A DNA stretch of 64,000 nt from Naegleria lovaniensis (Eukaryota; Heterolobosea; Eutetramitea; Acrasida; Naegleriidae): the NCBI RefSeq assembly GCF_003324165.1, contig NW_025407824.1, positions 915,605-979,604 of the forward strand, read 5' to 3'. The notes beneath the pieces were generated by a model. That model was given only the letters and a program-made list of their open reading frames with translations. It had not been told where the DNA came from and made no database searches. Positions 1-64,000 of this stretch are shown one piece after another; within the stretch, counting starts at the first letter, position 1, and each line of letters begins with the position of its first letter. A program made the position numbers and the translations under genes.

Positions 1-146
1 TGGGACTACCTTATGTCTCTTTATCAAGTTAACTCGATCAAAAAGAGGAGGGTTGTTGATCAAGATAAAATTCGCAAAGGTTCACAAAAAAAATTCCATA
101 TCGTCTTCTTTCAGAATTCTTCATTTCATTTCTTTTTGAAAAAACT

Positions 147-1496
147 ATGGGCCAACACTCATCATCAGAGAAAGGAACTATTGGTTCTGCAATCATGGTT
201 GGAGAAGATGACGATGCTCCACAACAACAACAATCCAATCAAACTGTTACTGGTGGAAAGGGAGGAGCCACTACTTCATCCTCCGGATTCGTTTCAAAGA
301 ACAAAATTAACGAATCCGTACAAATTGTTTCCATTGAGAAGGATAATGAAGATGAATATGATTTCTTGGTGAAGGTGGTTCTTGTAGGCGATTACGGAGT
401 GGGTAGGTAACATTTCAGTTTCAGAGATCGTTTGATGATGATATGATGATATTGAAATACTTGTTGAAATTTCTGAAATCATCACGGGAATTGGACAAAA
501 TGAAACCACATGTGATGATGTTGTTTGGAAATATCACAACCGTCCTCAATTCGTATACGTGATGAATCATTCTAGGCAAAACAAGTCTTGCTAAGAAAAT
601 TTCTCAACGAGGATTCACCACACAGCATCAACCAACGATTGGAATTGATTTTGTAGTTTGTACATTGGTTCTCAATACCAAAGAGACTGGTAAGTAACAA
701 GGGAAGGCTTGTCTCTCAACCGATAATTTCCCATTAATTGTCAAACATGTCAATTTGTGATGATCATGACATTTACGGAACTCATTTTACGTTTTGGTTT
801 GTGAACCAATAGTTCGTCTTCAGCTTTGGGATACTGCAGGTATGATTTTTACTACTGCTTTTTGAGCTGTTTAAATTACTTTATTTTGAAATTGAACACT
901 TTTGTAATTCACCTCCATGATAACAACATAGGTCAAGGTAAGTGTTATTCACAAGAGAATAGCTCATTTCCTTAATATCTTGTTCTTTTCTACTACAACC
1001 AAACGTGCTACAAACAGAAAAATTTAAGGCTCTTGCCAGTTCGTTTTTCAGAGGTGCCGATGGTATATTTGTGATTGGTAGGTTTTTTGAACTTTTTTGA
1101 AAACTCAAAGGAGTGGAAATTGAAATTTCATGTTAAACGTAAATCATATTTCAAAACACCACACCTGATTTTCAAAAATAATATTTATCATGCATCGTAT
1201 TTCTCACAGCTGATGTTTCAGAAAAATCGTCCTTTGATAGAATTCCAGGTTTTCTTGAAGACGGCAAAAAGAATTGCTCTTCAGATGTTGAATTTGTTTT
1301 TATTGCATCCAAGATTGACCTGCGTACGCAACAATTAGGAGTAATGACCGAGCCAGAGGCAAAGAATGAATTTAGAAAGTATGATGCTAACATCCCAATT
1401 ATAGAAACCAGTGCTAAGGAAGACAAAAATGTTGAAAAAGCACTTTTAACAATTATTCAAAGAATTTACAACAAGAAAAAGGAGGCAAAGCAATAG
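147..1496 (+). CDS. Rab-like small GTPase, probably N-myristoylated
   Basis: Spliced from six exons: 147-402, 576-689, 813-839, 932-937, 1018-1077 and 1210-1496. All junctions are GT-AG and the sum is 750 nt (249 aa). The product has every Ras/Rab G-motif: P-loop GDYGVGKTSL, switch I PTIGIDF, WDTAGQEKF, the base-binding SKID (Ser in place of the usual Asn) and ETSAK. Exon 3 (27 nt) and exon 4 (6 nt, coding part of AGQE) are needed to restore WDTAGQE. The protein starts MGQHSS, which fits the N-myristoylation pattern (Gly2, Ser6), and ends KKKEAKQ with no prenylatable Cys. An acidic, Gln/Ser-rich extension of ~75 residues precedes the G domain. Plant ARA6 Rab5 proteins share this lipid arrangement (family knowledge). 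Membrane trafficking is the likely role; the Rab subfamily is not settled. Confidence 0.9.
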
Positions 1497-1636
1497 ATGC
1501 AGCAAAACATGTGTAGTAGAGAAACAATAATAGTAATTTTTTAATGAAATTGTAAACTATTTTTACATGAAGGTTGTTGTGGAGGATGATAATATTATTT
1601 GTCGTGGTATAGACACAATTTCACAACCAAGATCTT

Positions 1637-2479
1637 TTAGGGTGTGGAACTGTCCAAACGCAACAAGCACTCTTCCATCAATGGCTGATCTGTAGAATGA
1701 TTCTCCATTGTGAATTCTTCATGAACTGGAGTTTGGGCGATAATATAACGTGACACTACCTGAGGTTGAGTTAGGACATGTTTTCGAACGATTGAAATGA
1801 AGGTATGAATAATATCAGGATATCTTTCAGCGGCCTCTTGCAAACGATCTTTCAATGCAGACAATGAGGACCATCCACCACTTTCTTGTCCATGAATAAT
1901 TTCAGATAGCTGTGGGGTAGAGGACAAACATGCACCACTTCTCGTTGTCATAGCAGTGATAGAAGCAACCTTCTGCTCCTTACCATGAGGCTGATCTCTC
2001 TCCTCTTCTTGTTTCTTCTTTTTAGTAAGACATGCTTGAGAACATGCATTCGATGTTGTCAACCCTGTTGAACAAGTACAACCATTACTAGCTGCATTCA
2101 CCCATGCTTCAGCAGTAGCGGTTGGTAGTAGTGAACAAGTCGAACCCACCATGGAATTTACGAATTTACGTTTTTTTCCACATTTGAGTTGATTCACCAA
2201 GGGTCGATCGGTGCCATATCTCAACACGTAGAGTTCACACTTGTTACATAATGGCTTTCCACTCACTTGATGCTTTCTCCACATGGGTGTTGTACGAGTG
2301 CCACAATTTTCACATTGAGTATTTTCAGTTACTCGATTGTAGGATCGTTTCGTACCAACATTCAAAGCAGTTGGTGGATGACATGCACGAGTATTTATCG
2401 TGGCACGAATGAGTCTAAGATGAGTTGGTACATTTTGGCGACTGGCGACTTTCGCCAACCGCCAATTACACACTACCAT
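1637..2479 (-). CDS. GATA zinc-finger protein 1 of tandem array, N-terminally shortened
   Basis: 280 aa. One GATA finger, C-X2-C-X18-C-X2-C, starts at CENCGTRTTPMW, and the conserved C-terminal block of the array (GWSSLSALKDRLQEA to RKHVLTQPQVV) is present. Unlike its four neighbours it has only ~55 residues before the finger, and these resemble nothing in the paralogs. The shared start MDLF..EDW is absent. The finger reads CNKCELY where the others have CNKCGLY, a change at a highly conserved Gly. The unusual N-terminus is read from a stretch of inverted repeats (2435-2500) just before the possible mobile-element ORF, so the original 5' half was probably lost there (inference). It may be a decaying copy or a shortened regulator. 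A sequence-specific DNA-binding role is inferred from the family. Confidence 0.7.
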   Translation of the reverse strand: MVVCNWRLAKVASRQNVPTHLRLIRATINTRACHPPTALNVGTKRSYNRVTENTQCENCGTRTTPMWRKHQVSGKPLCNKCELYVLRYGTDRPLVNQLKCGKKRKFVNSMVGSTCSLLPTATAEAWVNAASNGCTCSTGLTTSNACSQACLTKKKKQEEERDQPHGKEQKVASITAMTTRSGACLSSTPQLSEIIHGQESGGWSSLSALKDRLQEAAERYPDIIHTFISIVRKHVLTQPQVVSRYIIAQTPVHEEFTMENHSTDQPLMEECLLRLDSSTP

Positions 2480-2500
2480 AATCGCAATTCGCCAATTAAG
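2435..2500. repeat. Short inverted/direct repeats of a GGCGA / CGCCAA motif
   Basis: TTGGCGA at 2435 is mirrored by TTCGCCAA at 2451, and further GGCGA, CGCCAA and GCCAATT copies follow to about 2500. The stretch lies at the boundary between the shortened GATA gene and the A/C-rich ORF. It could be the end of an inserted element or a promoter with CCAAT-like sites; the sequence does not decide. Confidence 0.4.
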
Positions 2501-2592
2501 ATTGTAAATCTATTACAACACGGTAATTGTAATTTTTAGAGGGAAACATCGCTTGAAAAATTTCCTAAACAACACAGTGTGTAGTGTCAACC

Positions 2593-3606
2593 ATGTCCAT
2601 CAACCAAACAGCTTCCTCTCAGCAAGAAGAAGAACAGTCCAAGAAAAGACTAGAACAGTCCCCAGTACAAGGCTTTGAGGAAGAACCATCAGAGTGCGAG
2701 CATCCTAAACACAGAAAGTTAAACCCTGAACCACCTTATAATATTGAACAAATCATCCAGAACTCCTTGCAACACTTTTCCAATTCCATGATGGATCAGA
2801 TAGAAGGACTCACCACAAAGGTACAAGGCTTTGAAACTCGCCTTCAACAAGTAACTCAACCACATCAATTTAATAATAACAACCATCCGTTCGACCCTAA
2901 CTTCTCAGTACCAAACCATATGCATGTCCCACAATCTACAAATATGTTCAACATCCCATTCCAAAACAAGTCTGACAATGCTCCCGTCGCCCCTCATACC
3001 TGCAGATGGATCAATATTAACGACACTACTTACAACCTATTTTCAAACAACCACACTACTACAAACACACCTTTCAATGGTTTATCAGATGAAGCCTTAA
3101 AGTTCTACACCTCTTCATACTTGAAAAACAATTGGAACTTCGCCCCCGACTACCTCGCTAAACTCAACGGGCTAGAACTTGCTCAACTTCTCCAACAAAG
3201 TATTATAAGAAAGCTCCTTACCATGACCCCAACTGGAACAACTCTTACCTACCTTATTGGAAAATACAAACAACTGCTTCAAAACACAAACATTCCTCAT
3301 GTTAAAACCGAACCACGTCCGGAATTAAACCTTCCAATCCTTAACACAGTATTAGTTTGCAGCGGCCTTACCTGCAAAGCACTCAACTGTTCAGCAATGT
3401 CAACAGATCTCATTGCCCGAGCAGAATTACTTGCGTTGGGCTTACTACTATCAAACAGAATAGCCAATGCCCTTGACTGCGCAGCTGAGAATAATTACAC
3501 AATGGAAGACATCTCCAGAGAAATTAACCAACAGCTCAATAATACAAACGTACCTCAGACATTGCTTCTATTAAATGGTGTGACATTACCTGGGACAAAC
3601 CAATGA
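2593..3606 (+). CDS. A/C-rich 337-aa ORF, possible mobile-element ORF1 (gag-like)
   Basis: Begins at the first ATG in frame (2593); a GTG lies in frame at 2584. I do not recognise the protein. It has an acidic, Gln-rich N-terminus, a short possible coiled coil (around SMMDQIEGLTTKVQGF), an Asn/Pro-rich middle and a helical second half. The coding strand is strikingly rich in A and C and poor in G, with many C-ending codons, unlike every other gene here. That bias, the gap of Ns 156 bp downstream, and its place inside a tandem gene array next to a shortened copy suggest an inserted repetitive element whose remaining ORFs lie in or beyond the gap (inference). No reverse transcriptase or integrase motif is visible. 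A host gene of unusual composition is the alternative. Confidence 0.45.
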   Translation: MSINQTASSQQEEEQSKKRLEQSPVQGFEEEPSECEHPKHRKLNPEPPYNIEQIIQNSLQHFSNSMMDQIEGLTTKVQGFETRLQQVTQPHQFNNNNHPFDPNFSVPNHMHVPQSTNMFNIPFQNKSDNAPVAPHTCRWININDTTYNLFSNNHTTTNTPFNGLSDEALKFYTSSYLKNNWNFAPDYLAKLNGLELAQLLQQSIIRKLLTMTPTGTTLTYLIGKYKQLLQNTNIPHVKTEPRPELNLPILNTVLVCSGLTCKALNCSAMSTDLIARAELLALGLLLSNRIANALDCAAENNYTMEDISREINQQLNNTNVPQTLLLLNGVTLPGTNQ

Positions 3607-3762
3607 AGGGTTGGTTTCAAATAATTAATTCAGGTCACAAAACCGATAAAGATCCATCATAATCGAACCAGCCCCCAACCAAAAGTACTGCCCTGTGAAA
3701 TTAATCACCTCATACAGAGACCAAGTCCACCACTTCAAAGAAAGAATACCTTTACAAATAAA

Positions 3763-3772
3763 NNNNNNNNNN
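3763..3772. other. Assembly gap (10 N)
   Basis: Ten Ns, a conventional placeholder for a join of unknown length. The flanks (3607-3762 and 3773-4080) contain no convincing gene. One forward frame stays open from about 3630 to the gap and may be the start of a second ORF of the element upstream. Confidence 0.95.
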
Positions 3773-3809
3773 GGTAACTGACAAGGAGAGGAGGTAAAAG
3801 AGAGAAAGC

Positions 3810-4016
3810 ATGACTCTTCATGTCGCGTCCATGAAGACACGTGTCTCAGGGTCATTTGTATGGCACATACATAATAATCTCGTTCTTCGGGAAACTCCCA
3901 TCCATGTATTGCTCTGTTGGGATCCTGCCTTGTGCGAGTTGATAGTAATCAATGACTTAACAAAAGCAATTACAATCGAAGGTCCATTACTGAATTTTGT
4001 AGAAACAGAAATGTAA
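3810..4016 (+). CDS. Small 68-aa ORF after the gap
   Basis: ATG-started ORF running from 38 bases past the gap to a stop just before the 3' end of GATA gene 2. There is no recognisable domain. It could be the tail of something that begins in the gap, or chance. Listed only because nothing else explains this interval. Confidence 0.2.
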   Translation: MTLHVASMKTRVSGSFVWHIHNNLVLRETPIHVLLCWDPALCELIVINDLTKAITIEGPLLNFVETEM

Positions 4017-4080
4017 TTAGATCATTCCATTGGATATTTACAAAATATTTAATGTCAGTACTCATGAATCACCAATTTTT

Positions 4081-5250
4081 TCAAAAAATCCCGAAACTAT
4101 CCCTCTCCAATTCGCAAACCTCTCCCTCTATTTCTTGTTGATGAGTGAACTGTTCCTGTGTTGGGAATTCCATTCTCGATGAAATTATTTGTGACACCAC
4201 CTGAGGTTGAGTTAATACATGTTTTCTAATAATTGAAATCAACGTGTGAATAATCTCAGGAAATCTTTCTGATGCTTGTCGCAAACGATGATTCAATGAA
4301 GCGAGTGAGTTCCATCCTTCTTCTTCGTCTTGAGAAGACACTGGTTGCATGGACTCAGAATTACCAATTCCAACTTGTCCTTGATTTGTCTCTTTCACAT
4401 GTTCATCGTCGTGTTTCTTCTTTTTAGCTTTTCGAGGCTTGTCAACACAAGGTTGTGAAATCTCCTCGTGGTTGTTGGAAATTTCCAACCATGCCTTACA
4501 AGAATCACTCAATCTCGTTGCTGTCTCATCAAGAGTAGTTACAAATTGCTGCTTCTGTGCTCGTGGTTGTAGTTGTTGTTCTATCACTTCATTCGAATCC
4601 AATTTTCGTTTATGTCCTCTTCGTCCAAATTTTAATTTCTCAACCATGGGTCGATTTGTATCATATCTCAATAAATAGAGTCCACACTTGTTACATAGTG
4701 GTTTTCCTTCTTGATTTTTTCTCCACATGGGTGTTTTGGAAGTACCACAATTATGACATTTACAATCTCGAGATTTTCGAATATAGGGACGACGACGATT
4801 CGAGGTCGAGGCGCTTGCAAGGGTGGAGTTGGCATTCGAGTTGGATTTGGAACATGTCGAAGTTGGAGCATGTGTTTCTTCCATGAGGAGGGTTATATGA
4901 GAATTCCAAGTTGGTAAAGAATTTGTGGATGCATTCGACTCACACGGTTGACCAACATGATGACGAGGTTTTGCTGAAAATGTGCACAACGATTCACATG
5001 TTTCATGTGGTGTATCCACCATGACGAGAGGGTTTGTTGTTGTTACACCACTTCTTGAGAGTGGAGCACCATGGTGTGTTGGAATGAATGGAAAACCACA
5101 TGTTGATACATTGTCCTCTTCTTCTGCTTTGTTCTCATTCATGAAATCATTCCACACATGTTTCCATTCTTCTTCTTCATTCATTTCCATGGGAGTAAAA
5201 GTTTGGTATGTCAAACAGTTCATTTGGAGAAACAATGGATTGGTGTCCAT
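4081..5250 (-). CDS. GATA zinc-finger protein 2 of tandem array
   Basis: 389 aa when started at the ATG encoding MDTNPLF (5250); upstream in-frame codons exist but that start sits like the paralogs' MDLF. The finger starts at CHNCGTSKTPMW and has a 17-residue loop (C-X2-C-X17-C-X2-C), whereas the other four copies have 18. A basic patch (RRRPYIRKSRDCK) precedes it, and Lys-rich segments that could be nuclear signals follow. The C-terminal block common to the array is present (GWNSLASLNHRLRQA through RKHVLTQPQVVSQI). It is the most diverged full-length copy, so it is probably an early product of the duplications. A nuclear transcription-factor role is inferred from the finger. Confidence 0.85.
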   Translation of the reverse strand: MDTNPLFLQMNCLTYQTFTPMEMNEEEEWKHVWNDFMNENKAEEEDNVSTCGFPFIPTHHGAPLSRSGVTTTNPLVMVDTPHETCESLCTFSAKPRHHVGQPCESNASTNSLPTWNSHITLLMEETHAPTSTCSKSNSNANSTLASASTSNRRRPYIRKSRDCKCHNCGTSKTPMWRKNQEGKPLCNKCGLYLLRYDTNRPMVEKLKFGRRGHKRKLDSNEVIEQQLQPRAQKQQFVTTLDETATRLSDSCKAWLEISNNHEEISQPCVDKPRKAKKKKHDDEHVKETNQGQVGIGNSESMQPVSSQDEEEGWNSLASLNHRLRQASERFPEIIHTLISIIRKHVLTQPQVVSQIISSRMEFPTQEQFTHQQEIEGEVCELERDSFGIF

Positions 5251-5691
5251 ACTTTTTTTTTTGATATAGAGTGAGAGAGAGGTATAGCTAGCACTCACAC
5301 AGATTTGAGTTTTTTATATTCTAATTGACCATATCTGGAAAATGCAACTCTTAAAAATTTGATGAAAGTTGAATTAGAGATCGAATGGACGAGTAGTTGT
5401 ACTAGAAAGTCGCTTCCGAATGGATTGGATCCGACTGAGACGAGCAATGTTTGGCCAAACGGAATTACATGCACAACGAAAAATGGTCGATCGCGCCTTA
5501 AAAACGTCTCACAGAGTCCGTTGAAACCTCAACAATTGTGTTTAATTGTTTTTGAGACAGTAGAGATACAGCAGAGCCTTCTTCTCACACGCAGATCGTC
5601 CGTTCGATGATGGGTATGCTTAGAGAATCTCTTATGGTGTGTGTGGTGTTTACAGTAGGTTTATTTGGTTTAAGGATTGAATTCTCTATCC
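5251..5691. other. Spacer between GATA genes 2 and 3
   Basis: About 440 bp holding the 5' flank of GATA gene 2 and the 3' flank of GATA gene 3. An open frame of ~83 codons on the plus strand has no protein-like features. The clear block shared by the three later spacers was not found here. Confidence 0.5.
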
Positions 5692-6756
5692 TTATTGAAT
5701 ACATGTTTCGAATAACAAGAAATTTGTGCATGATTCTTCTTCTTCTTCCTTAATGGAGAGTTCTGTAGAATCCAATGATAATTGTGGTTCTGGTTCTTGT
5801 TGTTGATGAAGATTCAATGGAGAGGTTTGTACAATCTGTGAAAGAACTTGAGGTTGAGTCAAGACATGTTTTCGAATCAATGAAATTAAGGTTTGAATAA
5901 TGTCTGGATATCTTTCAGAGGCTTCTTTCAATCGATCCTTTAACACATTCAATGATGACCAACCATGATGTACATGTCCTTCATGATTTAGAGTTTCTGT
6001 CAAATCACATTCCATTGAACGGAAAGAAGGGTCCTGTTTCATCTTTTTACATTCAATTTCTGCAACATCATTTTCAGAAGGCGATTTTATGACATTGGAT
6101 GGTGTTTCCTCAGCTGCCACATGTCTTTTTCTTCTTCCTAATTTGAGATATTCCTCCTTCGCAGGTCGATTCATTCCATATCTCAATTCATACAATCCAC
6201 ACTTGTTACATAATGTTTGACCAGTCGATGGATTTCTTCTCCAAGTTGGAGTGGAACGAGTTCCACAATTTTCACATTGTGAATTCTTTGTAGTCATTGA
6301 ACGTGTTCGTTTTTTCTTCATTCGCATGGGAAATCCATGGTGTGGAGTGTTGGTAGTCTGAATTTCATGTTGCATTAATGCATGTCGTTGGAAGGTTAAA
6401 AGTTGTCGTGGTGGTTGAAGAGGCATGGATGAACATGGACAGTTCGAACATAAATCATGCTCACGGCTCAAGATCTGAAAGGGATCATAACTTAAAGTCA
6501 CTGGATGTGGATCATGTAGTGTCGAATGATTCGAATGGTCGTGATGGGTTTGGGATATTGGTTTCATGGTTGGTTTACATGTAGCTGCAGCTCCATATAT
6601 TTGGTTCAGTGGAGACAGAAGAACATGTTTCACACCTGTGGAGCTCGACATTATTGACTCGAACCAATTGGTATGTTCATGATCTTCATTATCTGGTAAC
6701 AAGAATTGACTGTTCCAATCTTCGATGGCATGCTCGTTTGGAGAGAATAAATCCAT
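5692..6756 (-). CDS. GATA zinc-finger protein 3 of tandem array
   Basis: 354 aa from the ATG of MDLFSPNEHAIEDW (6756), which aligns with the starts of genes 4 and 5. The same frame is open 66 codons further upstream, but the matching region of the neighbours is not open, so I do not use it. The finger starts at CENCGTRSTPTWRR, type C-X2-C-X18-C-X2-C, followed by LRYGMNRPAKEEYLKLGRRKR, a basic tail typical of GATA domains. The N-terminal half carries the blocks TSVKHVLLSPLNQIYGAA-like and CKPTMKPISQTHHD, shared with gene 4. The conserved C-terminal block follows (GWSSLNVLKDRLKEASERYP to LTQPQVLSQI). Nearly identical protein segments in genes 3, 4 and 5 point to recent duplication or gene conversion. 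Confidence 0.88.
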   Translation of the reverse strand: MDLFSPNEHAIEDWNSQFLLPDNEDHEHTNWFESIMSSSTGVKHVLLSPLNQIYGAAATCKPTMKPISQTHHDHSNHSTLHDPHPVTLSYDPFQILSREHDLCSNCPCSSMPLQPPRQLLTFQRHALMQHEIQTTNTPHHGFPMRMKKKRTRSMTTKNSQCENCGTRSTPTWRRNPSTGQTLCNKCGLYELRYGMNRPAKEEYLKLGRRKRHVAAEETPSNVIKSPSENDVAEIECKKMKQDPSFRSMECDLTETLNHEGHVHHGWSSLNVLKDRLKEASERYPDIIQTLISLIRKHVLTQPQVLSQIVQTSPLNLHQQQEPEPQLSLDSTELSIKEEEEESCTNFLLFETCIQ

Positions 6757-7188
6757 GTTTTTGGATTCGAGTATATTTGTTTGTGTTGTTGTTGTTGTTT
6801 TTAATACTTTTTTAGTTTCCTTCGAAATGAATTCTTGTCGTTCTGGTTCTAATTCAATGAGAAATCCTTTTTCCAAATCGGGTGAATGTAACCAATCATT
6901 AGATGGTCGAGCGAAAATTCCAACATGTCCGAACGTCTGTACTAGAAGAAACAATCTTCCTTAGATCTACAGTGAACGAAACGTTCATGCGGCAACTAAA
7001 CTATGGACTTATTCGTCATGATGAACCATTTCCATCCACAACGATCGCACCGAAATCGATATGAATACCTGCGACAATATTGTTGTGAACAATAAGTGAC
7101 ACATTCGATCGACTGTCTGAAATATTGGAAGCTCTTATTGTGTGTGTTGTATTTGGAGTACTTTTACATGGATTAAGGATTGAATTCC
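6757..7188. repeat. Duplicated 5'-flank block, copy A
   Basis: Upstream region of GATA gene 3. From about 6952 it carries conserved pieces in order: CAATCTTCCTTAGATCTACA, CATGCGGCAAC, GATCGCACCGAAAT, CCTGCGACAA, CATTCGATCGACTGTCTGAA and a TCTTATTGTGTG-like end. The same pieces recur upstream of genes 4 and 5, so the duplication unit included the promoter region. Confidence 0.8.
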
Positions 7189-8229
7189 TTATTCATTACT
7201 TTTTTCCAATAGTAACATATCTGTACAAGTAAATGATAAATCTCTGGATTCTCCATGATTCAATGAATGTTGTTGTTGTGCAATTTGAGAGGTTTGTAAA
7301 ATCTGTGAAAGAACTTGAGGTTGTGTCAAAACATGTTTTCTAATCAGTGAAATTAAGGTTTGAATAATGTCTGGATATCTTTCAGAGGCTTCTTTCAATC
7401 GATCCTTTAACACATTCAATGATGACCAACCATGTACATGTCCTTCATGATTTAGAGCTCCTTTCAGATTACTTTCATGAGTTGAAATTATATGGTCCTG
7501 TTTCATCTTTTTACATTCACTTTCTGAAAGGTCATCTTCAGAAGGTGACATTGTAACATTACTCGTAGATGATTCTTCTACTGCAACATGTCTTTTTCTT
7601 CTTCCTAATTTGAGATATTCCTCCTTCGCAGGTCGATTCATTCCATATCTCAATTCATACAATCCACACTTGTTACACAATGTTTGACCTGTCGATGGAT
7701 TTTTTCTCCATGTTGGAGTGGAATGAGTTCCACAATTTTCACATTGTGAATTCTTTGTGTGTGTTCGTTTTGTTTTCATTCGGGTGGGAAATTCATGGTG
7801 AGGAGTTCTCGTTGTCTGAATTTCATGTTGGAATAAACGTTTGTGTGTTAGTAGTTGTCGTGGTGGTTGAAGAGGTATGGATGAACATGGACAGTTCGAG
7901 AGCAAAATATTGGAACATGCATCATGCTCACGGCTCAAGATCTGAAAGGGAACATAATGTGAAGTCACTGGATGTGGATCATGTAATATAGAATGATTCG
8001 ATTGGTCGTGATGGGTTTGGGATATTGGTTTCATGGTTGGTTTGCATGTAGCTGCAGCTCCATATATTTGGTGCAGTGGAGACAGAAGAACATGTTTCAC
8101 ACCTGTGGAGCTCGATATTACTGACTCGACCTCATTAGCATGTTCAGAGTCATTCTCTTCATCATCTTGTAACAAGATCTGACTGTTCCAATCTTCGATG
8201 GCGAGGTCGTTTGGAGAGAATAAATCCAT
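7189..8229 (-). CDS. GATA zinc-finger protein 4 of tandem array
   Basis: 346 aa, starting MDLFSPNDLAIEDW. The finger starts at CENCGTHSTPTWRKN with an 18-residue loop and is followed by the same basic tail as gene 3. Closest to gene 3: the N-terminal blocks around the KHVLLSPLHQIYGAAATC stretch and the segment QILSREHD..CSN are shared, with small indels. The C-terminal block GWSSLNVLKDRLKEASERYP continues to RKHVLTQPQVLSQILQTS. A transcription-factor role is inferred. The gene is intronless, like the rest of the array, and its 5' flank carries copy B of the duplicated block. Confidence 0.88.
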   Translation of the reverse strand: MDLFSPNDLAIEDWNSQILLQDDEENDSEHANEVESVISSSTGVKHVLLSPLHQIYGAAATCKPTMKPISQTHHDQSNHSILHDPHPVTSHYVPFQILSREHDACSNILLSNCPCSSIPLQPPRQLLTHKRLFQHEIQTTRTPHHEFPTRMKTKRTHTKNSQCENCGTHSTPTWRKNPSTGQTLCNKCGLYELRYGMNRPAKEEYLKLGRRKRHVAVEESSTSNVTMSPSEDDLSESECKKMKQDHIISTHESNLKGALNHEGHVHGWSSLNVLKDRLKEASERYPDIIQTLISLIRKHVLTQPQVLSQILQTSQIAQQQHSLNHGESRDLSFTCTDMLLLEKSNE

Positions 8230-8714
8230 GTTTTTGGATAAATGTTTGTGTTATTGTTGTGTTTAATTTTTTCAGTGTCCTTCGAAATACAATCTTGTCG
8301 TTGTGGTTCTATTCAGTGAAATGTGAACCCTCTTTCCAAATCGGGTGAATGGAAACAGTTATTAGCCGGTCTAGTGAAAATTCCAACAGGTCCGAATGTG
8401 TGTACTGGAAGAAACAATCTTCCTTAGATCTACAGTGAATGAAACATTCATGCGGCAACCAATCCTTTGACTTTTTCGTCATTATGAACCATTCCCATCC
8501 ACCATGATCGCACCGAAATCGATTGAAACAGTGGAATTAGGAACCATCTTTCTCTTCTTCTTCACTGGTTGCTGTTTGTGCTGGCACAGTTGCCTTTTTC
8601 TCAACCTGCGACAACATCTGTTGTGAAAAATAAGTGTACACATTCGATCGACTGTCTGAAATATTGGAATCTCTTATTGTGTATGGTGTACTTATGGTTT
8701 ACGGATTGAATTCC
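8230..8714. repeat. Duplicated 5'-flank block, copy B, with ~80-bp extra segment
   Basis: Upstream region of GATA gene 4. It has the same conserved pieces as copies A and C (CAATCTTCCTTAGATCTACA at about 8416, then CATGCGGCAAC, GATCGCACCGAAAT, CCTGCGACAACAT, CATTCGATCGACTGTCTGAA). Between GCACCGAAAT and CCTGCGACAAC it carries roughly 80 bp missing from the other two copies. Confidence 0.8.
8537..8617 (-). CDS. Putative 26-aa micro-ORF in copy B spacer
   Basis: On the minus strand ATG TTG TCG CAG (8617) opens a 26-codon frame whose product is charged and ends SEEEEKDGS before TAA. It begins right after a splice-acceptor-like TTTTTCACAACAG and spans the segment unique to copy B. In copy C the same ATG opens a 16-codon frame; in copy A the ATG is ATA. 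It could be a short upstream ORF, a relic last exon, or chance. Confidence 0.2.
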   Translation of the reverse strand: MLSQVEKKATVPAQTATSEEEEKDGS

Positions 8715-9773
8715 TTATTCATTACTTTTTTCCAATATTAACATATCTGTAAATGATACATCTTCCTTGGCGGATAATTCTCCATGATCTGATGATTGTG
8801 GTTGTTGTGAAATTTGAGAGGTTTGTAAAATCTGTGAAAGAATTTGAGGTTGAGTCAAGACATGTTTTCGAATCAATGAAATTAAGGTTTGAATAATGTC
8901 TGGATATCTTTCAGAGGCTTCTTTCAATCGATCCTTTAACACATTCAATGATGACCAACCATGATGTACTTGTCCTTCATGATTTAGAGTTTCTGTCAAA
9001 TTACTTTCGTTGGATTGAGTTGAAATTATATGGTCCTGTTTCATCTTTTTACATTCACATTCAGGGAGTTCGTCTCCAGAAGTTGACGCTGAGACATTGC
9101 TTGTGGATGATGATCCCTCAGCTTCCGTTGCCACATGTCTTTTTCTTCTTCCTAATTTGAGATATTCCTTGACAGGTCGATTCATTCCATATCTCAATTC
9201 ATACAATCCACACTTGTTACACAATGTTTGACCAGTCGATGGATTTTTTCGCCATGTTGGAGTGGAGCGAGTTCCACAATTTTCACATTGTGAATTCTTT
9301 GTGGTCATTGAACGTGTTCGTTTTTTCAGTCGGTTGTTGTGAAATTCGTTGTGTACATTATTTGACTGTATTGGATCTTTAGGATGGAATGATAAGTTTC
9401 CTTTCGAGGTTGAAAGTTGTTGTGGTGAGGAGGGAGCACCATTCGACAACACATCGTTTGAGATCTTTAACGGATCATTCAAACATGATGAAATATCTTC
9501 TCGATAAGGATTCTTTAGATCATGATGTGTCGTCGTATGGTTCGCAGGGTGTGTCTGTAACATGGGTATCGTCATGGTTGGTACGTTTGGTTTGCATGTA
9601 GCAGCTGCTCCATGAATTTGGAGCACTGGAGAAAGGAGAACATGTTTCACACTTGTAGTCTTCTCGAAACAAGTGGCTTGTTGATCATCTTCCTTCTGTC
9701 CATTCCCTTCATGATCATGTTGTAACAAGATCCAGTCTTCGATGGTGGAGCTGTTTGAAGAGAATAAATCCAT
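8715..9773 (-). CDS. GATA zinc-finger protein 5 of tandem array
   Basis: 352 aa, starting MDLFSSNSSTIEDW. The finger starts at CENCGTRSTPTWRKN with an 18-residue loop, and its tail LRYGMNRPVKEYLKLGRRKR is one residue shorter than in genes 3 and 4. The KHVLLSPVLQIHGAAATC block near the N-terminus is kept; the region between it and the finger is more diverged. The C-terminal block is almost identical to genes 3 and 4 (GWSSLNVLKDRLKEASERYP to LTQPQILSQILQTS). The protein ends MLILEKSNE, like gene 4's MLLLEKSNE. It is the first gene of the array in transcription order. Confidence 0.88.
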   Translation of the reverse strand: MDLFSSNSSTIEDWILLQHDHEGNGQKEDDQQATCFEKTTSVKHVLLSPVLQIHGAAATCKPNVPTMTIPMLQTHPANHTTTHHDLKNPYREDISSCLNDPLKISNDVLSNGAPSSPQQLSTSKGNLSFHPKDPIQSNNVHNEFHNNRLKKRTRSMTTKNSQCENCGTRSTPTWRKNPSTGQTLCNKCGLYELRYGMNRPVKEYLKLGRRKRHVATEAEGSSSTSNVSASTSGDELPECECKKMKQDHIISTQSNESNLTETLNHEGQVHHGWSSLNVLKDRLKEASERYPDIIQTLISLIRKHVLTQPQILSQILQTSQISQQPQSSDHGELSAKEDVSFTDMLILEKSNE

Positions 9774-10183
9774 GTTTTTTGATACGTGTTGTTGTTGTTT
9801 GTGTTGTTTGTGTTGTTTTTGGATTTTAAATTATTCAGTGTCACTTGTTCGAAATGCAATATTGAGGTTCTTGAGGTTCTAATTCAAGTGAGTGTTAACC
9901 CTCTATTCCAAATCGGGTGAATTGAACCTATCATTGTTTGTGGTTATAACATTCCAGTTCACAATCTTCCGTAGATCTTCTGTGAATGAAACGTTTCATG
10001 CGGCAACAAAACCGTTGATTTGATATGTGTCAATCATGAACCTATGATCGCACCGAAATGGATGCGAATACCCTGCGACAACATTTTGTGAAAAACATGC
10101 ACATATTCGATCGACTGTTTATTCTTCTCAAAAACACTCTTTTATTCAATAACAACAAACAATTTTTATAAAAACACAACCGA
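9774..10183. repeat. Duplicated 5'-flank block, copy C
   Basis: Spacer between GATA gene 5 and the dikinase 3' end. The conserved pieces are at about 9961-10120: a diverged CAATCTTCCGTAGATCTTC, CATGCGGCAAC, GATCGCACCGAAAT, CCTGCGACAACAT and ATTCGATCGACTGT. It marks the outer edge of the duplicated unit. Confidence 0.75.
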
Positions 10184-13117
10184 CTACTTTTTCGAAAGAA
10201 TGGATTGTTGTGCAGCTGCAATTCTTGCAATTGGAATTCGATAGGGTGAACAACTCACATACGTCAATCCACATGTGTGTAAAAATTGAACCGATTGTGT
10301 CTCGCCTCCATGTTCTCCACACAAGCCCACATTCAAATTTGGTTTCACACTTCGTCCCTTCTCGACTGCCATCTTTATCAACTTTCCAACTCCATCTTGA
10401 TCAAGAATTTGGAAAGGATCATTTTGTGACAATTCCATGTCAATGTAATCTTTGAGGAATTTCTCGGCATCGTCTCGACTGAATCCAAAAGTCATTTGTG
10501 TTAAATCATTGGATCCCACACTGAAAAAATCAGAAACAGTCGCAATTTCATCTGCAAGTAAAGCAGCTCGAGGTGTTTCAATCATGCATCCCACTCTAAA
10601 TTTCACCTTATCATGTGATGTGGAGTGTGACAATATTTTCAATGCTACTTTTTCAATAATTTCTTTTTGATGTTTCAATTCTTGAATGGAAGAGATGAGT
10701 GGAACCATAATCTCCACATGAACACAGGGTGATTGAGAGGCGAGAGCAGCTTCGAAAATGGCCTCTGCTTGCATTTGTGTAATTTTGGGGAGTGTAATGC
10801 CGAGACGACAACCACGATGACCGAGCATGGGATTCTTTTCAGAGAGTTCTTCAATCTTTCTCAACACGACACTCTTGTCTTCACCCACTCTCTTGGCAAG
10901 CTCTTCAACTTCATGATCTTCATGAGGTAAGAATTCATGGAGAGGTGGATCTAAGAGACGAATGGTCACTTTGCGATCTCCCATCACATCAAAGAGTCCC
11001 TTGAAATCATTACGTTGATATTCTTTGAGTTTTTGAAGGGCTTCTGTACGTTGCTTTTCATTGGTGGCAACAATCATTCTTCTCATATCGAGAATTCGAG
11101 TCTTTTCAAAGAACATGTGTTCTGTTCTGCAAAGTCCAATACCTTCTGCTCCAAATTCAATGGCTTTTGTTGCATCTGTGACAGTATCTGCGTTGGCATA
11201 AACTCCCATGGTACGATAGCGCTTTTCAATTTCCATGACTCGAGCAAAATCTCCACTCAAAGAAGGTTCTGAGGTTTCCAAAGCACCTGCAAAGATCAAT
11301 CCAGTAGAACCATCAATGGTAATAATATCACCTTCCTTGAATTCAACACCATTAATAGTACATGTCTTTTCGTGCTCATTGACAATCAGTGCCGAACAAC
11401 CGCTCACACAACATTTACCATTTTGACGAGCAACAACAGCTGCATGACTGGTAATTCCTCCATTGGTTGTGAAAAATCCTTGTGAAATTTGCATACCTGC
11501 CAAATCCTCGGGACTGGTATCGGTACGAACGAGAACGACAGGTCCCTTTGTTTTTCTTTCTTTGGCCATCTCAATGGCAGATTCTGATGAGAAGGCAATA
11601 CGACCGACAGCACAACCTGGAGAAGCTGCCAAACCACAGGCCAATGGTTCATGTTTGGAAATTTCCTTCTCAGAGAGATAACGATGAAGAAGTTGATCCA
11701 ATTGGGACGCATCCAACTTGAGAATGACTTCCTTCTCAGTGATGAGACCTTCATCGAGCATGTCACAATAAATTTTGAGAGCAGCTTTTACAGCTTTCTT
11801 TCCGTTTCGGCATTGAAGCATGTACAAGACACCTTCCTCAATGGTAAATTCCATATCTTGAATGTCCTTAAAATGTCTCTCCAATTTGTTACTGATGTCT
11901 AAGAGTTGTTTGTAACATTCGGGGAAAGAATTTCCCAACTCTTCAATTCTCTCGGGAGTTCGAACACCACTCACAACGTCTTCACCTTGTGCTTGTCTCA
12001 AATATTCTCCATAGAATTTGTTCTCGCCGTCGCTGGGTTTCTACTAAAGCAAACACCAGTACCAGAGTGTTGATTAATGTTACCGAATACCATCGATTGA
12101 ATATTGACTGCAGTTCCTTTCAAATTTCTAATATTGTGAATTCTTCGATAGTGAATCGCTCTGGCATTGGTCCATGACTTGAAGACTGCAATAATGGCCT
12201 TGAATAATTGTTGTTTGGTATCTTGAGGGAAGGGTTCTCCAGTCTTTTCGAGAATGGTCTTTTTATGATCCTCAACAATCTCCTTAATCTCTTCCAAGGT
12301 CAAATCAATGTCGAGTGAGATACCTCTCTGTTGTTTTTGTTTCTTCACATTTTCTTCGAAATGCTCGTACTTGACTCCCATGACCACATCACCATAGATT
12401 TGAATCAAGTTACGATACGAGTCCCAAACAAATCTCTCATTGCCACCAAAATTCTTAATCATGATTGGCAAATTGTCATCACAGAGACCCAAGTTCAAAA
12501 TTGTGTCCATCATACCTGGCATGGATACAGCAGCACCACTGAAATTGATACAACAATTTTGTAAAATATAAAATTCGGTAAATAGGTGACACACCATTTT
12601 TGATCATCACACAATCATGGATTTCATCATGCAAAAAGAATTTTGATTCCATCGTCATCACCATGGTTGTGTATGTCCATTGATTGTATTTTGTTGACAT
12701 TAGATCGTTGTATAAAATTTGTCTTGTTGTAAATCAACACCACCACAAGAATACAAACCTTCGAACAGAGACCAACAAGACCTTCTCATTCTCATTTTGC
12801 AAGGATCCAAACTTCTTATTGGTCACCTTCTCCAATCGAGCCAAATATTCATTCACTTCGGAAACAATTTGTTCCGGTAATTGGTTTTTGGAAGAGACGT
12901 TTCTTTGAGCCATCTCCTCTTCATCATCCAAATCAATATTCGAAGCATAATTATTGTGTTTGTTAAACAATACGTTGGCTTCAGTGCAAATGGTAAATCC
13001 TGGTGGTACAGGAACTCCCAAATTGACCATCTCTGCCAAACCAGCTCCCTTTCCTCCCAACAACTCTTTCATGTTGCGATTTCCTTCTGTGAGGTTTTGT
13101 TTGCTCTGTGGATCCAT
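10184..13117 (-). CDS. ppdK: Pyruvate, phosphate dikinase (frame broken in this sequence)
   Basis: Interconverts pyruvate, ATP and Pi with PEP, AMP and PPi; in amitochondrial and amoeboid protists it serves PPi-dependent glycolysis (family knowledge). Exon 1 is 13117-12759 ([27 protein letters not shown]). A GT-AG intron (12758-12539) splits the Ser of [16 protein letters not shown]. Exon 2 runs from 12538 to 10184 with the catalytic-His motif [22 protein letters not shown], and the PEP-binding C-terminus LCGEHGGE and [16 protein letters not shown]. Near 12027 the frame breaks: NPATG continues as [18 protein letters not shown] only if a G is added to a GG run. At 13137-13140 one missing A would join an upstream frame (ATG at 13200, MSTNHNNFL) to [12 protein letters not shown], the usual N-terminus of this enzyme. 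The gene is therefore about 904 aa from MDPQ, or ~932 aa with the extension. Confidence 0.93.
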
Positions 13118-13200
13118 TCCGAAAAAGTAACAAAACTTTTCATGGTAGTGGAATTGGTAGTGGAATTGGGAGAGAGAAAATTATTGTGATTAGTGCTCAT

Positions 13201-14057
13201 TGTGTGTAGTTGTTGTTGAATCTAGAGATGTTTTTTTGTTGTGGTTGATTCAATGATCGCTGTTGGGACTGAGAATTTTCGACGAATTCATCCATTTTTA
13301 CATGGGTTCATTTATAGTCATTTGATAAACCTTAAAAAGGAGAATTTTAATGAACTACTGTTTTAACACAAAACATGGTTCATGAGTATATCATTGAAAT
13401 AACCAGCTACAAGTAAGTCAATTGTTGTTTGATGTGGTGTGACTGTTCTTGAATCTCACTACAACCAAGAAATAAATCGTTTGAATTTCCTTGGACCTTT
13501 ATTATTTGAATTGTTTGCCTTCCTCAAAGTTTTGATCAAGATGCAACTTGAAGAACTCGCTTTCATAAGGCTCTTCTCTCTGGTGGGCCACGAACATCAA
13601 ATTCATATGGTGTTTCTTAATTTTATAAAGAAATGGTTTTCATTTCAAATTTTCAACAAACCATTTTCCATAACAAAATAAATTCTCTTGCCAAGCTTGA
13701 TTTTCTTAGACCTTAGCAAATGTGAGCTTTTCTGTTCACATCATCCTCTTACACCAGACACAACTTCCTTCAAATTACCGAATTCCGTCAAAAAAAAAAA
13801 CGAGGATACCGAATATTGTGTTGCCTCATCATCCAAGATAATATTGTGTTCCGATTTTTGATTTTATTATCATTATCAACGGATAATCACAACATCATCG
13901 TACGCGTGTTTTATTTGCATCATCACGCTATTTTAAATCCAATTTCATAGATAACGAGCAACTTTTTAATTGGAGTAGAACTTGTAGCAAACAACAACAC
14001 TCCTAGTAATAATAATTGAGTAGTACATCACTCGAGTAAAACAACAATAACAACAAA
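13201..14057. other. Divergent intergenic region, dikinase / Trx-TPR-J gene
   Basis: About 860 bp between two divergent genes, the longest gene-free stretch in the window. It holds a run of ten A at about 13791 and AT-rich tracts. An 80-codon ATG frame at 13439-13681 has no recognisable domain and I do not call it a gene. It presumably contains both promoters. Confidence 0.5.
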
Positions 14058-15919
14058 ATGGTCAAGGAAATTAAATCCGATTCTCAATTTACATCAGAAC
14101 TTGCCAGTACCAACAAGCTGGTAGTGGTCGACTTCTTTGCCACATGGTGTGGTCCTTGCAAAAAGGTTGCTCCGATTTTTGAACAACTCTCCACTCAATA
14201 CCAACAAGATGCCGTCTTTCTCAAAGTAGATGTAGATATTTGCCAACAAACAGCTGCTCAATGCGATATTTCGGCCATGCCAACCTTTGTTCTTTTCAAG
14301 AATAAGAAGAAACTCGATCAAGTAGTTGGCGGAGACATGAACAAACTCAATCAATTGATTATGAAACACAAAGGAGCAAGTAGTAGCAGTACAAATGGTA
14401 CAAGTTCTTCTTCACAAGTAGAAGATAATGAACCCATTCCAAGTCATCTTACAACAGCTGAAGATTTCAAAGAGGAAGGCAACAAGCGATACAAGAAAGC
14501 ATCTTACAAGAAGGCTGCTGAATGTTACTCGAAGGCCATTGAAATTGATCCAAATCAAGCACCCATCTACACCAACAGAGCAGCATGTTATTTACAATTA
14601 CAACAATACAAGAAAGTCATTGAAGATGCTCTGAAAGCTCAACAATTAGATGCTAAATTTACCAAGGCCTATCTCCGAGCAGGTCAAGGATATTTACAAA
14701 TGGGTAAAACAAAAGAAGCCAAAGAACAATTCGATTTGGGACTTAAACTTGAACCCAATAGTGACCTTTTCAAGAAGGAACGAGAGGCAGCTGAGAAAAT
14801 TGAAAAATATTTGAATAATTCTAAAAATTTCCTTTCTCAAGGACTCTACAAGGAAGCTAGTGCTGAGGTTGATTTGGCATTGCAAATTGCTCCACATTCG
14901 ACCATTGTGAAATTGGTCAAAATTGAATCTCTCATTGGACTGAGAGAATTTGATACTGCTGCCAAAGAAGCTTCCGCCATTCTTCGAGATGTTGACAGTA
15001 ACAATTCAGATGCTCTATTTTTGAGAGGACAAGCGCTCTATTATGCTGGAAATACAGATAGTGGACTCAATCACATCACACAAGCACTCAACTTAGATCC
15101 TGACAATCAAAAATGTATTCAATTTAGAAAACAAATTAAGAAAATTGAAGCTTTAAAGGAAGAAGGTAACAAACTTTTGCGAAATGGAAAATACCAAGAG
15201 GCCTACGATGAGTATACCAAAGCGATTGAAATTGACCCAAAGAATGCAAATTTGAATGCTGTATTATATTGCAATCGAGCTGCAGCTGCAACCAAATTGG
15301 GTAAACACGAGGTTGCCGTCAAAGATGCCACCAAGGCCATTGAATTGAATGACAGTTATTTGAAGGCCTACATGCGTAGAGGTTCGAGCTATATTGAGCT
15401 CGAACAATATGAAGACGCCATGCGTGACTACAATAGGGCTCACGAATTGGATAAGGACAATGAGGAAATTGAACAAAAATTGAAAGAAGTACGAAAATTA
15501 TACAAACAAAGTAAGAAGAAGGACTATTACAAAATCCTAGGAATTGAAAAGTCTGCTTCCACCGATGAAATTAGAAGGCATACAAGAAGCTTGCTATGCA
15601 ATGGCATCCAGATCGATACATTGACGAAGAGGAGAAGAAGAATGCTGAAAACAAATTTAAGGACATTACAGAAGCACATAGTATTTTGTCAGATCCTCAA
15701 AAACGACAACAATACGATTCGGGTGCCATGGATGCCGATTTCGAAGGTGGATTCCATGGAGCTGACATGAACGACATTTTCAGAATGTTCTTTGGTGGTG
15801 GAATGGGAGGTATGGGAGGCATGCACATGGGTGGTTTCGGAGGTGGTGGTATGGGCGGTTTTGGAGGTGGTGGAAGAAGAGGTGGTGGTGGCATGGGTGG
15901 AGGACAATTCTTCTTTTAA
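14058..15919 (+). CDS. Thioredoxin-TPR-DnaJ fusion co-chaperone (one frameshift)
   Basis: Starts at 14058 in an A-rich context (AACAACAAAATG). Residues 1-110 form a thioredoxin domain with the active site [10 protein letters not shown] Ser/Thr linker follows, then about nine TPR units in two clusters (for example [20 protein letters not shown] and [20 protein letters not shown]), then a J domain ([19 protein letters not shown]) and a Gly/Met-rich tail. The frame breaks near 15577-15578. Adding one G to AGAAGG gives [16 protein letters not shown], restoring helix II and the essential HPD, and the next frame runs to 15919 (about 620 aa). TPR plus J resembles DNAJC7-type Hsp70/Hsp90 co-chaperones (family knowledge). 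The N-terminal CGPC thioredoxin suggests a redox-active or redox-sensed co-chaperone, probably cytosolic, since no signal peptide is visible. Confidence 0.9.
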
Positions 15920-16170
15920 GTTGTGATTTCTACACTCAAATCCCCTTAGCTCTCTTTTTCAACATTTCTCCAATTGTCCACAAACCTTGAATTCACACTA
16001 TTCAATTTTTTCATAAATTATTATTCTTAATATTAAAGGTGTGTCCATAGACATAATCAATTCATTATTAATACAAAATATTAGATGGTGTTTCTTTTGT
16101 AAAGAATTAGCTTCAATTTAAAACACAAAAAATCCTAATTGAATGTTGTGACTTGTCGACAAGTTTGAAT

Positions 16171-16957
16171 TTATCTAATATTACGAGTGTAAGAAGCAGC
16201 TACAGAGACGGCAATAATAATTGGAAGAGCAACGAGCACCACAGCAATCAAATTCAATACAATAGTAACGATGAGACCATATTGACCATAGGTACCATAT
16301 CTTCGAGCTCTTTCATCGCTTGAATGTCTATACTTTAATACAGGAATCCAAAATAGACACGAGAAGCAAAAGCCAATTCCGAAGAACCAGTAATAATCAA
16401 AGCCATCGTAAAAGCATCTTCAGCTTGCTTTCCTTCAGCTGAAACGTTGACCACGTTGGTTGTGGTTGTAGCTACGACTACAGGTTGAGCTGTAGTTGTG
16501 GTGGTTTGCTGCTGAACAACAGCATATTGAGGTTGATAGTACACTCCTCCTTGCATTTGATTGGGATCAACATAGATGGGTTGCTGACCAGGTTGTGGTT
16601 GCACGTACATGGGTTGCTGACCAGGCTGTGGGTAGTATGCTTGTTGCTGACCAGGTTGTGGTTGTTGCACATACATGGGCTGCTGACCAGGTTGTGGTTG
16701 TTGATAGTAGGCACTTGGTTGTTGTTGTTGGTTCAACATGACCATATTAGGATCCTATTTGTGATCATAAAATTCGAGAATTGAAAAACGACCATGATAT
16801 GTGGATAATGATTCCGACGTGTTGAAATTATTTCGTTGTTTCCAAATCAGTTAATATTCGAACATGACCGTTCATCGTCCATTGGGTCAGTTCATCATCA
16901 TCACCAACATTGCAAACTTACCTTCATGTCATTACTGACGGGTTGTTGTGGGTTCAT
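16171..16957 (-). CDS. Pro/Gln-repeat two-helix membrane protein (one frameshift)
   Basis: Exon 1 is 16957-16922 (MNPQQPVSNDMK), with a GTAAGT intron to 16755; exon 2 starts at 16754. The first half has PGQQPMYVQ/PGQQPIYV repeats rich in Pro, Gln and Tyr; the second half has two hydrophobic segments. Near 16385 one missing T breaks the frame. With TTT restored, ALIITG continues as FFGIGFCFSCLFWIPVLKY, a basic loop RHSSDERARRYGTYGQYG and a final helix, ending SYTRNIR at 16171 (about 206 aa). The LKY..S.D...RKYGT-type loop between the helices is shared with the next gene, so the two are tandem paralogs. Function unknown; Pro/Gln-rich cytoplasmic tails with two helices occur in several small eukaryotic membrane families. 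Confidence 0.75.
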
Positions 16958-17095
16958 GTTTTCGGTTTTCAACAATAATAATTGTTGTGTGTGGTATCAG
17001 TGATGTCCACTCGCTATTTTTTTCTGATTTCGAAAATAAAATGGAAGAACATGCGGGGGCGTTTCAACAGATTTCACATGTCATTTGCGATTTTA

Positions 17096-18091
17096 TCACA
17101 AACCAAAGACAAGCACTGCAACCAAAGCAACCACCGCAGCAAACATTCCCACCAGAACGGTAGTGTTGATGGAAAAGGTTATAATGAAGCATACCAACCC
17201 AAGAGTTCCATACTTTCTCACTTTCGGATTGTCAGAAGCCTTGTATTTTAGCAATGGATAGAATGCAACGCAGGAACAAAGCAATCCAAGACCAAACAAT
17301 ATCAACACCATACATCCAATGACAGAAATGAGAAAGTTTTGTTTTGCTTGAACAGCTTCGTCTTCAGATGAGTGTTCTCGTTGACGTATCGATAAAGAGG
17401 AGTTTTTTTCCTGATATTTTGAGGAAGGAGTTTCATGCTGGGGTGGAGACGACTGAATAGGCGTTAAGGCGCTCTGTGCAGGTTCATACCCGAGTGAATA
17501 GACTGGTACATTTGCTACTGTTGATGCTGACGAACTCGGGAGAGAAGAATTTGGATCGGGTGGGAGGACAGTTTTAGGTGAATTGGCTTTTGAAGTTTTT
17601 CGCTGTGGATCCTCTTTGGTTGATTGCCATTGGTTGGATACCGATGTTTTAGGAGGTGTGGTGGTTGTTGCAGATGATGATCCGAGAGGAAGATCGTTGT
17701 TCAAAGCGGATGTTGTTGAAACAACTCTTGAAGAAGGAGGTGTAAAAGAAGATCCCTCAACTCGAAAGGACTGAGTGGAAGGAGAACAGCTCGTAGTCGT
17801 CGTTGCTTTGGGAATAATCAACGACGAATAATGAATGGAACTGGCATTCATTTCCATCGAGTCCAATGGATTGGATGAGGAGGGTGGATTTAATTTGGGT
17901 GTTGTTGGAAGAGGAATATGAACGAGAGAGAACTCCTCCTCGAGAGCATTCCCATCTGAAAATACATGAATACTTTCGGGATTAAGGATGACTGGTTCAT
18001 GGGGTTTGAAAGTGTTAAAGTTTTCGGGAAAGTTCATGGAATAATGCTGGTGGTTGATATTGTGCAATTCATTGAGGTCCTTAGAGGCCAT
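17096..18091 (-). CDS. Ser/Pro-rich two-helix membrane protein
   Basis: 331 aa from the ATG of MASKDLNELHN (18091); an in-frame ATG eight codons earlier is possible. The first ~230 residues are Ser/Thr/Pro-rich and look disordered. The C-terminal ~90 residues hold two long hydrophobic segments (LISVIGCMVLILFGLGLL and a final ~35-residue stretch) joined by a basic loop with PLLKYKASDNPKVRKYGT. The same loop occurs in the preceding gene (VLKYRHSSDERARRYGT), so this is its tandem paralog with a longer, different tail. The topology fits a hairpin membrane protein with the large N-terminus in the cytosol (inference). Function not recognised. Confidence 0.7.
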   Translation of the reverse strand: MASKDLNELHNINHQHYSMNFPENFNTFKPHEPVILNPESIHVFSDGNALEEEFSLVHIPLPTTPKLNPPSSSNPLDSMEMNASSIHYSSLIIPKATTTTSCSPSTQSFRVEGSSFTPPSSRVVSTTSALNNDLPLGSSSATTTTPPKTSVSNQWQSTKEDPQRKTSKANSPKTVLPPDPNSSLPSSSASTVANVPVYSLGYEPAQSALTPIQSSPPQHETPSSKYQEKNSSLSIRQREHSSEDEAVQAKQNFLISVIGCMVLILFGLGLLCSCVAFYPLLKYKASDNPKVRKYGTLGLVCFIITFSINTTVLVGMFAAVVALVAVLVFGL

Positions 18092-18256
18092 GGTCAATTG
18101 GATAATGGCTTTCAATTGAAAGGGAAATATGTCGGAATTTTTTTAAGATGCTTTGGGCCGTTTTTGGCCACGTTGATAATTGATTCGTTTACAAATTATA
18201 CTTCAACCCTAGCATACTGACCTTAAGTCATTGATTTTGATGTTGTCAGAATTAAG

Positions 18257-21160
18257 TTGCCAATGATAATACAAGCATACCAAACCTTTTGTAAAAAAAT
18301 GAAACAACTTTCTCATGGCCCTTTTCCCTTCAATCGTTGTTGCATCCATTCTTTGATGAGTAAGAATCGGGTGGTGAGCAGCCATCAATCTCTCCTGCAG
18401 CAATCATCATGTCGTTTTAATAATTCCCTTCATGAATCTACATTTCCAAAGTTAAACTTTTTCAATAATAATTTCTTGATGAAATTACAATTTCAACCCG
18501 ATTCACACAGGGCTTATTCTTCATCGTCTTTCACTCGTTCCTATCATATATTTCATGATACTACGAATTCTATAAACAATTACATGGATGAAAATTTTAA
18601 TACGGACTTGTTGAATCACAACACACAAGAAGAACAATCCACTTTTACTTTGGACCTTTCTCATGTAACGAAAAAGAAAAAATTAAAGCGAGTGAAATTA
18701 GAGGAGGAGGAAGATTCTTCTGTGGAAATTCAATCAATACACGACATGGATGCCAAATGGGTAAAATTAGAAGTTCCACAAACTCAACTCATACCGACAA
18801 TGTTTCTTCCTCGCTTGAAAAATTTGACAAATCTTTTCTCTCCTATTTTCAAGTATTTAGACAAGGGATTATTTCACAAAGCTCTATTTAAACTCGAGCA
18901 CTACAAGTCTATCATTGTACAAGGAGTTGTCGTTGACACTCACCAATTAACACCACAAGAAGCACAAGCGCTCACAATGGAATTAGAAAAATATACATCA
19001 CTTGCTGTTGGACAAGTTTGTGACACACTCCTGGATCGATTCGAACAAACACAGGAATATCTAAAAATTCAAAAAGTTTTGAGCTTTCTAAGAGATTTTA
19101 CAAATCATGTAAATTGTGCCAATAATTGGAATTTTAGGTCGTTGTGTGATCCTATCATTCAACGATCCATTTCCATACTGATACGCTCATCAATCGAGTC
19201 AATGAAGAGCCTATATTCAGACCATCTGTTTGAGGCTGTTAAAATAGATGTCATGACTGACATTTCTCCCTCGCTCATGATGCTCTTGGAAATTTTCCAA
19301 AAAGAAGAATTTTCTCAAAACTCGTATATCAAGCAATGCATTTCATTTATATTGGGACTGAATAACAATGATTACTTTATCATGGATATTTATACTTTAG
19401 ATATTATTCTAGAATTGCTGATTGAAGGCAAGAAATTTGATGTTGCTTTCAAGATCTCCCAAAAAGAAAGCGATCGACTAATTGTACCATTTATCAACTT
19501 GTTATCAAACAAAAATTCAGCCCTCGATCAACAATCATCGCTAGAATTTACGTATCATAACATTCCTCGTATTTATGGATTAATTGAAAAAGTAATGACA
19601 ATTTTTGGAGAAGTGGGAAAATATGATCAATTATTGAATCTGTACAAGGTGCTCAGACGTCCCTCACAACATTGTTTCAATATTGTCATTCAATATCTTG
19701 CACAATCTCGAGTCGAACAGCATTATGTGGCTTTGATGGACATCATTCGTGATACGGTGAAAAACAGATCTCGCTATGTACACATCATTACTCCTATCAA
19801 CATCAAGAGCATGTTCAGATCCAACTCTATTGTCACGCAATATCTCACTCCAGCAGATATTGGTACCTTGAGGACTCTAATATTTGACAGCTTGAATATG
19901 AAACCTAGTCCTCGAATTCTTAATTTATTTTTGAATTTATACCTCAAACATGGAATGGAAAAGGAAGCGTTTGACATTCTTGAGCAATTTTACATCAATG
20001 GAGTGGATACAAATGTGTCTACCTTGACCATCATACTAACATACCTGTGTGGCAAGAAACAATATATCGATGCCATCAAAATTAGTGACAAGTGTATCAC
20101 AGAACCTATTGTATTTGACATTCCATTTCTAAACATGTTGTGGAAAATTTATTATGAATATATTTGGAAGCATTTACTTGTCGTAAACAAAACGACAAGA
20201 AATGGTTTGTCAATTCAAGACACAAATATTCAATTATTAGAGTATATTCGTGATTTTGAACGCAAGAATTTTTACACCATTCTTACTTGGAGAAAGCACA
20301 TAAAGGAAAACCCTCTATACTTTGACGAGATAACTAGTATTGAAAAACCACCCAACGACCAACAACACGATGAGATCAAGTATCATCAATTACAAATATT
20401 TGAATATTTACTCATTCAAATGGAGAGAGGTTTTGACAAGTACATTCTTACCAGCTACAATTATTTATACGATTCCAATAACACGAACAACCATACTTAT
20501 GGCTCATCTTCCGTATATCCACCACTATCCATCTCTTCAAAAGACAAAGTCTATTCAAGTAACAAACATTTAAACTTTTTGCGAGAAGGAAAAAAAGAAA
20601 TGGATGAAAAAACCTATTTGGAAGTGAATGCTCATTCCAATATTCCTCATTTTCTTCGTAACAAACAATCAAAAATGATTGCCTCTGATGTATGCACCGT
20701 GGATTTGAAACTACTTCTTCAATGCTATTGCGTGAGACCAAGATTGAGACAAATTGATGATTATTTGAAATTTGTTTGTGGAGCCTACAATGCCACAAGT
20801 CCTGTTCGAAAATTTCACTATTTCACAGTCATTTGTTCATTAGTAGAGGTTGGAAATATCGAATACGTGAAACAATATATTCAAGCACAATTTGAAAATT
20901 GTGAAATGTCCAACGAAGAAAGAATCAAAAACATGTATTCCATTTTAAAGATCATTCGATCAAGGTTGACACCTTCTCTTCGATACAAGTATTGCACAGA
21001 ATGGAAACAAAAAACATTGGACGAAGTGTATCGAATGAGAGATTTATTGTCGATTGCAGAATGGAATCAAGTACGCCAACGATTTTCGAATTTTGAAACT
21101 GTTGCCCCAATAAGCAATATCGATGAATTATTGACATGGGTCTCTACAAGTATTTTATAA
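18257..21160 (+). CDS. PPR-like helical-repeat protein, probably mitochondrial
   Basis: 967 aa, intronless. The first ~110 residues are rich in Arg, Ser, Asn and Phe with few acidic residues (RAYSSSSFTRSYHIF), as in mitochondrial presequences. Several in-frame ATGs lie in the first 35 codons, so the start is uncertain. The middle contains degenerate ~35-residue helical pairs of pentatricopeptide type, for example around PRILNLFLNLYLKHGMEKEA and STLTIILTYLCGKKQYIDAI. The rest is Asn/Lys/Ile-rich without a known catalytic domain. PPR proteins bind organellar RNA in processing, editing or translation (family knowledge); that role is inferred here. The gene is divergent from the preceding membrane-protein gene and convergent with the VPS9 gene. 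Confidence 0.65.
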   Translation: MPMIIQAYQTFCKKMKQLSHGPFPFNRCCIHSLMSKNRVVSSHQSLLQQSSCRFNNSLHESTFPKLNFFNNNFLMKLQFQPDSHRAYSSSSFTRSYHIFHDTTNSINNYMDENFNTDLLNHNTQEEQSTFTLDLSHVTKKKKLKRVKLEEEEDSSVEIQSIHDMDAKWVKLEVPQTQLIPTMFLPRLKNLTNLFSPIFKYLDKGLFHKALFKLEHYKSIIVQGVVVDTHQLTPQEAQALTMELEKYTSLAVGQVCDTLLDRFEQTQEYLKIQKVLSFLRDFTNHVNCANNWNFRSLCDPIIQRSISILIRSSIESMKSLYSDHLFEAVKIDVMTDISPSLMMLLEIFQKEEFSQNSYIKQCISFILGLNNNDYFIMDIYTLDIILELLIEGKKFDVAFKISQKESDRLIVPFINLLSNKNSALDQQSSLEFTYHNIPRIYGLIEKVMTIFGEVGKYDQLLNLYKVLRRPSQHCFNIVIQYLAQSRVEQHYVALMDIIRDTVKNRSRYVHIITPINIKSMFRSNSIVTQYLTPADIGTLRTLIFDSLNMKPSPRILNLFLNLYLKHGMEKEAFDILEQFYINGVDTNVSTLTIILTYLCGKKQYIDAIKISDKCITEPIVFDIPFLNMLWKIYYEYIWKHLLVVNKTTRNGLSIQDTNIQLLEYIRDFERKNFYTILTWRKHIKENPLYFDEITSIEKPPNDQQHDEIKYHQLQIFEYLLIQMERGFDKYILTSYNYLYDSNNTNNHTYGSSSVYPPLSISSKDKVYSSNKHLNFLREGKKEMDEKTYLEVNAHSNIPHFLRNKQSKMIASDVCTVDLKLLLQCYCVRPRLRQIDDYLKFVCGAYNATSPVRKFHYFTVICSLVEVGNIEYVKQYIQAQFENCEMSNEERIKNMYSILKIIRSRLTPSLRYKYCTEWKQKTLDEVYRMRDLLSIAEWNQVRQRFSNFETVAPISNIDELLTWVSTSIL

Positions 21161-21257
21161 AATCCATAATTAACAGAGTGGAATGTTGAGAATTTTGATG
21201 AAAAGGTTTATTTGACATGAGGAGGCACTCGTTGAAATGGTGAACAAGATGAAGTAA

Positions 21258-24200
21258 CTATTCAGAGGCAACCTTAAATTGGAAGCTATAATCAATGGGA
21301 CTGAATTTGATGTGAATGTTGGTATATGTCATGGCAATGCCAATATCTTTTCTAATTTCCAAATCTTTGGGCAAGTGATTGATAATCCAATTAATAACAG
21401 TTTCTTTGTTATCACCAAATAATGAAAGATGTTGACTTAACGTGGATGGAAGGACCAATAGCTTGGTGTTGGAGAAGAATTTCACAGTCTGAGAAAGGAA
21501 ACAAGTTGATTGTTGAATTAATTGAGCTTTCACCAATTCTGGACTTGCAGGATAATAAATTCTTAAATGAGGCGACGAGAAGCAACAATTACTCAATGCC
21601 AAACAATTCAGAGGATCTTTCTGATAGACATCTTTCAACAATTCGTGCTTTCCACTATTCGAAACATTTTTAGCAGAAGTCAATAAACAAAAAATGTCAT
21701 CCAATGAGAGAGGAATGCTTCCAATCACATACATGGGCTCTCGAAGGAATCTCATTCTGGATCTCATGGACATGAGTGGATAAGTTCCATTCTTAATAAA
21801 TCCATGCAACAACATGACATGATAAATATTCAATAAAAATACAGTTAAGAGATGCTTTTTGGATTTCAACTCGATCACATCGACCAATTCCAATTTGTAC
21901 GTCAATTGTGTAAATTCATCGACCTTTTCTTCATTTCCTGTCAAGACTATAAACTCATTGCCCAATCTTAATAATTTGCCCCATCCCATTCGCTCTTTTT
22001 CATTGAATCGAGTTTGTGAAATCCATTCGGACGCATTATAAATTTCAATAATACTTCTCAACAAAATGACACTCAATTCCACTGCCTCATTCGCTGAAAA
22101 GTTTGTGGCCTTGAGTAATTTAGCTGCTTGTGTTTGTTCGCCATGACTCAATGATCCAGACATGGACGACGATGAAGCTGTGGTTCCTCCTCCTGTTGTT
22201 GATCCACTCGATGAAATCACTGAAAAAACATCTTCCTCATAAAGCTTATCTGGTGTTTGTGGTGGCATGGCCACATTTCTAGGTGAAATGGAATGCGTAC
22301 GACCAGTCGTGCTGGTGTTATTCATCGTTGTCGTTGTCGTCACAGAACGAGATGTTATATGACTCATGTTATTTGAAACCTCACTCGTTTCTGAAGCACT
22401 CGTTTCAATGGTTGGACTATTTCGATGGATTGTCATCACATGAGCAAGTCGACTTGTTTCATTGGGTGATGGAGAATGTTCTGATGAGAGAGAATCTTCT
22501 TCTTCTTCTTCAAAATCTTCTTTGCACACATGATGATTGGATCCATCTTTTCGTGATAAAAGCATGATACTCATGGATCGATTGGCAACCAAAAGACTAG
22601 TTTTTCTCGAAGAATCTCCATCTTCAAATAAATGATTCACATTATCATCCAAATCATTGTCATATAATCATCATTGGTCGAGGAGTCGTCGATATGAATT
22701 TCTTCAGCAAATTTGTTCACAACTACTACTACTTGTTGAGTATCAGGAGGAGGTGCATTTAACATGACACTGAAACCTCGAGTTTTTCGAAGTTGAATTT
22801 CTGAATCGCGTTGTCTCTGAAATTCTACTTGTTGTCGTTTCAAATCCATTTGAATTTGGAACATTTGATCAAGTTGTTCCCATTGAAGAGTTTGCATGTA
22901 ATCAATTGCAATTTGAAGTGTAACGAGTGAATATCCCATTGGACCCATCATGATGGATTCATGAACAAAATCTTCTAAAATTTTGAATTGACAATACAAA
23001 TCAGGAATGGATGCCTTAATGAGAACAAAGATGAAAATGGGCATTAAGGCATCGGCAGAAACTTCACGTTCTCGTCCGTGATAAATTTTCACACATTCGA
23101 CAATGGCTTTTGAAGTTTCCATTAAGAGTTTCATTTTACCTTCGACTAGACTGTTGCATTGTGAAATGTTACGAAGTGATTCGATGGCAAGTGAATAATT
23201 TTCTTCAGCACTCTTTCCATTTCCATCCAAACAATATTCATCGGCAATTTCCAAATGTTTTGGAGTACATTTGGCAAGTTCGACATATTTTTGATTCACA
23301 ATTTCAGATTTCACACTATATTCTCTCTTGTAGAGTTCAAAGACGAGAGGAAACACTTGATCGAAAAAGACATGATCAATACATTGTGAAAAGAGAGGTT
23401 CCATTTGATTGGGATCTACCTTGATCATCACTCCATAATCCGCTGCTTGTGGAATGATAATTTTCATCACTTGTCGTGCCAATACTCGATACATTTCATC
23501 AAAAAATGATGCAATTAATGATTTTGCTCTAGAAATGACAATTAATTTCTCTTCTGTCGTGAGTGAATGATAATAATCTTGTGAATAGGTGCTGAGAAAT
23601 TGTCGAGATTTTTGTTTCACCACTCGATGAAATAAACTTGTTGGATTTTTGATTCGATTCATTAAATGTTTGAAAATCACTAATTCTTGTTCGTCAATAC
23701 TGGTACATGCGGACATTTCTTGGAAAAAATCAAATTCACATTGATTCAATTCAATAATGTCTGCAAACATGAGGAGAGATTCTTCGAAAAATTCTTTCAA
23801 TGTTTTCAATGGTTTTCCCATGACTGTTTCAAAAGCTAAACAATCGGTGGAATAATTTTCAATGGAATTTGGATCTTCTTTGACCATGGTTAAATAATAG
23901 ACCATTTCTTTTTTGATGGCACGATGTTCAAAGAGATCCTTATTGTCAATACTGTGTGTGTGAGAAGGTGAGAAGAGAGAGAGACAGGTGGTGTTGTTAC
24001 CAATGGATGAAAACAAGTGAGTTGACAATGTTGTTGAACATTTGAACCATTTGGTTAATTCATGATGGTCATCAAAAAATTCATGTCAAAAAATTCATTC
24101 GAAAAATACTTACAAGAGACATGGGAAGGATTTGGAAATGTCAATAGCAGAACATGATACTGGCTTCTTCAAAACTTCATGCATGAGTCGTGCAATTTCA

Positions 24201-26209
24201 CGGAAACTAGCTTTTGTACCGTGACACACAAAATTCTTCACTATTTGTTCCGAATCTAATTTGATATTTTGTAACAAATGTAAAATAAATTCAATCACAT
24301 CGTCACCGTCACACCACTCCAATCGATCATTTAAGACATCAATGGTGGATGAAACTGGAATGGAAAGTGAAGAATAGGTCTGTATCTCTGAGCCAGATAA
24401 CGTTGCAAGTGTTTGATAGAGCCATCCAAATTCTACCATCGTGTACGCTGTTTTACATTTCATGGAAAGATAAATTGAAATTTTGGTTAAAAATTCTGGA
24501 CAAATTCTTTTGGTGGCAGAATCGTACAATAGGATAATGTGTTTCAATTTGGTGGATCTCTGACTGTTGTCAATCACTTTCTTGAACGATTCGGCGTCGA
24601 ACCACTTGTTGAGAAGATATTTTGCCTTAATAAAGAAAATTAACTTTTCACATTGAATGACAGCATCGGACACAATGTCAATAAACTTTTCTTGTAAAAT
24701 TCCCTTAATACGATTCTCTGCCAAATCATCCGATTCAATATCATGGAATGAGGCAGATCTTGATGCTTTGAAAGGAACACCAAGCATTCCAGATTGTGCA
24801 ATAATTTCTTCTGTTCTACGTTTTCGAACTTCTTCCATTACTTCAATTCTCACTTTACTTTCCACACTCTTCTTCTCTTTTTCATAATCAAATACAATGT
24901 ATTGAGCTGTCTTGAATGGATAATCAGGTATTTCCTTTTTAGAAAATATAATATTCTTAGAGAGATAATTCTTTTCATGGAGAGCGTGTAATAATTTGGA
25001 TTGAATAAAGTGAATGGATCCAATCATGCACACACATGGATTGTGATCTTGGAAGGTTTCCAATTCTCTCTCAATAAAGCTATCGAAAGGTGTTGGAGCT
25101 GACTTTTTGATGTCTTGTACATCTGGATAAACAGCCATGGCCAAACCTGCATCATAGATTCGTGTGTACATGTCATGATAGGCGTCACATTCCCATTTTC
25201 TGAGACCTTTGGATAGCATCAATCGATGAATGGATTGCTCTCTGTCAATAATTTTATATTCAACAGGAACATTGGTCTTTTTCGAGAATTTGGTAATGAC
25301 ATCCTTAATGGTTAAACTTTCTGGACCTGTCAAGGTGTAAGTTGTTCGATGTTTCTTTTCATTTTGTTGCTGAGTGGATGCATGTGATTGACTAATGAAC
25401 AATAAACCTGCATTGGGAGGTTTTGGTGGTTGTGAAGACATGGTAGAGCTTACTTGAAACATGATATTCATAATCATGGAACAAACGGATAGACCTACGT
25501 CACGCGCATCGACCCATGAAACTCTCTTCTTGGATTCATCATCTGAATCTTTCAAGTCTCCAAATGGAAAATAAAAAGTTCTGGTCTTTTCATCGTAAAA
25601 CAGTAGAAAATCTTGCATGGTTCCATTACAACGAAGAATTCCACACGAGTGTCCAAAATAAGTCTTGACCATTTGTTCACATTGTAAATGACAATGAAAC
25701 AGTTCTGGTAATTCAATGGCATGTTCTTCATTCGACGAGTTTTCTTGAGAATGTTTAGTGAATCCACTCTTAAAGGAATCATGTGGTTGAGAAGAAGGAG
25801 CTGTATAATATCTCGAACAAAGGAAAAAGGAATCTACAGATAATTGCAAGGCAAAATTAATGACTTGGTTCATATCTTCGACAATATATTCATGATCGAG
25901 TGGAATGTGAACCACACATGATATGTGATATTGCTTTTCTTTGATTTGTTCAACGAGAGAGGCTTCTTCAAATCGACGAAATCCATTCTCCAATCGAATG
26001 ACAATAGCTCCATAATTTTTCAATAATTCCTCTTTTGAAACTGTGTTAAAACTTCCTTTTCTTTCATGGTCATTGTTATTAGAAGAAGTCTGAGGAATAA
26101 ATTGTGTAGGATGACACACTGCAATGACACGAATTTTTCGAAGTAGTAGAGATTTCACAACCTCCATACCAATGTTGGAAGTGGCATTGGTCACAACTGA
26201 GATTTCCAA
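21258..26209 (-). CDS. NmrA-like / VPS9 / DUF547 multidomain protein
   Basis: Exon 1 (26209-24114) and exon 2 (23951-21258) join through a GTAAGT intron with a strong pyrimidine-rich CACACACACAG acceptor and a phase-perfect junction. One missing base near 22661-22668 separates the VPS9 and DUF547 frames. Corrected length is about 1,596 aa. Residues 1-380 are an NAD(P)-binding, NmrA-like fold (NATSNIGMEVVKSLL; YTLTGPESLTIKDVITKFSK). Residues ~385-690 look like a second, degenerate Rossmann-like unit. Residues ~1000-1075 are a VPS9 Rab5-family GEF core (SADALMPIFIFVLIKA, then MGPMGYSLVTLQIA). After a Ser/Thr-rich linker, residues ~1350-1570 match DUF547 (LLNIYHVMLLHGFI, LSLDDIF, LNCLALSNCCFSSPHLRIYY). 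The VPS9 region should activate an endosomal Rab; the Rossmann units may sense NADP(H) or be scaffolds (inference). The architecture is unusual. Confidence 0.8.
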
Positions 26210-26344
26210 GATATCATGGGTTGTACAATTTCATTTCCATTCGAACACATTTCACACAAAACATTCATTCCGTTCAATTGCGTGACAACAATAATAAATT
26301 CCATTATTTTCATCATCACAACAATCATGAATTCACAATTGACA

Positions 26345-27520
26345 TTATTTTTCATGTTTCAAACTATTCACATCTCTTTCAAAACTCTTCAACCTACCAA
26401 TCGCTACAATTTTTCTCGACTCTACTCCCTTCACTCCATTCTGTGAATCATTCTGTGACGTGTTTAGTGTTCGAGTCGATCGATCACTCATCAAAGAATT
26501 ACTCGATCCAGCAGCACCACCATTCGCTCTCGTTCGTGTTCTCATACGTGATCGAACGTGTTGAGTGGCTGCTCGTTTCACTTTTTGAACCCAATCTTCA
26601 CGTTCCTCTTCATGATCTTCGGAACAAATTTGAAAGGTATAGGAACGTTCACTATAAATTTTATCCTTGCTGAAAGACTGTGAAGATGTGGATCAGGAGG
26701 AGGAGAGAGTGAGCGAGAGAGTGAGCGAACAGAATGATGATGATCATTGGATGATCCCAATTGGAATTTGATGATCATTGGATTGTACAACACCACGCGC
26801 AAGTAAATTCACACATGTAAATACATTTTGTTATAGAGAGAGCGATGAATTTCACAACAATGATTCAAATTTTGAACATGTTAGAGAATTGAATAGGATG
26901 GATGATCAATTTCAACATCATTAATTTCATGATCAATTTCAACATCATCAACCATTGGTAGTCCATAGGATGATACAAACCTTTTCACACTTGACATGAA
27001 ACATTCTCTTATTCTTCTCATCCACACTCACACTTCCGTTTTGTAATTGTAACAATCCAATCACTGGTGCATCCACTTCAGATTTATATATCAAAATATC
27101 ATCCACTAATATGAAATATCGTTTTTTCCATGATCGCCATTTAATTCCTTGTTTCATGAGATGACCACTTTTCACAATTTGTGGAATGGATGACAACGAT
27201 GAAGGTAAGGAATGATGATTCATCATGGCATTGGTTGTATTATTCATTGGCAACGACGTGGATAATTGTTGTTGCTGTTGTTGTTGTTGTAAATACGAAG
27301 CTTGTAGCTCACCATTTGCACTTAATCCATACTTGGCCAAAACAAATTGAAATTCTGCAGAGGATTTGGTGGTTTTTCTTCGACGCGCCGATGATGGAGG
27401 AGAAGGAGAGGAAGGAGTATGGTTGTTGTTGTTTGAATGTTGTTGATGACTTGTGGTGGTGGTCGGAGAGTGTGGCAATGAGGTGGAGTGTGCGTGATGA
27501 TGGTTGTCTTGTAAAGACAT
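26345..27520 (-). CDS. PH-domain protein
   Basis: Two exons, 27520-26981 and 26677-26345, 290 aa. The GTTTGT donor and TTCACAG acceptor join phase 0 inside the PH domain, between HVKCEK and SFSKDKIYSE. The N-terminal half is His/Ser/Pro/Gln-rich with a short polyGln. The PH domain starts at VKSGHLMKQGIKWRSWKKRY and ends with the helix EEREDWVQKVKRA that carries the conserved Trp. A basic Arg/Ser-rich tail follows. The start is the ATG after six A residues (MSLQDNHHH); the frame is open 13 codons further but has no ATG there. It probably binds phosphoinositides or a small GTPase at a membrane (family knowledge); no catalytic domain is present. Confidence 0.85.
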
Positions 27521-27764
27521 TTTTTTCGGATAAGAAGCGAAGTTTCTGACAGCTGTCAAAAGAGTTGTTCGCAGAAGTGTGAAATGAGGAAAAGAGTTTG
27601 ATTTATTCGGAAATGGATCAGATGAATTGGTTGCATATTTACGATTAAGAAATGGTTCGCAACAGGATTTGTGTCACGCCCATTACATTCTTTCTCTGAG
27701 TTTGTTATATTGGATATGGTTTTGAAAATGCAATTTCATGACCAAAGTTGCCTATGGTGGTAAA

Positions 27765-29660
27765 TTACTTGTTGTTGGTAAAGAAGTCATAATCCTTGTC
27801 CAACAAAATTCTTTGAAATCTTTTCTTGAATGAGACACAATTGGTAAACTGAAACATTTTAACATGATCCAAAGTTCCAAATATATCAGTAAACTCTACA
27901 TGAGATAATCTGCAAGAACTAAATCCAAATACTACTCTTCTCTTGCTATTTGAATAAGCATTCAAAAAAGAAACAATTTTTCGATCATATTCATTGTGGT
28001 TCACCTCACTGGTGAAATAGACAATGACATCAAATCTGTGAATAATTTTCTGTAATTGCTCTTTTTGTTCCTTTCTTTTCAAAAATCGATGTGGTAATAT
28101 TCTTTGTTCAATACTAAGGGTGTGATTGTTTTCTGAATGACCCGATTCCTGAGAATTAAGGTCTCTTGCTTTGGATAGGAAATATTCAAATTGATTTTGG
28201 CTGTCACGGTTGGGATACAAGACCAATACTCGTGGCAGAGAGTGTGGTGGTAATATTACGAGTTGAACTTCTTCCTGTTTGGAATCGGACAAGGTTTTAG
28301 TGTCATCCAAGACACTAAACACTCGGTCATCAAAAGGACAATACATGTCATTTCGAATTTCTTTCGCGTAATAATCCAACAAGTCATAATTCGGTGTTCC
28401 TGTTTGTGACGAGTCCATGATGGCTTTGGTACACAACATTCTTGGAAATTGATTGAGACCTCTGTTTCGATGAACGACTTGTATCACTCCTAGCCCTTGC
28501 ATTAATAAGGAATAGAAATACTTTTCAGTCAGACGAGGAGCCAAGCTCGTCTTCAAGTCAAACTTTTCACAATAGTCATAGAAAAATTGTAAATGACGTT
28601 CGTTCAAATAGTGGAAAAAAAAGATGGATTCCAACTCTTGTGTATCCAAGCGATATCCAGCGTGTAATAATCGATACCACAAATGAGGATCTGTACGATA
28701 TTGTACTGCTCGAGCAAAAAAGCTGGATGCATTTCTGAGTGAGGTTTGAATTTTACGTGCACTACCAAGCATGGGATGTTCTTTCAGTCTGAGTGCATGT
28801 TTCGATCGTTCGCGCTGCATATCACACATGTAGGAATGATTGCCTTCTTCAAAACAGCAAATAAATTCCAAGATGGACATGAAGATCATTTTCCCCAATG
28901 CTTCAATATATTCAGGAAATTGTTGACAGAACCATTCATCACCCTCAGTCTTAACAATTTCATCAGTATCTCCCCAACCATAATCATAGAATTCATAACT
29001 CAACAGACATGATTTGAAATGTTTGGCATGCTCTAATTCTGTCTCAATATTGAGTATTTGATACTTGTCATTGACAAAGGCATAATAAGACACAGTGGAA
29101 CGGTCTGGGCGTTGAGTAAAAACTGAAACTACTTTTCCAGAGCCATTGTCCATCGTGATTAATATTGCCTGTCTCAAGGTTGCCACAAAATCTTTGAGAT
29201 TTCCACATGACAACTTGGAAAATAATTGTTGAAATTCAACATCGGAGAGTTGTGACAATTTTTGAACACTCAGAATATTTTGTCGCAACTTTCGTAAATC
29301 ATCATATTGTTGTGGATACAAATGATTCACAAATTCAGTCCAATCAAATAAATATTTCATCAAATCGTTATGTTTTGGATGGATCAATGCATCGAGACCA
29401 TGATTCACGACATAGGTGTGGTAATTTTTATAAAACGTTTCACTGTTGGTCAATTCATACCATTGTTTGCAAACGAGAGAATATCGAAATTGAACGATAG
29501 GAAGTAGAGAGTAGGAAAAGATGTGATACATAATGTCATCAATGAAATAAAACGGAGTTGTATGTTCATGTGAGTATTTCATCATGATCGTGTCGTGATG
29601 ATCTTGAGACATTTTCAAGTTTGAAGATTTGTCAAACTCCATAATATTGATGCTTGACAT
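27765..29660 (-). CDS. F-box protein
   Basis: 631 aa, intronless, ATG at 29660. Residues ~36-80 form an F-box-like helical motif (FIDDIMYHIFSYSLLPIVQF, CKQWYELTNSETFYKNY). The remaining ~550 residues contain no LRR, WD40 or kelch pattern I can recognise. There is a YDYGWGDTDEI motif near residue 225 and a helical region with many aromatic residues around 330-400. By family, the F-box would bind Skp1 in an SCF ubiquitin ligase and the unknown C-terminus would choose the substrate. It is divergent from the ZZ/GNAT gene, with starts about 155 bp apart. Confidence 0.7.
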   Translation of the reverse strand: MSSINIMEFDKSSNLKMSQDHHDTIMMKYSHEHTTPFYFIDDIMYHIFSYSLLPIVQFRYSLVCKQWYELTNSETFYKNYHTYVVNHGLDALIHPKHNDLMKYLFDWTEFVNHLYPQQYDDLRKLRQNILSVQKLSQLSDVEFQQLFSKLSCGNLKDFVATLRQAILITMDNGSGKVVSVFTQRPDRSTVSYYAFVNDKYQILNIETELEHAKHFKSCLLSYEFYDYGWGDTDEIVKTEGDEWFCQQFPEYIEALGKMIFMSILEFICCFEEGNHSYMCDMQRERSKHALRLKEHPMLGSARKIQTSLRNASSFFARAVQYRTDPHLWYRLLHAGYRLDTQELESIFFFHYLNERHLQFFYDYCEKFDLKTSLAPRLTEKYFYSLLMQGLGVIQVVHRNRGLNQFPRMLCTKAIMDSSQTGTPNYDLLDYYAKEIRNDMYCPFDDRVFSVLDDTKTLSDSKQEEVQLVILPPHSLPRVLVLYPNRDSQNQFEYFLSKARDLNSQESGHSENNHTLSIEQRILPHRFLKRKEQKEQLQKIIHRFDVIVYFTSEVNHNEYDRKIVSFLNAYSNSKRRVVFGFSSCRLSHVEFTDIFGTLDHVKMFQFTNCVSFKKRFQRILLDKDYDFFTNNK

Positions 29661-29814
29661 TTTTCAACAAGTTCATCACCTGCAATTTCTGAGGGTAGGT
29701 TCATCATTTTTCCTTCTTCTTTGTGTAATTACTTTGGCTCTTTATTCATCTTTTGTTTAAATGTTGAACTTTGGTGGGACCATCCGTTGATGTTCCCTGT
29801 TCTGTTGTAAAAAA

Positions 29815-31728
29815 ATGCAGCAACACCGCGATCAATTATCGGGCTGTCCATCATCAACGGCCTTTATAGATGGAAGGTTTGAGGTTGCATCTTCCAACAC
29901 ATTTAATTCCATGTCCATGATCATACCAAATAACAGGACTTTGCGATCACCACTACCTACTCTCTCGGAATATGAAGATCCTTTTATTATACATGATCCC
30001 AACGCATGTTGGTGCTCGGGATGTAAAAGAAAAATTGAAATAGGCTCTGTAATTTTATTATGTTTAAATTGTCCTTTTGGTCGACATATACACAAATCAC
30101 GAAATATGGAAGTAAATGACATGACCACAAGCTGCTGTAGTAGTAGCAATATTAGTCAATCATCAATGGATGGAAATTCTCAAAATTCAAATATCAACTC
30201 CAATAATAATACAAAAGGGTACATGTTATGCAACAAGTGTGGAAAGGACTTTTCAAAGCATCATCTTAAAAAAGGTCATTGTTTTGTGACCATGTTGAAT
30301 AGAAGATTTAGTTACGAAGCTCTATTAGAAAGTGCACGATTTGATACATTATCAAGCAAGATTAGTTCAAAGTGTATTTCAAAGAATGGTGTTTTAGTGG
30401 TGGATGGTTTTTGTAAAGTTGAGTCAAGTCATATCAAGTCCAATTGTTGGTTATTCACAAAACCAAAAGAATTATTTGCAGATGAGGAGATTCAAATATT
30501 TAATGATAAAGTAATTCATAGAAGAGTGACATGTGATGGTTGTGAATGTACAATTCATGGAACAAGATACTGTTGTTTAAATTGCGCTGACTTTGATTTG
30601 TGTAGTAATTGTATGAAACAGCATTTACATCATGGTCGAAGCAGCATGTTGGGAACAGATACGTCCATAGATCGATCCACAATGACCGTACAGAATATTG
30701 CTAACACTGAGGCAGCCACAGCAGTTTCACACAATCCGAATCATGTTTTTTTACAAACATTGCTTCCACTATTGAACAGACCTCAACAGCTTTCTAAATG
30801 TATTTTTTTGGATGGCCTTAGTGAGAATGAAACTGGAACTAGCTATATGAATAACAGCGTCAATCATGGTAACAGCAGCCTGACGTGGAATAGCTCTTCA
30901 CCAACTGACTTCAATAATTCCCATAATTACGAGCAACAGCAGTCATCCATGCAACAACACATGGTGATTCACACTACAAACTCACCACAAACTCTTGGAA
31001 ATAACACTACATCTGGTTTGATTGACCTCACGCAATCGAACCCAAATATTACAATCATTCCATACAATTCGAATATATTTGACTTGCTCTATGAAATTGA
31101 ATGTCTGAGCTTTTCCAAAGCATACAATAGGGAGTTATTATTGCAATTATTGAATTTATCACTGTACAATTCTTTGGACAAACCTGTTGATTATTTTGCA
31201 TGGGTTGCCTTAGTGAATACTGAAATGGTACATGGTATTATTAGTACCAATGCACGTTCACACCACACAAAAAAACCTCAACAGTACGTTGCAGGATTTA
31301 TCATGTACAATGTGAATAAGGAAAAGGAGAGAGCTGAGATTTCATCCTTTGCAGTACATCCCTCTTTGAGAAGTCATGGAATTGGTCGTGAATTATTGCG
31401 CTACTCATTATCTCACATTCTTAATTATGAATGGTTGTGGTATGGCCAAAAAAAATCGTCGTTGAACTATTGTCTGCGAACAACAAGAAAATATTGTGCC
31501 TCCATCTCAATAGTCCAACCAAACCATCATCCTAGAGAGAGATTAAAGCAATTTTCCGAGCCAGCACTTTCTCTCTCCGACCTCAATCTTTTAAGTTTCC
31601 GTCTATTTGTACAAATCCTCAATTTTATATCCGACAAAAGGCCTCCTAATGAGGGTTGTCCAACAAAAGCCTCAGTCGGTAAGTGTTGTTTTCTCTGTGA
31701 GAGAATTCAGCAGAAAAAAATAGCCTAA
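29815..31728 (+). CDS. ZZ-type zinc-finger protein with C-terminal GNAT acetyltransferase domain (frameshift)
   Basis: Starts after AAAAA at 29815. Two Cys/His-rich modules are seen: residues ~65-155 (WCSGCKRKI, LCLNC, LCNKCGKDF, HHLKKGHC; diverged ZZ-like) and ~240-285 (VTCDGCECTIHGTRYCCLNC, DLCSNCMKQHLHH; clear ZZ). A disordered Asn/Ser/Gln linker leads to a GNAT fold from ~residue 420. Its acetyl-CoA motif is ISSFAVHPSLRSHGIGRELL, where SHGIGR matches the Q/RxxGxG/A loop. At the run of eight A (31448-31455) the plain frame goes astray. A ninth A gives QKKIVVELLSANNKKIL, the expected next strand and helix, ending at 31535. The uncorrected frame ends at 31728, and a GTAAGT near 31680 leaves the true end open. 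ZZ fingers commonly read histone H3 tails, so a chromatin acetyltransferase is plausible (inference). Confidence 0.75.
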   Translation: MQQHRDQLSGCPSSTAFIDGRFEVASSNTFNSMSMIIPNNRTLRSPLPTLSEYEDPFIIHDPNACWCSGCKRKIEIGSVILLCLNCPFGRHIHKSRNMEVNDMTTSCCSSSNISQSSMDGNSQNSNINSNNNTKGYMLCNKCGKDFSKHHLKKGHCFVTMLNRRFSYEALLESARFDTLSSKISSKCISKNGVLVVDGFCKVESSHIKSNCWLFTKPKELFADEEIQIFNDKVIHRRVTCDGCECTIHGTRYCCLNCADFDLCSNCMKQHLHHGRSSMLGTDTSIDRSTMTVQNIANTEAATAVSHNPNHVFLQTLLPLLNRPQQLSKCIFLDGLSENETGTSYMNNSVNHGNSSLTWNSSSPTDFNNSHNYEQQQSSMQQHMVIHTTNSPQTLGNNTTSGLIDLTQSNPNITIIPYNSNIFDLLYEIECLSFSKAYNRELLLQLLNLSLYNSLDKPVDYFAWVALVNTEMVHGIISTNARSHHTKKPQQYVAGFIMYNVNKEKERAEISSFAVHPSLRSHGIGRELLRYSLSHILNYEWLWYGQKKSSLNYCLRTTRKYCASISIVQPNHHPRERLKQFSEPALSLSDLNLLSFRLFVQILNFISDKRPPNEGCPTKASVGKCCFLCERIQQKKIA

Positions 31729-31798
31729 CAATTTTTTTTGTTGTTGTCATCATTTCTTTTTCATCGGGATCATCCGAACACATTGAATCATCATCAAA

Positions 31799-32918
31799 AT
31801 GAATAAGATTATTGAAAAGTTACTTTCGGGAGATTTAACAACCATTGGAGTAACAGCTTTTGCTATTGTTGCAATTTCAGTTTTGGTCAATAAGATTATG
31901 GGAAGCAGACCAACCAAACCAGTTGAAAAATCATCACCATCCACCACCACAACAACTAGTACACAAATGAAGAAGGAAGAGAGTGTCATCTCTGCCGAGG
32001 AATATAGACCATTCAAGCTCATTGAAAAGAAGAGTCTTACCGAAGGAGAGAACGTGAAATGCCCAGTCCGTCTCTTCAGATTTGAATTACCTGCAGGAAA
32101 GAGTTTGGGATTGCCTGTGGGTCAACACATTTCATTGAAGTATGTTTCAGTTTTATGATGATGATATTAATTTCTAAAATCATTAATTGCAAATATTGAA
32201 ATGAATGAATCATCCTTCGACACAACAAATTCGAATTTTTCACATGGCGGAATCCGAATATGACTACCGCTACATTTCCGAATGTGTGGTCACAATCACT
32301 TAATTTCAATTGTACTTTTCCATACATGACAATAGGGCCACCATCAATGGAGAGGAAGTTGCCAGAAGCTACACACCAACCTCTTCGAATGATGATAAGG
32401 GATTTTTCGATCTTGTGGTCAAGATTTATCCAAAGGGCCTAATGACTCAACACTTGGATACCATGAAAATTGGCGACACCATTTTGGTTAGTGGACCAAA
32501 GGGACGTTTCAATTATGAAAAGAACAAGTATAGCAAGTTGGGAATGATCGCTGGTGGTACCGGTATTACACCAATGCTTCAAGTTATTGAGGAAATTCTC
32601 AAGCATCCAGATGACAAGACTGAAATTGCTTTATTGTACGGCAACTTGACTGAACAAGATATCATTTTGCGTGATAGATTGGAGGAATTGGCCAGAAAAC
32701 ACCCACAATTTACCTTGTATCATGTTTTGAACGAACCTCCAACCAATTGGACTCAAGGAGTTGGTTTCATCACTCAAGAAATGATTGAAAAGTACTTGCC
32801 AACTGCAGGTGAAAAGATGAACGTGTTAATGTGTGGTCCTCCTCCAATGTTGGGAGCCATGAAGGGCCATTTGGAAAAGCTTGGCATGAAGCGTGGTGAA
32901 CATTACTTCTCTTTCTAA
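31799..32918 (+). CDS. NADH-cytochrome b5 reductase
   Basis: Two exons, 31799-32139 and 32336-32918, 307 aa, joined by GTATGT...ATAG so that ISLK reads on into ATINGEEVARSYTP. An N-terminal hydrophobic helix (IGVTAFAIVAISVLV) anchors it, most likely in ER or outer mitochondrial membrane. The FAD-binding RSYTP, the NAD-binding GGTGITPM and the CGPPPM motif, followed by the terminal HYFSF, are the full signature of the family. It transfers electrons from NADH to cytochrome b5 for lipid desaturation and related reactions (family knowledge). The C-terminal Phe fits the conserved end of these enzymes. No sign of disruption. Confidence 0.95.
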
Positions 32919-33084
32919 GGTGACTGATACTTGTATGTACATGAAAAAATATTAAATACTTTTTGAACAACTAAATTTAATTATACTCTTAACAACATGT
33001 TTTAATGTAACCGTTACTTCTTTTTGGGCCCTTTCTGCCTTCAGCAAACAATTGGAGAGAAGACAGGATTAACAGTTAATGATT

Positions 33085-34087
33085 TTATTGCATCAATTTA
33101 GAAATCGCTTGTTTTGGAAGAATTCTTTCCAATGGATTCAATTTAAGCATGTTTGCAACGAGCTCAACAAATTCAGTAGAGTATGGACTGGGTTGTGGAA
33201 TTTTCATCAAAATAAATTTTTCAATGTCGTTTCCTCCCATTTCATAATATTGAGACAATACAGTGGTCGTGTTCATGGACATTAATTGAAATAAGGTCAC
33301 TCCCAATGCAAACATATCACTTCCAACAGAGAATGATTTGTTTTCTTTGTATTGTCGTTGTTGGAAATTCGTATGTAGTAATTCTGGAGCCATGAACAAC
33401 AGAGTTCCAACCTGAGAGCCATTAGTAGAAATCAAATCAATGGATTTCGAAAGACCAAAATCACCCAATGCCACTTGGATAGTCTCCTCTTTCACATCAA
33501 AATTTCTCACCAAAATGTTTCCAGGCTTAATATCACTAATCATAGGACTCAATTACGGTCTGACCATCCATCAAAAACACTTACCGATGTAAAATTCCAT
33601 ATTCACTAAACATCCAATCCAACGCTTCACAGACTTGTTTCGTTAATTGTCTCAATATATTTTCTGATAACCTAATTTTCTTATCAATGAAAAGCGACTT
33701 TAAACTTCCTTGCATCAGCTCCATTTCAATGCATACACGTGAAGTAATATTGGGAATGAATGCATCGTAAATTTGAACAATATTAACATGTTTCATTTTG
33801 GCCATAGTCAACGCTTCCTTAAATGCGTCATTTAGAGTTGAGGGATTGTCCACTTGGAGTTGTTTCAATGCTTTGCATTTTTTGGTTTTCAAATCCACCA
33901 CTCGATAGACATTTCCAAATCCTCCATTGTCTATAAACACAATCTGTTCATATTTGGTTTTCAAATACTTGTCTATGATCGAAAGCTCTCTGAAAGTTGG
34001 AGAAGAATTTAGAGTTTCTGTGCTCGTGGAAATATTTCCATCATTGGATTCAAAATTGCCTGGTGTTTGCGTATTCAACTCGCTCAT
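33085..34087 (-). CDS. Protein kinase domain
   Basis: Exons 34087-33585 and 33535-33085, 317 aa, joined by a 49-nt GTAAGT intron that restores HRDIKPGN. Kinase landmarks: Gly loop DNGGFGNVYRV, Lys in KALKQL, helix-C Glu in KEALTMAKMKHVNIVQ, catalytic HRDIKPGN, DFG as LGDFGLSKS, and APE as LLFMAPELL, so an active Ser/Thr kinase is expected. The ATG overlaps the stop of the upstream DUF4116/PB1 ORF as ATGA. Such overlap is not expected between two eukaryotic genes, so kinase and repeats may be one protein joined by a short intron or a lost base. If separate, the kinase has a ~45-residue Ser/Thr-rich leader. Confidence 0.88.
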
Positions 34088-35985
34088 TGATAAAGACGAT
34101 GATGTTGAGATTTGACACTACACACATTCTTGGCCGAGTGAATTCCAAAGCTTGAGCCCGGAAGCATTGAGTGCTGTGATGAAAACGAGTGAATTGTGTC
34201 TGATCGTTTCGTTTCATGGCTCTGGAATGATTGAGTACTTTCAGAGTAGTCCTTGGTGCTGTTGGAAGAACCTATTGAATGTTGTGACGACAATTTGTGA
34301 GATCGATTCGTAACATGAACTTTGATAAATTTGTTCTTGTTTTCAAGAGATGAATCTTGGAAGAGTGCGAGACAATCTTTCACATCATGGTCGTTCTTGA
34401 CATCCATATCCCCGAAAGTTGGATCAAAATAAGTCAAGGTCATTGCTTGGTCTTGTAATTGTATAAACGAATTCTTCACTTGTTCCATCAGAGACAAGAA
34501 TAAATTATTGCTGTCAATAGTCACTCTGCTCATTCTTGTCCCAAACTCATCTTCGAGTTTAATCACAAGTCGTTGGGAGATGTTGGATGGTTGGGGAGAC
34601 ATTGTTGTTGGTTGGGATATGCTCGACATTTGTTCAGGCAGTTTGGTTGGTTGTGGTTCGTGGAATAGCTTCTGGTTGAGCAAAGTGTATCGTTTTTCTT
34701 TGTCAACCTCTTGTGAACAAACTTGAATGCTCATGTCAATGATTCTGTCAACCTCATTCTTAAAGCTATCATCAATTGCTAAATCTTCCGAAATAAAATC
34801 ATTCAATTCTTGAGAAATGCGATGATGATTATTTTCTTTGGTTGACGCTAGGTTCAAAGTTACTTGTTTCACTGCTTCGAAAACAACATCTTTGTCTTTT
34901 TTCAATTCTTCTGCAGCATGTATAAGTGCAAAACCATTTTGTTTCACTGCTTCGAGAACAAGTATGTTGTCTTTCTTAAACCTTTCTGATGCATATTCAA
35001 GTGCTAAACCGTTTTGTTTCACTGCTTTGAAAATAATTTCTTTGTCTTTTTTAAACCTTTCTGCTGCATACTCGAGTGCAGTACCATCTTGGTTCACTGC
35101 TTCGAAAACAATTTCTCTGTCTTTTTTCAATTCTTCTGCAGCATACATAAGTGCAGAGCCATTTTGTTTCACTGCTTCGAGAACAATTTCTCTATCGTTT
35201 TTCAATTCTTCTACAGCATATCCAAGTGCAATACCATCTTGTTTCACTACTTCGAGGATAAATTGTTTGTCTTTTTTCAACTCTTCTGCAGCATACATAA
35301 GTGCATAACTATTTTGTTTCATTGCTTCGAGAACAATTTCTTTATCTTTTTTCAATTCTTCTGCAGCATATTCAAGTGCAGTACCATCTTGTTTCACTGC
35401 TTCGAAAACAATTTCTTTGTCTTTTTTCAACTCTTTTGCAGCATATTCAAGTGAAATACCATTTCGTTTCACTGCTTCGAAAACAATTTCTTTGTCTTTT
35501 TTTAATTCTTCTGCAGCATACCCCAGTGCAACACCATCTTGTTTCACTACTTCGAGGATAAATTGTTTGTCTTTTTTCAACTCTTCTGCAGCATATTCAA
35601 GTGCAGTACCATCTTGTTTCACTGCTTCGAAAACAATTTCTTTATCTTTTTTCAATTCTTCTGCAGCATATATGAGTGTAGAACTTTTTTGTTTGACCGC
35701 TTCGAGAATAAATTGCTTGTCTTTTTTCAACTCTTCTGCAGCATACTCAAGTGCAGACCCATTTTGTTTGACAGCTTCTAGAACAATTTCTTTGTCTTTT
35801 TTCAATTCTTCTGCAGCATGTATAAGTGTAGAACCATTTTGTTTCACTGCTTCGATAACAATTTCTTTGTTTTTTTTCAACTCTTCTGTGGCATATTTGA
35901 GTGTAGAACTTTTTTGTTTCGATTTCTCCAGGACCATTTGTTTGTTTTTTTTCCTAATTATAGAAAAATAATCTTTCCAACCCAT
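34084..35985 (-). CDS. DUF4116 tandem-repeat protein with PB1-like domain
   Basis: 633 aa from MGWKDYFSIIRKK (35985). Residues 36-360 are 13 full copies of a 25-residue unit of the form LKKDKEIVLEAVKQNGSALE + YAAEE, with a diverged copy before and a partial one after; this is the DUF4116 repeat, common in Naegleria and some giant viruses (family knowledge). Residues ~470-555 resemble a PB1 domain: RLVIKLEDEFGTRMSRV, then LTYFDPTFGDMDVKNDHDVK with the acidic OPCA-like cluster. A Ser/His-rich tail follows. PB1 domains pair with other PB1 domains and often sit next to kinases, which fits the kinase directly downstream. A single DUF4116-PB1-kinase protein of ~900 aa is possible through a short phase-matching intron (about 60 nt) around the junction. 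Confidence 0.8.
   Translation of the reverse strand: MGWKDYFSIIRKKNKQMVLEKSKQKSSTLKYATEELKKNKEIVIEAVKQNGSTLIHAAEELKKDKEIVLEAVKQNGSALEYAAEELKKDKQFILEAVKQKSSTLIYAAEELKKDKEIVFEAVKQDGTALEYAAEELKKDKQFILEVVKQDGVALGYAAEELKKDKEIVFEAVKRNGISLEYAAKELKKDKEIVFEAVKQDGTALEYAAEELKKDKEIVLEAMKQNSYALMYAAEELKKDKQFILEVVKQDGIALGYAVEELKNDREIVLEAVKQNGSALMYAAEELKKDREIVFEAVNQDGTALEYAAERFKKDKEIIFKAVKQNGLALEYASERFKKDNILVLEAVKQNGFALIHAAEELKKDKDVVFEAVKQVTLNLASTKENNHHRISQELNDFISEDLAIDDSFKNEVDRIIDMSIQVCSQEVDKEKRYTLLNQKLFHEPQPTKLPEQMSSISQPTTMSPQPSNISQRLVIKLEDEFGTRMSRVTIDSNNLFLSLMEQVKNSFIQLQDQAMTLTYFDPTFGDMDVKNDHDVKDCLALFQDSSLENKNKFIKVHVTNRSHKLSSQHSIGSSNSTKDYSESTQSFQSHETKRSDTIHSFSSQHSMLPGSSFGIHSAKNVCSVKSQHHRLYQ
34864..35955. 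repeat. 75-bp tandem repeat array (DUF4116 coding)
   Basis: About 14-15 units of 75 bp encoding the 25-residue repeats. Units of the types KEIVFEAVKQDGTALEYAAE and KQFILEVVKQDGxALGYA alternate, which suggests that larger blocks were duplicated. The regular, stop-free units also create long antisense open frames. Confidence 0.9.
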
Positions 35986-36398
35986 TTCGAGTTTTGGCAA
36001 GGGAAGATGTGGAGGTGATTTTTTGTTGTTGGTTATTTTCGAGAGAGATACTAGATGAAATATTGACAGGATCGATAAAATATATCGCTTGAAAACCTTA
36101 CTGCTAAAACAACAGTTTCGCGGTCATGATGCTGCAAGAAAGGACTGGCATAATTAAACTGGCCCTTCTGAAACAAATTTGGTTTGCTTGTCCTTGATGT
36201 ATTCATGGAAACCTAAGTAAAGGAATATCCGGTTCTGTAAAATAATAAGAGAATCAGGCATAGCAAGTGCTAACATTTGTTAACGAGTTCGGGATCTTTT
36301 AACGGGTGAATATGATGTGATAGCGCGGAGATGTGTGAATTTTTTTTAAGAGGAAACGGCATTGTAAAAAGTTCTAAATTCAAATTTACACAATTTAC
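35986..36398. other. Intergenic region, DUF4116 gene / PP2C gene
   Basis: About 410 bp between the 5' end of the repeat gene and the 3' end of the phosphatase gene. AT-rich; no ORF, repeat or RNA structure recognised. It should hold the promoter of the DUF4116 gene. Confidence 0.5.
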
Positions 36399-37274
36399 TT
36401 ATAATTTGATAATAATTATTGAAATATTGTCTGTAGAGCCGAGAGAAAGGGATCTCTTCAAAATGAATTCAGCTAATTGTTGACAGTTCATTGTGTTGGC
36501 ATTTTCATGAATCAAATTGACGCAGTCTTGGTCTGAAATTACATCCCAAACTCCATCACACGCCAAAATGAGATAATCGTATTCATTCTCAGTCAAATCA
36601 ACAAAGGAATGATAGGGCTCAGAAATGACCCATTCCTTCATGGCATGGTCTCCAAATGATCGAGTCACACTGAGAACACCATTCACACGATTATATGCCA
36701 CAAATCCATTCTTTGCCTTGATACGTTTCACTTCTCCTTCGTCACTGGCTTTGTGATCATAGGTAAGTCTTTCTGCAGTTCCATCCTTCTTTGAAATGAC
36801 GACACGAGCATCTCCACAATTGGCCACATAGAGGAAACGTTTCTTGGAACTTGGAAGCGGTCTCACATAGCACGTAATACTTGTAGCTCCATTGTATAAA
36901 ATTTCTTGAAGTTTAAGTTCTGCATCCATCCTGCTGTAAGCTTGGTTATAGACTTGAGTGACATCAATGAGCTCAGATTGCTGAGAGTTCTCCATATCGT
37001 TCAATTCTGATTCAAAAATGTTGTGGAATCTACTTTGTACAATATTGACAGCACCACGCCCACCATGACCATCATAGATTGCAAAAAACCCCTCACCCTC
37101 CTTTCCTCTGAATCTATCAATCATACAATGTCCATCTTCGTTGGTTCTTCTGTGTCGGGGATTCATGTCTTCAGCAAATCCAATATCTTGGAATGATGAA
37201 AATGGTGGTTTTGGTACTTGAAGAGTATTGGCATGATTAGATTGATTGCTTTCAATATCGTTTTCCAGAGACAT
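36399..37274 (-). CDS. PP2C-type protein phosphatase
   Basis: 291 aa, a minimal catalytic PP2C. Metal-binding and signature motifs are in order: RRTNEDGHC, FFAIYDGHGGRGAV (the PP2C signature with DGHGG), VANCGDARVVIS, VTRSFGDHAMK, LILACDGVWDV and GSTDNISIIIIKL with the late DN. It dephosphorylates Ser/Thr residues with Mn/Mg (family knowledge). The N-terminal ~35 residues before FAEDMNPRHRRTNEDG are variable. No targeting signal. The preceding minus-strand ORF (37544-38011) ends in a donor-like GTAAGT, but I found no acceptor joining it in phase to this gene. Confidence 0.95.
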   Translation of the reverse strand: MSLENDIESNQSNHANTLQVPKPPFSSFQDIGFAEDMNPRHRRTNEDGHCMIDRFRGKEGEGFFAIYDGHGGRGAVNIVQSRFHNIFESELNDMENSQQSELIDVTQVYNQAYSRMDAELKLQEILYNGATSITCYVRPLPSSKKRFLYVANCGDARVVISKKDGTAERLTYDHKASDEGEVKRIKAKNGFVAYNRVNGVLSVTRSFGDHAMKEWVISEPYHSFVDLTENEYDYLILACDGVWDVISDQDCVNLIHENANTMNCQQLAEFILKRSLSLGSTDNISIIIIKL

Positions 37275-37543
37275 GGTCGAGTGTTGTTTGCTTGTCGCGA
37301 CTTGTGAATCAAATTCCGTTATTAGATTAAAATTCTTCTTCTACTCCAATATTTATAATATCAACACGAATTTTTGTATACACGTGGATTGTCAATACCA
37401 ATCAATAGATTAATTGATTTCGTTTCAATAACAAAAGGGATCAACACACAGCAGCCAAGTAAAAAGCCGTGGTTATGAACGAGATGATAAATATTTTTTT
37501 CGTGATGATTTTGTTAAACAAAAAAGAGATCATCCAGCAATTT

Positions 37544-38011
37544 TCACCAAACAAAAAGTTCATACGAATGATGAATTTCCGACATGAAAAAGCATACACG
37601 ACAATTTTTGGAAGAGGTCGATGAATCCAAAATATAAATATTCACGTATGTACTTACAGTTGTGTGTGGTACATCATCGAGATTTTGAGCTACGAATTGT
37701 GAGAGTGGAATTCCTTTCGTTGTTTGGGAGTGATTTGATGGGTTATTGCTGTTGTTATTATTAATCGTTGTTGTTGTTGTTGAGGAGGAGGATGACCCTC
37801 TAGGACGTTGTTTTTGTTGCCCATGAACCGTCAAATGATCTGATTGTGGTGGCGATGATGGTATTTGAGCACTGGTTGTTGAACTACTGAGAAATCCGAA
37901 GGAAGTAGGAGTTCTAGGCTCCTCTTCGGTATCATCGGGAAGATCATCAGTGTTGAAAATTCGCTTAGAGTCCATCGATTTGGACGAGAAGAAGGATCGA
38001 AATGTGGGCAT
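37544..38011 (-). CDS. Low-complexity hypothetical protein or 5' exon
   Basis: 155-aa ORF starting MPTFRSFFSSKSMDSK, rich in Ser, Thr, Pro and Asn. After PLSQFVAQNLDDVPHTT a GTAAGT donor occurs (about 37657) and the remaining ~35 residues do not look coding, so the true protein probably continues in an exon I could not place. It could be a leader exon of the PP2C gene 270 bp downstream or a short separate gene. No domain recognised. Confidence 0.4.
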   Translation of the reverse strand: MPTFRSFFSSKSMDSKRIFNTDDLPDDTEEEPRTPTSFGFLSSSTTSAQIPSSPPQSDHLTVHGQQKQRPRGSSSSSTTTTTINNNNSNNPSNHSQTTKGIPLSQFVAQNLDDVPHTTVSTYVNIYILDSSTSSKNCRVCFFMSEIHHSYELFVW

Positions 38012-38325
38012 TCTTTTGTTTCAGATGATGTTGATGAATAGTATTTAGAGCGGTTTTTACTAAAGTGTGAATGTGCACCAAACTTATCTCCGATAAATAT
38101 TGAAATACGAGGATGATGGTCCTTTATGAAAATAATACAGAGGGCTGTAATTTTTTACGGTGTTATGTTGTTCTCACAGTAAGTTGCTTGTTTTGATGGA
38201 GGCGACTTGGTAACCTCAACCTGGCAATGTTCGTCAAAGTGGCACGAAATGTGCTTTTTTTATTATTAAGGAAAGTTTTAGAAATGTCGTGTGAGTCATG
38301 CGTGATTTTCACTTGAGCATTCTTG
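38012..38325. other. Intergenic region before the kinesin 3' end
   Basis: About 310 bp, AT-rich, without ORF or repeat of note. It should contain the promoter of the 38011 ORF and the 3' UTR of the kinesin. Confidence 0.5.
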
Positions 38326-41300
38326 TTACCTGATGGTAGCTCCTCTAGGAGATGTTGGAAGAAAGTCTTTGTGTGGAATTGTGACTTGTTGTTGTGTGGA
38401 AGGAAGTGGTATGGATGAGATCATGGCAGTCCCAACATGATTGCTGGTGGTGGGTACGTGATGATGTGCTGTTGTTGTTGTTGCACTCGTCGATGATGAT
38501 GTGCCAGGGAATGAATGAGTTGGAACAATTCTCCTCATCAATTTTAGTGTTGAGGGTGTTGAATGTGGATTGTGGTGAAATGGAACCGCAGCGCCTCCAC
38601 CACCAACCATAACTGAAGTCGAATTCGAAGACGATTGGAGTGCATTCTCCTTATTCGACCGCAATGCTAGAATCCAATCGTTATCAGCAGCAAATGACAC
38701 TGGAAGGATGGATGGCTTTCTTCGGGAGGCCGTGGTTGCTCCAATTCGATGTTGTGCAGATTGAGTGTAAGCCATATAGCTTGGCACAGGTTTTGGAGAT
38801 GTTGGTGAATCTCCCTCAAATTTTACCTTTTTGGTCTTTCGTTTTGCTGTTGAAGGGACACCATTGGTTGTATCGTCGAATTTTCGTGCCTTAGTGCCTT
38901 TTAATTGGTTAGGTGACAGAGGAGGATTCGTATGAGACTGTTCTGGCTGCGATTTGGATGGAGAAGTTGTTTTTTTGAGAACACGTCTCAGTTTGCTTTG
39001 CTCAACATGCTTTGTTTCCAAATAGTCTGTTCTGAATTTCTCGAACTTTTCCTTGAGAGCATTAATGTCTTCTACTGCACTCTTCTTGAGAGGTGAAAAA
39101 TGACGGTGAGCATGGGGATCCAATGATGATGACGACGACGACACTTGGTTGCTCGTGTGGATATTCCTCTTTGAAGGTGATGGATAGGTTGGATTGAATG
39201 AGTAGCCATGAGTAGTACCTCCTACCTTTTTGAATAATTGCGAGTTATTGTGGTGGTCCTCACCATCGTTCATATCCTCCATGACGAGATCTTCATCTTC
39301 TGGTGTCAGTACTACCGTATTCTGTTGTTGTTGTTGTTGTAGGTGTGAATGATTGTCCACAAGCGAGAGATTACTCATTTGAGGAGACAATGGAGGTGAT
39401 ATGGATTTATCTGAGCCTGAATCGCTTGCCATTGTCGTGTCCACAGAAGGAGCTTCTTCCATCAGGTAATTGTTAATGAGGGGCTGTTTTTTACCATTGT
39501 AAGATCGATCATTGCTATTATTCTGTCTGACGCTGGTTGGATTTGACACTGTTTTTTGTTGACGTCTTGCACGAGTCAATTTGGATTGAGCTTGTTGAGC
39601 ATACTCTTCAGGAGTAATCACCTTCTTATCTTCTGTAGGTACGTTAGGGAATGAGAGTTGGAATAGGGAGGAGAATTGGGTCGTTGAGCTGCTTCGTCGT
39701 TTCTTGGCTCCTGTGTGAATGTTTTTGGGAGTTTTTAAAGCATCCTCAACCATTGCATCGTAATCAGCTTCGAGTGGTAAACATGAAGCATTGGTGGTAC
39801 CAACAGAAGTTGCATTTTGATGATTACCTTCGTGGAAAGCATGATGTTGCTTTTCAACAACATCCAGCAAGCTACAGGCCATCATATATGCACGCTCAAG
39901 CTCGGGCGTCAATGAATTGGTTTCTTTCAAACGATCATACATGTCTTGCATGACGTCGTGAGCTTTTGAAGAGCAATATTGAGCGTCTTCCAAAATGAGA
40001 GCCATTCTTTGAGCTTTGGATTTGTGATGGTCGATCATTCTTTCGAGGTCTAAATTGAGTATTTCCTGGTCGTGTACCTTAACTTGAAGATCAAGTAATT
40101 GTCTCAACTCGTTATTGCCAATGATTTTGGGAACATGGTCCTGTATGGACTTGGCACAGGAAATGTTCTCTTGTAAGTGATGTTCAATTTCTTCCTTCTT
40201 TGAAATGTATTCCCTCTTGGCAAGAATAAGAGTGTCTGCGTCTTTTTGACGCGTATGAATACGAAGTGGTTTTTCTTCACCTGGATGCTCTCGGCACCAC
40301 CTCTCAATTTCATTCTTAATAGACATGATTTGAAGAGAGTTTTGTCGGTCCTGTTCCTCGAGTTCCAATAAAATTCTTCGATTTGTCATTTGCTCTTGGA
40401 ACACTGTAGAGAGACTTGATCTCAGCTCTTCAGTGCTTTCTCGTTCCTTCTCGTATTGTTCGTTCTGCTGTTGCGAATTGGTGGACAATTCGTGCTCTTT
40501 GGTTTGCAGTTGAATCTTCAATTCTTGCACCTCAATTCGCAACTCGTCGATTATCTTCAGATATTTGGTAATGTGGAAATTGACATTGTGAATATTCTTC
40601 TTAACTATTGTTTTGATATTCTTAGCTCGGTTTGCATATTTGAGAGTGTTATAGGTATCGTCGTAACAGAGATCACTTGGGCTCAAATTAGCAATCATGA
40701 CAGTTTTACAATTTCCTCCAAGGGAATCTTTGAGTAGACGAGTCAGTTTTGAATTTCTGTAAGGGACGTAGCCCTTTCCTTTGTTTTTTCCCAGTGCATT
40801 GATACAATTGGCGAGAGCAAGAAGAGATTTGTTAATGTTAGCTCCTTCAACAAGTCGTGCTCCTCGATTTTTGGTGACAGAGGCTCTTTCTGAACCTGCC
40901 AAATCTATGAGCGAGAGTTTTCCAACACCAACATCTGCTTGAATATTAGCTGTTCGATCTGTTTGTTGTACATTGATTTGAAAAACGGCATGAGATCGTG
41001 ATGATTGAGCATTTGCTGCTGTTCCAAATTGTGTTCTATTCGAAATACCTCGTTGAATAAGTTCGAGAGCGTGATCGGCATTGTGACATTCGTGCTCTGA
41101 AAGACCTGAAACCACAATTCCCTTGGTTTTGTCTTCACGAATTTCGTGGTTCACTGCTTTTCCGTTTTGAGGTACCAGTAAATCATGAATATTCTCATTA
41201 TATACTTCAAGAAAAGAAACAGTCACTCGGTATGTTTTTTCATGTTTTCGTTTCTCCATCATTCGAAATATATCAATGATGGTTAAGGGTAGAATTCCAG

Positions 41301-42022
41301 GTCCACTGATTTCTGAGCCAAACATGGTGAACTGTGTGAATGTTTTGAAATTTATCATATGTACATTGCATTGTATCAAAATTTGAGTGTTCATTTGCAT
41401 AGTAACAAAGAGGCAGCGAATCATTCTTGTCAAGACGTGATAATGCAAAATACAAACTACTTACAGTCTTACCTGCACCAGTAGCTCCATACGCAAATAC
41501 AGTAGCATTGTATCCATCCAAGACACTCTCCAAAAGTGCCTTTGCAGAGTTTTCATATACTTCAAGTTGTGTGGCCGTCTCATCAAAAACACGATCAAAG
41601 GCAAACCTTAATTCCTTTCCTCGTCGTAATCCAAGTGCTCTACGTTGCTGTTGTGATCCTTGTGCCGAATCCGATGGATCAAAAACAAGTACATTTCTAT
41701 CCACGACTCTCACAATAGAGCTTGATTTTCGTTCCGCTTTTTCTCGAGTACTTTCGGGCCTCACTCTAACTGTAACTAAAATGTTGCTGGAACTTCCTTG
41801 CATGGAGGTGAAGGGATCTTCCGTTAATGATCCCGTGTTTGTCGAATCAGTATTCCACGCTCGCAGCGAGCTTATGAATCCATCTTCAATATTGCTCGTG
41901 TTTAAAATGTTGATGTTTGAATTATTTTGAAAATTATTGTTGTGAGCGAGCTGATAACATGATGATGAAGAGGGTACATCCTCCGTCGTATTCATATCAT
42001 TCTCTGCTTGAAGTAGCATCAT
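38326..42022 (-). CDS. Kinesin-8 family motor
   Basis: Exons 42022-41465 and 41331-38326, 1,187 aa. The intron falls inside the P-loop: FAYGATGAGKT|FTMFGSE, phase 0, GTAAGT donor. The motor domain (~residues 80-420) shows NILVTVRVRP, the P-loop, switch I NAQSSRSHAV, switch II SLIDLAGSERA, and SLLALANCINAL followed by KGYVPYRNSKLTRLLKDSLG. Kinesin-8 features are the GATGAGKT P-loop and an early RRALGLRRGKELRFAFDRVF loop. Coiled coil follows at ~430-650, then a long disordered tail with a polyGln run and basic patches. Kinesin-8 motors walk to and shorten microtubule plus ends in the spindle (family knowledge), relevant for a cell that builds microtubules mainly in mitosis. It is divergent from the TPR gene. 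Confidence 0.93.
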
Positions 42023-42153
42023 TGCTTTAATCTTTTTTAAAGAAATCTACTGTGATGAGAGATACGAGAGCAGTTCTTTTTTTTAATTTGTGCACAACGG
42101 TTTTGGGCGCCAATTCGTGGCAAAACAAGGAAACCAAAACAGATTTCAAAAAA
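42023..42153. promoter_or_regulatory. Divergent promoter region, kinesin / TPR protein
   Basis: Only 131 bp separate the start codons of two divergent genes, so both promoters must sit here or overlap the first codons. AT-rich; no motif I can name. Confidence 0.4.
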
Positions 42154-43740
42154 ATGTTTCACTCTGTGACTTCAAAATTTTGCTCTTTCGCTTCCAAAAC
42201 ACGAGCATCAATACGGAGAGCATCGGGATTTGCAAACTCATCTCCTTTTCATCATCATGGACCATGTGTAATGATCGGAATAAATTCATGGCCATGTACG
42301 GGCTTTGCCAGCATCAGACGAGAAATGTCAAGTCTTGTTCATCCGTCCTCATCATCAACAAACAAAACCATTCCAACCATTAAACATACCAAAGATCAAA
42401 TTCCAGCATTGAGAGTGAAAAAACCACAACATCTCGTTCGAAAGCCTTTTATTGATACCATTCTTGACCCTCAAATGAAACAAATTTCACAAAGCGCACA
42501 AGAATTTTGGGAAATGGATCAAAATGGTGCTATTGAATATTTAGAAAAGAAATTAGCAGCAGCGTTGAATGAAATTTCTTCCAGCAGCAACTCTGTGAAT
42601 GACATCAAATATGAAGTAAGCGTGGCAAAAGTTGCAGAACAATTAGCAACCATGTACTATGCCACTGAAAGCTATGAAAAAGCTCTCAATTTGTTCTCAG
42701 AGCTGAAAGACAAGTATTATTCGTACAGAAAATATATTTTACAGAAAAATCCAAACGAGCAGGTGCCAGAGGAAAACTATGAGCAAGAAGAAGAACTTAT
42801 TGAAAATGATTCTTTTGCTATCGTGGCAACCAATTTCTCAGACTGTTTAATAGGCTTGGGACGAGAGAAAGAGGGTAGACAAGCACTTTTAGACGCATTG
42901 GATTTGTGTAACTTTGGTCATGAGGGACTTCAATCTGGACCTATTACTGAAAAGCTTGCATACATGGCCCTTCAAGATTCGAAAGCAAAACATCTAGACC
43001 TCTCTCAGAAAATGCAAATTCTTAAAGATGCCATTGAGCTTATTGATTCACGAGAAAAAGATACACAAAATTGCGACGTTCTCTATGCCAAGGGAATTTT
43101 ATTTGAAGAATTAGCAAAAATTTTGCCCGTGACAAGAGTGACCGAAAGAGAACAATATCTTGACAGTGCTGTACAACTCTATAAGAAAATGTTACAAATT
43201 GATCCTACTCAATATCATGCCATGATGAATGCTGGTGATTGTTGTTGCAAGCTAGGAAAAGATTCAGAGGGATTGAGCTATTACAATCTATTCATTGACA
43301 ATTTTGACGAAATTATCAAAGATAGTGCTTCTAAAACCAAAAGATTAGATTACTTTGCCATGTATGTGGATATTATTGTGAAATTAGGAATTGCCTATAC
43401 GAAATTTGAGGACTATGACATGGCCATCAAACAATTTGGTATTTGCATTTCATTTATTGATAAAGTATTGAAGCATAATTCGGCTCCAAATGCAACCACA
43501 TTGAGATCTTACAAAGTAGCTGCATTAAATAAGAGAGGAATTTGCTTCTTACGCAAACACGAGTATTGGAAATGTGTGAATGACAATTCAGATGCAATTA
43601 ACATTGATAATACGTATTTCCCTGCCTTCAGAGATAGAGCAGCAGCATATGAATCTCTTGGAAAATTAGATTTAGCAAAGGAGGATAAGGTTCAATGTGA
43701 ATACTTGAAGAGAAAGTTCGCTATCAGTACTACTTTTTAA
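42154..43740 (+). CDS. TPR-repeat protein, probably mitochondrial
   Basis: 528 aa from the ATG after seven A residues (MFHSVTSKFCSFASKTRASI). The frame is open 34 codons further upstream, but this start gives an Arg/Ser/Phe presequence of mitochondrial type and the better context. From residue ~130 there are helical repeats; clear TPR pairs occur in the second half (TQYHAMMNAGDCCCKLGKDS, LGIAYTKFEDYDMAIKQFG, KRGICFLRKHEYWKCVNDNS, AYESLGKLDLAKEDK). TPRs mediate protein contacts. No catalytic domain. It may act in organelle protein assembly (inference from the presequence). Confidence 0.75.
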   Translation: MFHSVTSKFCSFASKTRASIRRASGFANSSPFHHHGPCVMIGINSWPCTGFASIRREMSSLVHPSSSSTNKTIPTIKHTKDQIPALRVKKPQHLVRKPFIDTILDPQMKQISQSAQEFWEMDQNGAIEYLEKKLAAALNEISSSSNSVNDIKYEVSVAKVAEQLATMYYATESYEKALNLFSELKDKYYSYRKYILQKNPNEQVPEENYEQEEELIENDSFAIVATNFSDCLIGLGREKEGRQALLDALDLCNFGHEGLQSGPITEKLAYMALQDSKAKHLDLSQKMQILKDAIELIDSREKDTQNCDVLYAKGILFEELAKILPVTRVTEREQYLDSAVQLYKKMLQIDPTQYHAMMNAGDCCCKLGKDSEGLSYYNLFIDNFDEIIKDSASKTKRLDYFAMYVDIIVKLGIAYTKFEDYDMAIKQFGICISFIDKVLKHNSAPNATTLRSYKVAALNKRGICFLRKHEYWKCVNDNSDAINIDNTYFPAFRDRAAAYESLGKLDLAKEDKVQCEYLKRKFAISTTF

Positions 43741-43840
43741 AAAATTTTAATTTAATTTTATTGATCCTGCTCAATATCATGCCATGTGTCAATGTTGACA
43801 TTCTAAATGATGTATTATTGTGCAACCGCGTAACAATGCA

Positions 43841-44705
43841 CTAAAGTTGACCACAATCTGAAATGGTAACCTTCTTTGAGACTGCGCCCAATCTATTTCC
43901 ATACTGTTCTAAATCTTTTAAGATTTCCAAACCTGTTTCAGCAAGAATAGAGGATTAATATCATGAGAGCGGAAATATCGTTTTCAGAGATTTTCTTGTC
44001 TAGTCCACACTGGTTTGAGAAAATACATACCTGATGTCACTTTACCAAAGGCAACATGTTTTCCATCCAATTGAGGAAGTGGTCCCTCTGCCATTGTGAA
44101 AAAAAACTGACTACTGGCCGTGTTAGGACCACTATTTGCCATGGAAACAATTCCTTGTTCGGAATGTTTCACTGTGAAATTTTCATCCTCCAACTTGCCG
44201 CTTTCGTAGATGGACCTGCCAGATGTTCCATTTCCTTTAATAAAATCTCCAGTTTGAATGCAAAATCCAGGTTCAATTCGATGCACTTTGCAATTCTTGT
44301 AATGCAGGTTTTTTCCTCCTTTTTGACCCTTTTCACCTGTAGAATGGTTCAACATTGAAACAACCAGTGTAAAACAATTTAAAATTTGATTCGTTTCAAA
44401 TTTGCGGGTCAATGGGCAGTGAAAAGAAACCCATGATCACAATATTAAAAATTAAATACAATTTCCATTCCAAAAATTCAATGTAATTCCGAGAGCATCA
44501 ATGTTTCATTTCGAAAAATCCATTGGGATTGTGGTCATCATGTTCTGGTAAATTCGTATATTCTCCAACAATACCCACCTGTACATAATGCTCTAAAATT
44601 TTCTGCAGTTTTTGGTACAATATCGGAAAACAATTCAATTTCCACTCTTCCAACTTTTTTATTTCCAACCGAAAACTCTAAAAACACTTTCGGCCTTGTC
44701 GACAT
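43841..44705 (-). CDS. Cyclophilin-type peptidyl-prolyl cis-trans isomerase
   Basis: Three exons, 44705-44579, 44336-44031 and 43932-43841, 174 aa, all GT-AG. The first exon encodes [20 protein letters not shown] and ENFRALCTG; the second [30 protein letters not shown] and [11 protein letters not shown]; the third ends VTISDCGQL. The fold is complete but several canonical residues vary: the usual SxFHRxxPxFMxQGGD stretch reads [17 protein letters not shown], keeping the active-site Arg. Active-site Gln/Phe are partly changed (IQTGDF for MxQGGDF; SQFFFT kept), and the ligand-contact Trp position reads LDGKH, where Leu is common in non-canonical members. Likely cytosolic/nuclear protein-folding isomerase. 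Confidence 0.93.
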
Positions 44706-44888
44706 TTTTTTGTGTCAACGTTTCATCTAAACAATCACCCATTAAGATTCACAACATTAGGCCAACGTTTCCTCTAAACAATCCATTAAGCTAGTCCAAA
44801 CGAAGAACAATCACCGAATCATGCACACGATAAAGGAAGGACTATCTCATGAGGACTGCGAATTATTACGAAGTAGATCTGCGAAAGG

Positions 44889-46469
44889 ATGAACAGCGAA
44901 AAAAAAATGTCCCTGCTTCTCTCTTGTTTGAAATTCAGTGTTACCACAACGATCTTTCTGGTTGCTGCATTTCTTGCGGTTGTGTTGTTCTATCCATTTC
45001 CAAGTGTTGATCAGATTACAAAAGAATGGCCTTTAAAAACCATTGAAGAATATGAACACAAGATGGCTCCGATGATGGCTACTCGTGGAGTTCATTTGTC
45101 TTTTTTCCCAAAGAAAGCCTCATGGAGAAAGATTAAATTGTCCAGTGGAATGGAGTTCAACTTGTTAGAAGGTGGTAAGAGAGAGGGAGATGCCAATCAA
45201 AAGTTGTTGATTTTTATGCATGGCTATCCTGAAAGTGCTTTGTGTAAGTGTTGAAGATTATATTTTTCTCTCGGTTGTCTGAACTGAAATAATCATCGTA
45301 TCACATGTGTTTGATCATGGTTTCATGACATGGAATTGTGTTCTTGTTGTCCACTGATGTATTATTGGAATCTGTTAGTGTGCTGGGGTAGATATTTAGA
45401 TCACTTCATTGAGAAAGGATATTGGGTCATTGCACCCGATATGAGAGGTTTTAATGAGAGTTCTAAACCTCTACCAGACAGTGTGGACTTGCAACAAGTG
45501 ATGAATTATCCCAAATCATTTTCATTTGGTGACATTAAAAAGTACTTGTCTGACTTGCACCGAATTGCCTATTATTACACGGATAAGTATTATGCACAGG
45601 ATTATTATTTATTGGTGACTGAGTATGCAAAGAGAGATAGGGCCATTTTCATCACACACGATTGGGGTGTAAGTATTATTTGGTGTGATGTTGTAATGAT
45701 GAAATTGTGTGGCCTTGCTTATTTATGAATGGAACGTGAAATTGTTGTTATTCGATCAAATGCAATTAATTGTCAAAATCAAAATTGAGAACAGAGTGGA
45801 GCAGCTAACTATGTCATGCGTGAACATCCAGAGATTTTCGAGAAATTGGTCACAGGTGTTGGAAACTTTTTAAATTCTCAATTCATTAAGAAACAACCAC
45901 TCGATTTTTTGAAACAATTACTCAAATCGTGGTACATTTTTTTCTTCCAAGTGTTGGGAGTATCTGGTAAGTGTATGATGTGAATTGTTTGGAATAATGT
46001 TTGTATCATGAAAATGTCACACTAATGAAAAATGCAACACCAAACAACGACACGAACAGATATTGCCATGTCAAGAGATGACTTTTCCTTCCTACTCTTC
46101 TTTACAGGATTTGATGAATTGGGACGTCAGGGAAGAATGTCTGTTGAGGAATTGAATTTATGGGCCAATCATTGGAGAAGGAATTATGTCACCGCTACTG
46201 CCATCTATAGAGGCATCTTTAGAAATTCCAAGCCACCTCAAAAGATTGAAAACAAATCCGTCTCCGTTCCAATTCTTTACATTCATGGAGAAAACGATCG
46301 ATATATTTCAAGTGCACCCATGTACTTTTTTTTGGAGAATATGTTAACTGAAGAGGCAAGAAAACAATCGAGTGTATTTGAAGTGAAGAATGCTCCTCAT
46401 TGGACTCAATTATATGGCGAGGAAATTATTCCAAAGATTGAGAAATTTATTTCTAGGGATAGCGCTTGA
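44889..46469 (+). CDS. Epoxide-hydrolase-like alpha/beta hydrolase, membrane-anchored
   Basis: Four exons, 44889-45243, 45379-45668, 45795-45966 and 46108-46469, sum 1,179 nt (392 aa). An N-terminal hydrophobic helix (TTIFLVAAFLAVVLFY) gives a type-II anchor or signal. Catalytic elements of the epoxide/haloalkane hydrolase branch: oxyanion motif MHGYPES, APDMRGFNESSKP, nucleophile Asp in THDWGSGAANY, acid in HGENDRY and His in APHWTQL. It is expected to open epoxides through an Asp ester (family knowledge); substrate unknown. The canonical ring-opening Tyr residues in the lid could not be assigned by eye. It is divergent from the cyclophilin gene with a 183-bp promoter space. Confidence 0.9.
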
Positions 46470-46951
46470 GCATTAAATAAACCCAATAATTTATTACATG
46501 TATGATTTGTTCTGAATGAAGTGAAGGGATCGATTGTAAACATTAAATTGGCAACAGGGTCGGTTGAAGGACTGTTATTCACTCCTCCACCAGTTACCAT
46601 CACAGTACTGTTCAACGAAAAGTAACAAGAAAAAGCATATCCTGAAAGAAACATTTTACACCCTTCAATCACATTGCAACATATAAAATTGCTTGCATGA
46701 ATTTGGCAATTCTCAAATTGACTATTTGTGGCAGAGACTCCATGAACGCTTGTGAAGTTTTTAAGGCAACACCGATTGAGATGAGTGTTAGTAATTGAAC
46801 AATGATCCCTCCATAGACATTGCAATTCTCTTCCAAAATGCAATCAAGGAGATGAGAACTGGCAACGTTACAATTTTTCAAGTGACATCTTGTCAAAATC
46901 TGTCCTGAACATCTTCATTTTGTTTGAGGGTGGTTGTTTTTCTTGAGTCAT
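46406..46951 (-). pseudogene. Cys-rich repeat ORF in broken frames
   Basis: An ATG at 46951 (MTQEKQPPSNKMKMF) leads into a Cys-patterned coding stretch only after a frame change near 46910 (TRCHLKNCNVASSHLLDC). A second break at the CCC run 46807-46809 links to DHCSITNTHLNRCCLKN, FENCQIHASNFICCNVIEGC and onward. Both breaks are consistent with missing bases. The regular short Cys spacing suggests a beta-helix-like repeat, as in TBCC or pentapeptide folds, but I cannot name the family. The last frame runs into the 3' end of the hydrolase on the other strand. It is either a real gene with sequence errors or a pseudogene. Confidence 0.35.
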
Positions 46952-47246
46952 GTTGTTGATTTTGTTTTTTGTTGGTTTCATTGGAAGTGAATCAAAAGGT
47001 GAGTTAAAAACAAATTTTCTTTAATCGAATTCGAATTTTACAAAGTCCATTACTATCTTTCACGTTCACGTTTCGCACAACGTTACAATGGATCGGAAGA
47101 CTTGCCAACTCATTCCTCACAACGCTTCACCTTTGAAAATGAGAAAGAGTCTGTTCTTTCCTCCATAAACTAAATTTCGAAGTAGAAAATCACTTGGTAT
47201 TGTCGTTGTTAGACGAATTGTCCAAAAATGCGTTCGTGACGTTTCC

Positions 47247-48654
47247 ATGACCCAAACACTAGAAGACCTTACAAACTTGGTTCCAGAAAATATTGAGCTT
47301 GATGAAAAACATTATCTTGTAGTTGCTAGAATTGTCTTTTATTGCTCTGAAAAAAAAATGTTGAACCCGAATCTCGAGTCGGAACAAGTGATTGATCAAT
47401 TTCTCACGACCAAGCACGGAAAAACTCGATACATTTTGAATGGCACTAATCTCTCAGCACCTACCGATCATTTGATTGTTTTTGTTTGTGGAATATCTTC
47501 TCACTCCTATTCTTTTCATTTTCTTGTGAAAGCGCTCATGAAACAATACGAGTCGTTACGATCATCACAACAAAATATTAAATATTTACGATATGATAAA
47601 TATGGAAGAGGAAAATCATCCAATCCATTGGATATTCTTCATGATGGTGATTTGTTTGTGGAGCAATTGTATGAATTGATTGATGGAGTTGAATTGAAAC
47701 CAAGACGTGTTGAACAACAAAATAATTCATCAATAACATTAAAACCAAGAATAACAATCATTGGATTCAGTATGGGAGGAGCTATTGCAACTCTTTTTGC
47801 TTCCAAACATTCCGATTTAGTGGACGACTTGATTTTGTTTTCTCCTGCAGGAGCTAAATGGTAAGAATTTACATTATTTGCGAGATTTACCTATTAATGT
47901 GCATCGTCGTTCCACAAAAAACAACAGGAAATTGCCTTTTGGAAGCTCACTAGTGAAAGTTTCATGGTTAGGGAGTGTAGTTTACGGAGCAATTCATAAT
48001 GCGTCAACGACAGAACAAAAAATTAGTACCGGTCTTTTTAATCTAAATGACGAATTAGTGAAAGAGAGAGTGAAATTTGCTGTTGAAATGAAAGAAAAAG
48101 AGGACGAATCAAGTTCACAAATTAGTAGTTTTGTCAACTCCTTCACGTAGGTGTTTTGAAAGTAATTGTTTCACAATGTTTCAACATAATTACTCTTCTC
48201 AAAAAAGTAACTTCCCACTAACTGCTATTGAGGACAAAATTCAACATGTTGGTACCAAATCTCACATGAAAATTATGGTGATTTGGGCTCTGTTTGATGT
48301 CACAGGTTTGTTTTCATTTTTGCAAATAATTCAAGATAATAATAGAGAAAAGTACCTGGCGATGAATGCCTTTCTACATATTTTACTTTACTTGGAGAGC
48401 ATCCAAAATCAAGATTTGCAATTATGAACAATACAAGACACATGTTTTATATGGAGAGAGAGGAAGATACTGCAAAATTAATCTACAACTTTTTGAATGA
48501 TTCAAATGACGACGGGGATGTTTTCGAACGTTCCTCACGAGCTTTACAAAACATTCAACAACAATCAGCAAATGAAAAACTGATGACAAGTAGTGACAAG
48601 ATCAAGCTGACTTATTTCACAGAGCATCCAGTTTTTAAAAAGTTTATCATCTAG
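47247..48654 (+). CDS. Alpha/beta hydrolase (lipase/esterase type)
   Basis: Four exons, 47247-47860, 47928-48146, 48208-48305 and 48398-48654, sum 1,188 nt (395 aa). The introns are very short (61-92 nt). The third junction uses GTAGGT and CTCAAAAAAG, joining VNSFT to NFPLTAIEDK. Motifs: HLIVFVCGISSHSY (oxyanion region), RYDKYGRGKS, nucleophile elbow IGFSMGGAIA with Ser, acid in MVIWALFDVT, and His in NNTRHMFYMEREEDTAKLIY. This is the common Ser-hydrolase layout; the substrate cannot be told. No signal peptide or anchor. The 3' end faces the next gene tail to tail with only 12 bp between stop codons. Confidence 0.85.
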
Positions 48655-48666
48655 TGGTGGTACTTG

Positions 48667-51593
48667 TTACTTGATTTCCGTAGTTCTACCTGTTGGAATG
48701 ATTTGATTTCTCTTTAGCTTGCTTGTGTTTTCAACTTGTATAGTTCTTTCCATGGAATATTGATAGACAGATATTAAATGATTGACGTTTCTTAACATGG
48801 AGTCTCGTAATGTTGCATCCATGGTTGTCACCTTGTCCAATAATTTCATAATCGTGAACTTGTCTTCAGCTAATTGATCAAGAAGAGAGATGGTTAGTTT
48901 GGAAACTGTCTTAATTCTCTCGCTCGCCCTTTTCTTGCTCAATGATGCAATGTTTTCCTCGTGATGTTTTTCGATAAAACAAACGTAGGTATTGACAACA
49001 ATACGGCAACACTTTTCGCTGAATTCGTTTCGCACCTCTTCACTAAAGCTATCATTTTGCATGACAGAAGTAAGGAAAGGAAGAACTGTTTCAAAGCATT
49101 GTTCAATCAGACTTTTCTTTTCCGTTTTCATGGGAACTATTCTTCTCTTGTTTCCTGATTTTGTAGGCTTTTGAAATTGTGAGTAATACTTGCCAAAGTT
49201 GTAGTCATTCTCCTGAAAGAGTTGTTCAATTTTTGCATCTAGATCTGATCTGAGAGATGTGAAAAAACAGTCAATGATCATTCCCACTCCCCGTTTCATT
49301 CCATTGAGCAATGTTTTTAGAGTTGAGAGACCATTTGTTTCTGTTAGAGTATGAACGCAAGACGTATCCAGATGACTCTGAAAGCCATACGATCGCACAT
49401 GAGTGGCTCCTTGTAGCACCTTAACAAAGTGGTAAAGAAGCTCCAACAGGACATAGAGATCTGAAGAAAGGGTGACACAATCCATTTTGCACTCTTTCAC
49501 TCTCTTGAGCTCTTGTGTTTTGAAATGCGTAAAATTGGTAATCATTTCAAAAATGGTAAATATTTCAAAACGATTTTCGTTGATCCAATCAATGAGCCGA
49601 TCATTATTTTGATGCAAGTTTGTTTTTGACTTTCCCAAACTATTTCTAAGATCATTCAGACTTTGTCTGGCGCTTGGGTCTGAGCTCCGTTTGTGTGAAT
49701 TTGGAACAAATCCAAATAAAATTCGATAAATGGATGGAAACTCTTCTTCGCTCACTGTAACAACAGGTTTCTCATTATCTCTTCCGCTAGATATGTAGTT
49801 ATCAATGGATAGATATTTCAGGCTCTGCGTTTTGTAATTTTCCAAGTCAGGTCGAATATGGTTTGAAACAACAACATGAAAAGAAAGTGTACACTTACAT
49901 TGAACAACAGATTAAAAAACGCAGTATTGCAATGAAATCCACTTGAGGTTCGTCGCGGTGTCATGATTGCAACATGAGAATGGTTTAAACTTTCCTTTGT
50001 GGACTGTCGCTTTGCAAGTCTAATATTTTCATGCACACAGTGAAGAATGGGTTTGCACAGTGGATCGTCCTTCTTTTTGATGGTCAAAGGCTCCCTTTCA
50101 GTTGCAACTGGATCGTTGAATGGTGAACTCTCTCCGTGAACCATTGAAAAAATTCTATTGTTCAAGTACTCGACGTAAAACAACGTCAAGCTTTCAACAT
50201 TCTTCTCTTCTAAGGAGGGAAAAAATACTTCACCCATTTGTAAAAATGAAATGTTCATGTCTTCTATTTGTTTTAAGGTGCTATTATAGTCAAACAAGTC
50301 GTCGCTTGTGGCTGAATTAATCCGTTCTGTGTCGAGTCGGAAAATATCCTTTGAAATAAATGAATCTTGCTCATTTTGATCCTTCCCATCAACGCTGGTA
50401 CAAGCAGACAAAGTGGAAACGTTATGTGCATGTTTGGAATTGTTTAAGGATTGTTGGTAGTGCTTGCGATTTTCAGCGAGATGTCCATTCTGTAGACTTG
50501 AGAAATCAGGGTTCATCAACATACGAACAGATCCACATGTTAAAAACGGCAATGAAACATGCTGCAGGTTTTCCTTAATGATTTCTGTCACTCCACTGAT
50601 AAATACAAACTCTTCCGAAATTAATCCTTCCAAATATTTTTTACATTCTTCCCAATTCATTGTGATTTGCTTTTGAACTCGCACTCGGGACGAGTTCAAG
50701 TTATCTATTTGTTGCTGTTTTTTAGGGAACGCAAAATATTCCTGAGGAGAGTTATTAAGATCTGTAGATGCTCCGGTCAACGAGGCAGAAGAGTTGGCTC
50801 TCGGCGATGTTAAAGTTCTTGGAGAATGAAAAATAAAACTGGTGTCGATAGCACTCAGATCCACAGTGTCCAAGAGACTTAGTTTTTTAACTGGTATTCT
50901 TCCTTCTACGTTGTAAATTCTCTCCAATCGAACGTCTGCCGCGCATTTCATTAATTCTTGTGAGGTAATTATGAACGATTCTAAGGATATTTCCACATGA
51001 TTAAATTGCTCACAAAATTTGTCTAACGATGAACCCATAGCACTCGGCCGCATGTTCAAAAACCATGAGTCTAAAAAGTATTGTTTCATTGAATTGAGCA
51101 ATTGAAGATACTCTATCGATAGGAGATTCATTTGGTTGACAATATCAAGAACTCGTATGATTTGAGAGCGAAATAATTCACATGAATATTCATGAATTTT
51201 CTCATAATCAGACATGATTTTGTTCCAATATTTCAAAATTACCACTTTTGCTGTTGCAAACCGATGCACTAGCTTATCATCATATAACTTCAAATAAATA
51301 TTTTGTATCATGATTTGTTCCTTCCGAAGATCTTCAAAATTCATTGATGGTGAATGGAGAGCCATCATTGATAGAATTTTCCATGCTTTTCGGATGGGTT
51401 TAACAATATCGGAACATGTTTTGAAAAAGTCTTCCAAATAATTTAAATCAAGCTTTACTTCCGAAAGAGGGCCAGAATTAAATTTCTTTTCCATCTCTGC
51501 CAAAATTTTCAAAGACCGAACCAAATTCTTTTGGAAATCCAAAGACAGATATTCCCTATCAAAACTCTGCAACGAATAATCCTCGCCATCCAT
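48667..51593 (-). CDS. Large helical protein of unknown function
   Basis: Exons 51593-49899 and 49824-48667 joined by a 74-nt GTAAGT intron, phase 0 (LLFN|SLKYLS), 950 aa. The start is the first ATG (MDGEDYSLQSF); the frame is open three codons further. The protein is mostly long helices rich in Leu, Lys, Glu and Phe, with a Ser-rich segment around residues 265-300 and another around 380-420. It has no transmembrane segment and no catalytic motif I recognise. The overall look is that of an elongated scaffold or complex subunit; I do not assign a family. Confidence 0.6.
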
Positions 51594-51832
51594 TGAATCC
51601 AAACTATTTTTTTGTTGTTGTTTTGGATGAATTTGTAAACCTCGGTTATTTTTTGGCGCAAATTCGTTTGTTCCATTTTCTATTAAAAAAATTGTTGTTC
51701 TTGGGTTTTTCCTTGAACTTGAAGTTTATATCGGAACCCACAGTTTCAAATCTGAGAAGACATTAAACTTTGATCCTTGTTGTTGTGGCGATAGTAGTTT
51801 TTTTGTGTTCCGACGATATTCATGATTTCATC

Positions 51833-54800
51833 ATGTCCAATAATAATAATTATTCCGTTGATGAACAACATGATGAACCACACAACAATGACGAGTTGCA
51901 TCATCAGTCGGATGAAATAATAATCAATTCAATTGATGTTATTGTGGATGTGCAAGAAGATGAAAATAATTCTCATCATCAGGTGGAAATGATTCGATCC
52001 ATAACGCCCACCATGGATCCATCGGCAAGGTCGGACAAGGAAAATATGGTCTCTTGCAGTAACAACAACGAATCATCCATACATTCTGCTATTCAACAAC
52101 AACCAACATCAGCAAGTACATTATTAGTAGGAAATGAAAATGACACAAAAAGTACAGAACCCATGAATAACCCTCTTCCCACTTCTTCTTCAAAGAGTGA
52201 TATCACTACGAATGATTTCGAAATGGCACCACTTCACTCGACCATGTCACCAACTAAAATTACTCCACCGAAATCCCTTGTTAAACAGGGTTCAATTTCC
52301 TCATCTGCTTCACATCAGCAAAAACAATCCAGAATCAGTCTTGACAATAGTGAATTGCATCGAATTAGTAGAATAGCTCTTTCCGAAATTGAAAATAGTA
52401 GTCTCTCGTTACATCAGCAACATGAAGGTGAGGAATTGACAAACGAACCTCCTTTTTCGCCACCAACCAAGTTAAATTATTCGACACCTCAAAAACATTT
52501 GTCGCAACACCATCCCACCTCTTCCATTCTCCAACAACACAACTCTGCCAATTTACAATCTCCTTTAAATATTTACCCTTCCCATCACAACAATAATTTA
52601 TATTCTCGTTTGTCAGCATTGCCTGATGACCATAACTTGACAACATTACCTCACAACGATGAGATTTCCTTGTCAACAACAAGTAATTTCACAACTAACA
52701 CGTCTGCCACTACCTCTTTGGCAAATAGCTCTGCAAGAAGTAAAATTGAAGATGAACAATTGTTGGAAGCTTGGAGAAAGTCATACAAGCGAAGAGCAAG
52801 CAGAGCAGGAAGTATATGTGCAAATTTAAAGACACAGGATGATCTGGCCCTCATTGGTCTTCAACCATTTCCTTCAACTGCGCTACCCATTGCAGATCAA
52901 TGGAAAAATCTACCTTCCAGATATTACTACAAGGATGAAGACGTGGAGGGTACTTTTTCTACACAAGGCAGAGTCAAACAAAGTAGAATTATCGTTTCAT
53001 CAACAAACAAAAATATTCATGTTTCAGAGAGTTCTCTTGATATTGGATCATTGGATCCATGCCTTGAACCTGTGACTGCCAATACGAACACTGTGGCAAT
53101 GTCATCCAAGGACTTGGGATTTAGCAGTAGTAGTGACGAGGAAGCACATGAAGTTCGAAGACAACGCTCTGAAAATAAGATATTGAGAAAAGCTCCCTCA
53201 CGGAATTTACAGATTCAAGTGGAGAAACACTCGCCTCTGATATCAACCTTACAGGATGGAAAATCTCCAAAAAAAATTACAGCAATCACAGATGTGCTTT
53301 TTCATGACAAGAACCATCCCACGATTGTGTATGCATCGCCACATAGCACCGCTTCAACCTCCACACCATTGCCTTTCAAGAATGATGTCACGACAACACA
53401 CATACCATCAATTGTTGTAGACACCATTCCAGATTCCAACGTAAAACGATTACCAAGACCAAAAGGTCGCTACGTCAACCACATTCGTGAAGAGTCGTTG
53501 TACATTGAAGATACTGAAGAAGTGGAAGATGATTATGTGGTGAAACAGACAGACATGGAAATGATAGAAAATACAAAAGAAAAACCAAAACCAAAACAAT
53601 CTGACGCATACAATGTAAATGACTATTTGAGCATGAAACCTGTGAAAGATATTGTGAACAAAAACATTGTAAAACAACTAAAGAAATCAGAGGATGAAGA
53701 TTTTAGTGACGACGAAGACGAATCGGTAGTGACTGCACCTCCAACCATAACAGAGACTAACGGTACCAAAACAGACGAGACAAACAAGAAAAAGTTTGAA
53801 ATTATTTATATTAACGACCGAGAACAGAACAGAAATTCTCGGAAACATTGGCCTTCCAATTACATTCGAACAACCAAGTATACATTACTAACATTTATTC
53901 CAAAGAATCTATTTGAACAGTTCAAGAAAGCAACCAATATTTATTTTCTCATATCTGTTATTGCAGTATTGATACCTGGCGTGTCACCAGTTTTTCCAAT
54001 CACTGCCATTATACCTCTTGTAGCAATTGTTTTACTACAAATGATTAAGGATGGTATAGAAGATTTTCAGCGTTACAGACAAGATCGAAAAGCCAACAAT
54101 ATCAAATGCAGAGTTATTAGAAATGGAGCGGTGCAAGAAATTAAAGTCAAAGAAGTGGAATTGGGTGACATTGTTCTCGTCAGCAAAGAAGAGGCCTTCC
54201 CAGCCGATTTGTTATGTATACACTCTTCAAGAGAAGATTCCATGTGTTATGTGGAAACGTCAAATTTGGACGGAGAAACCAACTTGAAAACACGACGCTC
54301 GTTAAAATCTGGAAAATTCTTGCATGACATTCCCGAGTATACAATCCACAAAGAGCTCAGCAATATTCGAGGACAATTGAAAATAGAAGTGGCAAATAGC
54401 AATCTAGACACGTTTGAAGGAAAAGTTAAAATCCATGTAAAAGTCAGAGAAGTTAGAGAGACTCTGAAAGAATCCATTTCGATGGATAACTTGCTGTTGA
54501 GAGGATGTTGCCTTAAAAACACCAAACTCATTTACGGTATTGCCATTTATGTCGGAAAGAATGCCAAAATGATCAAAAATCTTAAGGAAAATAAGGTCAA
54601 ACGTAATTCTCTGGAGATTGCTCTCAACAAGATTTTATTTTTCTTACTACTGTTGCAACAAGCTCTTTGTGCTGTGGTTGCTGCACTCTCAGGATTGTTT
54701 CAAACCAATTACAGTAGACATGCTTTTTATTTGAGACCATTAGATTCAGCTGAAGCATCTTTTGTTTCGGTCATGTCAAGCTGGCTTACTTGCTTTGTCA

Positions 54801-57103
54801 TGTTAAACTTGATGATTCCAATGTCTCTAGTGGTTGGTATGGAAATTCTTAAAACCTTCCAATCTAAAAAGATTGAATCAGATCCCAAGATGATGTATGG
54901 TAACTTTAAAGCAGAAGTGAAGAGCGCTAGTATGAATCAAGGACTTTCAAAACTCGATGTCATATTCTCAGACAAGACTGGTACTCTCACACAGAATGAA
55001 ATGAAATATTCAGATTCATGGGTTGGTGGTTTGTATTACTCGGAAATTAATGCTCCTGGTATGATGAAAGAGTACTTGACCAAACACCCTGCAAGTAATG
55101 ACGAACCATTGGTATCAGACACTGCGGCTTATCATGCTTTCATGTTACGAGAGTTTTTACTTTGTCTCTCGTTGAACCATTCTGTCATTCCAGAACGTGA
55201 CCCAAAAAATCATGATAACATTGTTTATGATGGACCGTCCTCTGATGAAATTGCGCTCTTAGAGTGTGCAAGAAATAATGGTTTCAAAGTTTTACAAAGA
55301 ACCAATGCTGGTATTTTGCTTGAAGAAATGGGAGAGAAAAAATTTTATGACATTATGGCAACTTTTGAATTTTCATCCGATCGAAAACGAATGAGTGTTG
55401 TAGTGAAACATCCAGATGGAAAATATGTTTGTTATTCGAAGGGAGCAGATACCGTAATGATTAAGAGATCAAGAGCAAGAAAACACTTTGTAAATGACTT
55501 GAAGATTGCATTGGAGTCCTTCTCAATGAAAGGTCTTCGAACTCTTGCGTGTTCCAGAAGGGAACTTTCCGAAGAAGACTTTAATGTATGGTTTGAAAGC
55601 TACACCAAAGCCACTCTTTCAACTAAGAATCGTGAGAAACTCCTCGCTCATAGTGCAGCAGATATGGAAATTGATTTGCAACTTATTGGATGCACAGCTA
55701 TTGAAGACAAGTTACAGGAAGATGTCGTAGAGTCTATTACCTTTCTCTCGCAAGCAGGTCTTCAAATATGGGTGTTAACAGGTGACAAAACAGAAACAGC
55801 CATTAACGTTGCCTATTCAACAAATGTACTTCAGAAAGATGAGACTATTGAGATTCGAATTCGTGACGCCTGCAATCACAAACATGTCAAGAAAAAGATG
55901 AAAGTGGCATTAGAATTCTTGGAAAAACAAAAGAACAAACACTTTGAGTATGCTCTCATTATTGACTCCAAGTCGTTGGACTTGGCTCTTGAAAAGTATG
56001 AGAAACAATTTTTGAGAATTGTCAAATTTGTGAAGAGCGCTGTTTGTTGCAGATTGAAACCATTGCAAAAATCAAGAATAGTGAAACTCATCGAGACCAA
56101 GCTCAAGAAAAAAGCTCTTGCAATTGGAGACGGAGTTAATGATGTTGCCATGATTCAAGCCGCTTCCATTGGAGTAGGAATTCAAGGAAAAGAGGGTTCT
56201 CAGGCCTCTCGTTCCGCCGATTATTCCATTCCTCGATTCAAAAATTTGGTTAGACTCATTGCTGTTCATGGAAGATATTGTTGTGTTCGAAATGCTGACT
56301 TTTTACATTTAAGTTTCTACAAGAACATTATGATAGTGATGCCACAAATATTTTACACCTTCTTTTGTGGATTCACATCAGCAGTATTCTTTGAATCGTG
56401 GCTTCTCACCATGTTCAATACTATTTATTGCTTTTTCCAACCTCTCATCAGTGGAATTTATGAACAAGATTTACCAGAAGAAGTGATTTTGCAACATCCA
56501 GAAATTTATGACTCTCTCAAACGAAATGGAAATCTATTCAATGCTCGAAGTTTAACATTTTGGGTGTTGACTGCCATCTATCACGCTTCCATTATATTTT
56601 TTGGAGTTTTTGTCAATTACATGTATGGATTTGACATTTTAGAAAATGGTCCTTCAGATGTGTATCATTTTGGTACGATTATTATGACAGCAACAATGAC
56701 TGTCATAACATTTAGGTTTGCATTGGAAGTTAAAACCTGGTCGTTGCCAATGATGATTTCTATTTGGGGAAGCTATCTTTCGTACTTTGTATTTGTTGTC
56801 ATTTACACTCCTATTCCAAATTTTTTGGGAAAGGGAACTTTCTATTCCATTTACTACCATACTTTCCTCAGTGTGAAAGGTACTTTGGTGACGTTGATGG
56901 TCACAGGGGCGTGCCTTGTTCCAGATTTAATGTTCAAATTTCTCAGATTTAATTACTTCCCTCATGATTACCAACAATTGCTCATTGATTACAAGAGGGA
57001 GCAGGAGCTCGAACAAAAAGCTCACAAGAAATCTGCAAAAAGTGAAAAATCTCTTCAAACAGAACTCAAGAATGCACCTATCACCAAGGAATCTGCAGTT
57101 TAG
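51833..57103 (+). CDS. P4-type ATPase (phospholipid flippase) with long N-terminal extension
   Basis: 1,756 aa from the ATG of MSNNNNYSVDEQHD, in one uninterrupted exon. Residues 1-~650 are a disordered Asn/Ser/Thr/His-rich extension with acidic stretches. The flippase core follows: KKFEIIYINDREQN, NYIRTTKYTLLTFIPKNLFE, the P4 motif PADLLCIHSS and NLDGETNLKTRRS, phosphorylation site SDKTGTLTQNEM (Asp near residue 1047), ATP site YSKGADTVM, hinge GDGVNDVAMIQAA, and paired membrane helices at the C-terminus. P4 enzymes move PS/PE from the outer to the cytosolic leaflet and usually need a CDC50 partner (family knowledge). Ordinary P4 proteins are ~1,100-1,300 aa, so the extension is the odd feature. 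Confidence 0.95.
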   Translation: MSNNNNYSVDEQHDEPHNNDELHHQSDEIIINSIDVIVDVQEDENNSHHQVEMIRSITPTMDPSARSDKENMVSCSNNNESSIHSAIQQQPTSASTLLVGNENDTKSTEPMNNPLPTSSSKSDITTNDFEMAPLHSTMSPTKITPPKSLVKQGSISSSASHQQKQSRISLDNSELHRISRIALSEIENSSLSLHQQHEGEELTNEPPFSPPTKLNYSTPQKHLSQHHPTSSILQQHNSANLQSPLNIYPSHHNNNLYSRLSALPDDHNLTTLPHNDEISLSTTSNFTTNTSATTSLANSSARSKIEDEQLLEAWRKSYKRRASRAGSICANLKTQDDLALIGLQPFPSTALPIADQWKNLPSRYYYKDEDVEGTFSTQGRVKQSRIIVSSTNKNIHVSESSLDIGSLDPCLEPVTANTNTVAMSSKDLGFSSSSDEEAHEVRRQRSENKILRKAPSRNLQIQVEKHSPLISTLQDGKSPKKITAITDVLFHDKNHPTIVYASPHSTASTSTPLPFKNDVTTTHIPSIVVDTIPDSNVKRLPRPKGRYVNHIREESLYIEDTEEVEDDYVVKQTDMEMIENTKEKPKPKQSDAYNVNDYLSMKPVKDIVNKNIVKQLKKSEDEDFSDDEDESVVTAPPTITETNGTKTDETNKKKFEIIYINDREQNRNSRKHWPSNYIRTTKYTLLTFIPKNLFEQFKKATNIYFLISVIAVLIPGVSPVFPITAIIPLVAIVLLQMIKDGIEDFQRYRQDRKANNIKCRVIRNGAVQEIKVKEVELGDIVLVSKEEAFPADLLCIHSSREDSMCYVETSNLDGETNLKTRRSLKSGKFLHDIPEYTIHKELSNIRGQLKIEVANSNLDTFEGKVKIHVKVREVRETLKESISMDNLLLRGCCLKNTKLIYGIAIYVGKNAKMIKNLKENKVKRNSLEIALNKILFFLLLLQQALCAVVAALSGLFQTNYSRHAFYLRPLDSAEASFVSVMSSWLTCFVMLNLMIPMSLVVGMEILKTFQSKKIESDPKMMYGNFKAEVKSASMNQGLSKLDVIFSDKTGTLTQNEMKYSDSWVGGLYYSEINAPGMMKEYLTKHPASNDEPLVSDTAAYHAFMLREFLLCLSLNHSVIPERDPKNHDNIVYDGPSSDEIALLECARNNGFKVLQRTNAGILLEEMGEKKFYDIMATFEFSSDRKRMSVVVKHPDGKYVCYSKGADTVMIKRSRARKHFVNDLKIALESFSMKGLRTLACSRRELSEEDFNVWFESYTKATLSTKNREKLLAHSAADMEIDLQLIGCTAIEDKLQEDVVESITFLSQAGLQIWVLTGDKTETAINVAYSTNVLQKDETIEIRIRDACNHKHVKKKMKVALEFLEKQKNKHFEYALIIDSKSLDLALEKYEKQFLRIVKFVKSAVCCRLKPLQKSRIVKLIETKLKKKALAIGDGVNDVAMIQAASIGVGIQGKEGSQASRSADYSIPRFKNLVRLIAVHGRYCCVRNADFLHLSFYKNIMIVMPQIFYTFFCGFTSAVFFESWLLTMFNTIYCFFQPLISGIYEQDLPEEVILQHPEIYDSLKRNGNLFNARSLTFWVLTAIYHASIIFFGVFVNYMYGFDILENGPSDVYHFGTIIMTATMTVITFRFALEVKTWSLPMMISIWGSYLSYFVFVVIYTPIPNFLGKGTFYSIYYHTFLSVKGTLVTLMVTGACLVPDLMFKFLRFNYFPHDYQQLLIDYKREQELEQKAHKKSAKSEKSLQTELKNAPITKESAV

Positions 57104-57217
57104 AGTTGGAGCATCAATATTTCAATTTTTGCTTGTCAAGTGTGAGAATTCTCAAAATAAAGCGGTTGAATCATCATTTTTGCATTCATCAGCTTTAGAC
57201 AAGTGGACTCAATTACT

Positions 57218-58579
57218 TCATTCATCGCTCGCGGATGATTTTTGTGAGCTAGACGAGTCAATATAGTTTAACAGTCTTTCAGAGCTGGAAACAGATTGAG
57301 CATCTTCCTCATTGATCGTGCCAGCGTTGGGTTGTTTTCTATCGTCTTCTGAAGAACTATTACCGCTCATGTTCATTAAATCCTCATCTGAGGATGGGGC
57401 ATTGTTCGCTTTACGAGTCTGTTTTTTGTTTGATGTCTTTCGTTTCTTTGAGTTGTTCCCATTACTGTTGGAGGATGCAGCAGCATTAGAGGTTGCTTTC
57501 TTGGATCGTGTGACTTTTCTTTTGCTGGTTCCTCCTCGCTCACTTTGAGTGCTTGAATAACTACGATCGTCTTCAAATTCTTCAGACGAAGGCTCCAAAA
57601 ATTCGTCAACATAATCTTCATCATCGTCACTTGTTTGTGCTCCTCGTTTCTTTTTTGCTTTCGTTTTTGGTTTAGTGTTTGTCTTTTTTTTCGACTTGCT
57701 CTGTGATTGTTGTCGAGACGGTGATGATTTGGTTGGAAGTTCTTCAGGCACACTTTCTGCATAAGCTTGTTCGTTGGTGGATGATGCTTCTTCGACCTCA
57801 TGCATGGTTTGAGGCTCAACCTCGTGATCTTCCTCGTCAAAATCCAAAATCGTATCTTCCGAATAATCCACAACAGTTCTATTTCTTCCTCCATTTCTTC
57901 TGCTATTTCGTACATTCATACATCGTTCAAGGTGAGGTGCATAGACCTCATTCGCAATGGATCTTTTACAATGATCACACACAACATGGGTTTTTTCAAG
58001 AGGTAATTGAGAAGCAGATATTTGAGGAAAGACCTCCACTCCGTCTTCAATTGAGTAGGAATTATTCTCCTCGTGGTCGTTCTTTGTGTTTCCATTCATT
58101 TGATTTAAATTTTGAAAATAGACTTTTCTTCGTTCCTGTCCAACCCATTCAATACTCAACTCGACAAGTATTTGCTTGAGTAATGTATCAAAAAGAAAGC
58201 AACTATGTTTGAAAATTCGTAGGTGCTTATCCTTTCCATTCGGAATTTGTTCATCATTGATGCTGCTCATGGATGATGATTTATGTGTTGGAGGCTCATG
58301 ATGATGATTAGACAATTTTTCATTTGCTAGTAATTCCTCTCCATGATCCCCTTTATCTTTTGCTTTCATATGACTTGTGTTTGGTTTTTCATTTGATGGA
58401 TTTAATTCGGATTTATCATTGTTTTTTTGGGAGGTTCCAACGCAAGAGCTGCCGCAGCTTGCTTTCGCGTACTGCTCCTCGTTTTCATTTTTTTTGGATT
58501 TTTTATTAATTGGGCCTTGGTTAACCTCGAAAGATCCTTCCAATGCACAAAATGACAGCAACAACTCTAAAAGGTGCAC
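57218..58579 (-). CDS. Sgf11/ATXN7L3-like SAGA DUB-module zinc-finger protein
   Basis: About 450 aa; the 5' end is uncertain. The frame opens at a GTG at 58579 with no nearby in-frame ATG; the first ATG inside is MKAKDKGDHGEELL (58369), and a GTAAGG upstream hints at a missed leader exon. A helical segment (FDTLLKQILVELSIEWVGQE) is followed ~60 residues later by VVCDHCKRSIANEVYAPHLE and RCM. This is the C-X2-C..H-X3-C finger of Sgf11 with the typical APHLERC end, followed by a basic Arg/Asn stretch. The C-terminal 230 residues are acidic/basic low complexity with Lys-rich runs. Sgf11 anchors the Ubp8/USP22 deubiquitinase on the nucleosome acidic patch for histone H2B deubiquitination (family knowledge). 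Confidence 0.7.
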   Translation of the reverse strand: MHLLELLLSFCALEGSFEVNQGPINKKSKKNENEEQYAKASCGSSCVGTSQKNNDKSELNPSNEKPNTSHMKAKDKGDHGEELLANEKLSNHHHEPPTHKSSSMSSINDEQIPNGKDKHLRIFKHSCFLFDTLLKQILVELSIEWVGQERRKVYFQNLNQMNGNTKNDHEENNSYSIEDGVEVFPQISASQLPLEKTHVVCDHCKRSIANEVYAPHLERCMNVRNSRRNGGRNRTVVDYSEDTILDFDEEDHEVEPQTMHEVEEASSTNEQAYAESVPEELPTKSSPSRQQSQSKSKKKTNTKPKTKAKKKRGAQTSDDDEDYVDEFLEPSSEEFEDDRSYSSTQSERGGTSKRKVTRSKKATSNAAASSNSNGNNSKKRKTSNKKQTRKANNAPSSDEDLMNMSGNSSSEDDRKQPNAGTINEEDAQSVSSSERLLNYIDSSSSQKSSASDE

Positions 58580-58682
58580 TTGATCAACCTTACCATTGGT
58601 TTACAATAAGGTTGCCGCCTCATACACCATGTCATAAGAATGAATTCCTGTCTCCAAAGAGTTCATTATTCTCATTAAAAAA

Positions 58683-61114
58683 ATGTCATTGATGAACCCA
58701 CCAACATGTTCCTCATCGTCGTATCGTTTTAGCGATCTACCCAACGAAATGTTCTTTTTGATATTGTCCTATCTGGACCATCGGCAACTCATTGATGTCA
58801 TGTCCCTCAGCAGGAGCTTCCGATTGTGGTCTTTTCAATTTCTTCTTTCTCATTTTCATTGTTCTATCCATACCGATGAATATTGTAGTAGTACTGAGGA
58901 AATGATTCATTGCTTGAGAGTACTTCCACAGACTCCCTTTTCCAGCGATCAGAGAAGATTTTACGGATATTTTAGTGTGGGTGAAGGAATGAATGAGTCC
59001 AAACAATTGAAGACTTCCTTCTCGAGAGATTATTTGAGACTCATGGTGAAAGAATTATTAAATACTTCCACCGTTGTGAGATTGGATTTGACAAGTTTCA
59101 AACAATTAGTTCCGGTGTTTTTGGGAGATTCAATTTTGGGTCAGAGCCTATTGAAAACATTGATATGGAATAATGACTTGAGACAGTTATATCTGGATGT
59201 CAAACCCGACTCGGATAATGTTACACGACCGTGGAGTTGGGACGACTTGGCAAATGCCATTGGAACGGACGCATTATCACAACTTCATACTTTGAATGCT
59301 TGTGGATTAAAAGGATCATGTACCAAAATGTTGGAAAAGTTGCAAAATATTCGAGTATTGAATTTGAGAAGTGACGTAGCAATTCCAATGGAAAAGATCG
59401 TGACGCTCTCACATTTGACACATCTTTCTTTGAAACACAACGATTTACAGGAAGACAATATCTTTGAAAAGACGAATTGCAATCTTGATCAACTATTGAG
59501 AAATATACACCAACTCAAATACTTGACTGTTCTTGAGGTGATTGCCGGCCAAAAGACATTATTTATTCGGGATGATACAGAAATGAGAACCTCGCTCAGT
59601 AACTCCTATTTGAAAAAGCTTACCATTGTTTGTGAACGTATGCAAATTGAGTCAATAATTGTTGATGCAAGCTCTACTGAACCAGCACCACTGTCACAAA
59701 GTTTTCCACATTTGAAAGAGGCACAATATTTGTTTGGGTTTACAAGTGTGACCATATCTACAACTAAATTATTGTCCGTGCTTGTACCTCAAACTGTAGA
59801 ACGACTTGATCGATTAGTAGTATCAGAAAAATTGGATTTTGGCCTCTTCTCAAACATCAAAATCAAAACACTGGTCGTTTGGGGTTTCTCAAAATCCGTT
59901 CCAAACATGCATTTCGAAGAACTGGTTGTTGGAACACGATTCAAAACGTCTAACATTTTTGCCATTGATGATCTCATTAACACAAACAACTCTGATATAA
60001 CCTCCCTTCGATTGCTGAATTATGTTCAATTGCAAGGATATAACTCTTGGAAGACATTGTCTCTTCTCAAACACCTTCACTTGGAAGGATGTACAATTGG
60101 AATTGAGTGGTTAGCAGCAATACTCAAAGCCTCACAACGCACTTTGCAGACAGTGAAATTGGAGAGGTGTAAAATTGAAAATCCTTCATATATTACCAAT
60201 TGGAAAGCGTTAACATTGAGCTTCTCTGCCTTGCCAAAGCTTGTTGAATTACGAGTCGTTAATTGTTCCAACCATGAATTTTTTATATCTTGTCTATCAC
60301 ATATTACTTTGAAACAATTGGAAATTCTTGAGTTGGTAGAGGTTTGCAACGTCACGAGCGAAACGCTGATGAATTTCTTTACAAACTCAATAGGAAATGC
60401 GAGTTTGAAATTTTTCAAATTAACTGATGCTTGTGTGGATGATAGCATGTTACAAACCATCATCACCTTGTCACATGGAGAAATCAATACCACAGCTAAA
60501 AGCGGTTTAGTAACTATGGAAGGATTATTATCAATACCAGACGAATTATTTGCTACTATATCAACCTTTATTCTCCCAGCATTAGAAATTAATTCAAACA
60601 ATATTGAAGAGTATTTCAAAGTGTTGAGCAAGTTAGATCCATCCACACTCAAGCGATATACCATTTGTTTATCTAGCATTGAATTATATTGTGACGTTTT
60701 TAATTTTTTGATACGTACTGGATTTAACTTGGAACAATTCAATGTCATTCTTTCAGATCGATTGGCTGTGCAGTCAAATTCCAAGCTTAATACGCAAATT
60801 GCTGATTCCTTGAAAAACTTAATTCGAGCCATGAAAAGTTTGCGAGGAATGGTTTTGGATTGGTCTCCATTCCTTGCAAGTGAGTTTGATGAATTTAAAC
60901 AAGGTAAGTCTCTTTGCATGTGTGTATCGACACGTATCTCACATTCATTTATCCAATACACAATTCACAACACACAATCGAAAAAGCCTTGAGAAAATCC
61001 GGTCGATCATGTCCCAAGTTGATCTTTCCCATCTCCAGCTTGAGTCCTCTCAAGTATCCACAAGCAATCCCTCAGTCCTATCGATACTCGAACTCATCCT
61101 GCACTTGCATGTAA
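58683..61114 (+). CDS. F-box / leucine-rich-repeat protein
   Basis: Exon 1 (58683-60903) and exon 2 (60987-61114), 782 aa. The GTAAGT donor follows DEFKQ and the only phase-matching acceptor is AAAAAG at 60986. The F-box is at residues ~15-60 (FSDLPNEMFFLILSYLDHRQ, then SRSFRLWSF). About fifteen irregular LRRs follow (LTHLSLKHNDLQEDNIFE, LKHLHLEGCTIGIEWLAAIL, LEILELVEVCNVTSETLMNF). By family it is a substrate receptor of an SCF ubiquitin ligase. The 42-residue exon 2 is less LRR-like than another frame of the same DNA (IRSIMSQVDLSHLQLESSQV), so the 3' end is uncertain. The ATG follows a run of A residues. Confidence 0.8.
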
Positions 61115-61553
61115 TTATATGAGAGAGAGGAATGTACAGAGTAAAGGCACACTTCTCAACAACAAACGACAAAAAATCTGTGGAACATGAACTGTACGGA
61201 GCTGCAGGACATCAAATTGTACGAATGCTTGGAAATTCTCAAAATTCTTAGATGGTGACAAGAGAACGACCCCATTCAGATATGGAAACTGAATGCAAGT
61301 TTACAACCTTCTTCGAAGAGCTCACAATGGAATCAACCACGGATGATATTCATCCGCCATCAACCTCAAGCAACCACTCAGTCCAAAACTGAGTTTTTTG
61401 TACGTTTTTTTTTTGCGTTCCATGGAAATTCCCAAGCGTTGAGCGAGGGGATTGTCACACACCTATGCACACTCGATCGTTATTGATCTGATGTTTACAT
61501 TGTGAAACATTCAAAGAAAAAACACATTTAAAACGTTTTATCCACCACCCAGG
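61115..61553. other. Intergenic region with two short in-frame ORFs
   Basis: Plus-strand ATG at 61132 opens 39 codons to TAG (61249-61251), and an ATG directly follows at 61252 in the same frame for 46 codons to TGA at 61392. Composition is protein-like (HELYGAAGHQIVRMLGN; DMETECKFTTFFEELTME). It could be leftover coding sequence of the F-box gene or of a small lost gene. The remaining ~160 bp precede the RWP-RK gene. Confidence 0.3.
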
Positions 61554-62684
61554 ATGTCATCTTCTTCGTTGCTTTCTTCCAAAGTCCTTCCTACGTTTCA
61601 ACCAAACACTGCCTCTCCATCCATCGTCATCTTGAACTCTCCTGAGAAGAACATGTCCTCGGCCATCGCATTGGTCCATATGAACACTCATGTCGATCTG
61701 TATAAAGATTCGTCATTGAGTGAATCATTACAAGAATTTCCAAACCACATGCATTATGATTTCTTGCGGCCTTCCCAAGATCCTGAAGGTCCTACCGCTT
61801 CCATTCCTTCCAATACTATCAACAGTGTGTCACCATGCATGCAAACTCCGCCAACCATGATCATGGACCAACAAATGGACCAACGCAATCCAACAACACG
61901 TGCGCTCAACGTGATAACAATGACAGAGGAGGAGACAATAAGAAGTGGCAGTAGTAACAATGCTTCTAGCTTGCTGAAACGAACAAAAAAACGAAATGCA
62001 TCATCTTCCACCTCTTCGAGCAGTACAAGGCAAAAGAGAAACAAGTGTCCAGAAAATTCTTCATCCAGTGCTACTACGACTACTTCTTCTTCGACTACTA
62101 CTACAACTGATAGTGGACGTGACACTTCAGATTATGGTCAAAGCTCCAATTCATCTTCCTCATCCACCTCAATCAGTCATCATCATATCACAGCATCATC
62201 TCGAATGAAATGCAGTGATGTCAAGAATACCTTCACCACATCCTATCATACCCAAGTCATTCGATGCAATCGAACAAGTAACAATCAGAATAGTTACATT
62301 CGATACGATGACATTAAACCCTACTTTTACTTTCCTGAAAGTGAGGCAGCTAAGCGACTGGGTTGCTCCAAAAGCAAACTCAAGAGGATTAAAACGAGAT
62401 TGAATATTGAGAGATGGCCCTATCGAAGAATTCAGTCCTTACTGAATCAAAAGTCATCCAACAAGAAGGAGAATTTATCGCATCAATCAAAAGCCAAGCA
62501 TGACCATTCTACAACCACTGACAATACGAGAAATGTATTGAATCATTCTTCTTCCAATGCCATTGATTTGGCTGTACAATTTGTTCTCGATTATCCCAAC
62601 CTTATTACCAAATATACGAACGAGGATATCACACTCATTGCCACACGAATGGATCGAATTAAAATTTCAAATTTATTGTTGTAA
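61554..62684 (+). CDS. RWP-RK domain transcription factor
   Basis: 376 aa, intronless. The first ~240 residues are Ser/Thr-rich with acidic and Lys-rich patches (KRTKKRNASSS). The RWP-RK domain lies at ~257-300: IRYDDIKPYFYFPESEAAKR, then LGCSKSKLKRIKTRLNIERW followed by PYRRIQSL. The usual RWPxRK core reads RWPYRR, a conservative change. A short helical tail ends the protein. RWP-RK factors control nitrogen response and gamete or sexual programmes in plants and green algae and occur sporadically in other protists (family knowledge); the role here is unknown. Divergent regulation is not visible. Confidence 0.88.
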   Translation: MSSSSLLSSKVLPTFQPNTASPSIVILNSPEKNMSSAIALVHMNTHVDLYKDSSLSESLQEFPNHMHYDFLRPSQDPEGPTASIPSNTINSVSPCMQTPPTMIMDQQMDQRNPTTRALNVITMTEEETIRSGSSNNASSLLKRTKKRNASSSTSSSSTRQKRNKCPENSSSSATTTTSSSTTTTTDSGRDTSDYGQSSNSSSSSTSISHHHITASSRMKCSDVKNTFTTSYHTQVIRCNRTSNNQNSYIRYDDIKPYFYFPESEAAKRLGCSKSKLKRIKTRLNIERWPYRRIQSLLNQKSSNKKENLSHQSKAKHDHSTTTDNTRNVLNHSSSNAIDLAVQFVLDYPNLITKYTNEDITLIATRMDRIKISNLLL

Positions 62685-62808
62685 TGTTTTGAATGTTCGT
62701 TCGAGTGTCGACACTTAAGGACTTCATGAGATCATTATACCAATTGAAATGCAACATGCATGAAACATCATCAGTAAAACATACCAACAAGAAAAAGTAA
62801 CCAACTCC

Positions 62809-64000
62809 ATGCCCAGAAATAAACATCACACTAAACGCACGAACAAGGCTCATGAGGTTGTTAATCTCGAGACCATTACAGATCAACACAAGAAAAATGT
62901 AACTCATCATGAAGCAGTTTCTTCTTCTTCGGAATCAACAGAACATTGGAATGATCAACTTCCCGATGAATTATTCTCCATTATTATTGCCTTTTGTGAT
63001 TGTTTTGATTATACTCAACTTGTACTCGTTTCAAAACACATGAATCAATTATGTAAGAAATTCATTCCGTTGGATATTGCTTGTAAAAAGGCTTTTATGG
63101 GATCTTTAACGTATGAAGAATTTATCACGTTACCCTTGTTCATACAGCAACACCGATCGTTGCACAAGAATTTATTGTGCCAACATCCAAAGAAGGTTTC
63201 CTTTCTATTATTCCCGAATCGTATGACCACCAATACTACAACAACGGATCATCATCACTTTGAAATTCTCTCCAACAATGATGATATGAAGAATTATTGC
63301 TTGAATTATGCTCTCGTTTCTGCCTTTTATCAAAACAACAAGTATTTAAGTAATAGTTGGCATGGTTTCCATAACTTGATGAGTCTGAAAGGAGTCTTTC
63401 CTCATACTCAAAAATTGGTGTCTGATTTGGCAAAAAGTATAGATCCACGTTTGCTTTTCAATTCTTCCTTTCGAAAGTTTTTCGTCGAGTTGGCTGAAGT
63501 ATTGGCAAATATAAGATCAACCTTCCAAAACGAGAAGGAATTATTATCGTACTTTTCAATGGCATCGTCATCTTCGGTGAATGTAGAGTATGCCAAATGC
63601 TGGTTTTTTTCGAAAGGACACGAATCCAACTATGGATTACTTGAATTTGCGCCTCCAAATATTAAGAATGATAAGCGAATGATTATGGCATGTTTAGAAA
63701 GATTCTACACCAAGTATCAATCTCTCTGATATGATGAAAACCACACAGCATCACATTTCAGAAATCAGTAACGAGTGTCACAAACTTGAATCGTTCTATC
63801 ATGCCAAGAATAACCATGTACTTTTTGATCGAGAAGTGGTGGAGACATGGTTGAAAATAACATTTCCCAAATATCTGAAAGGAGCTAATTTTGAAAAATT
63901 TGGAAATGACAAGCAATTAATCAAGAGAGCCATCGCTTTGGGTGAATACTCCATCATGCCATACCTCTCTCAAAACATGCAGCAAGATTTTGAGATTGTT
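62809..64000 (+). CDS. F-box protein, 3' end beyond the window (frameshift)
   Basis: Starts MPRNKHHTKRTNK. A basic leader is followed at residues ~48-90 by an F-box (WNDQLPDELFSIIIAFCDCF, LVLVSKHMNQLCKKFIPLD). The uninterrupted frame stops at 63729, inside CAATCTCTCTGAT. Another frame stays open without a stop from there to 64000 (MMKTTQHHISEISNE, then EVVETWLKITFPKYLKGANF). If the TC run were one repeat longer, TKYQSL would continue as SDMMKTTQ, so one gene with a 2-base loss is likely. The rest is novel helical sequence. By analogy a substrate adaptor of an SCF ligase; partial at the window edge. Confidence 0.7.

What the first reader, a model, noticed from the sequence alone, without database searches (positions are those of the whole stretch)
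21258..26209. NmrA-like / VPS9 / DUF547 protein: a Rab GEF fused to dinucleotide-fold units
Exon 1 ends in a GTAAGT and the VPS9 exon begins after a textbook acceptor in the right phase, so the Rossmann region and the VPS9 core belong to one gene; DUF547 follows after one lost base. I know of no described protein with this order. It could couple NADP(H) state to endosomal Rab activation, a candidate for an undescribed signalling system.
Basis: partly seen in the sequence, partly recalled or inferred. Interest (0 to 1): 0.75.

Follow-up and report, generated by a model that had tools for sequence, protein, structure and literature searches.

The report
Multidomain protist Rab GEF gene
A single-celled eukaryote's gene appears to join a membrane-binding domain, a worn-down dinucleotide-enzyme fold, a switch-on domain for endosome GTPases and a domain of unknown function in one protein; it looks like a new domain combination on a known kind of protein, and the proposed redox-sensing role is weakly supported.

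Summary
On the minus strand four exons (27520-26981, 26677-26398, 26196-24114, 23951-22640) join in phase to 1,405 codons without a stop. Then come a full-length NmrA-type SDR unit (hhalign E 2.8e-13), a weak second NmrA-like unit, and a strong VPS9 domain (70.6 bits) with the Asp, Pro and Tyr of Rabex-5. DUF547 follows in another frame; both frames score as coding up to their limits. Two conserved genes of this window show similar direct frame changes, so an assembly indel is likeliest; a weak intron is not excluded. The NADP(H)-sensor idea is weak: GATG of the dinucleotide loop, present in 7 of 7 relatives, is NATS here. Best reading: a phosphoinositide-recruited Rab5-type GEF with a pseudo-reductase scaffold. 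The paper searches made found no protein joining VPS9 to NmrA or DUF547. New variant of a known kind.

The parts
26981..27520 (-). exon 1: ATG at 27520, low-complexity N-terminus, first part of the PH domain
   Evidence: open frame, in-phase donor GTTTGT at 26980; PH partial 2-75/105, E 2.6e-6
26678..26980 (-). intron 1 (303 bases, phase 0)
   Evidence: GT..AG; its removal raises PH from 28.3 to 42.6 bits, covering 2-103/105
26398..26677 (-). exon 2: end of the PH domain, basic linker, first strand of the NmrA unit (KIVAI)
26570..27175 (-). PH domain (model residues 116-216), split by intron 1
   Evidence: Pfam PH E 9.2e-11; nearest solved: PLEKHA6, GRP1/cytohesin-3, pleckstrin-2, TAPP1 PH domains
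26197..26397 (-). intron 2 (201 bases, phase 1)
   Evidence: GTAGGT..TCTCAG; joins KIVAI to VVTNATSNIG in frame
24114..26196 (-). exon 3: NmrA unit 1 and NmrA-like unit 2
25043..26196 (-). NmrA unit 1 (model residues 267-658; the first residues lie in exon 2, 26419-26398)
   Evidence: hhalign prob 98, E 2.8e-13, 282 columns against a profile of 7 prokaryotic NmrA/QOR2-type proteins; model matches SimC7 and SwaQ2, TMt 0.67-0.71
26168..26188 (-). degenerate dinucleotide loop N-A-T-S-N-I-G (GATGxxG expected)
24114..25042 (-). NmrA-like unit 2 (model residues 659-967), no Gly-rich loop, charged insert
   Evidence: co-linear alignment; hhalign 25.5, above 600 of 600 shuffles, but one of 48 decoy pieces of this window reached 24.2; no Pfam hit
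23952..24113 (-). intron 3 (162 bases, phase 2)
   Evidence: GTAAGT..ACACAG
22640..23951 (-). exon 4 (frame ends at TGA 22639-22637): helical region and VPS9 domain
22886..23191 (-). VPS9 domain; Asp at 23053-23051 (residue 1268), Pro 1272, Tyr at 22933-22931 (residue 1308)
   Evidence: Pfam 1.7e-19, 3-102/104; aligned to Rabex-5 4n3z; coordinates
21258..22667 (-). continuation in another frame: low-complexity linker and DUF547
   Evidence: both frames score as coding up to their limits; DUF547 E 1.4e-12
21498..21842 (-). DUF547 domain
   Evidence: Pfam PF04784, 11-124/125, 48.1 bits

Best explanation
One gene encodes PH - NmrA - (degenerate NmrA-like) - VPS9 - DUF547. Shown from sequence: an in-phase exon structure for the first four parts, the domain identities (second NmrA-like unit only probable), and the kept VPS9 catalytic residues. 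Inferred: the PH domain brings the protein to phosphoinositide-rich membrane (plasma membrane, macropinosome or phagosome); the helical region plus VPS9 unloads GDP from a Rab5/21/22-type GTPase there; the NmrA units no longer work as a reductase and serve as a scaffold or partner-binding and autoinhibitory module, as NmrA and HSCARG act through protein contacts (recalled); DUF547 is a C-terminal module of unknown chemistry. The frame change before DUF547 is most likely an assembly error; an unusual intron there would also leave DUF547 in the same protein.
For: Four exons join without a stop over 1,405 codons; removing intron 1 completes the PH domain; intron 2 supplies the first strand of the Rossmann fold; VPS9 70.6 bits, with Rabex-5 Asp313, Pro317 and Tyr354 matched by D1268, P1272 and Y1308; PH nearest to PLEKHA6, GRP1 and TAPP1 PH domains (lipid binding of the last two recalled); NmrA loop GATG to NATS; both frames at the frame change score as coding (0.31 and 0.34 per codon, against 0.08 or less in every frame of the three model introns), and so do the 31 codons before the first Met of the DUF547 frame (0.42); two other conserved genes of the window carry a similar frame change.
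Against: No transcript. No relative with this domain order was found, and eukaryote genomes could not be searched. Rabex-5 Glu351 is Pro here, which may lower activity. NmrA Pfam scores are at the edge (28.7 bits on the whole frame, 25.7 on the cut-out unit, cut-off 27), and the window sequence alone found no NmrA-type structure in the PDB. The third Gly of the loop is kept, and 3 of 7 relatives have Ser there, so loss of cofactor binding is not proved.
Confidence: 0.6

Rival explanations
1. NADP(H)-gated Rab GEF: the NmrA region binds dinucleotide and its state switches VPS9 activity.
For: Full-length NmrA fold; its nearest solved relatives SimC7 and SwaQ2 hold NADP+; a paper title in the listing calls HSCARG an NADPH sensor.
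Against: GATG replaced by NATS, conserved in 7 of 7 relatives compared; the Arg after strand 2 in 6 of 7 is His; unit 2 has no Gly-rich loop.
Confidence: 0.1
2. Two genes: PH-NmrA-VPS9 ends at 22637, and DUF547 is a separate downstream gene or the remnant of one.
For: The VPS9 frame does end in TGA at 22639-22637; the DUF547 frame has its own Met codons.
Against: No intergenic space (31-base overlap); coding signal on both sides of the switch, also before the first Met of the DUF547 frame; direct frame changes in PPDK and DnaJ genes of the same window.
Confidence: 0.12
3. An intron joins VPS9 and DUF547 in phase, so the frame change is real biology and not an error.
For: 10 of 45 phase-compatible GT-AG pairs have a pyrimidine before AG; the best acceptor (22481, TCTCTCTCATCAG) and the best donor (22640, GTGAAT, 4 of 6 matches to GTAAGT) exist, though not in the same pair.
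Against: Donors paired with the good acceptor match GTAAGT at 2 of 6; the stretches that would be removed score as coding (0.31 and 0.34 per codon, no stop), unlike the three model introns (0.08 or less in every frame, with stops).
Confidence: 0.12
4. PH and NmrA-VPS9 belong to two genes, intron 2 being a false join.
For: A stop closes the PH frame at 26345; the intron 2 donor GTAGGT is less ideal than GTAAGT.
Against: Intron 2 is in phase and adds the KIVAI strand that the NmrA fold needs; no Met codon precedes the Rossmann strand in the exon 3 frame, which opens at 26230.
Confidence: 0.1
5. A decayed gene: the frame change is real and the protein is no longer made whole.
For: The frame is broken as it stands; degenerate NmrA loop.
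Against: No further stop in 1,405 codons and intact coding signal; VPS9 catalytic residues kept; the same lesion type occurs in a gene with a 708-bit PPDK match.
Confidence: 0.06

Closest known systems
VPS9-domain Rab5 GEFs (Rabex-5/RABGEF1, PDB 4n3z, 2ot3, 1txu; plant VPS9a, 2efc)
   Same: VPS9 core preceded by a helical region, alignable over Rabex-5 chain 75-270; D313, P317 and Y354 kept
   Different: E351 is Pro; PH and NmrA units before and DUF547 after the core; no ubiquitin-binding family appeared in the Pfam scans
Vps9 proteins with extra domains surveyed by Herman et al. 2018 (PMC6032885)
   Same: Lineage-specific additions, PH domains included, are a known theme (passages and section 2.7 read)
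   Different: NmrA is not named in the main text and the only DUF there is DUF47; Table S1 was not read
NmrA/QOR2-type atypical SDRs (SimC7 5l3z, SwaQ2 8r2j, YtfG 2zcu, triphenylmethane reductase 2jl1; NmrA 1xgk, HSCARG 2wm3)
   Same: Whole-length alignment and fold
   Different: Dinucleotide loop degenerate; embedded in a signalling protein
DUF547 proteins (PF04784), for example a PTEN homologue of Entamoeba (PMC9122207, one figure-legend passage read)
   Same: DUF547 drawn on a phosphoinositide-signalling protein
   Different: Partner there is a PTEN phosphatase, not a GEF

Membership tests
VPS9-domain Rab GEF | VPS9 profile match above curated cut-off | tested here: met
   70.6 bits vs 27, 3-102/104
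VPS9-domain Rab GEF | catalytic Asp and Tyr (Rabex-5 D313, Y354) | tested here: met
   D1268, Y1308 in the 4n3z sequence alignment; numbering inferred from spacing to P317 and E351
VPS9-domain Rab GEF | moderately conserved P317 and E351 | tested here: inconclusive
   Pro kept, Glu is Pro
VPS9-domain Rab GEF | exchange activity on Rab5/21/22 | not testable with these tools
   needs an assay
PH domain | complete PH profile match | tested here: met
   42.6 bits vs 25.1, 2-103/105 after splicing
PH domain | phosphoinositide binding | not testable with these tools
   basic W-K-K-R-Y seen in the sequence; motif meaning recalled
NmrA/QOR2 atypical SDR | whole-fold homology | tested here: met
   prob 98, E 2.8e-13 over 282 columns; Foldseek top hit E 1e-8
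NmrA/QOR2 atypical SDR | GATGxxG dinucleotide loop | tested here: not met
   NATSNIG; GATG in 7 of 7 relatives
NmrA/QOR2 atypical SDR (unit 2) | homology of residues 659-967 | tested here: inconclusive
   above 600 of 600 shuffles, but one of 48 decoys scored 24.2 vs 25.5; model mean pLDDT 49
DUF547 | profile match above cut-off | tested here: met
   48.1 bits vs 27
DUF547 | same polypeptide as VPS9 | tested here: inconclusive
   direct frame change; coding signal on both sides supports it

The most novel reading that the evidence does not exclude
A single polypeptide that reads two inputs, membrane phosphoinositide (PH) and a small molecule held by a re-purposed dinucleotide fold (NmrA pair), and sets a Rab5-type switch accordingly, with DUF547 as a second effector module: metabolic gating of endocytosis in a protist.
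Probability: 0.1. Interest if true: 0.75.

Novelty: new variant of a known kind. Interest (0 to 1): 0.42.

Why it matters
VPS9 proteins are modular, and new partners show what lineages wire into endosome control. An NmrA-type fold in one protein with a Rab GEF did not turn up in the paper searches made, and gives a concrete, testable case of a metabolic-enzyme fold recruited into membrane traffic. The result also warns that gene models in this assembly may be cut at false frame changes.

Tried and rejected
Relatives: four scans of viral contigs gave 0 relatives from 1, 9, 7 and 59 pattern matches. Plasmid records by protein: the NmrA frame gave 1 record at E 0.01 and 11 at E 10, of which 7 of 11 are annotated as SDR or NAD(P)H-binding; the DUF547 region gave none. 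The one prokaryote genome scan gave 6 relatives of 60 pattern matches. No search with the whole architecture was possible.

Introns between VPS9 and DUF547: the filter in the script read the wrong letters of each site, so its empty result counts for nothing. Redone: of 63 phase-compatible GT/GC-AG pairs of 20-500 bases, 45 are GT-AG and 10 of those have a pyrimidine before AG. Their donors match GTAAGT at 2 to 4 of 6, those of the three model introns at 4 to 6. The pair 22640/22417 (4 of 6; 5 pyrimidines in 10) is not far from model intron 2, so an intron cannot be excluded by the sites alone; the coding score of the stretch speaks against it. The model introns are themselves predictions. My odds for the main reading are unchanged, since such an intron also leaves one gene; I added it as a rival.

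Intron 1: the acceptor TTTCAG (26670) was dropped because it puts the frame out of phase; CTTCACAG (26678) is in phase (worked out by hand; the script search for it failed; joined frame shown).

Structure models: unit 1 plus unit 2, mean pLDDT 55.5; unit 2 alone 49.0. The unit 2 model was built on an alignment with NmrA proteins, so its SDR hits are partly circular and not counted as proof.

The organism: not settled. It reads like a heterolobosean amoeba such as Naegleria (recalled, untested); two neighbour proteins searched in the PDB to get a pointer gave none in the rows shown.

Full report
WHAT IS THERE. On the minus strand, stop-to-stop frames at 26230-24110, 24085-22637 and 22667-21258 carry NmrA, VPS9 and DUF547. 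Two further exons lie upstream. The frame 27673-26948 holds the first part of a PH domain (2-75 of 105) and the frame 26692-26345 the rest, which alone scores only a weak PH_13 match (E 0.013, below cut-off). Joined at 26981/26677 they give a complete PH domain, 42.6 bits against 28.3 for the unspliced part. A further intron, 26397-26197, joins this exon to the Rossmann exon in phase and puts KIVAI in front of VVTNATSNIG, as the first strand of the fold needs. The four exons together read 1,405 codons without a stop.

THE ROSSMANN REGION. A profile of seven prokaryotic NmrA/QOR2-type proteins (L001-L007) matches unit 1 end to end: probability 98, E 2.8e-13, 282 columns. A PDB profile search with those seven plus the window's unit finds SimC7, SwaQ2, YtfG and triphenylmethane reductase first, and HSCARG and NmrA lower down (best 60 of 105 shown); the window sequence alone found nothing relevant. 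Pfam puts NmrA at 28.7 bits on the whole frame but 25.7, under its cut-off of 27, on the cut-out unit. The folded model, weak overall (mean pLDDT 55.5) but 80 or more in blocks of the Rossmann core, matches the same proteins. The GATG of the dinucleotide loop in 7 of 7 relatives is NATS here, and the Arg after strand 2 in 6 of 7 is His. Unit 2, 25042-24114, aligns co-linearly with the family and beats 600 of 600 shuffles, but one of 48 pieces of other window proteins scored nearly as high (24.2 against 25.5), Pfam finds nothing and its model is poor. I treat it as probable, not shown.

THE GEF CORE. VPS9 scores 70.6 bits. In the alignment with Rabex-5 (4n3z, E 3.3e-5) SADDFLP pairs with SADALMP and GEDGYYF with GPMGYSL. 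The paper on Lpg0393 (PMC4379102, passages read) names Asp313, Pro317, Glu351 and Tyr354; the spacing places them at these residues, so Asp, Pro and Tyr are kept and Glu is Pro. The alignment also runs over the helical region before the domain (Rabex-5 chain 75-270).

THE FRAME CHANGE. A codon-preference score, trained on eight other long frames of the window, is positive for the VPS9 frame to about 22680 and for the DUF547 frame from about 22668. Per codon it is 0.31 and 0.34 on the two sides and 0.42 before the first Met of the DUF547 frame, against 0.08 or less in every frame of the three model introns. Of 45 phase-compatible GT-AG pairs that could bridge the frames, 10 have a pyrimidine before AG; their donors are weaker than, or at best equal to, the weakest model donor, so an intron is unlikely but not excluded. 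Elsewhere in the window the two PPDK frames abut at 1kbl residues 264 and 260, and a J-domain passes from one frame to another near 15578 (J-domain continuity judged by eye). Repeated direct frame changes in conserved genes point to indels of the assembly. I have not mended any of them.

HOW IT LIKELY WORKS. Recruitment by PH (nearest solved relatives include PLEKHA6, GRP1 and TAPP1), nucleotide exchange on a Rab5-type GTPase by the helical-VPS9 part, and a scaffold or regulatory role for the NmrA region. Recruitment, substrate and regulation are inference. A Ras-like GTPase is encoded in pieces at 147-1496 (by eye); nothing links it to this gene beyond being in the same window.

WHAT IS KNOWN. 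Herman et al. 2018 (PMC6032885; abstract, passages and section 2.7 read) report Vps9 proteins with PH, RasGAP, CAP-Gly, kelch and other domains, and two MORN-Vps9 and one RasGAP-Vps9 protein in Naegleria gruberi. NmrA is not named in the main text, and the only DUF passage is DUF47. Papers holding both DUF547 and VPS9: 0; NmrA and VPS9: 1, a transcript table with the words on separate rows; Vps9 and Rossmann: 0; VPS9 domain and Naegleria: 2, of which I read from the Herman paper only; NmrA with guanine nucleotide exchange factor and PH domain: 4, none about such a protein by title (listing only). DUF547 alone: 21 papers, listing only save one passage. This library is partial, and supplementary tables were not read.

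VERDICT. A real gene, larger than reported: a VPS9-type Rab GEF with what looks like a new domain combination; the redox-sensor reading is possible but disfavoured.

Noticed in passing
10184-12603 (-): Pyruvate phosphate dikinase in two frames that abut at 1kbl residues 264/260: a direct frame change in a conserved enzyme, probably an assembly indel.
   Followed up: yes
14040-15900 (+): Thioredoxin-TPR protein with a J-domain, read by eye, that changes frame near 15578.
   Followed up: partly
147-1496 (+): Small Ras/Rab-like GTPase split over several exons (identity read by eye).
   Followed up: no
1637-9830 (-): Five neighbouring frames with a CxNCGT-type zinc finger and a shared C-terminal motif, a tandem array of GATA-like genes (family name recalled).
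   Followed up: no
29791-31728 (+): ZZ zinc finger and GNAT acetyltransferase in one frame.
   Followed up: no
34084-36123 (-): At least 13 copies of a 25-residue repeat (LKKDKEIVLEAVKQNGSALEYAAEE-like), in a frame that overlaps a kinase-like frame downstream by 34 bases (kinase by eye).
   Followed up: partly
47169-48654 (+): Four overlapping frames of an alpha/beta-hydrolase-like gene (identity by eye), overlaps 32, 59 and 82 bases: more frame changes or introns.
   Followed up: no
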